A program made the translations under genes and the position numbers. The notes under the pieces are model-generated. The model was not told where the DNA came from, ran no database searches, and saw only the letters and a program-made list of their open reading frames with translations. Source: Baffinella frigidus (Eukaryota > Cryptophyceae > Cryptomonadales > Baffinellaceae). From it: a stretch of 37,552 bases of DNA. The DNA lies in the NCBI GenBank assembly GCA_026770585.1, contig MU646409.1, positions 579,486-617,037 of the forward strand, written 5' to 3'. Of the stretch, positions 1 through 37,552 are shown one piece after another (position 1 is the stretch's first letter; every line of letters starts with the position of its first letter).

Positions 1-22
1 GAGGGTTACGGGAGGTGGGTAC

Positions 23-181
23 CAGCGGGAGGGCAACGAGAGAGTTGAAGAGACCCTGAGAGAAGCCCTGCTCCCAGTTCTCTCCCGGGACCAGGCGCTT
101 GACGTCGAGGTAGTTGATGACACGGTGTCCCGCGGGCGTCACTGAGTTGTTCAGCACCTCGTGGAGCAGCTGCGCGTGCAC
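23..181 (-). CDS. Gene 1 exon 26: TIR domain (partial)
   Basis: GTGCTCGCAG|GTGCAC opens 53 codons: VHAQLLHEVLNNSV (alphaA), then HRVINYLDVKRLVPGENW (betaB and BB-loop, L-x(2)-G-x(2)-W), EQGFSQGLFNSLVALPL (alphaB/betaC). This is the FISYR...LD..L..G..W..GF..GL..S pattern of TIR domains. A likely donor CTG|GTACCC ends it at 23; otherwise it runs to the edge. The region where SARM1-type TIRs carry the NADase Glu lies outside, so catalysis cannot be judged. Confidence 0.85.
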
Positions 182-3100
182 CTGCGAGCACAGGGGGGGG
201 GGGAGCGTTAGAGAGAGCGCGAGCGAGCGGGCGAGAGAGACAGAGATAGAGAGAGAGAAAATGAGACAGCGAGAGCGAGAGCAAGAGAGAGAGAGCGAGT
301 GAGCGAGGGAGAGCGAGGACCTTCTCAGAAGAGACGCGGTATGACACGAAGGTGGAGTACGACTCTTCGCCAGTGTCGACGAGACACGTGTACAGCGCCG
401 TGGCAAACTCGTCCGCATTCTGCTCACCCCCCAACACCCCCCCGCACCTACCACGGTTACCTCGATCCAGAAGGGGGGTTATTCGCGCAGCAACGCATGT
501 GGGCATGTGGGCATGTGGGCACGCTCGCGTGGGATTGCGTGGTGGTCAGGGGCTTGGCGGGACGCGTAGTGCTCATTCGTGGGGAGTAGTGGTCAGGGGT
601 TGGCAAGCAAGCGTGTGATTGAGTAGTGGCGAGGGGTTGGCAGGCGACTCGTCTGGAAGCATCAAATGTTGGCAAGCACGCGTGTGTTTGAGGGGCTGAC
701 GGGACTCGCTCTCTCGCGCGCTCATGCTCTCGCTCTCTCACTCATTTTCTCTCACACACTCTCTCTCGCTCTGTATCTCTCTCGCGTGTCTCTTTCTGGC
801 GGGACGCGCCTGAAAGCGCTCATCGACGTGTTTCTTGAGGCCTCGCGCGATGACCCCCGCGAACGAACTGCTCAGGCCTGACCGCACCTGCCGAGGGGGA
901 GGCCGCAGCGTACGTGTCGTCAGAGGGAGAGAGGTTTACTGCCACTTGGGAAAATGCTTTCGATATGCCTTGTGTGCGGCCAGGCAACTTACCTTGTGTC
1001 GTCAGCACACTGCGGGGGTGGTTGGCAGGGCACGCAAGGGTAGCACCCAGGCTACGCTGGCAAGGCACGGGCGGTCGCGCGGCAGGGAGAGGTCTCTTCG
1101 TGCCTGGCAGTCAGCTCGTGACAGTTGGCACACGCCGTGTCAGCTGACAGGGGTGGCAGGGGGCTTGTGACCTCCAGGGGAGCCAGGGTGGGGTCGGCAC
1201 CACTTCCGGCGCAGGGGGGGCAGAGGGGGGGGGGCACACACCTCCGGCATGTGCGGCAGGGGTGGGTGGCTGGCAGGGGGGTTCGGCACCTGATGCACTC
1301 TGTCTGGCTGCCAGAGGGGGGGCACCTCCTCCTGGCTGCCTGGCTGGGGCTGCCTGGCTGTCTGCCTTGGTCACATCCGTCCAGTGTCTGGCTGGCAGTG
1401 GGGGCGCACCTCCGCTAGAGGGTGGCAGGGGGGGGGGGGGGCACCTCCTCGGGCGCAGCGTCGCGGACGTCGACGACAGGCACTTTGAGGTTCCCGGCAA
1501 TCGCTGCCCCCGCGGCCACCTGCCGATGTTCCCCGCCAGTCAGGAGGGGGGGGTCCGCTGTCGGCCCATTTCACCACAACAATAAAAACCAGGTCCGGAT
1601 TCTGGACCGTTGGAAGGGGGGTGATGGCCGAGCGCTGGCGGGAGGTGGACGCGGCGCTCGAGGCGCCAGGGTGGGAGCTGCGCGCACTGTCCCTCCCCAC
1701 GCCAACCAGCTACCTAGCCTGGTCCGCCCAGGGCAACACGTGGCGAGAGGGGGGGTGGGGGGGGAAGGGGCACCGTGTCCTTGATCCTGCCGAAGGGGGG
1801 ATCCCCGGCGACCATCTCGAAGAGCACGGCCGAAAGCGACCAGATGTCTACTGCAAACGATAGTGCTTGGTTCTCCATGAAGTTCTCCGGCGCAGCGTAC
1901 CTGGTGTGCGGTGTGGGGGTTGCGCTGTCAAGTCTGGGCTTCGGGCTTCGGGGTGTGGGTTTGGGGTTCGGGGTTTGGGGTGTGGGGGGTGGGGTGTGGG
2001 GTGTGGGGTGTGGGGTTTGGGATTTGGGGTTAAGGGTTGAGGGTTCCGGGTTTCGGATACGAGGTTGAGGTTGAGGGTGCGCGGGTTGCGTACGCGGGGG
2101 TGCCGTTGAAGTGGATCCTCTGGCCGGACATGAGCGTGGTTGCGGTGCCCCGGGAGCGGCCGGCCGTCGAATCGGCAAAGAGCGAGCGGTTGGAGTCAGC
2201 GTTGCTCTTCTTTTCGAAGCGCGCGGGCGTGTCGGCGGCGCGCGCGGTGCCTAGGTCGATCACCCGGTGTGTCCCGTCCCCCGCGCGGATGATGTTCCCA
2301 GGCTGCCAGGGACCAACACACGTTACCCTGCAAATACCTTCACCATACCAAACGCTCGACCCCCTAAGATAGCAATTTGCTGCGTTTTCAGCGAGCGGCG
2401 CACGTTTCCGTGAGCTGTTGATTGATCCCTCTGGTGGCGTGACTCAGCCATGCCAACCGTACACGGTCGTTGGGGTGCGAGAGAGGACACGATAGGAGGG
2501 CTCGGCCTCAAGACAAGCAAGATCGATACAGAAGACGGGGCGTTTTGAAGGATACAAGTCTGCATTCAGGCTTCCGGGGGATCCTGCCCGGTACCAAGAG
2601 CAAGATCATGCTCGGTCTCAAGCCATCGACCTGCTTAGTACACAACCTGCCCGATTTTTGACAGGCGGTGTCCTCTCCTCCACACCAAAACACTTGATCG
2701 CGGGTCCGCTCACGCGGTGTGGGGCTGAAGCAGATAGCCCTACAGTGGGCAATCCCCAGGGATCTAGGGATACCGGGTCCTACAGGAGCGATGCGTGGAC
2801 ATACCTTGAGGTCGCGATGGATGACACCGAGGTTGTGAATGGCCTTGACCGCCGAACACAGCTCCAGCATCACCTGCGCCCACATGTCATCCGTTCAAGC
2901 CTCGCTCAATCTCCCTATCTCTCTCTCACCATACCCGAACTCGCTACCTTGACATACACACAGGTTTCACGCATCAGGGTTCGATTCTGCTCTGCCCTAT
3001 GCTGTCTCTCTACCTTTGATGTCGCTCTACCACGTATGTCTCTCTACCTAGGTGCTATGTCCCTTGTACCGTCGGAACAGCCGAGCCAGCAAAAAAACGT

Positions 3101-6100
3101 CCCGCTCTCGTGAGGGGAGGCCATTCGCGGCCGTATTTCACCTCGGGCATGGACACACTCGAGGACATGTAGTTTCGGTAATTCACGCAATTAGCACTGG
3201 ACTCGCAGGTGCTTTCGACGTTGTACGGAAGCCCAGAATCCCAGACTGATGATGCTGGCGAAAGACCCGGTAGAGCAAGATAAACGAGAAAAGAGAAGCT
3301 CGCTACAGAAGAGACGGTGTTGGATGAGAGCGGCGGGGAGACCGGTGCGGCATTGGTCGGTTGGTCGCGTGGTTAGTGAGTCAGGGTCGCGGTCGGTGAC
3401 GGGGGGGGGGGTCCAGTTCGCAGCGGTGGCTGGCAGTTGGCGGGTGGCAGGCGGGAGAACCTGGATAGACTGGACTATGGTGACAAGACCGTGGCGGGAG
3501 AGAGGACCTGAATGGACTCGACTTGGGTGACAACGCCCACGCGGCGCAGCAGCTCCTCGAGCGTCTCGCCCGAGACCAACTCCATGGACATCCAGTAGAC
3601 GCGGCCGTCCGCCGAGAGGCCCGCCTCGTGGAAGTGCACCACGTTGGGGTGCTGGATGCGCCCCAACAGCGCGCTCTGCGCCACCGTGCGTGCCTCGTTC
3701 AGTGCTCCACCACCAACGTTGAGTGCTCCACCACCCCGTGACCCGCGCACCATGCGACCACGTGCACCATGCAGTGTGCCTCCACGTGCAGCACCCAGCA
3801 CCCGTCGCCGTGGTGATAGGCCCCACCACCACTACTGTCCCTCCCCACGCGAACCATACACCTACGTTGGTGAGCCCAGGGCAACAAACATGGCAACGCA
3901 GCTTGGGTAGGTGTGGATGCCCACGGGCAGGGTGGACCTGCCGAATTCCAGGTTGGAGTTGATTTGGTGCACGGAGCTCGCATCTGATGGGATGCCCTGG
4001 TGCACGTAGCTAGCTCTCACCTCTCACCTCTGGTAGCAAGCAGTGCTGTGTCAGGCTGTCTCAGACACCCCTATCTCGCCACGGCAGGCGCCGTCCGGCT
4101 CCCACACAGGCTTCAGCCTCAAGCCAAACACGCAAAATTATGCGTGCGTCCTAGATTATGCGTGCGTCCGAGGCCGTGCACCATCGGTCGCTGGTGTGGC
4201 CCGGTTAGGCGCATTGACATGTAGGTGGGTAGGGGGAAGTGAGGGTGGTCTCGGGGGTTCCGACCTCGCGCTGCATGCCCCTCAGCTCAACATCCGTGAA
4301 GCGGTAGCCCTTGTGGACCAGCTTCACGGCGCGGCGCGACGCAACCCCCCTGCTGTTCGCCACCAGCTTGTTGTCGCCGCCGCCACGCTGGCTTCTGTTG
4401 TTCTTGTTCTGCAAGATGTGCTCCTGGTAGATCTGGTGCACCTGCGCCCCCGCACATCGCCAAGTGCTTAAGTGGCCGAGTGCCTCCTCTAAGTGGCCAC
4501 CAATACCAAGGCAGTGCCCGGCAAGGCACGCCCTGCCCGCAGTGCCCGCCAAGTGGCCAAGCACGCACCCTGACATGGCCACGGCAGCTCCCGTTCCTGC
4601 GCCACCCCGCATGCCAGATTGTGTGCGAGCAAGTGAGTGCCGGCGGAGCTCGGTGGCTGGTTGGCATGCTGCCCGATAGCCATGGCCTCGGACGGACGGA
4701 CGGATTTTGGGGGCGCGACCCTCGCACGACGATGCCGGATGGAGAGAGAGTGTACGCGAGAGGGATAGAGAGCGAGCGCGCGAGCGCGCGAGCGAGCGAG
4801 CGAGAGAAAGAGAGAGGGGGGGGGGGGCGAGTACCTCGATGACAATGCCGCTGCCGCCGTGGCCAAGCAGCTGGACCGCGGTGTACTTGGCACGCAGCTC
4901 GTAGGGGAGATCGCGCTGGTTGGCAGACGTTCCCTTGTTAGCATGAAGCAGGCGCCTGCTCGCCTTGCGCCACCGGAAGTGGAGAACCGTCGCGAGCACC
5001 ACGAAGAGCACCATCAACCCCACGGTGATCCCCGCCGAGACCCCCACCACGGGGAACGGCGGCGGGAGGCTCGGGTCGACGACGATGGATGGCGTGTTCT
5101 TGATCTCGCCGGCCGGGATGCCATGGAGGATCAAGTTGGTGTTGACCTTGGCCTCATCGAGCCCGTCGATCATGGTCCGGGCGCCCGCCTCGTCGGGCGC
5201 GGCGATCATCGACACCACTTGCACCGACTCTGCGAGCAGTTCCCGCGCCCCCCCCTGCCGCCCGCCGCGGCGGGTCGTCTGGAAGAACTCAGAGATGATA
5301 ACGTTGACAGGAGTGGTGGCAGCCGCGGAAGCGAGCCCCGCCTTGAAGTCCTCCTGCTGGGAGGCGAAGGCCTCCTCGCTGAGCGGCAGCGACATCGACA
5401 GCGCCACGAACGCCACCTTCACGCAGTCCGACGCTGACGATGCGCCCCCCTTGGAATGGCTCGAGACCGGGCACGTCACCTCGCTCGCCGCTCCCCCCTC
5501 GCAGTAGCGGCCCGGGCCGCACTCGACACACGTCTGCTCATCATGTTGAGCTGGCACGAGGATCGCGTATCCTGGCGGGCAGTGGGTGAGCGTGTAGCGC
5601 CCCGTCTCCATGTCGGGCACCCACACCGAGGCGGCCCCGACCGTGCCCCACACGGAGCTGTTGTAGCAGTGCGCCCCCGCGGGGCAGTTCTCGCACTTGT
5701 GGTGATAGTTGCCCGGACCAGAATAGTTGGGGTCGAGAACGTAGGTGTCGGGCGGACACTGGTTGCAGACCCAGGTGGTGCTGCGAACGCTCCTGGCCTG
5801 TCCGGGGTCGCACCGGCACGCGACGGTGGTGTGCGTGCCGAGCGCGGGCGACGCCGTCCCCGCCAGCCCCGCGCGCACCACCACCGTGTCGCTCCCCAGC
5901 AGACACTCCACGAGAATGGAGGTGCTGCTCACTCCCGTCGCCGCGTCGAGCGCCTGGCTCACGGACGGAACAAGGCCCGCGGTCTCGCCGCAGGTTGTGC
6001 TGCCCGCCCCGCACAGCCAGAACCTGACACTCTGCCCCGAGCCGCGCACGTGCGAGCCGAGCTGGTCGTAGAGGAGCGCGGCGACGGAGAGGCGTTCGAA

Positions 6101-8508
6101 GCCGGGCGCCACGCTCTTGGGCACGGCACCATGCCACGCGATGCGCGACGCCTGGGTCGAGAGCCCGGTTCCATACAGCCCCGCGGTGTTGTCCTGCAGC
6201 TGCAACCAAGAAGCAGCCGGCGTCTGCAGCAACCCCTTGCACTCCGTGCTCAGCCCCGCACACGCCACATGCGCAGCCCCCCCCACCCCGCCCGCCCGGT
6301 TTCTCTGGAACAGCACTTGTTGATTCGGCGCGGCAAGTCCGTCGAGGAAGCAGCGCCGTCTCGAGAGGAGGCAGCCCTCTGAGTCTCGAAACACCGCCCC
6401 ACCATTCCCCGCCGTCGCCGTGTTGGCTGTGAACTTCAAGGCGGTTGCGTTTTTGACAAGGATCCTGGCTCCGGAGAGGAGCGCGGCCGCACCCCCGTCG
6501 ACGCCCGCAGAGTTGGCGTCGGCCGCAAGAGAGTGCCCGTTCTCCAGCACCACCAACGCGCCCTTTGCCACGAGCCCCCCCCCCTTGCCCGTCCTCGCTC
6601 GGTTGCCCTGGAGCATGGTGTGGCCACCAGCAGAGAGCGAGACGTCAGACAAGGTGAACACCGCGCCGCCATCGACTTCAGCGCTGTTGTCCCGCAAGGT
6701 GTTGGATCCAGCAAGAATCAGGCTGGTGTTTGTCCCAGCAAAGAGTGCCCCGCCACGCATGTTGACGAGGTTTTCGTGCACGTGGCTTTCGTGGCCGTCA
6801 TTGCCTCCGGCCACGTTGTGGTGAAACAAAGTGTCTTGCGAGGTGAGCTTGCTCCCCCAGAGCGACGCGACGCCCCCGCCGTCGCCGCCTGCAGAGTTTG
6901 CGTGCACCGCCGAAGCCTGGACTGTGCCCTCTGCCTTCTCCGTCAGGAGCATCCCTCCACCCGACCCCGCTGGCCCGGCCACGTTACCCTCCACGTTGGA
7001 GTTGTTGAGCACCACCACGGCCGCCCCGCTCACGAGAAATCCGCCGCCGCCACACATCGAGCCGCCGAACTCGCAGAAAAGGGTCTCGGCCAGGTTGTTG
7101 TTGACGGCGCAGCTCTCGAGGGTGGCGGTGGACTGGGAGAGGTGCAGGCCTCCTCCCACCTGGGCCACGTTCTCGACGACGCTCGCGGAGTGGCAGTCGA
7201 GCTTGCTGTCGGCGACGAGGTCGACGCCCCCGCCCTCGCGCGCCGCCTTGTTGCCGACGACGCTCGCGTTGAGGCTCATCTTGAGCGTGGATCGCGCCAG
7301 ACTGATCCCGCCGCCCGCCCGGCCGGCCGTGTTGCCGCGCACCTGGCTGCCCCCCTCGAGCTCGACGTGCGCGAGGTCCTCCGCGCGCACGCCCCCGCCC
7401 GACACGGCCGTGTTCCGCGTAATCATCCCCCCGGTCATTGTCAGCGTGGAGTCGATCGAGAGGTACACGCCGCCCCCATCCTCGAGAGCCCTGTTCCTGT
7501 CGACTACGGCCCGCGCGCCCAGGGTGGCGCTGCTCTCGGTCAGCAGCGACACGCCCCCCCCGAAGGTGGCGATGTTCTCGGAGCACGAGAAGTCGCCGGT
7601 CGTGTTGAGCTTGCTCCGAACCTGCCCGCCGCAAGAAAACAGCCAAAGCATCAGCGCGAATGCGAGCATGGGTGATTGGGATACATAGATAGAGATAGGA
7701 GAGACACACGAGAGCAAAGCGATGGAAGAGACACGTAAAACCGTCTAGGTGAGGCGAGGCGCCTGGAACCTCCGAGTGGGTTGCATGCAAGCGAGGCGCG
7801 ACAGTTTCCCCCCCTAGCCTCGACTTGGCTCGGGCGGCAGGCAACCAAGCCTCTGGACACTCAATGGACACTGGGGCGTCCCGTGGGGCAGGACGCCAAC
7901 AGCGCTGCACTGCGTGCGCGTGGCAGGGGAAGCACGGGGGTAGAGGCAGGAGAAGCACCTGGAGGTGGATGGCGCCGCCCCAGCTCTGCGCGCGGTTGCC
8001 GAACAGTTGGCAATTCCCCGACGAAGACACTGTCAACGACATCCCTGGGTGTGTGCATCCCAACCAGGTTTCAGTTGGAGACTGCGTGCAAGCGAGCGAG
8101 CGAGCGCCACGACTGCCCTGCATCCGCGCGCGCGCAACATAGGGAGGGAGGGGGCTGGGATAGAGAGAGAGAGATCAAGTGCACCGCACACAGGTGACCG
8201 GGGCACGAGAAACACTCAGGGCGGCGTCCATGCCGAGCTGAGTACCCCTCTCCAGCAAGACAGTTGGCAAGCTTCTGTGCTGCCGGGAGCCACTTCCGCG
8301 CATCACTTTTCCGCTGCCTTTCCACTATGTGAACAATCAACGATGGTGCCCCCCTACATGACCCAGCACAAGAACGTGTTGCGCGTGGTATCGTGCGTCA
8401 TCCATCACCAGGGGTGTCGCCCCGCCAGGGCTGCAATCATTCGGCGTCTTGCGTCCTGCCCCTTGAGGTTGGGGTTCGGGCAGATTGCACGCAAGGGGTG
8501 AGCCAGTT

Positions 8509-8550
<42 letters not shown>

Positions 8551-11500
8551 GGCTAACAAGCACGCTTGCGGCGGGAGGCTGGGCTAGCAAGGTAGCAAGG
8601 TAGCAAGCTTGCGGCAGGAGGGCTAGCAAGCAAGGTTACTGCCCCAGTTACCGACAGGCAGCCAGCCAGCCAGCCAGGCCTCGGGAGACACCGACGCCGT
8701 GTGTGTGTTTGTGTGTGTGTGTGTGTGCGTGAGAGAGAGAGAGAGAGAGAGAGAGAGATACCGAAGGCGCCGAAGATGCCGCCGCCGCTTGTCAAGGCTT
8801 CGTTCGCTGAAATCACGAGCGACGACTCCACCACCACTCTGTCAACACCAACACCCAACCCCGACACTGTTACCAATCACGTCACACTCTCAACACTGTT
8901 ACCAACCAACCCACAGCCCCGACACTGGCCCATGCCCAACAATCTTGTGTCCACACCAACGCAGCTAACCACCCAACACGGTTACCCCCAGCCCCAACAC
9001 GGTTGACACATCCGGACACCATTTGTACCTGGACGATGACTGAACTGGGAAAGCTCGGTTAAGTCAAAATTTATGGGCCTCTGAAAGAAATAGCATCCGT
9101 CATGGCTGGCAGGGCACATATCCAAAGCAAGCTTTGCTCCGCCGCACCTCGCTGCTGCCTCTCATTACAACGCCGAACAGTCTTGCGCATTCAGGGTTGA
9201 GCATTTACTTGGCGTCCGACGATGTACGTTGGTGAGAGGGTGAGAAGGGGTGTGGGGCGAGAGAAGTGCAGGCGTGTCAGGGTGTGTTGGGCAACAGAGT
9301 GTGTGGGGCACGACACGTTCTGCCGTCAATGGGTATGCAGCAATGGACGTGCTGCCGGCAACAGACATCAGGTGGGGGGGGGGGGGCGACACGCGGGGGG
9401 CGGCCTCGAGACGTGGTGCCGTCAAGGGTTGTGGGGGAAACGACGTGAGGGGTGGGGGGGGGCTCGAGACGTGGTGCCGTCGAGATAGAGGCCAGCGCCC
9501 TCCCAGCCATTGTTGGAGAAGACACTGAGCATTCCTTGTTTGATCTCCACGACAGAGCCGCCACCTGATTGCACCCCCCCCCCTGCACGGCCCCTGCACC
9601 GTCAGAGCTGTGCCAAGGTACCAACGCCTGCACGACCCCTGAAGCGTAAGGTGTGCAGAATGCAGAATCTGAAACGGAGCGGCTAACCAGACACCCTGCG
9701 AACGAGGCTGGCGGAGGGTGTCTGGCGCGGCTGACCACACAACCTGCGAGGCTGCTGGTGCTGCTGCAGGAGCAGGAGGAGGCAGAAGCCTGCGAGCGTG
9801 CCAGGGTGCCCGTTGACCAACGCCACCAAACCACACTCCCATGCGCCCGTTGTGTGCATGCACACTCCATCTGCAAGTCACGACAATCGCACCTCGATCA
9901 AAGCGAGGAGCCCTAAACCCTGAACCTAAAACCCTGCACCCTGCACCCCAAACCCTGAACCCTAAAGCCTGAACCCTAAAGCCTGAGGTGATGGTGCTGA
10001 GTTGCAAGTCTCGGCACGGCTTAGGCGGAAGCAACGCGGGTAGGTACGGACTACGCAACGTTGGTAGGTAGGTGGGGAGAGCAGCATGCAACGCGGGTAG
10101 GTAGGTAGGTAGGTAGGTGGGTAGGTAGGTCGGTAGGTACGGGGGGGGGGGGCATGTGGCGTTTGGAGACCTGCGCCGTTGGCGACGTTGCCAGAAATGG
10201 TGGCGTTGCTGGTCACCGTCTGCCACAACAAACCATTTGTCATTCCGAGCGTCATCACTCACCTCCAAACCGAAACACCGCACGCCCGCCATCTTTCTCA
10301 AGTACCGCAATCGAATTTGCCTGCCCAGACCTTTTGACCTCACTCCGATGCTCGAGTCCAGAGAAGTGCTTGCCGGGACACCGGCATGCTCTGACGTATC
10401 CGAACGTGCACCACTGAACCTTGCAGGTGAAAGGTTCTGAGGCCACGCGTCCTCTGCATCGAGCCACGCTTCGGCAGCCTCGCACACAGGCTGTCTCAAC
10501 AGCCATCTCGCACAGCCTCGCACACAGGCCCTCTCGCGCTTGCGTGTTTCACCATTCGGGCGCCGCACTCACCATCGTGGATCCTTCCAGCGAAATGCCC
10601 CCCCCCCCCCCTCCAAAGACTGCATCGCCCGCGGTGTTGTCCATAATTTTGGACTCCCCTCCAGCGAACTCGACAGTGGAGAACTTGGCGAAGATGCCGC
10701 CCCCAGATGCCGCAGTGTTGGATGAGACACCCGAGCCTTCGATCCGCATCACGATCTGATCACCGACACCACACCATTCAGAGTGAACTCATCGCAGCGC
10801 AGAGCGTCAAACCAGGCCAACGCCTCACATTGCCACGCCTCACAAGTCGCGTCTCTTTCTACCCTCGACCGGGAGGGTCGGCCACAGAGAAATCGCGAGA
10901 CACGAGTCTTCTCCCGGCCAGGTGAATTGGCGTGCGCCTACAGGCTACAGGGGTAAATCGGCGCTCACCCGTCTGGAGGGGGGGGGGCAACCCTCCTAAG
11001 GGGGGGGGGGCTGAAGGAAGCGCGGGCACGGTGGGCGGCAGCAAGTTGGGAGAGCTCTCTCGCGTGACATGGCGCAACCAGGTACCAATCTCGACTCCTC
11101 TCTCATCCGAGAGGGTTCGCGACACCCAGTCCAACCAAGTCACGTGCCCTCACCTTATTCGGCATCTCAAAGCTTATGTCCTCGATGTACACCCCCCCCC
11201 CCTCTTGGCGCGCAGTGTTTCCTACGACGGACGTGCCTCCGGACATCAGGATTGAGGTGCGTTCGACCATGATGCCCCCCCCCCTCTCCGAGGCCGTGTT
11301 GTTGGCGATCTGCGTCACCGCGCCAGGTCACGCCCATCAGTCACATTTCCTCGCACACTCGTTTGCGTGTTTAGATGCCTTATCGTGGTGCATATGGAGT
11401 TTTTAGATGGCTTATCGTGGTACTGATTCTTAACATTTCGCCAGCAAAGAGCTGCAATTCGAAACAATTTTGGCGTATTTCCCGGGTGGGAGTGCCTCCG

Positions 11501-12946
11501 ATGGGTGTGTCACCCTGGTAACCGAGTTGGCCACGCACACGCATGCAACCCAACGTCCTGTCACGCACCAGGCAATCAATACCCTGTATGTGGCAGGTTG
11601 CGGGTAGAGCGTTGAGGGTTTCGGGGGTCGAGTGCGGGGTCTGGGTGCCCCGCTCTTCTCTAGAAAGAAGGGAGAAGGGAGGATAAAGACCAAGACATTG
11701 TCGAACTGCACTTGTGTTGGAAGTCCCGAAAACGCGACGGCTCCTCCGAAGTGGGCCTCATTTTCGATGAACGAGCAGTTGCGAAACTGCGGGCAATGCA
11801 TCGCGATCAGGAAGCCGGTTTCCCGCCGTCAGTCGCGCCAAGCCAACCACGAACATCAGTCGCGCCAGGCCAACCACGGACAACCAACACCGAAGCAAAC
11901 ACGTAGCTGGCCGTGGCCTCCAAGTGGTGGGTGGTGGCACTGAAATCACGGTTGGTAAGACATGGCTCAAATCACGGCAAATCACGGGTGGCAAGAGGTG
12001 GCTCACCACGAGTGACCTTTCACGCCAGAAAGACGCGAAGACGTCGATCTTGATAGCCCCCCCCCAGTGAGCAACGTTCCTGCGGAAGATGGGCTGGTAC
12101 CGGTACCGGTGGGGCATGTCAGAGGGTGCGTTTTCCCAAAGTTGACAAGGACACACATGTTGACAGTTGACGTGAGGAGCGCGCACGTGTGAGGTCGACC
12201 GCCAGGAGGCATCACACTTGAGCCATTCACGGCAACGCCGACTGAAGATTGAACCGATGATGGAGGCATCGCAGTGGGTTTCGACGCACGCGATTGGAGC
12301 TACGTGTTTGGAGCAAGAATCGGAGCGGGGGCGCACCCCGTCAGCTATCGTCATGAAGAAGATGCCGAAGATGAACATGCCCGCGCCTCCGTTTCCCCCA
12401 AACGAACTCTGCGGTTTGAATGCCACGATCAGTGTGCTGCATGCCAGGGCAAAGCCGAGTTGGGATAGTGCTGCAGGTGGACATGTGTGGGTGTGCAAAG
12501 GCACAAGTCTCGGAACATAACTGCATCAAGTCCGATTAAATAAAAACGCAGATTTAGGGTGATTGAGTTGAGTTGTGAGATGAGTTCGGGCGGAGGGCAT
12601 TCCGGGCTTGGGTTCCGGATGGCGCGACGGAGGGTGCTTGCTCGCCCACTTGCACGCGAGGGCCAGGGCTCTGCGCGACTGCTCATTAGGGCCGCCCAGT
12701 ACCAGGACCTAGGACCTCAACTAGGACCGAGCAAGGAGCAACAACGGCGGTGTGGGAGGGGGGCTGTTACGAAGCGATTGACGGCGCGATTGCCCTCGAA
12801 GATTACGTTGCCGGTCATTGAGAGACTTACTTGCATGAACAAGAATACCTGCCACAGGTTGGTAAGCGATGACGTTTTGTCTCAAGGCTGTGGCTGTCAC
12901 CAGGCAGGGGGGCGATCTCGAGAGAGATGGCGAGGGGGGGGCAGAC

Positions 12947-12982
<36 letters not shown>

Positions 12983-15900
12983 CGCGCGCGCGCGCGCGCG
13001 CGCGCGCGAAGGAGGAGAGGGAGCGCGGGAGGTACCGCGCCGCCGATAGTAGAGGCCTCGTTGTTCTCAAACCTCACTCCATCTTTCACCGTCAAGGACC
13101 CCCCAGAGGACATCCGAATCTGCAACCCCCGAAGGAACATCAAAACACATCGCACCCTGCAACAGAGCATCACACCATGTCTCACCCTGCAACCTCTAAG
13201 GCGCCATGCTTCTGGCCAACTTGACGTCACTCTCGCCACCCCAATTCCGTTCGCACGCATACTTGAACCCAGCCCAGGGCTTTCACCTACCTCAACACCG
13301 CATAGTCGTGGTTGGAGTGTATATGCGTGTTTTCCCGTTTTCACCCCAGATGCAGCCGAGGCCACGAGCCGCCGCAAAGCAGGGTGAGTGTATCCATGTC
13401 GCAAAGCAGGGAGGGTGCATGCATGTCGCTGTCGCGGTCTCCACTGGGACGTGTGCCTGTCTTTTCCCGGAACGTGTGGCTACCCTGGCATAGTGAATGC
13501 TAGGTACGCTCGTCGCGCAGGGGCGGGTCTCGTCCCAACCAACCAACACGCCAAACCAGGGGCATGGATACAGGCACCAGGGAGTGCGCGACTCCGTGAC
13601 ATGCAACACTGCTGGATGCTTCCATGCATCCAGCGGCAGGCCACACCGGCATGTTGCAAAGACTGTGTCGGACTAGCGGTACACACCAGTGTGTCCGCCA
13701 CGGTCCTCCACGCTTCAGATGTTCGTGTTTCTGGTACAACCCTTGTACAAAATGAGGAGAATCAAGTGTAGGCATACCAGGTGGTGTGCAGGGGCGTGGA
13801 TGGTGTGGACTCTGTCCCTCGGGGCCCCGGGCGGGGAACATACCCCCCCCCCGAACTCCACTGCCTCATTGTTCTTGAAGAGCACGCCGTTGCGCAGAGT
13901 GACCCTCACGCCTCCCGATGACCCCAACTGCCACCCCAGAGGGGATTGAGTGGCGTGTCGCCTGATTCGGCGACTGGCACCTGCTGGCGGCACAGTCGCT
14001 GGCACGTGGTGGCACCAACGTTGCAACCGGCGCCACGTTGCAACGACTGCCCCGTAGCGCCTCGAGGAGTGGAATGTGGCGGGTGGCGAACCCCGCGAAT
14101 GTGGCGGGGCGGGTGGCGAACCCCGGCAGGTGCGCGAGCGAGACCTTGCGAGGCGAGAGGCCAGGCGGGGTGCCAACACCTTGCCCTACCGCCCTCATCA
14201 ACTACCGAATGTAGGCGTGTGCAGGTTCGATGTGGCTGATGTGCAAGAAGGGGGTTGTTTGGGGGCGCGGGCGGGTGGGTACCCCTCCTCCAAAGATGGC
14301 GCCACGGTTCCCGTCGATCACCACCCCTCCTGTCAGCTCCACACTGCCCACAACCACCATTCAGGCACCGACTCCACACCACACACTCCGCGGAATGTGC
14401 ACGCCGTGTATGCTAGCTACGGCACGCGTGAGGTGCGGTAGCTACGGCAAGTGTGGGGAGGTGGTGTGGTACAGGTGGGTCTTGCCGTGCTGCGCGCAGG
14501 TTGCAACCACCCACCACCCTCAGCATGAATGGCACACACAAAGCAGAGCATGCCTGGCAAACACCAGCCTGGCGGGACCGGACTGGAGGGGTTGTTTCGA
14601 TGGAAGGGTGGAACAGGCTCCCCGATTCGGCTGTGGGGAGCATGAACCTTCCTGACGAATACGCGTGGATTCCTCCTCCATATCTCGCAAGGCAGCGCGA
14701 GATCAACGTTGGGCCGTCGATGCGAAGAGTGGTGCTCGCCACGGAGATGCCCCCCCCAACGGATTTGAGAGACTGATCGATTGGGAGCACGTTGCAGTCG
14801 ACAAACTTGGAGTGTCCGAGGATCGTGACCACGGCTCCGGCGTTGGCGCAGATGCCTCCCCCGCCTGCCAGGGCAACCCAGGGTAGTGAGCGATGCGCAC
14901 CCCAGGGCCCAGCCTGGTCACCAGAAGCCGCCGCCGCCTGGCAGACAGGGGGCACCCTAGGATGGGCAGCGATGAGCATCCGCGGAGAGCATGGGCGTCA
15001 AGAGGTGGTGCGGCCCCGGCGTCCCGCGTGCGTGTTTCATTGCTTGGATCGCTGCCAGGCCCCCGCACGTGCCGCGAGCAACCAGCAGCAGCCTGCACGC
15101 CACGCTCCATCCAACACGGATACATCATACGCAAAAAAATGACTGCTGGAACAGACATCGTCCAGGAATGTTGTGTGTGGGAGGTTTGTGGATGTCGTCC
15201 AGGAATGTTGTTGGTTGCGCTATCAACCGGGGGACTATCAACCAGGGGGCGGGGCAAGAGGGCTTGGGGAGAGCGGAGATCGGTGGACGAGTCTGGTTTC
15301 CAACGCGGGAACGAGGCCTAGGTGGTGGTACCTTTGCCCTCTGAGTAGTGAGACGGCGTGAGGACGTTGTTGGAAGTGAACGTCGAGTCTCTCACCGTCA
15401 GAGAAAGGGGCCCTGTCACAGTCACCCCGCCGCCGAGCTCGCTAGCAGTGTTGTTGGTGAAATGCGAACGATCGATCGAAATGGTGCCCCCGGCGCCCTC
15501 AAAGTGCATCCCTCCCCCCGAAAAAGAGGCGGCATTCTCCGTCGAGGACGTAGCCTCTACCTCCACCGAGTAACTGCTACCCGCTGCGTGGATGCCCGCG
15601 CCCTCCACTGCCACATTGCCAGTCAGGTTGCAACCGCGCACGGTGAGAGCCTCCCCCCGAAAAGAAATGGCCCCACCCGACGCGGCAGCCCTGCAGTTGG
15701 AAAACACGCTGTCCGACACCACCAGCGCGGACGACGTCCCCGCAACGAGCACGCAGCCTCCGTTGCTGCTGTACCCCCCCGTGAGAGTCAGCCCCTCGAT
15801 CCGCACGCTGGCGTTGTTGCTGACATGGAAGTGCCGGCCCGCCCCCCCGCAGTCGATGACAGTCGCAGCTGCCCCTTCTCTTCCGAGAAGAGTGACGTTC

Positions 15901-16231
15901 TCCGCCAGCGCAACCCCGCCAGGCGAGCAGCCCCCATATCGCCCAGGTTCAAAAACCACAGAGTCCCCAGGCGCCGCCGATCCGATTTTATCCGCCCACG
16001 AATCGGTCAGGGCAACCTGCACCCGAGCAAGGCCTCAGCGTCACATCAACATGTCCACCCCATCCTATTCCTCAATTTTCCCATTCTCGGTGGAAGCGAG
16101 TGGTCCCCAGAGGATGAAAGGATAGAGGGCAGCACCTGGACCTCGGCGGCTCCTGCGAGCGCCAGCACCAGAGGCAGGAGCAGAAGGGCTCGCCTCCATT
16201 GTACAGCCTCTGACGCACCCCGGCGCCGCAT
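23..16231 (-). CDS. Receptor-like protein: beta-helix repeats + Cys-rich + TM + protein kinase + TIR (26 exons, 3' end outside window)
   Basis: Joining 26 exons gives at least 2051 codons with every phase matching. Order by residue: signal peptide 1-29; repeats with GGG/GGA-I/V motifs about 45-1240; cysteine-rich module about 1337-1470; juxtamembrane alpha/beta domain about 1471-1585; transmembrane helix 1594-1617; kinase 1648-1975; TIR from about 1984 to the window edge. Type I topology would put repeats outside the cell and kinase and TIR in the cytosol. Kinase landmarks: G-loop GHGGSG, VAIK-type Lys 1704, alphaC Glu 1723, HRD Asp 1800, DLG Asp 1818, APE Glu 1877. Exons: 16231-16136, 16016-15332, 14864-14648, 14343-14283, 13927-13844, 13119-13036, 12848-12771, 12408-12337, 12093-12007, 11786-11691, 11309-11154, 10755-10573, 10219-10171, 9564-9471, 8838-8762, 8044-7959, 7621-4835, 4441-4265, 3675-3508, 2873-2805, 2302-2094, 1900-1774, 1519-1445, 887-810, 419-321, 181-23. 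Domain calls come from motifs seen; the signalling role is inferred. Confidence 0.88.
189..305. repeat. (GA)n-rich microsatellite in gene 1 intron 25
   Basis: A G run then imperfect GAGA repeats, (CT)n on the sense strand of gene 1, filling most of the 139-bp intron. Similar tracts fill other gene 1 introns at 4738-4826 and 8729-8758. The tract at 700-800 has the opposite polarity. Confidence 0.9.
321..419 (-). CDS. Gene 1 exon 25: end of kinase, start of TIR domain
   Basis: 33 codons (GTGAGCAG|AATGCG ... GAGAAG|GTCCTC). NADEFATALYTCL is the last kinase helix. After a short linker, YSTFVSYRVSSEK is the first TIR strand and AA loop (compare the FISYR consensus). There is almost no spacer between the two domains. 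Confidence 0.84.
810..887 (-). CDS. Gene 1 exon 24: kinase subdomain XI
   Basis: 26 codons (CCTCGGCAG|GTGCGG ... TTTCAG|GCGCGT). SSFAGVIARGLKKHVDERFQ holds the conserved Arg of the C-lobe. No GT donor keeps the frame with exon 25; a GC donor directly after CAG gives DERFQ-NADEFATAL, the normal end of such kinases, so a GC-AG intron is inferred. Confidence 0.78.
1445..1519 (-). CDS. Gene 1 exon 23: kinase alphaG region
   Basis: 25 codons (TCGGCAG|GTGGCC ... GAGGAG|GTGCCC) encoding AAIAGNLKVPVVDVRDAAPEE, which follows PPFGRIKDT without a gap in kinase alignments. The neighbouring intron sequence is C-rich on the sense strand, so several long proline-rich frames here are artefacts. Confidence 0.8.
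1774..1900 (-). CDS. Gene 1 exon 22: kinase APE motif and alphaF helix
   Basis: 127 bp (CACCAG|GTACGC ... GACACG|GTGCCC). YAAPENF supplies the APE motif; FAVDIWSLSAVLFEMVAGDPPF is alphaF with the invariant Asp and the usual PPF turn. Phase 2 in and phase 0 out. Confidence 0.9.
1920..2072 (+). repeat. TTTAGGG/GTGGGG-like degenerate array in gene 1 intron 21
   Basis: Variants of GGTTTGGGGTT and GGGTGTGGGG, ending with TTAAGGGTTGAGGGTTCCGGG. Same family as the larger spacer arrays. A short reverse-orientation tract (CCCTAAA/CCCTGAA) is at 9912-9985 in intron 13. Confidence 0.75.
2094..2302 (-). CDS. Gene 1 exon 21: Mg-binding motif and activation segment
   Basis: 69 codons plus 2 bases (CTGGCAG|CCTGGG ... 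CCCGC|GTACGC). RVIDLGTAR carries DLG instead of DFG. The activation segment is long and Ser/Thr-rich (KKSNADSNRSLFADSTAGRS and TATTLMSG), then FNGTPAY of the P+1 loop, so regulation by phosphorylation is plausible. The intron is enriched in G and T and contains a short TTTAGGG-like tract. Confidence 0.9.
2805..2873 (-). CDS. Gene 1 exon 20: kinase catalytic loop
   Basis: 23 codons (GGGCGCAG|GTGATG ... CTCAAG|GTATGT) ending VKAIHNLGVIHRDLK, with catalytic Asp (1800) and catalytic-loop Lys intact. Joined to exon 21 it reads HRDLK-PGNI, the Ser/Thr-type catalytic loop. Confidence 0.92.
3444..3535. repeat. Tandem duplication across the exon 19 donor
   Basis: Segments 3490-3535 and 3444-3487 are adjacent diverged copies of about 45 bp. 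Both carry a CAG|GT donor-like site on the minus strand. The second copy is intronic and out of frame. Confidence 0.7.
3508..3675 (-). CDS. Gene 1 exon 19: kinase hinge region
   Basis: 56 codons (GTGGCGCAG|AGCGCG ... ATTCAG|GTCCTC). ALLGRIQHPNVVHFHEAG is the alphaC-beta4 segment; VYWMSMELVSGETLEELL is beta5, hinge (MEL) and alphaD. The donor is placed so that the alphaE helix has its normal length when joined to exon 20 (TQVESIQ-VMLELC). A diverged tandem copy of the junction lies just inside the intron. Confidence 0.86.
4265..4441 (-). CDS. Gene 1 exon 18: kinase N-lobe with catalytic Lys and alphaC helix
   Basis: 59 codons (GGGCGCAG|GTGCAC ... GCGAG|GTCGGA). RAVKLVHKG holds the ATP-anchoring Lys (residue 1704); ELRGMQRE ends with the alphaC Glu (1723), which lies on the exon boundary. 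About 25 residues rich in Asn, Gln and Gly precede the Lys strand, an insertion longer than usual between beta2 and beta3. Confidence 0.88.
4835..7621 (-). CDS. Gene 1 exon 17: repeats, Cys-rich module, juxtamembrane domain, TM helix and kinase G-loop
   Basis: A single uninterrupted exon of 929 codons (GGGCAG|GTTCGG ... ATCGAG|GTACTC), residues 736-1664. It carries about 15 GG-motif repeats (for example FGGGVSL, DGGGVYL, EGGGVDL, DGGAVFT, NGGAVFRD). A repeat-free stretch follows, then a module with about 13 cysteines: CRCDPG, CNQCPPDTY, CENCPAGAHC, CPPGY, CVECGPGRYC. This spacing resembles GCC2/GCC3 or ephrin-receptor-like repeats. Residues 1471-1585 look like the SEA-like juxtamembrane domain of algal surface proteins, with no obvious self-cleavage motif. 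TM: VGVSAGITVGLMVLFVVL onward, then the stop-transfer RWRKASRR. It ends at the kinase glycine loop LLGHGGSGIVIE. The ATG near 7717 lies in intron sequence and is not the start. Confidence 0.92.
7959..8044 (-). CDS. Gene 1 exon 16: one beta-helix repeat
   Basis: 86 bp (CACCCAG|GGATGT ... CTCCAG|GTGCTT), phase 1 in and phase 0 out, containing LTVSSSGNCQLFGNRAQSW and GGAIHLQ, which runs directly into VRSKLNTTGDF of exon 17. Confidence 0.86.
8505..8758. repeat. Microsatellites (CCAG)n, (GT)n and (GA)n in gene 1 intron 15
   Basis: About 11 CCAG units near 8505-8549, then another short CCAG run near 8660, (GT)n at 8699-8727 and (GA)n at 8730-8758, ending at the exon 15 donor. Confidence 0.9.
8762..8838 (-). 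CDS. Gene 1 exon 15: one beta-helix repeat
   Basis: 77 bp (GTTGACAG|AGTGG ... TTCG|GTATCT), phase 2 in and phase 1 out, containing VVVESSLVISANEALTSGGG and IFGAF. The intron begins immediately with (CT)n and then (AC)n on the sense strand. Confidence 0.83.
9405..9481. repeat. Duplicated 19-bp splice-junction sequence
   Basis: The 19 bases at 9463-9481, which span the donor of gene 1 exon 14, recur exactly at 9405-9423 inside the following intron. Confidence 0.85.
9471..9564 (-). CDS. Gene 1 exon 14: one beta-helix repeat
   Basis: 94 bp (AATCAG|GTGGCG ... ACCAC|GTCTCG), phase 1 in and phase 2 out, with VVEIKQGMLSVFSNNGWEGAGLYLDGT. A second copy of the 19 bases spanning the donor lies 58 bp further into the intron. 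Only the first copy keeps the frame open. Confidence 0.8.
10080..10152. repeat. (GTAG)n tract and G run in gene 1 intron 13
   Basis: GTAG units at about 10095-10139 followed by a run of 12 G. Related GGTAG-rich segments lie just upstream (10038-10080). No coding signal. Confidence 0.85.
10171..10219 (-). CDS. Gene 1 exon 13: half-repeat
   Basis: 49 bp (GTGGCAG|ACGGTG ... GGCGCAG|GTCTCC), entry phase 0 and exit phase 1, encoding TVTSNATISGNVANGA plus a split Gly codon. It continues the repeat from exon 12 and completes its glycine motif with exon 14. Confidence 0.82.
10573..10755 (-). CDS. Gene 1 exon 12: two beta-helix repeats
   Basis: 61 codons (GATCAG|ATCGTG ... ACGATG|GTGAGT) with VSSNTAASGGGIFA and IMDNTAGDAVFGGG. 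An extended G run makes the second motif six glycines long, so length errors in the homopolymer are possible. Confidence 0.86.
11154..11309 (-). CDS. Gene 1 exon 11: two beta-helix repeats
   Basis: 52 codons (GACGCAG|ATCGCC ... AATAAG|GTGAGG) with IANNTASERGGGIMV and VVGNTARQEGGGVYI, two full repeats with N-x-T sequons. Phase 0 at both ends. Confidence 0.87.
11691..11786 (-). CDS. Gene 1 exon 10: one beta-helix repeat, phase 0-0
   Basis: 32 codons (CCCGCAG|TTTCGC ... GTCTTG|GTCTTT) containing FRNCSFIENEAHFGGAVAFS, a textbook repeat. Joined to exon 11 it reads FDNVL-IANNTASERGGG. Confidence 0.85.
12007..12093 (-). CDS. Gene 1 exon 9: one beta-helix repeat, phase 0-0
   Basis: 29 codons (GTACCAG|CCCATC ... 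CTCGTG|GTGAGC) containing IFRRNVAHWGGAIKIDVF. A weaker donor lies 9 bases earlier (GAAAG|GTCACT), but GTGAGC keeps phase with exon 10. Confidence 0.82.
12337..12408 (-). CDS. Gene 1 exon 8: short hydrophobic repeat exon
   Basis: 24 codons (ACCGCAG|AGTTCG ... GACGGG|GTGCGC) containing FGGNGGAGMFIFG and FFMTIADG. The GGAG-M motif and correct 0-0 phase support it, though strand composition is unusually aromatic. Confidence 0.72.
12771..12848 (-). CDS. Gene 1 exon 7: one beta-helix repeat, phase 0-0
   Basis: 26 codons (GTGGCAG|GTATTC ... CGCTTC|GTAACA) containing VSLSMTGNVIFEGNRAV. Joined to exon 6 it restores the consensus GGA-VFL. The donor is ordinary but unconfirmed. Confidence 0.8.
12948..13010. 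repeat. (GA)n then (CG)n tract in gene 1 intron 6
   Basis: Adjacent (GA)n and alternating (CG)n of about 30 bases; the CG part is a Z-DNA-prone alternating purine-pyrimidine run. Confidence 0.9.
13036..13119 (-). CDS. Gene 1 exon 6: one beta-helix repeat, phase 0-0
   Basis: A 28-codon exon (GTTGCAG|ATTCGG ... GGCGCG|GTACCT) containing SLTVKDGVRFENNEASTIGGA. Same length and register as exon 5. The intron after it carries (CG)n and (CT)n on the sense strand. Confidence 0.86.
13844..13927 (-). CDS. Gene 1 exon 5: one beta-helix repeat, phase 0-0
   Basis: A 28-codon exon (GTGGCAG|TTGGGG ... GGGGGG|GTATGT) containing VRVTLRNGVLFKNNEAVEF and ending in GGG. The strand-turn-FKNNEA-FGGG pattern is the canonical POMP repeat. 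Confidence 0.86.
14283..14343 (-). CDS. Gene 1 exon 4: single beta-helix half-repeat
   Basis: A 61-bp exon (GTGGGCAG|T ... GGAGGG|GTACCC), entry phase 2 and exit phase 0. It encodes VELTGGVVIDGNRGAIFGGG and ends exactly on the GGG motif. It has no start codon of its own and is recognised by repeat consensus and phase. Confidence 0.83.
14648..14864 (-). CDS. Gene 1 exon 3: beta-helix repeats
   Basis: Acceptor CTGGCAG|GCGGGG (phase 1 entry) and donor GGAAG|GTTCAT (phase 2 exit). It encodes residues 261-332 with repeats GGGGICA, VGGGISV and YGGGIHA, each followed by short hydrophobic beta strands such as VVTILGHSKF and TTLRIDG. Confidence 0.85.
15332..16016 (-). CDS. Gene 1 exon 2: N-terminal cap and first beta-helix repeats
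   Basis: The acceptor TGCAG|GTTGCC is followed by 228 codons. The start (DSVVFEPGRYGGCS, then ENVTLLG and ATVIDCGG) is the usual cap of a right-handed beta-helix, seen before repeats in POMP and pectate-lyase-like folds. Repeats follow with SGGAISF, EGAGIHA, SGGGMHF and LGGGVTV, each with an N-x-(S/T) or F(S/T)NN stretch, so the surface is probably N-glycosylated. The donor AAAG|GTACCA leaves phase 1. The frame runs on a few codons into the intron before a stop. Confidence 0.87.
16136..16231 (-). CDS. Gene 1 exon 1: start codon and signal peptide
   Basis: ATG at 16231 opens 32 codons beginning MRRRGASEAVQWRR, then a hydrophobic core ALLLLPLVLALAG and a likely cleavage site after AGA or GAA. 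The frame is open further upstream (an ATG near 16420), but that would bury the signal peptide behind a basic leader, so the inner start is preferred. The donor CAG|GTGCTG joins in phase 0 to exon 2, giving AEVQ-VALTDSW. Confidence 0.85.
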
Positions 16232-16500
16232 CGCGGAAGGGCTGGCCAGCCGCCGTTGAAGGGTCGCAACGTTCCAGTTCCTCCAGGAGAGCCTAGAGCC
16301 GTCTCCTACAGACCGCGTGCAACACGGCGGCACATCTGCATATCCTGCAGCTCTGTGCGCAGCACCTCCTTGGAGCTGGCTTCCTTCTGGGTTTTTTGTC
16401 GTCCGCCGCGCGCGTGTCACGCAAGGTGTAACGTAGCTTACACCAAGGGGTATTTTTTGCTAAAAATACCCTTGCTTACACATGGAGGTGCCAATTAAGA
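16232..16500. other. 5' flank of gene 1 with a hairpin
   Basis: Probable 5' UTR and promoter region of the minus-strand gene; no TATA box could be assigned. Positions 16445-16473 form a hairpin (AAGGGGTATTTTT / AAAAATACCCTT). I do not call it a terminator. Confidence 0.35.
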
Positions 16501-17240
16501 AACGACTGACAGTGTTGGCCCCCCTTATGCCCGTGACACTATCACGACTGGTCAATCATGAATCAAATTTCGGAACAAGACAGAATCTGTCCCGCTATCT
16601 TAAGGCTCAACACGCGGAAGGCAAGGGTATATATGCTATTTTAGGAATCAAATGATGCTATCTTACGCCTTTTCATCAGGGCAGATTCTGGGATGCTCCC
16701 AGATGAAATCAAAAACAAGAATTGTAAACTTTGTTTTAAGAATATATTCTAAATTGCTAAAACTATTTTTGTTTTGACATAGAAGGATCGAGAATCTTGT
16801 CGAAACATCGATTATGTTGCTAAATGTTTTTTGGTTTTGCTCGGATACGAAGATACGAAGTTCGTACTCGTAGCGAGGGGGCAAATAAAATCGTTTGAGA
16901 ATCTGGGCTTGAGAAAGGGCTCCAAGTTCCAGGATCCAGCGGGCTCTAGGTCACGTGTTTGTCACGTGGAGGGTATCCGGACAAATTTAAAAGGTGCGCA
17001 CCGTGTGGTAAAGATCACGATCATTATCATATGGGTGAAATGCGCCCCTTCATTTCAACCGCGACCTTTTTAAGAGGATCTCATTTCACCCGGGGGTGGA
17101 AAGATCGTTTAGATGGACGTCGCAATGAAAAAGATGACAGTCGCCCCTATTATTCTCAACGGGTTCTCAACAGCAAATGCGCCTTTCCGATGACGGAGAC
17201 GTGACGGGGACGTGTTTGCGTAAATTAATCGTTAAAATAA
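16501..17240. other. Unannotated spacer
   Basis: Mixed AT-richer sequence with no convincing exon on either strand; open frames are under 85 codons with no domain signal. Composition changes sharply from the GC-rich gene at about 16430. Confidence 0.6.
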
Positions 17241-17280
17241 TACGAACCGTTGCAATATCATGATATTGCAACGGTTCGTA
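17241..17280. repeat. Perfect 40-bp palindrome
   Basis: Two 20-base arms with no loop, TACGAACCGTTGCAATATCA and its exact reverse complement. Confidence 0.95.
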
Positions 17281-17401
17281 GTAAAACTAATAATAGCAGA
17301 TCCAGTAAGGGAGTCATCGCATATTTTCGAAGGAAAGTGTGTCACAACGGACAACAAAACACCCCTTTGCTGACGAAAAGGGGGGCAAAGATCAGAGAAG
17401 A

Positions 17402-17932
17402 AGATCGTTTGTGGCCCCAACGCTGTAAATTAGGACGGATTGTGGCCCCAAAATGGCGCCGAGGTGCCAAAACGGAAATGTCCATCTATTGACCCCTTCG
17501 TCCGGGAATCTCCGTGATTGCTGACAGATTACTACACGTCACGAGCAGGTCAGTTTATCACGTCCGCATCACACCTCGCCCCACAAGGCCCCGCAGCCAG
17601 CCGCTGCACACCGCGCCCCGCTGCATACCTGAGCCGAGGCCGAGACCCAGCAGTCTGCGGCCCATCCAAGATGAAAAAAACATGGCGCGAAGCGCCATGT
17701 TTTTTCCTTGGCGCGCTGGACGGCACCCCCCGCTCCCCGCCCCCCCGGCGGAGGGAGGAGCTTGCATTGCAGGGTCACGAGTGGTCACGAGGGCCACGTG
17801 TCCGGCTGGCTAACATTTCCGTTACCTTAACGTGTGTAGTAATCTCGGATTTTGCCGGCAACGGTGTCAGTTGAACTTTGGGGCCACAAATCGTCCTAAT
17901 TTACTACTTAGGGGCCACAATCGATCTACGTC
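17402..17932. mobile_element. Foldback element with about 55-bp imperfect terminal inverted repeats
   Basis: The left end (17402-17455, TTGTGGCCCCAACG..., AAATTAGGACGGATT) matches the reverse complement of the right end (17876-17932, containing AATCGTCCTAATTTACTA and GGGGCCACAATCG). A strong central hairpin at about 17675-17707 pairs AACATGGCGC with GCGCCATGTT, each flanked by A or T runs. No transposase frame, so non-autonomous. Confidence 0.65.
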
Positions 17933-18152
17933 TCGCAAAGATCAATTTTGGCGATGTATGTCTTCCAAACGTTGCGATATCATACGTACCTGAAAGAGGC
18001 GTTTTGGTCAACTCAGGCTGGAAGAGGGGGTATTTTAAATGTTGGGTTGTTAAAACTGGTACCGGACACGGGCAGGCCTGGTCACGTGTCTAACACAATT
18101 CTGTCGTGGATCGTGACCAACGCACCATAACCTAAAGGACCTAAAGGACCAT

Positions 18153-18481
18153 ATTGTACTTTTCGGGTCAGCGCGGATTTTGGGTCGGGGTCGGGGATCG
18201 GGAAAAATCGAAAATATCGAAAAAGGGCTCTAGTATTTGTGACATATTATGGGTGGGGGGTGCATCTTGTCATCATATCAATGCATAAGATAGCATAAAA
18301 TCAAAAATATCGAAAAAGGGCTCTAGTATTTGTGACATATTATGGGTGGGGGGTGCATCTTGTCATCATATCAATGCATAAGATAGCATAAAACTTTAGA
18401 TGGACGCACCAATTATCGAGATTTTCGTTTCCCGACACCCCGACCCGACCTCGAGAAAATCCGCGCTGACCCGAAAAGTAC
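18153..18481. mobile_element. Foldback element with two 93-bp internal direct repeats
   Basis: The terminal inverted repeat TTGTACTTTTCGGGTCAGCG (18153 on) is matched in reverse complement near 18455-18481 and continues into GGATTTT and CGGGTCGGGG. The interior holds two apparently identical 93-bp units at about 18211-18303 and 18304-18393. ACCTAAAGGA motifs flank both sides. Confidence 0.75.
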
Positions 18482-18710
18482 AACACGACCTAAAGGATGG
18501 TGTGGGTGGGGAGGGTTAAAGGACCTAAGACGGACGATGGTGTGTGGGGGGAGGGGAAGACGGACAATGGTGTGTGTATGGGGGGAAGACGGACGTTGGT
18601 GTGTGTGGGGGGGGGAAGACGTGTAAGAGACGAGCAAGCGAGGGGATTCGCGAGGGAGGTAGGGGGAGGTGGTATGGGGCCTTTGCGGCAACCGCACCTC
18701 ACAACCCTGT

Positions 18711-19270
18711 AAGATGCTGTCCTGATACCGCACGGTAGGGGCATGAGTCGGCAACTTACGAGGAGGATACCCAGGGTCGTCCTGTAGCATGATGAGCGCG
18801 GTCTCGGTGTCCTGCTGCCAGGAGCGACTGAGACCAAGCAGGGGACCTTGGGGGGGGTAGACACCACCGAAGTGTGAGCCTCGGTCGGACAGGTGATGAG
18901 CCTCAGTGGGAGGCTCATCACCTGTCCGATCGAGGATGCACAGAAGGGCTTTTTCTCACATCGCAACGTGGGGGCCTAGGTGGTTGAGGGGTTTTTTCTG
19001 CTCTCCTCGCGTGGTATGAGTGGCCCGCAAGGAGAGTGGTCCATACATTTTTGCCCAGTCCGGGGCAACTGTGTATGGAATAGGCAGAGGCCCCCACGCA
19101 ACGGGGTGGGCTTGTGCGTGAAGCTCCTTCGTGGTTTTTCCTTATGGGTAGTGGCAGTTTCTTGGGAAGGAAAAATCTGGTGCAGAACCCAAACGTTTTC
19201 CTAACCTCGCCTCAATTCTTGCACCGTGCATTCTCACTTTCGAATAAAGTCAATAAGTGTCAAGAAGTGC
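18711..19270. repeat. Dispersed repeat copy A (about 0.56 kb)
   Basis: Starts AAGATGCTGTCCTGATACCG and ends near AATAAAGTCAATAAGTGTCAA. Diverged direct repeat of 19438-20090, sharing blocks such as GTAGACACCACCGAAG and GCAACGTGGGGGCCT. Contains the 70-bp insertion at 18873-18942 that copy B lacks. No coding frame seen. Confidence 0.75.
18873..18942. mobile_element. 70-bp hairpin insertion (MITE-like) with GAAG target duplication
   Basis: Begins TGTGAGCCTCGGTCGGACAG and ends with its imperfect complement closing in CACA; the two arms of about 32 bases pair almost fully. Flanked by GAAG at 18869-18872 and 18943-18946. The related repeat at 19438 on has a single GAAG and no insert at the equivalent point. 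Confidence 0.88.
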
Positions 19271-19273
19271 TCG

Positions 19274-19390
19274 CTGGAGAGCTAAATGCGATCCGAAAGC
19301 AAAAATGCTTTCTCTGCAGATCCCTTCTACGGAACGGCGTGTCGTTGGCATATGTTGGGAGCATTTAAAACCTAAAGGACCTAAAGGATC
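19274..19390 (+). repeat. Dispersed palindrome-bearing repeat, copy 1
   Basis: Core GATCCGAAAGCAAAAATGCT then TTCTCTGCAG, containing a GAAAGCA-TGCTTTC hairpin, ending in TTAAAACCTAAAGGACC. Other copies: 21400-21510 (+), 20636-20700 (-, partial), 25372-25470 (-), 26172-26292 (-), 26309-26423 (-). Confidence 0.85.
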
Positions 19391-19437
19391 GTACCCCTGT
19401 TTGATTAAGCATAGGTAACTGTAGATCCCCTTGGTTT

Positions 19438-20090
19438 AAGATGCTGTCCTGAGTACCGCACGGGTAGGGACATGAGTCGAATGAGTCGGCAACTGACGAG
19501 GAGGATACCTAGGGTCGCTCTGCAGCTTGATGGACGCGGTCTCAGTGGTCCATCACTATGATCTGCCTCGGCGGCTGGTTCGTACCCTCACTTCTAGGTA
19601 GTTCGTCCTAGCGGGCGAGACGTTCTAGTGGACGACCCATCCCTACGGGGTGGTTATGGGCGCTAGAGCCCTGCGTCTCGGCCTATCTCTCCTCCTGGCG
19701 TACAGCGGTCGTGTTTGTCAATTTATTAAACCTTGTTTTCCCACTGAGACCAATCAGGGGACCTGGGGTGGGGATTCTAGAGGGGTAGACACCACCGAAG
19801 GGCTTTTCTCACACTGCAACGTGGGGGCCTGGGTGGTGGAGGGAATTTCCAATCTCCTTGCGTGGCTCGCAAAGGAGACTGGTCCATTGCCCCACCCGAC
19901 ATCTGCTCGAAAGGAGGTGCACGGGGCAATTGTGTGTGGCTTAGGCAGGGGCCCCCACGCTGCAACGGGGTGCTCTGCGGGGGGAAACCGAAATGGACGC
20001 TAATTGGTGATCCCCGCTAATTGGTGATCTGCGCCGTGCAATTCTTTTTCGAATAAAGTCAATAAGTGTCAATAAGTGTCAATAACACGC
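19438..20090. repeat. Dispersed repeat copy B (about 0.65 kb)
   Basis: Starts AAGATGCTGTCCTGAGTACC, direct repeat of copy A with extra internal sequence around 19550-19740. Ends with AATAAGTGTCAATAAGTGTC, a partly tandem version of copy A's end. It carries the empty site for the 70-bp insertion (ACCACCGAAGGGC). Confidence 0.75.
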
Positions 20091-20407
20091 CCCTCATCAT
20101 GCCCTTCCCCCGGCACCTTTAGGTCCTTTAGGTTTTACCATTTTCTGAGCTCGAGGCTTTGGCCACCATAACCTGTATTTGGGCTGGTTTTCAAACGAAA
20201 CTCCTTCTATGTCAGTGAAAATCACTACAAAACTCTTCAAAATTACTACACATCTTGTAAAGGAGTCACATTTATCGGTTCCAATTCAGCATCGAGTGGA
20301 AGGATCGAGAATCTTCTTGAAATATCGCTGGAAATGGGTCGGAAAAGGATGGGGCGCGAACGAAAGTTCACATCGTCCACTTTAGAAATTGGCATGATCA
20401 TAACCTG

Positions 20408-20600
20408 ATAGAGCGTTTGCGGTAAATTATTGTTGTCCGTTTTGAACGTACGGTTTCCCCGTTTCCCCGTTTTGAAATTGGAGTTACAGGACGTGACAAG
20501 GATTTTGAATAGTACCGGAAACGCGCATTTGTGTTTTGCAACTCGCTCTAAAACCCTATAAGTCCATTTCAAAACGGGGAAACGGGGGAACCGTAAAAAC
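20408..20600. mobile_element. Foldback element of the GCGTTTGCGGTA family, copy 1
   Basis: Left end AGAGCGTTTGCGGTAAATTA then TTGTCCGTTTT; inner inverted arms of TTTCCCCGTTTCCCCGTTTT type at about 20453-20475 and 20567-20590. Related by its end sequence to copies at 21523-21811 and 34994-35165. Confidence 0.65.
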
Positions 20601-20938
20601 AACTGACCCCCGAATCCTAAACCCTGAACCCTCCTTTAGGTCCTTTAGGTTTTAATTTCGCCCAACATATACCAACGCCACGCCCTTCCGTACTTAACAA
20701 GGCACCAGGTGAGGGATGGAGGAGACGGGAGGGGACAAAGGGGGGGAGAAGGAAGTAGAGGAAGGGGGGGCGGAGGAGGGAGGAGCGGAGGAGTGGAGAA
20801 AAAGAGGAGGGGAGGGTAGATGAGCAACAGAGATACATAAACGCTGAGCGGGGTATGGCGAGCGACAAGAGCCTTATTGAAAAGGCGGGGGTGCATTGCT
20901 GACTCGTGTTTTCCTCAAGTGACCCAGATGACTTCCAC

Positions 20939-21046
20939 TGACACTTCGATGTGTCTTTTGTACAGCTCCATGTGTCTTTTGTACAGCTCCATGTGTCTTT
21001 CGATGTGTCTTGTGTACAGCTCCATGTGTCTTTTGTACAGCTGCAT
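20939..21046 (+). repeat. 21-bp minisatellite
   Basis: Four to five units of about 21 bp (ATGTGTCTTTTGTACAGCTCC) with one truncated unit. It translates as a repetitive short frame, which I regard as non-coding. Confidence 0.9.
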
Positions 21047-21235
21047 TCTGCACAGCCACCACTGTTTTGGTGTCTTACTGTTGTTGATGGCTGACGCTTG
21101 AATTGCCCTTAACTTTGCTGACGTCCGTACATTGGGGGCAACCCCTGCACAACCACATCTTTCTGCTTTCACGTTTTGGTGTCTGACTGATTTTACAGAT
21201 TTCACCTCACAACCCCACACAATCCCTCACACCTT

Positions 21236-21510
21236 GTGGGGTATCCGTGGTTGGAGATCTTATGCTCCAACCATGGGATACCATGAGCCTCATTAAGGCT
21301 GACTTGGGTTCGGTGTGTGTGTGAGCATGGGAACCAGTTGGTATACCTTCACTCACCCCAAGAGGACCACCCTTTATCCCCTCTACACGAGCATCTGCAC
21401 TGGAGAGCTAAACGCGATCCGAAAGCAAAAATGCTTTCTCTGCAGTCCTTTCTACGGAAGGGCGTGGCGTTGGCATATGTTGGGCGAAATTAAAACCTCA
21501 AGGACTTCAA
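21236..21510 (+). repeat. Longer repeat unit containing palindrome repeat copy 2
   Basis: Block 21236-21325 (GGGGTATCCGTGGTTGGAG ... ACTTGGGTTCGGTG) followed by the core at 21400-21510. The same two blocks recur in inverted orientation at 25620-25372, so the unit is about 250-275 bp. Confidence 0.75.
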
Positions 21511-21522
21511 CGACGTACGTCC

Positions 21523-21811
21523 AAAACGGACAACAATTACCGCAAACGCTCTACGACGTCATAGCTGGATTCATGATATTTTCAGAATACGAGCTGTTTC
21601 GTAGGCATACGTATGCATACCGGTACGAGCTCGAACTGTTTTGTAGGCTCGTACGAAGTTTCGTAGGCGTTTGCGGTATTAATCATTGTGGAGTCAATGT
21701 GGACGTGCGATTTTCCGGTTTTCCGGTTTTCATTTGTACCAGAAGTGTCCATTTAAAATGTTTTACGACCTTTACAACTTTTGAAAAATCGGAAAACCGG
21801 AAAACCGTAGC
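21523..21811. mobile_element. GCGTTTGCGGTA-family element, copy 2 (rearranged)
   Basis: Contains the family end AATTACCGCAAACGCTCT (about 21536-21553), a second end GCGTTTGCGGTATTAAT near 21666, and the central block TTTGTACCAGAAGTGTCCAT (21736 on), also found inverted in the copy at 34994-35165. Inverted arms TTTTCCGGTTTTCCGGTTTT and complement lie at 21712-21732 and 21783-21806. Confidence 0.6.
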
Positions 21812-21965
21812 AAGTGATCATACGAGATCAGAACGTGCTTTAGCTCTGGGGACGTATAGCACCCTACCGGGAATCCCGAGGAATCTGAGCATGTGGCTTG
21901 GTGCCGGGGCGCATGTGACTGATGCTCCACAGTCGATGATCGCAGGCAGATGCTCAAAAGAGGCA

Positions 21966-22370
21966 ATTTGAACTGGGTTTGAGATTTAGGGTTTAGGGTT
22001 CAGGGTTTGAAGTCTGCGGTTGAGGGTTCAGCGTCAGGGTTGAGGATTCAGGGTTTGAGGTTTATGGTTTTGAGTTGAGAGTTTCAGGGTTTAAGGTTTG
22101 GGGTTTAGGGTTCAGGATTGAGGGTTGAGGGTTGAGGGTCTAGGGTTCAGTGTTGAGGGTTGATGGTTGAGAGTTGATGGTTGGGGGTCGAGGGTTGAGG
22201 GTTGAGGTTTAGAGTTGAAGGTTTAGGGTTTCGGGATTCGGGTTGAGCGTTTTTGCTTGAAAGTTTAGGGTTTAGTGTTCAGGGTGAATGGTTTAGGGTT
22301 CAGGATTTGGGGTTTAGGGTTCAAGGTGTTGGGCCTGGGGTTCAGGGTGCAGGGTTTCTAAACCTTTACA
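21966..22370 (+). repeat. Degenerate telomere-like array 1
   Basis: About 400 bp of variants of GGTTTAGGGTTCAGGGTTGA. The 7-base unit is recognisable as TTTAGGG but is heavily mutated. Confidence 0.9.
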
Positions 22371-22374
22371 AAGG

Positions 22375-22756
22375 GTTTAGTTATCCCCTTCGGGTCCTTC
22401 TGGTCTGGTCTCTTCTTGTGTGTAGTGCCGGCGGCAGGGCCTTGGGCTTGGTACCCCACCGTCCCTTTCGGTGGGGGTTGTTGGTATCCTTCTTTGTGAG
22501 CCTCGGTCGGACAGGTGACGAGCCTCGCGTCCGACCGAGGCTCACACTCTTTGTACCCCTTTGACGGAAGTATGGACATGCAGGGGCATGTTTAAGTAAA
22601 ATAAGTACGACGTATCGGTGCTGTCCTTGTTCCTGAACCCCTATGGGTTCTCAGGCTCGAGCCCAACACAGCCCCTGGCACCCTTCGTACTCCCTGGTGA
22701 AGCTTGACGCTGTCGCGCCTTCATGTTCGTTCAATAAAGAGCTTTTTCTTTTCTTT
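22375..22756. other. Unique 380-bp segment between telomere-like arrays, with a second hairpin element
   Basis: Contains 22495-22546, a 52-bp hairpin with the same TGTGAGCCTCGGTCGGACAG end as the 18873 element but more symmetrical. Also a GC-rich hairpin at 22455-22477 and TTCAATAAAGAGC then a T-rich tract near 22728-22758, like a retroposed 3' end. No exon recognised. Confidence 0.5.
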
Positions 22757-23575
22757 TTAGAGTGAGGGTTGATGGTTCAGGATTTGGGTTTAGGGTTCAG
22801 GGTGAAGGGTTTATGGTTTGGGTTGAGGGTTCAGGGTTTGGGATTCACGGTTTAGGGTTGGTTGTATGGTTTATTGTTGAGTGTTTAGGGTTTAGGGTTC
22901 AGAGTTCAGGGTTAAGGGTTTAGAGTTCAGGGGTTAGGTTTTTCTAGGTTTTAGGGTTTAGGGTTTAGGGTTGAGGTTTTAGGGTTTATTGTTCAGGGTT
23001 TAGTGTTTTGGTGACGGGGTTTATGGTTTATGATGTATGTTGATTTTTTTTTTGGATTATGGTTTAGGGTTGAGGATTTAGTGTTGAGGTTTCAGGGTTG
23101 ATGGTTCAGGGTTTCAAGTCCAGGATTCGAGGTTTAGGTTTAGGGGTTTATGGTTCAGGGTTGAGGGTCGAGGGTTGAGCTTTGATGGTTTAGGATTGGT
23201 TTTAGGGTTGAGGGTTTTGGTTCAAGTTTCAGGGTTTAGGGTTTGGGGTTGAGGGTTTTGGGTTAAGTGTTCTGGCGGTAGGGTTGAGGGTTCAGGGTTC
23301 ACAGTTCAGTGTTTAGGGTTTATTATTCAGGATTTAGGTGTTAGGGTCAAGGGTTTAGGGTGTAGGGTTTAGGGTTCAGTGTGGTGCCTAAATGGTTAAG
23401 AATTGAGGTTTGGGGTTCAGGATTTTGAAGAAATTCGGCTCAGGGTTTGGGGTTTAGGGTCTAGGGTTTGAAGTTTACCTTGAGGATTGAGGATTTGGGG
23501 ATTAGGGTTTGGGGTTTGGGGTTTTGTGTTTAGTGTTTAGGGTTCAGGGTAGTTTTTAGGGTTCAGGGTTTGGAG
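22757..23575 (+). repeat. Degenerate telomere-like array 2
   Basis: About 820 bp of TTTAGGG/TTCAGGG/TTGAGGG variants, interrupted at 23576 by an inverted-repeat element and resuming at 24889. Confidence 0.9.
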
Positions 23576-24888
23576 CCGTTTTTTTGAGCCGCCTGATCTA
23601 AAAAAGGACCATCTCATTTTTTTTAAATGGCCGTGGATCCTTAGATTTTGGCTTAGGCCAAAAAAATTAAATGGCCGGAGGGGCCCCTTGAAAAAGACTT
23701 GAAATTTTGAGTCTTTTTGCTTTACAAAAAAATCATTTTTTTGCGTCAAAAGACGGGCCTGTAACGACCGTCCTTGAAAGGGTCGTTATCCCTCGACCCC
23801 GGGGCTGAATCAATTGATCTTTGGATGGTCTTCCTAGAATCGTGCCTTTTGTCGATCTATGTAAATTTTCTCAGTCACAGCTAGACACCGGGAGGGCTGC
23901 GCAGAAGCCGCACTCTCTCTTTCTCGTTTTCTCTCTCTGTGTCGCTCTCTCTCTCTCGCTCGCTCGCTCGCGCGCAAGCAGCAGCAGACATCCGTACGGC
24001 GTCGATCCCTGTTTGCTTTACTCATCATCTGCCTGCAGGAGCACGAGTTTCTGGACTGCCCGTGCAAGCACCTGCTGTTGTGTGAATTGGATCTTACGTG
24101 TGCCTACGGCGAACGTCGGTCTGAACCGAACCCAGACCTCTGCTAAGAATCCCAGGTCGTCGATCTTCTGGAAGTCGTTTTTTTCCCCTGCGAAGTGATT
24201 CTGATCGACTCGATATTTTTTGTCAAAGCACTTTGGTGCTTTACTCTCTTTGGGGAACGTCGACCCCTTAGGGGCTCCAACCCCGCAGATTGCTTGTGCA
24301 ATTTAGTGTGGTCTGCCCGGAATTCTTAAGTTGACGGAATTCTTAAGTCCGAATCCAAACTGCCGAATTCGGAGAGTATTTTTAGGAGCAGGAACCGTTT
24401 CGGTTCCGGCTCAAGGGAAAAGTGGGGGGTCCGACACGGGAATCCACAACCTTCAGTCCAAGGGAGGACCGGCACGCCAGCTCCTCCCATGTTGAGTACA
24501 ACGCCGAAACATCAGCCCCTGGCCTTTTACTTCGCTCATCCCCACCGCGCTCCTGCGTACAGTTCGTTGGGTTGTGCGCTGATGCTTGATGCCCTCTCCT
24601 GCTAGCCACGTGTGCGTCTAGCACTTCACCGCCTTAGGGCGTGGCCATGCAGGGGAGGACTGACAGCTGTGCGCTTGCGCGGTGAATCCTGACTAAACCA
24701 GAAGCGCTGCCCAGCTTGCGTGTGCGTCACAGCACTCCTCCTCCTTTGGACGCAAGCAGGCTTAGCAGCTGAGGTTCAGGGCATGCTAGTCAGGCGGGAC
24801 CTTAACGTGTCAAGATGTCTTGACATTTTTGACCCCTTGAGGTGGCCCTTTTTACAGGTTATTTGGCTCAGGCGGCTCAAAAAAACGG
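23576..24888. mobile_element. 1.3-kb element with 21-bp terminal inverted repeats, inserted in a telomere-like array
   Basis: Left end CCGTTTTTTTGAGCCGCCTGA (23576-23596) is matched exactly in reverse complement at 24868-24888. Telomere-like sequence abuts both ends. The interior has a TTAGGCC-rich hairpin region, a hairpin AACGACC/GGGTCGTT (23763-23787) and a CT tract; no transposase recognised, so probably non-autonomous. No clear target duplication. Confidence 0.75.
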
Positions 24889-25075
24889 TTTTAGGTTTCA
24901 GGGTTTCGGGTTTCGGGTTAAGGGTGTAGGATTCAGGGTTCAGGGTTCAGGGGTTAGGGTACAGGGTTTAGGATTTATGGTTTATGGTTTACGGTTTACG
25001 GTTTATGGTTCAGGGTTTATGGTTTTAGTGTTTAGGGGTTGGGGCACAAGTTTAGGGTTCAGGGCATGTTAAACA
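24889..25075 (+). repeat. Degenerate telomere-like array 3
   Basis: Continuation of array 2 beyond the inserted element: TTTAGG, TTCAGGG and TTTATGGTTTACGG variants. Confidence 0.88.
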
Positions 25076-25668
25076 GACCGCCCAATAAAATCAAAATGAT
25101 TTCAATTGGTTCCCTCCAGGATCGCAGGTTATTGAGCATTCTCATGACCTGATTCCCGACTGAACGTCGAAGGGGTCTACTGCAAATAACGCATTGTTTG
25201 CTTTTGGATTGCATTTAGCTAAACGAGGGGAAAGGCGAGGTTTGTTAAGTTGACAAACACAACCGCTTCACGCAAGGGGGAGAGACGTCATGAGACCGGA
25301 GGGCTCAAGCCCGGAGGGTGGGTTCCCGCGTACAATACAGACACGGTCTCGGCTCGGTGGAAATGTGTCTTGAGGTCCCTCAAGTATTAATTTCTCCCAA
25401 CATGGCCAAACGACACACCCTTCCGTAGAAAGGATCTGCAGAGAAAGCATTTTTGCTTTCGGATCGCGAGAAAGCTTGTAAAGAGGGGATAGAGGGTGTT
25501 TTTTGGGAGGGTGTTTGATTTATCCCCATGAGGGCTCGCCCACGCACCGAACCCAAGTCAGCCTTTTTGACGCTCATGGTATCCCATGGTTGAAGCATAA
25601 GAGCTCCAACAACGGATACCCCAGATGTCAAGAATAAAAAAGTGAGGGGATCATGCGGGGGCGTAGAG

Positions 25669-26013
25669 CCGTTTTTTTGAGCCGCCTGGTCCAAACAACC
25701 TGTACAATTTTTTTCTCTCGAAGTCGAGGTCTCCAGGCGGGGAGAGGGGACGGGAGGTTCAGTTGAGGTGCGGGGTGTGGGGGGGCGCCGTGCAGCGATG
25801 ATGGGGACGAAAAAAAATGACGACATTTTCTTTTGCATTTTGTTTGTCAAGCAAAAAGACCTAAAATTGTAAGGGCTCCTTGCGATTTTAAGTCTTTTTC
25901 AAGGCCCCCCCCCGGCCATTTTTTTTTTTGGCCTAAGGGAAAATCTAGGGATCTCCGGCCATTAATTTTTTTTGAGGTGTCGTTATTGCAGATCAGGCCG
26001 CTCAAAAAATCGG
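25669..26013. mobile_element. 345-bp relative of the 23576-24888 element
   Basis: Left end CCGTTTTTTTGAGCCGCCTG at 25669 and a near-complement at 25993-26013. The interior shares GGCCATT...GGCCTAAG and AAGTCTTTTTCAAGGCCCC blocks in the opposite orientation to the larger element, so it looks like an internal-deletion derivative. Confidence 0.7.
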
Positions 26014-26171
26014 CTGTGGGTGAGATCAGCCCGAGAGAAAAGGTGGGTGTGCAGAGGGTTTCCTCAATGTACAGTGGTTTCTTTAGGTCTTTTAAGTTCT
26101 TCGAGCTCCCAATATAGGCGGACACCGGAACTGGTTCTGTAGAAAGGACAGGCTTTCTTTTGGATCACATT

Positions 26172-26423
26172 GTCCTTCAGTCCTTGAGGTTTTAATTTCT
26201 TCCAACTTGGCCCAACGACACGCTATTCCGTAGAAAGGATCTCCAGAAGAAGAATTTTTGATTTCGGATCACACGTGGCTCTCCAGTGCAGAGGCGCGTG
26301 GGTCCTTCAGGTCCTTCAGGTTTTAATTTCTCCTAACATGGCCCAACGACACGCCCTTCCGTAGAAAGGATCTGCAGAGAAAGCATTTTTGCTTTCGGAT
26401 CGCATTTAGCTCTCCAGTGCAGA
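26172..26423 (-). repeat. Two head-to-tail copies of the palindrome-bearing repeat
   Basis: Copies at 26172-26292 and 26309-26423, both reading GGTTTTAATTTCT(T/C)C, then CCGTAGAAAGGATCT and the hairpin core, ending GCTCTCCAGTGCAGAGGC. The first is more diverged. Confidence 0.85.
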
Positions 26424-26951
26424 GGCTCTTGAAGAGGGGAACAGTGGTTCACTTGGGGTGTTTTAGTTGTCCCAAGTTTGGAAGGTGCTGTTGGTGCTGT
26501 TCACTTTCGGCGACTATTTGTGACACATACCATTGTGCAATGAAATTTACTACACACCTGGAGCTTCCGGTCACGTCCGTGTAGTAATGTTTGCAGCAAA
26601 CCTGGGGGACCTCCGAAATCGTGTTGAAAACAAACTGACAACCCCACGCGACGATGACCTGTGTATCAAACTTATTGACAGGTATTTTTGTTGAGTCGTT
26701 CTATTATTCCTGCACTTCTAAAAGAATTTTAATCCGTATTCAGGATAAGTTGACAAATCTGTGGGGCGATTGAAGGCGAGTTGACTTTGAACACAGAGGG
26801 ATTTGGTGCACAGGCCATCGTCGCGTGGCCCCCGGACTTGACCCAGGGCCCATAACCTGATACCCCGTGACGCGTGGACGTGGCGGCGCGGATCCTTGAG
26901 GAGGGGAGTCACGGTTGGGCGCTCGCGGGAACGCAGAAGCAAGAGAGGGCC
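26424..26951. other. 5' flank of gene 2
   Basis: No repeat family recognised. The last 100 bases are GC-rich and lead to a good start context (GGGCCATGG). No TATA box can be assigned with confidence. Confidence 0.4.
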
Positions 26952-27215
26952 ATGGCAGTGGCAGCGTATGCCAGGCGCCAAAACGTGGCGCACCTGCTGC
27001 TCGCCGGAGCGCTCCTCTTCTTGGCGGATGCGTCTCTAGCAGATGTGTTGACTCCGGGGGAGGGCAGCGGAGAGCCGACACCTCCGCCAACCCCGCCTGT
27101 GGTGTCGGTGTCGCTACAGATGAACCACGTCGAAAAGGGTCAGCAGGTGTGCCCCCCGTGTCAGGGTAGCGCCCAAGTATCATGGAGAGTGACCGACCTG
27201 ACATCATCACCGACC
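26952..27215 (+). CDS. Gene 2 exon 1: signal peptide and Pro-rich linker
   Basis: MAVAAYARRQNVAH then LLLAGALLFLADASLA gives a clean signal peptide; an upstream in-frame ATG at 26874 would bury it. Next come EPTPPPTPP and VVSVSLQMNHVEKGQQ with a CPPC pair (a redox-type motif, unproven). End uncertain: phase 0 donors at 27216, 27222 or 27270 would all join to exon 2. Confidence 0.7.
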
Positions 27216-30200
27216 GTGATTGTGATTGGAAAGGATGGGTCTTTGCGGCTTAGGCGAAAATGGCAAACCGTGGCATTGGCGTAGCATTTTCACACCCCAC
27301 CACCCATTTTCAGGTGGGCCGTGCAGTATTTGCGACAGTGGAGCAAGGAGAGGATATTCCTGGTGGTGCTGTGCGCTTTTGCGCGGAGCATGGCCTGTCA
27401 TCCACTTCGCAGGTCGCCCCGGAAATACCCTTCCTTAGAACCCCCCCCCCCCCACCCCCCCTCCTTCCAGTCCTAAGAAACTTAGGCGGACGCCCCTGCA
27501 GCTCAAAAGCGGAGGCCTGCGGGGGTACCTCGCTCATAAGAAAAAGCGGGCACTCCTGCCAAGGCCAACATCACACACAAGGTGGCTGTACATAATGTTC
27601 AACACCGCCCCCCCTCCGCTCCCCGAAGCGCCCCCCCACGCCCCTCGTGAGCCCCTGCTCCTTTGCCCATCCTGTACATACACCCCGCGCCCCTCGCGAT
27701 CGCATACCCTTCCCGTACCCGACTGAAGGCAGGGAGGTGAACACGGAGACCATTTCCAGCCAGAGGGCTTCGTCCCAGACAGGAAGGTTGTTCCCCGGAT
27801 CGTCAGAGAGAATCCTGAGTATGCCTAGGCCACCGGAACCCCCTGTAGCTCAAAAGCTCTTGAGCTCAAAAGATTTTGAGCTTGTGACTTCAATCTCTCC
27901 CGCTCACAGGAAAAAGCGGGCACTGCTGCCGGGGGCAACACCACACACAAGTTGCCTGTTTGCAATTAAAAAAAACGCCCCCCCTCCGCTCCCTGAACCG
28001 CTCCCCGGCGCCCATCGCGAGCCCCTTAAAAACATTCAGCCAACCCGACTGAGACAGAGCTAGGATTCGAGTATGTGCTAGTCAGCCAGTAAAACAGACC
28101 CCCCCCCAAAACAAATCGCCAGCAAGCTAGTCTCGGCATTCCGTAGGTTAATTTTTCAGGCAGTACACCAGGGTATGGTGAACTGAGCTCTTCGTTCGCT
28201 CCTGCAATCGACGCTCCTGCACCAGATGCGGTCCTAGCAGCTCTTGGCGTTTCCTAGCTCTGTCCCACTCAGATTTGAGCTCGCCATTTCTTGGGTGGGG
28301 GGCAAAATTGACATGCGAAATTTCGGGGACGGTGCAGGTGATATCTGCAGTGGGCTTCTGGACGGGTGCGCGAGGGTTTGTTCGGCCTCGCGTGCCCCCC
28401 CCTCCTGCAGAGAGGCGCGCGAGCGTGCTGCTGCATCCGAGCGTGACTCTCTCGAATGACAGGTCCTGGGAATCGTTGACCATCTCAACACCGCCATGGA
28501 GCGCAAAGTCGCGGAAGCGCCCGACGCCCCGCCCTACGAATCTGACGTCGACTTTCTCAGGCCCGCCTCACCCCTTCCGCACCACACTTTGCATCACCCA
28601 TTCCGCACGAATTGTTGCAAGCGTGAAAGCCTGGTGCAAAGCTCGGCGGCGCATGATTCTGGAAACGCAAGCGGTTGGACGCATCGCCCAAGCAGAAGCC
28701 TGTTCCGCCTCTTCCTCTGCCGGGCCTGGTAGCAGGCGCCCGGCCTGCAATGGTGACTGGTGGGATCATCTTTCGCGCTAGCAGGACGGCTGGCGCCTAC
28801 TCGAAACGCGCGATGGAGCATAAAGACAACGATCGCCACTTGGACGGCGCCTCGGACCTGGTCCCCTCCTCCCCTTCGCTTTCTGGCCCTTGGCGACTGA
28901 CCTTGGATGGCGCTCTTTGACACCGAACCCTGAAGAGAGCGACCTGGCCACAGCGAGACCTGCTGAGAAAGACCTGCCGAGAGAGACAAACACGCCTGCA
29001 ACGCACCCGCCCGCAGCCCCCCCCCCGTCCCCCCACACTCCCGCGAGACTAGGTTGGGCGGATCAGGGGTGGGAGAAGCGTGTGGGTCTCGCGGGTGCGT
29101 GCGTTGATTCGGGTGGGTCGATCAGGTGCGAGCGTTCATTTTCTCTCTCTCTCTCTCTCAGGTACGAGCGCTGATTCGGCCGGGGCTGGACCCGCAAGCC
29201 AAGGAGCGCCTTAGCAAGCAGCTGGAAGACATGTTCCGTGACTACGCGGCTTTCAAAGAGGTGCTTCCCCAATGCCCCTCTTCCTATCCTGATCCCGCGT
29301 CCTTTCATGGTCCCGCGTTCTATCCTGATTTCTCGGCATTTCCCTGGTCCCTCGTCCTACCCGGGGCCCGACCACTTCTAGCCCAAGGAGCCAGATGCAG
29401 GCCACAGACATCCACGCAGACCGTACGCGATGCGGGCGTTCACCACCACCAACCGGTCTGTGTCCCAATGTTGTCCAAGCCTCGTCAAAGTGGTCAACGT
29501 CGGCAGTTGGACCCGTGACGGTGCCGAAAAGTGGACCCGGGATGCCTTTTGCTCACGATGCGCAGGCGCATAGGTCTAAACTGACGATTGGATGGCCCTG
29601 TCAGGCCGAGGCGAAGCTGCAGGCGCACGAGGACGAAATGGCCGCCCGCCAAGCCCAGGTACCTCCACTCGAGCCTGGAAGGGGGGGTATTTTTCAAAGT
29701 GAGGTCAGTTGTACCCGTCACGGGCGAATTTGGTCACGTATCTCCTTTATATACAGGAGACAGATGACTAAACCCGCCTAATTGTGTGAAACGTACTACA
29801 CACCAATCCACTTGAAAAGGAGCCCCGGTTTTAGAATACTCCCCTTTCTGGCCCCGAGTGGCTAGCTCTGCCCCAGTTAACCTGGCCCCCCCATTAAATC
29901 AATTTGGATGCTCTCTGTACTGAAGCGGTTGTACTGAGTCCTGCTCTATATGCATTAAATGCCGACCAGAGATTACCTGCGGCAGAGGTAGGGTACCAGG
30001 CTCGTCGCCCTCGACAGACAGGCGCAGCATGAGTGCCGGCCTCGTCTGGGACCAGAGGCTGCCAGCACTGCAAGTCCCCGCCTCTGCTAGCCTGGCTAGC
30101 CAACCGATCTTGACTGACCTCTGCGTGTCTGCTTCTTTCGTCAACACTCCTCGATTCGCCGCTGCCCCGATACAGATCCTCGCCGGTTCAATTGTGAGAG

Positions 30201-33200
30201 GTGAGACTGTGCGATAGGCATCAGTGGTCAGACTGTGTGGTAGCGCACATGACATCCCGGACCCGTCCTCGCGGACAGTAGGAGGTAACACCTTCACCGG
30301 TGTGTTGCACACCATTCGATCGCCCGAATGGGACACATAATCTCTGCCGGGCTAGCGCAGTCCGCCTGGGGTGTTGGGTGCAGTGGTTGCGGTTCTGCTC
30401 AGGTGTTGGGTCGACCTGCATATGTCTGGCGTATGGAGGTCGATCTGGTCTCCACTGCTGCGTGCCTCCCGCAATTCCAAACTTGCCTAATGACTGCCCA
30501 CCAATTCAAACCAATCACCCCCAACGGGAGATTTCCGCGACTGCTAACCTTGGCAGGGTGTGTACCAGCGATAAGAGGGGAGTGGCGCACTGGTGGGGGT
30601 GCGCCCACGTGGCGCCCGTGCTGGTATGATTTAAGGCCTCGTTTCCACCGTATGCCCTCCCCCTCAACGTGGAAAGAAACGATGCGCGGGTGGTGGTGGG
30701 AAGCGTGAAAGAGGACGAGGCGGTGAGGTTGACAGGAAGAGTGAAGGTGGAAGAGGGGGTGGTGCTGACAGGAAGAGTGGACGATGAGGAGGCGGTGGTG
30801 CTGACGAAAGAGGAGTGCTGCTGACGAAAGAGGAGTGCACTTTCGCAGGAAGAGGAGGCGGAAGCAGACGCACTCGCGCGGCGCAAGGCTGCGGACGAGG
30901 ACTGGAGCAACCTCCTCTCTGCCCTCCTCGCCTCCGAGGTCCTGCCTCCAAGGACACAATAATTCTTCACACGGATTAAGAGGAATACACATATTTGATA
31001 GCACCACCCAGCCCATGCAGGCATGCCACGCACACACCCAGCCAGAGTGGGGGGCACGCACGATAGGTGAGATGGGTTTTCTGGACACGGGAGCTTGGCG
31101 GTCGACACAGAGGGGAGGGTTGCCTGCAGAGCATAGCTGTGTGGTGCTGCGTGCGTCGTGCGACTCAGAGGAGTGGCGAATGGTGTCTGAGAGGATGCCC
31201 GAATGATGCAGGCGGAGACGGAGACGGAGGAGGCGGCATTCGTCGAATTCTCCCTCACCCTTTCTCCGCCAGGCCAGGACACAGGTACGTTGTAGCCTCC
31301 TGATCCTTGGAAAAAGCTCTTGCGCCCAGGTGGGCTGGGGGAACGCACCGTGTTTGAACAACGTGTCTGGTGAACATACCGCAAACTGCCTGCCCACCCG
31401 GCGGTTGGCTTGAGTCAATCCGGGGCCGATTCACGGCACTCATCTGCGAGACCGCACAGAGGCTCTCCTTTTTCATATCACGCGCTCTGTTCCGCTGCAA
31501 GCCCGGGTTATCGGGTGTGTTGCCTGCCAGTGGCCTGCAGGTTCCGGAGGCAAATATTGCATGCGTTGAGCGGGGCGAGGGGTGTGTTGCTCGAGCAGGA
31601 TCGTTCGAGGTGAAGGCGCGGCTGAGTGCCGGGCAGCATCCTGACGAGGCAGCCTTCGGCTTCTGCGCGCGGAATCGCCTCCACTCCCACGCCGAGGTTG
31701 CTCACCACCCACCTCTCGCACCCCGCCTCCCTCCTGTCCATCTACCTCTGCCTCGGTTTTATTCTCGCTCGTCCTAAAGGCTTTAAATTCGCCTGTTTGT
31801 TCAAGATTTATGTCCTTCAATACTTTGAAGGACGAGCCAGAATAAAACACAGACAGAGTTAGTCCTTGCCCCCGCCACTACATCGCGAATACACGTGTAT
31901 TTGAACCCCCCCCCCCTCCCCCGGGACTGCCTTGGGGTCCTAGGGATATGCCTGGTGTAGGACCGCAGAATGTGGGGTGTCTTGCATTCGACCCTGGACA
32001 GTGAAGCTGTGCACGAGAGAGCACGGTGCATTTCTACAGCTGGCCCTGGTGGCGGGGGCGAGACAGGTTGGGGGTGATGAGATGGCGGCTCTTGGTGGCA
32101 GGTGTTGAAGCTCTCGCAGATGCTGCGCGATCAAGCCGCGGCCCGCGGTCTCTCCCTCCTCCTCTGAGTCTTGAGGAAGCGTACACACGCTATGCGCCAC
32201 CGTGCGACTTTGTGCGACGTTAGGGGAACCGCCTCCGTTTCTTCTGCCCTGAGCATCATGATGACGGCGTCTCGCTGCCTGAGAACATGCCATGGTGCAC
32301 GAGCTGTCCCCGCGCGCGCGCGCTCTCGTGCTCTCGCGCGCGCGCTCTCTCTCTCGTTTTCGTTCTCGCTCTCGCTCTCGCTCGCTCGCTCTCTCTCTCT
32401 CTCACTCGCGCGCGCGCTCTCTCTCTCTCTCGCTCTCTCTCTATCTGCCCCTGGCTGCGGCGGCGCGTCTCTGCTTCCGCAAACCTGTTCTGGTGAATCT
32501 ATCTGGGATCATATTTGCCCTGCGTTGATGTGGCGGGTTGCCCTGAGGTGTTGGTGGTGGTGGTGCTCGCGGGCAGGGATCTCGCTGCCCTCTGCCCCGG
32601 CGGATGTCGCGGGCGAGGCGGGGGCTGCTGGCGCAGGCGAGGCGGGGGGGGTGCGCGGGCGGGCGGGGCTTCTCGAGCAAGGGGAGACGCTGCTGAAAGA
32701 CGGGGCGTTGTTGGAGGCTGGGGTGCTTCTCGCGAGGGCGCTTGACGTCTCCCGCGGGTGCGTGTCAACCTCTCCTTGTCAACCACTGCTTCCCCACCTG
32801 CGCCCGCTATCTCTCTCTCTCTCTTTCTCTCTTTCTCTTTCGGTCGTGCTATCTCTCTCTCTTTCTCTCTCTCTCGCGCGCGCGCTCTTGCTCTCTTTTT
32901 CTCGCAATCTATCTCTCTCGCTCTCTCGCTCTCTCTCTCTCGCTCTCTCTCTCTCTCGCTCTCTCGCGCTCTCTCTCTCTCTCGCTCTCTTGCTCGCTCT
33001 CTCTCTCTGGCCCTCTCTCGCTCTCTCTCTCTCGCGCTCTTTCTCGCTCTCTCTCTCTCTCGCACACACACCGTCCCCTCCCGTGTCTCACGCGGGGATG
33101 GCGAGCGAGCGATGCGAGCGAGCGACACTCCACCACCTCTCGTACACCGTGCGCCAAGTTGCGGTGCGCATACATGCAAGCGTTCCCACTCACAGGGTGC

Positions 33201-36200
33201 TGCTCTAGAACTCAATGGCTTCTCTCTCTCCCCCCACCCCCCCTCCGCAGCTCCGAGCCTTGTGTGTGACCGCGAGAGGCTGAGGCTCGGCGCCCATAAC
33301 CAGGGCACTGGGGGAGCCTGAAGTCGCCCGCGCACGGGGGGCGCTCGACAAAGCTCTCAAGGCTCAGCATTCCTTCCACCGAGCGGTCTGTCCCAGTTCC
33401 GCCCGCCATGTGCGATTTAATCTCGGAACATAACATAATCTGTGGGTAAATGTTCTCATCTTAGCCTTGTTTCCATACCCGAAATAGAATATCCGCCCTC
33501 ATCTTCGGCGTTGGGAGCCCTGAGATCTCCACAGAAACTGTTATGTTCCGAAATGAGATTGGCAGGGGATGAGCAACTCACGTGGTGTGTCGGTGCACTG
33601 TGTGTGGAGCATATGGTCACGTGTTGACCTCTGGAGGCAGAGGCTGGAGACACCATCCAATCCCAAGAGCAAGTTGTGGCATCCACTTGCATGCGCATCG
33701 TGGCATGCAAATCACGTGTCTCTGCGTCTGGCATGCACCTGAAACGAGCTTGGGCCGCAGGTGACGCTGCTGCAAGAGGGCAACAACACCATCGAGGCTG
33801 CTGAGGCGCTCAGCCAGGTGCGCGCATAGTCATGCCAATCATCACCGCCCATAGTCACAGCAATGCTCATTGCAGTCAGGGTGGTGAGGGTTCGGACGAA
33901 GCGCAACGAGAGTGGTGAGTGCCCCTTGGCAGGTGTGGTGTGGTGTGGTGCGTTGCGGCGTGGCGTGGTGTGTGAGCACACGCGTTGCGTTGTCACGCGA
34001 GGCGCCCGGACACCCGGATGGTGGCCACCTCGGGGGTGCCGCACCCAGGGTCCAACACGCTGCAAGATCATCATGTGGGTGGCTCGCGCCCAGCAGGCGT
34101 GACCCACACGCGGGCCCAGCAGGCGTGACCCACACGCGGGCAGCGAGAGAGCGTCTCTCGGCGTGATGTTCGACGCCAGCGACTCCGGCCCTCCGTGAGC
34201 GAGCGCTGACGGGTGCGGCATGAGGCTCACAACCTTTGCCACGCCCGCAGGCCACGACGGTGTCAGGCGCGTCGTACAACACCACCATCATGCTGCTCAA
34301 GGTCCACCCCTGGTCTCGGCCTGCTTCGAGTCTTGTGCTTTCATCTCATTTGATATGTTGTTCTGATTTGGTGTGTGCGAGAAAATCTCGTTGGTCACTG
34401 GGGCACTGGGGCCCCAGTGCCCTTGAGAGACTCGCGTGCACTGTAAAGCAAACACCAAACCGCGACTGCCGCAGAACCCCCCTTATCCTCCATGCACATA
34501 ACCTGTAGCCCGAAGGGTCTTGGCGCCAAAAGGTCCAGAGGCGGGCCTGCGGCTCAGACAGTACCGCACTTTCGAGATCGCGGCCGCCGAAAGGGGTGCC
34601 ACGATTCAGCCAGATCCGACGTGTGGTTGGATCTGATTTGATGTGTGTGTGGTGGGTGGGTGGCAGGCGCGCACGGACCAGCTGGCAGGCAACTGGCCTG
34701 CCGTCACGCGCGGTGCCGCTCTTATCCTCCAGGTTCGCCTCTCTTGCTCCTCATCTGAGATTGCACCACACAGGTTGTGAGCCTGTTGGGGTACCTCCCG
34801 TGAGCGCTCGCCCGCACAGGGGTGGAGTCTCTGTCATCCAACCCAAGTTCCCGTGTTCTTTCCGCCTCCCTGTGTTCTTTCCTGCTTTGGGGTTGACGCT
34901 TGGGGTTGAGGTTTAGGGTTGAGGATTTCGAAACCTTAAACCCTCCTCTCCTCTAACACCGTGCTCTCGACAGCAACATGGCACCGCCTTAAAAGCGTTT
35001 GCGGTATTTGTTATCCGTTTTCGACTTGCAGTTTTCGTTTTTTCGGTTTTTTAAAAAGGTTGTAAAGTCGTAAAACATTTCAATTGGGCACTTCTGGTAC
35101 AAAGGAAACTCCGAAAAACCGAAAACTGCAAGTCGAAAACGGACACCAATTACCGCAAACACTCTATCAATCATGTGCTGACTTTTTTCGACACCATTTA
35201 CGCCTGGCGTACTAGTTGCGCAGACGTTGTCAACGAACACAGCATGTGGTAACGCGCTGGACCTGCGCTGATTCACGCTCCCCTCTGGTGGGCAGGCGGT
35301 CTCGCTGCGCGGGGCGTGGCAGCGCGGGCAGCCTCGCATGATGGCTGTTGCTCTCGGAGGCCAGGCACGCCCCCCTTCCTTCCCTCTCACCACCGTCACA
35401 CACCCTCCACCCGCAACTTGTCCTTGCACCTGCGAATGTGTGCCAACGTTTGGGCATTGGAAGGTAGGCATACCCGCTGTCAAGAAAATGAAGATAGTGC
35501 ACCGACTGGGCACACTTGGGGCGATGCGTGCGGCGGCAGACGCGTGTGCTGTTCCCGGCGTGCGACGTTGGACGGCCTTGGTACGTGCTGGCCATCGCAC
35601 GTGCTGCCACGCGCACTCACTGCCGCGAGATGCCTCTACTGCGTTGCTAGCAACCTCGCGGGAACAAGACACGGTGCTTCAGGCGGCGCCGAGGTGTACA
35701 TAGTGGCCATGCGTTGCGTGTTGCGAACGCCTTTTGCCAACTACACATGAATATCTCCCTTCCCTACTTCCTCCCTACGAGCTCGTACCTCCCTTCCTTC
35801 CTTCCTTGCCTAGGCACCTCCTAGCAGGTTGTTGGGTAGACACGCACCCGAACACAGCACAGCAGACGTGGTGGATGCTTTGCGGTCCCAAGGCGATTCT
35901 CACCCGGGAAGCACGCCACAGTCTAGCATGTCTCCCGGAAATCCGGGAGAGGTCCCGGAAATGTGGGACACCGGTGGGTGCTGAGTGGTGTGGTGGATGG
36001 TGGGCGGCAGGCGGCGATGGAGATGGGTGACGGGGCGCGTGCGCTCAAGTTCTACCAGACTGCCTTGCGCGCTGACCCTGACCAGGCCCAAGTCGGCCGC
36101 GAGTACAAGAAGCTCAAGGCACCCCCCCCCACCGCATGCCGCCATACAGCCACACAGCCCCCCTCGCCGCGCCTCCTCGGCACACTACACGGTTGGCTAC

Positions 36201-36925
36201 GAGAGTTTCGACTACGCTAGATTCAGCGGTAATGTGACAAGATTTCATTTGAAAATCCTTCAGGTTAATTGCCTCGGGGCAAGGTGACTCTTGATGACAG
36301 GTTCGTAGTCCACCGTGTGGACCAGCGCTACTCGCGCGCGTGTTCGCGAGGAGGGCGCCCGCACAGACACGTGTCTGTTCCACCCCGATGAGATGCGCGA
36401 TCATCGCACATGTGCCGCGACAGGCCGCGCACCCCACATCTCACGAGGCTCCAGAGAGGGGGAGAGCGAGAGAGGGAGGAAGGCAGGGAGGGAGAGAGAG
36501 ATAGAGAGAGACACAGAGGGGGGGTGCACGTGAAGCGGCAGGTGCAGATCCCCGAGTGCATCCACATGCACATTTGACATTTGACGAGAGCGGTGGATGC
36601 ACAGGTGCTGCTCCGCCTGATCAAGGACGCCGACGAACTTCTCGTCAAGTCGCAGAACCACAAGGTACTTCAACTTTTGAGAGAGTCCACTTTCGAGAGA
36701 CCACGGAACATCCCCTCTGTGTGCCCTCGCACCCGCACACCCGAGGACTCTGTTGCTTCTTCACCGCGAATCCGGACTGCCTCGGGTGGGCATGCCTGGT
36801 GGCCATGTGGGGTGGGCTGCGATTCAAGTGGTGTGAGGCACTTGTGTGCTTCCGCAGGCACTGAAGAAGCTGACAGAGGCGCTGTCGGCTATGGTTGGGA
36901 TGGATGCTAGCTCCGGCCTTCTCAG

Positions 36926-36961
<36 letters not shown>

Positions 36962-37539
36962 GCGCTCTTTCTTTCTCTCTCGCTCGCTCTCTCTCTCTCT
37001 CGCTCTCTCTCTTTCTCTCGCTCTCTCTCGCTCTCTCTCGCTCTCTCTCTATCGCTCTCTCTCTCTCTCTGGATGCAACCTCCGGTCTTCTCAAGTTCCG
37101 ATCCCGCATCGCAAGTGTGCTGCCACACGAGGGAGGGAGAGGGATAGAGGGAGGGAGCGAGATAGCGAGAGATAAAGAGACGCGCCGGGCCCACCCACGA
37201 GGCAATTGAGTGGGGCGCGTCGTAGGACGCGAGGGTAGGTGAAGCCGTCGGGTCATGCCACGAATCGGCTCCAGTGGCTCCAATTCCCGTGGGAACTTGA
37301 AGGAACGGCTCCAATTCCCGGAGAGACCTTGTAGAGATTGTGATCCTGGCATGCTCTACCCTCGGGCGTGGACACCTTGATGGGCGGAGGGTGATGGAGT
37401 GCCGAGAGGTTTGAGTGAGGAGGCACGGGCGGGTGCAGAGAGTGGTGAGTGGTGACGCCAGGTGGCACGGGTTCACGCACGCCCCCCCCGGGTACAGCTG
37501 CGCCTCTGCAACCCCCCCCCCGAGCTCAAGCGCCACGAG
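26952..37539 (+). CDS. Secretory-pathway TPR protein, P58IPK/DNAJC3-like in its C-terminal half (at least 18 exons, 3' end outside)
   Basis: Exons chained by phase and motif: 26952-27215, 27314-27412, 28463-28546, 29162-29260, 29605-29658, 30849-30938, 31212-31284, 31599-31696, 32102-32147, 32577-32757, 33304-33385, 33761-33817, 34251-34301, 34667-34732, 35683-35717, 36011-36118, 36605-36664, 36858-36925, 37498-37539. Order: signal peptide, Pro-rich linker, unit A, coiled coil, unit B (a diverged copy of A), Gly/Ala linker, TPR repeats. The stretch EYKKLK-VLLRLIKDADELL aligns without gaps with the segment of DNAJC3 before its last TPRs. DNAJC3 is an ER-lumen co-chaperone whose J domain is C-terminal, here beyond the window. 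The long N-terminal half is not typical of DNAJC3. Three joins are unresolved: after exon 1, before 35683, and after 36925. Confidence 0.72.
27314..27412 (+). CDS. Gene 2 exon 2: unit A core
   Basis: 33 codons (TTTTCAG|GTGGGC ... TCGCAG|GTCGCC): AVFATVEQGED, then AVRFCAEHGLSSTSQ. It has the same layout as exon 8 (31599-31696), including the FC-A-(N/H)-x-L motif. Confidence 0.78.
27468..28022. repeat. Diverged tandem duplication in gene 2 intron 2
   Basis: Segments 27468-27655 and about 27838-28022 share the order GCTCAAAAG, AGCGGGCACT, CACACACAAG, CGCCCCCCCTCCGCTCCC, GCGAGCCCC. No conserved frame. Confidence 0.7.
28463..28546 (+). CDS. Gene 2 exon 3: helix closing unit A
   Basis: 28 codons (ATGACAG|GTCCTG ... 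TCTGAC|GTCGAC): VLGIVDHLNTAMERKVAEAP. It follows unit A as VLKLSQMLRDQAAA follows unit B. The frame stays open beyond 28546, so the donor is provisional. Confidence 0.68.
29162..29260 (+). CDS. Gene 2 exon 4: charged helix
   Basis: 33 codons (CTCTCAG|GTACGA ... AAAGAG|GTGCTT): LDPQAKERLSKQLEDMFRDY, predicted helical. The acceptor follows a (CT)n tract; two related copies of its first 19 bases lie just upstream in the intron. Confidence 0.8.
29605..29658 (+). CDS. Gene 2 exon 5: coiled-coil linker
   Basis: 18 codons (CTGTCAG|GCCGAG ... GCCCAG|GTACCT): AEAKLQAHEDEMAARQAQ. Phase 0 on both sides. Confidence 0.75.
29659..30848 (+). other. Gene 2 intron 5 (about 1.2 kb)
   Basis: No exon, structural RNA or repeat family recognised on either strand. 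The long minus-strand frame across 30399-31418 is low-complexity Ser/Pro/His and overlaps gene 2 exons 6 and 7. Confidence 0.5.
30849..30938 (+). CDS. Gene 2 exon 6: coiled-coil linker
   Basis: 30 codons (TTCGCAG|GAAGAG ... TCCGAG|GTCCTG): EEEAEADALARRKAADEDW then NLLSALLASE. Continues the charged helix of exons 4-5. Confidence 0.76.
31212..31284 (+). CDS. Gene 2 exon 7: first strands of unit B
   Basis: 73 bp (GATGCAG|GCGGAG ... ACAG|GTACGT): AETETEEAAFVEFSLTLSPP then GQDT; exit phase 1. Corresponds to VVSVSLQMN of exon 1. Confidence 0.75.
31599..31696 (+). CDS. Gene 2 exon 8: unit B core
   Basis: 98 bp (CGAGCAG|GATCGT ... GCCGAG|GTTGCT), entry phase 1: SFEVKARLSAGQHPDEAAFG, then FCARNRLHSHAE. 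Confidence 0.78.
32102..32147 (+). CDS. Gene 2 exon 9: helix closing unit B
   Basis: 46 bp (GTGGCAG|GTGTTG ... CGCG|GTCTCT): VLKLSQMLRDQAAAR, exit phase 1. Reading on without splicing meets TGA within seven codons. Confidence 0.76.
32310..33066. repeat. (CT)n-rich tracts around gene 2 exon 10
   Basis: Long CTCTCG and CTCTCTTT tracts at 32310-32450 and 32810-33066, on the sense strand, in the introns on both sides of exon 10. They create spurious Ser/Leu/Arg frames. Confidence 0.92.
32577..32757 (+). CDS. Gene 2 exon 10: Gly/Ala linker and first TPR helix pair
   Basis: 181 bp (GGGCAG|GGATCT ... CGCGG|GTGCGT), phase 1 in and phase 2 out: an Ala/Gly-rich linker, then LLEQGETLLKDGALLEAGVL and LARALDVS, a TPR of G-x-LLK-G-x3-EA type. 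Confidence 0.74.
33304..33385 (+). CDS. Gene 2 exon 11: TPR helix
   Basis: 82 bp (ATAACCAG|GGCACT ... GAGCG|GTCTGT), phase 2 in: ALGEPEVARARGALDKALKA. The phase fits exon 10. The other acceptor at 33250 would give an immediate stop. The 3' end could also be a GC donor at 33362. Confidence 0.6.
33761..33817 (+). CDS. Gene 2 exon 12: TPR helix
   Basis: 19 codons (GGCCGCAG|GTGACG ... AGCCAG|GTGCGC): VTLLQEGNNTIEAAEALSQ. Phase 0-0. Confidence 0.74.
34251..34301 (+). CDS. Gene 2 exon 13: TPR helix
   Basis: 17 codons (GCCCGCAG|GCCACG ... CTCAAG|GTCCAC): ATTVSGASYNTTIMLLK, continuing the TPR from exon 12. Confidence 0.72.
34667..34732 (+). CDS. Gene 2 exon 14: TPR helix
   Basis: 22 codons (GTGGCAG|GCGCGC ... 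CTCCAG|GTTCGC): ARTDQLAGNWPAVTRGAALI then LQ. With exon 13 it reads LLKARTDQLAGNWPAV, a TPR A-B helix pair. Confidence 0.74.
34994..35165. mobile_element. 172-bp MITE-like element in a gene 2 intron
   Basis: Long inverted repeats: GCGTTTGCGGTATTTGTTAT and CCGTTTTCGACTTGCAGTTT at the left pair with AAACTGCAAGTCGAAAACGG and ACCAATTACCGCAAACACTC at the right. The loop carries ACTTCTGGTACAAAGGAAAC, shared in inverse with 21736 on. No coding capacity. Confidence 0.85.
35683..35717 (+). CDS. Gene 2 candidate exon 15: start of the strongest TPR
   Basis: 35 bp (GCTTCAG|GCGGCG ... CGTTGC|GTGTTG): GAEVYIVAMRC, which with exon 16 forms a 34-residue TPR in correct register. Entry needs a phase 1 donor not found between 34733 and 35682, so an exon is missing or the acceptor differs. 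Confidence 0.5.
36011..36118 (+). CDS. Gene 2 exon 16: TPR repeat
   Basis: 36 codons (GGCGGCAG|GCGGCG ... CTCAAG|GCACCC): AAMEMGDGARALKFYQTALR then ADPDQ, with TPR positions G15, A20, Y24, A27 and P32 correct. The donor is GC, chosen because EYKKLK joins VLLRLI in the DNAJC3 register and no GT donor fits. Confidence 0.8.
36605..36664 (+). CDS. Gene 2 exon 17: inter-TPR helix
   Basis: 20 codons (TGCACAG|GTGCTG ... CACAAG|GTACTT): VLLRLIKDADELLVKSQNHK. It matches the segment of DNAJC3 that ends in a (K/S)AEELI-type helix. Confidence 0.8.
36858..36925 (+). CDS. Gene 2 exon 18: TPR helix, 3' end uncertain
   Basis: ACTTCCGCAG|GCACTG then ALKKLTEALSAMVGMDASSG and LL. A donor CTCAG|GTTCTC opens a (CT)n intron, but the matching downstream acceptor is one base out of phase. 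A donor ATG|GTTGGG at 36894 is an alternative that keeps frame with 37096 on. Confidence 0.6.
36902..37098 (+). repeat. 169-bp spaced duplication of a splice junction around a (CT)n intron
   Basis: Copies of 28 bases at 36902-36929 and 37071-37098 (24 of 28 identical) encode MDASSGLLRF and LDATSGLLKF at the two ends of a CT-rich tract. The second runs on into FRSRIASVLPHE, probably coding. Confidence 0.8.
37498..37539 (+). CDS. Gene 2 candidate exon 19 (last in window)
   Basis: 14 codons (GGTACAG|CTGCGC ... CACGAG|GTCCCC): LRLCNPPPELKRHE. A plausible TPR continuation resembling the Cys-containing helix after this point in DNAJC3, but short. Confidence 0.45.
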
Positions 37540-37552
37540 GTCCCCCCCCTCT

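Follow-up and report, generated by a model that had tools for sequence, protein, structure and literature searches.

A Baffinella frigidus gene predicted to encode a single-chain receptor with PMP-type repeats, a protein kinase and a TIR domain

Gene model and surroundings

The window, by which we mean the whole stretch of 37,552 nucleotides of Baffinella frigidus DNA that was analyzed, carries on its minus strand a long, intron-rich candidate receptor gene (Table 1). This gene was rebuilt by hand as 26 exons that join in phase into 2035 codons with zero stops, in agreement with a first-pass annotation of the same DNA, which had also joined 26 exons in phase and had read a signal peptide in the product, as we do. 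The single open frame thus held up but the length of the product did not: 2051 residues had been given, and the rebuilt product has 2035 and ends at the edge of a gap, a difference that indicates how exon borders picked by hand may shift slightly. The 25 introns are 125 to 724 bases long, all 25 have the acceptor CAG, and 24 have the donor GT, with GC at intron 24. The GC content at third positions of the exons is 0.814, versus an overall GC content of 0.612 in the introns, and the two alternative frames of the joined exons contain 57 and 25 stops. The coding character of the joined exons is clear.

Both edges of the window are assembly gaps, with 4,153 N beyond position 1 and 8,205 N beyond position 37552. 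The gene does not end at position 23, which is likely a splice donor in front of the first of these gaps; because the window ends at this gap, the model lacks the stop codon and the latter half of the TIR domain. Exons 17 and 25 each span a domain border, and therefore neither the fusion of repeats, transmembrane helix and kinase nor that of kinase and TIR domain needs any inference about splicing.

Table 1. Positions of the candidate receptor gene and its parts in the window
Feature	Position	Strand	Remarks
Whole receptor gene	23..16231	-	26 exons, 2035 codons; 3' end open at assembly edge
Exons, first to last	16231..16142 down to 181..23	-	
Exon 1, probable signal peptide	16142..16231	-	30 residues; start codon choice probable
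Repeat region, 34 GG[GA]-type units	6203..15848	-	Exons 2-17, residues 87-1200
Exon 17	4835..7621	-	929 codons, one open frame; last repeats, Cys-rich and juxtamembrane stretches, transmembrane helix, kinase glycine loop
Cys-rich stretch	5402..5821	-	Residues 1328-1467; no Pfam match reaching its cut-off
Transmembrane helix	4982..5050	-	Residues 1585-1607, hydropathy peak
Protein kinase domain	378..4885	-	Exons 17-25, residues about 1640-1963
Exon 25	321..419	-	Kinase end and first TIR strand in one exon
TIR domain, first half	23..365	-	Exons 25-26, residues 1968-2035; remainder would fall in the run of N that precedes position 1

The window also holds several repeated sequences. Heptamers resembling TTTAGGG and GGGTTCA form long degenerate arrays at positions 21975-22377, 22762-23578, and 24852-25064, and similar heptamer runs occur in introns of the receptor gene (about 9911-9986) and of its relative C202, described below. 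A dispersed repeat of about 60 to 130 bases, perhaps a mobile element, is found on both strands (19274-19388, 20632-20692, 21377-21519, 25367-25495, and 26172-26440), once as a tandem pair with a 131-base period, and a 93-base unit is present at 18204-18389 as two head-to-tail copies that are 99% identical. An open frame on the plus strand (26874-27281) has, close to its beginning, a hydrophobic stretch of the kind seen in secreted proteins, and it matched no Pfam family at an E-value of 0.01; the same held for seven other frames of 110 to 342 residues in the right-hand part of the window.

Domains of the predicted protein

The ectodomain is built from repeats with the motifs GG[GA][IVLMF] and FxxN. 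Counting by pattern gave 34 units, spaced 26 to 36 residues apart in 27 of 33 cases, where the first-pass annotation had about 30 or more. When spliced pieces were searched against Pfam, residues 1-727 matched both Chlam_PMP (PF02415; 28.3 bits versus a cut-off of 20.6) and NosD (27.3 bits versus 23.6), scores that are sums over weak stretches, and exon 17 matched the POMP repeat of NCBIfam (TIGR01376; 17.1 bits versus 15). PF02415 and TIGR01376 thus both exceed their curated cut-offs, with no individual stretch meeting the E-value limit by itself. Repeats of the PMP/POMP type are linked to autotransporters. The chlamydial PMP/POMP proteins have this repeat type, mostly of 26 to 36 residues, in common with the window gene, which is unlike them in having a transmembrane anchor followed by a kinase and a TIR domain and in being an intron-rich eukaryotic gene; no autotransporter beta-barrel family was found at an E-value of 0.1 in three pieces covering residues 1-2035. 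At the same threshold, residues 728-1583 matched no Pfam family, and leucine-rich repeats (LRRs) were absent from both residues 1-727 and residues 728-1583.

The fold models obtained were of low confidence (pLDDT 35 and 53), that of the whole of exon 17 (pLDDT 35) being useless, and a Foldseek search with a fold model gave no match at an E-value of 0.001. The repeat model has the adhesins PfbA and SRRP among its structural matches, many of which are glycan-handling or adhesive proteins. From the repeats and these low-confidence models, the ectodomain may form a long beta-helix with some 34 rungs, possibly of the right-handed kind with three parallel strands per rung. Residues 31-1580 contain 14 N-glycosylation sequons. 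The stretch of the neck that had been called a GCC2/GCC3-like module is indeed Cys rich, but no match to GCC2/GCC3, which we take to be PF07699, was found by Pfam at an E-value of either 0.1 or 10 (HMMER filters may hide weak ones), and this identity was dropped. Apart from the signal peptide, the protein has a sole transmembrane-like hydropathy peak, at residues 1585-1607 (2.6 versus 1.7 for the next peak), as expected from the single transmembrane helix in the first-pass annotation.

Between this helix and the TIR domain lies a protein kinase, the same placement as in C202. It was described as complete, and we concur: the spliced pieces matched Pkinase (PF00069) at 113 bits versus a cut-off of 31.7 (E-value, 2.1e-32), and the catalytic residues K1696, E1715, D1784 (HRD), D1802 (DLG), and E1861 (APE) are kept. 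Judged by its sequence, the kinase is apparently active and of the Ser/Thr type. Its best match in the PDB is the bacterial kinase PknE, and bacterial Pkn-type kinases match it widely.

Exon 25 alone holds both the end of the kinase and FVSYR, and exon 26 holds YLDVKRLVPGENWEQGFSQGL. On short pieces of the window gene, TIR_2 (PF13676) scored 17.7 and 18.5 bits (E-values, 0.005 and 0.003) against a cut-off of 28, the matches covering the first half of the profile only. The longer kinase-plus-TIR piece showed no TIR in Pfam at an E-value of 0.1 and none in NCBIfam, the raw-frame Pfam pass gave TIR_2 only at an E-value of 0.14, PADLOC returned a SAVED-TIR model only at E-values of 0.035 and 0.042, and the lone TIR fragment retrieved no TIR from the PDB, its best match (E-value, 0.066) being to another protein. 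The window TIR is likely under the cut-off because the 4,153-base run of N starts just past position 1. Of the TIR domain that had been claimed here, the window shows the first half, which scores below the cut-off. The first-pass annotation had named a subthreshold TIR score on exons 25 and 26 as evidence against itself, and the scores are literally subthreshold; we do not take them as a refutation, since the gap cuts the domain and its relatives elsewhere in this genome mark it as a TIR, although two of these are under the TIR_2 cut-off themselves.

A profile built from four family TIRs (the window gene, C202, C73, and C240) matched two PDB chains at E-values up to 10, 3ozi ("L6tr") and 7vu8, both of them weakly (E-values, 0.13 and 0.45) and over profile positions 8-80 only. 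Both chains, which we take to be TIR structures, are from flax rust resistance proteins, which are cytosolic NLRs. Because these modest lines of score combine with a TIR-like order of motifs, TIR appears to be the only plausible reading of the segment. TIR NADases need a catalytic Glu. Going by its place in L6 and SARM1, the segment expected to hold it would be hidden by the gap in the window gene, and a Glu stands at the expected place in C202, C73, and C240 (motifs DNVAKEL, DNVLLEL, and DNVLLEW).

Relatives in the genome and matches elsewhere

The genome searched comprises 382 Mb in 1,364 contigs. In a search for relatives, all six scored candidates matched, two being the window gene and the others C202 (two exons), C73, and C240. 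C202 is a diverged gene with repeats, neck, transmembrane helix, kinase, and TIR in the same order as in the window gene, and its TIR is complete and traceable across several exons to IYPILIG, scoring 19.9 bits on TIR_2, under the cut-off of 28. The two genes are 36% identical over 634 columns (E-value, 1.7e-85), with 40% identity over 295 columns of the repeats, 70% in the 23-residue HRD exon, 51% over 51 residues at the APE motif, and 69 to 78% in three TIR pieces, which are the best conserved of the segments compared. For the three TIR segments pS was 0.66 and pN 0.11, and for all seven segments, picked because they could be aligned, pS was 0.63 and pN 0.24; synonymous sites are near saturation. 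The introns beside the QRE, HRD, and PxNI motifs are at the same positions in both genes; C202 lacks the intron that follows the glycine loop in the window gene, has its TIR introns elsewhere, and has a kinase with a degenerate glycine loop (ASGAHR). The order of the domains is real and has been kept in a second gene; together with exons 17 and 25, this supports the earlier claim that one gene encodes PMP-type repeats outside the membrane, one transmembrane helix, a complete kinase and then a TIR domain.

At C73 (776148-776294 plus flanks), a kinase-like end is followed by a TIR that runs to IFPVIVG and scores 20.3 bits on TIR_2, again under 28; its kinase-end exon has an apparent frame break. 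The TIR of C240 passes the cut-off of PF01582 (22.3 bits versus 21.3) and fails that of PF13676 (22.9 versus 28). The C240 TIR exon (107934-108134 plus flanks) has no match to the window-gene kinase within 1.5 kb and may represent a different TIR architecture within this genome. A query from the neck to the glycine loop gave 18 scored candidates, with the window gene, C202 (42%), and, as a weak third, C834, and by that test the receptor family appears small. In 20 regions, each around one or more of the 108 kinase matches listed for the genome, there was no tblastn kinase match at 1e-4 and no TIR match better than an E-value of 0.89.

Outside this genome, the kinase piece matched 26 phage records and 408 plasmid records, reaching query residue 437 of 475 among the 20 best phage matches listed and residue 377 of 401 among the 40 best plasmid matches listed; the TIR starts at about residue 408 of the phage-search query and about residue 333 of the plasmid-search query. 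Because some kinase matches extend into the start of the TIR, six loci were checked for this domain, namely four of the phage and plasmid matches and two bacterial loci; none was found, in four of the six by Pfam at an E-value of 0.1 and in the remaining two by eye. Bacterial and archaeal genome contigs yielded two relatives, both of them kinases, and viral contigs yielded four pattern matches and no relative. The TIR fragment matched three plasmid records at E-values of 3 to 5, the first of which resembles the start of a TIR in a frame that holds a stop, and nothing was concluded from it.

A receptor reading and its alternatives

Several known systems share parts of this layout. Plant receptor-like kinases have an ectodomain, one transmembrane helix, and a cytosolic kinase, as the window gene does, and they are not known to carry a TIR domain. 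Like the window gene, animal Toll-like receptors (TLRs) have an ectodomain built of repeats, one transmembrane helix, a cytosolic TIR, and a kinase in their pathway (PMC6040629). In animals, the ectodomain consists of LRRs and the kinase is a separate protein (MyD88/IRAK pathway), whereas the window gene has PMP-type repeats and a built-in kinase. The same paper describes uncharacterized choanoflagellate "Kinase TLRs" in which LRRs, a transmembrane helix, Pkinase, and TIR follow in that order, an architecture that only choanoflagellates have among the data analyzed there and that is proposed as part of a streamlined pathway (PMC6040629). The type I layout and the inner order of transmembrane helix, kinase, and TIR are the same as in the window gene, which has PMP-type repeats in place of the LRR ectodomain and, because it lacks the LRR feature, falls outside the definition of a Kinase TLR as given there (PMC6040629). 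Its product may well work like one. The first-pass annotation had known of no characterized receptor with such an order; this needs qualifying, since the inner part is known from choanoflagellates, and it holds insofar as the proteins there are uncharacterized and carry LRRs (PMC6040629). Among the matches listed in a search of titles and starts of abstracts in open-license PubMed Central, no protein with PMP repeats, kinase, and TIR was found, which does not imply absence from print. A 2026 preprint has TIR_2 marking TIRs broadly and reports six wholly eukaryotic TIR clades without a characterized member (PMC13142454).

On balance, the gene probably encodes a one-chain type I surface receptor, Toll-like in its logic, with a beta-helix replacing the LRRs and with the kinase and a C-terminal TIR inside. 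The receptor anatomy is read from the sequence, and from it we infer location at the surface, ligand class, clustering, kinase action, and TIR output. The beta-helix would bind a surface polysaccharide or other particle-bound ligand, a glycan being suggested because many of the structural matches handle glycans or act in adhesion. Binding would cluster the receptors, their kinases would phosphorylate either one another or the TIR, and the TIR domains, packed together, would signal through NAD+ cleavage or by recruiting TIR partners, so that one chain would carry what animals build from TLR, MyD88, and IRAK. A role in innate recognition, which the first-pass annotation had likewise only inferred, is conceivable, and a unicellular host could use the output for defense, symbiont handling, or prey recognition. 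Counted against the receptor reading are the incomplete TIR below the cut-off, the TIR_2 scores of C202 and C73 below it as well, the absence of a TIR match from NCBIfam and from the Pfam search of the kinase-plus-TIR piece, the expected place of the catalytic Glu inside the gap, the weak PDB matches of the profile, the glycine loop of C202, the differing intron positions, the low pLDDT, and the lack of a Foldseek match.

The same anatomy might instead serve recognition between cells, in mating, self-recognition, or surface adhesion, with the TIR merely a scaffold for assembly. We consider this rather doubtful, although it would suit the adhesins PfbA and SRRP among the structural matches, the glycosylation sequons, and a family that is small by the neck query, whereas receptors for pathogens might show a large expansion. 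A TIR that is only a scaffold accords poorly with the TIR pieces being the best-conserved segments compared and with the Glu kept in the relatives, which suit an active or strictly constrained domain. It is hardly credible that the arrangement is an artefact, in which two or three neighboring genes were read as one or the assembly is wrong: the exon borders were chosen by hand, the window abuts a gap, and the gene model comes from DNA sequence alone, but exons 17 and 25 each cross a domain border in one open frame, and C202 has the same order at 36 to 78% identity by segment, with introns near QRE, HRD, and PxNI common to both.

That the gene is a decaying pseudogene, as the apparent frame break of C73 and the degenerate glycine loop of C202 might suggest, is highly improbable given 2035 stop-free codons over 26 exons, the third-position GC bias, and the low pN/pS. 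A bacterial gene or contamination, to which the likeness of the repeats to chlamydial ones, the match to PknE, and the wide matches to bacterial Pkn-type kinases might point, is scarcely conceivable for a sequence with 25 introns with GT/GC-CAG borders in an 847,623-base contig, the six bacterial or phage kinase loci, moreover, being without a TIR. Ancient transfer of single domains is possible.

Taken together, the one-chain surface receptor is the reading we favor. In a more specific and only tentative form, one that we think unlikely as a whole, it would be a TLR with a built-in kinase that arose independently of the Kinase TLRs, whose beta-helix reads polysaccharides and whose TIR cleaves NAD+ upon clustering; if true, a unicellular eukaryote would have a whole pattern-recognition pathway in one chain. 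The window gene shows that the inner unit of transmembrane helix, kinase, and TIR can occur without an LRR ectodomain, and this unit may have come together on more than one occasion. The gene offers a compact object for testing whether a multiprotein relay is replaced by a single chain with both kinase and TIR, and it bears on whether unicellular eukaryotes sense microbes through surface TIR receptors.
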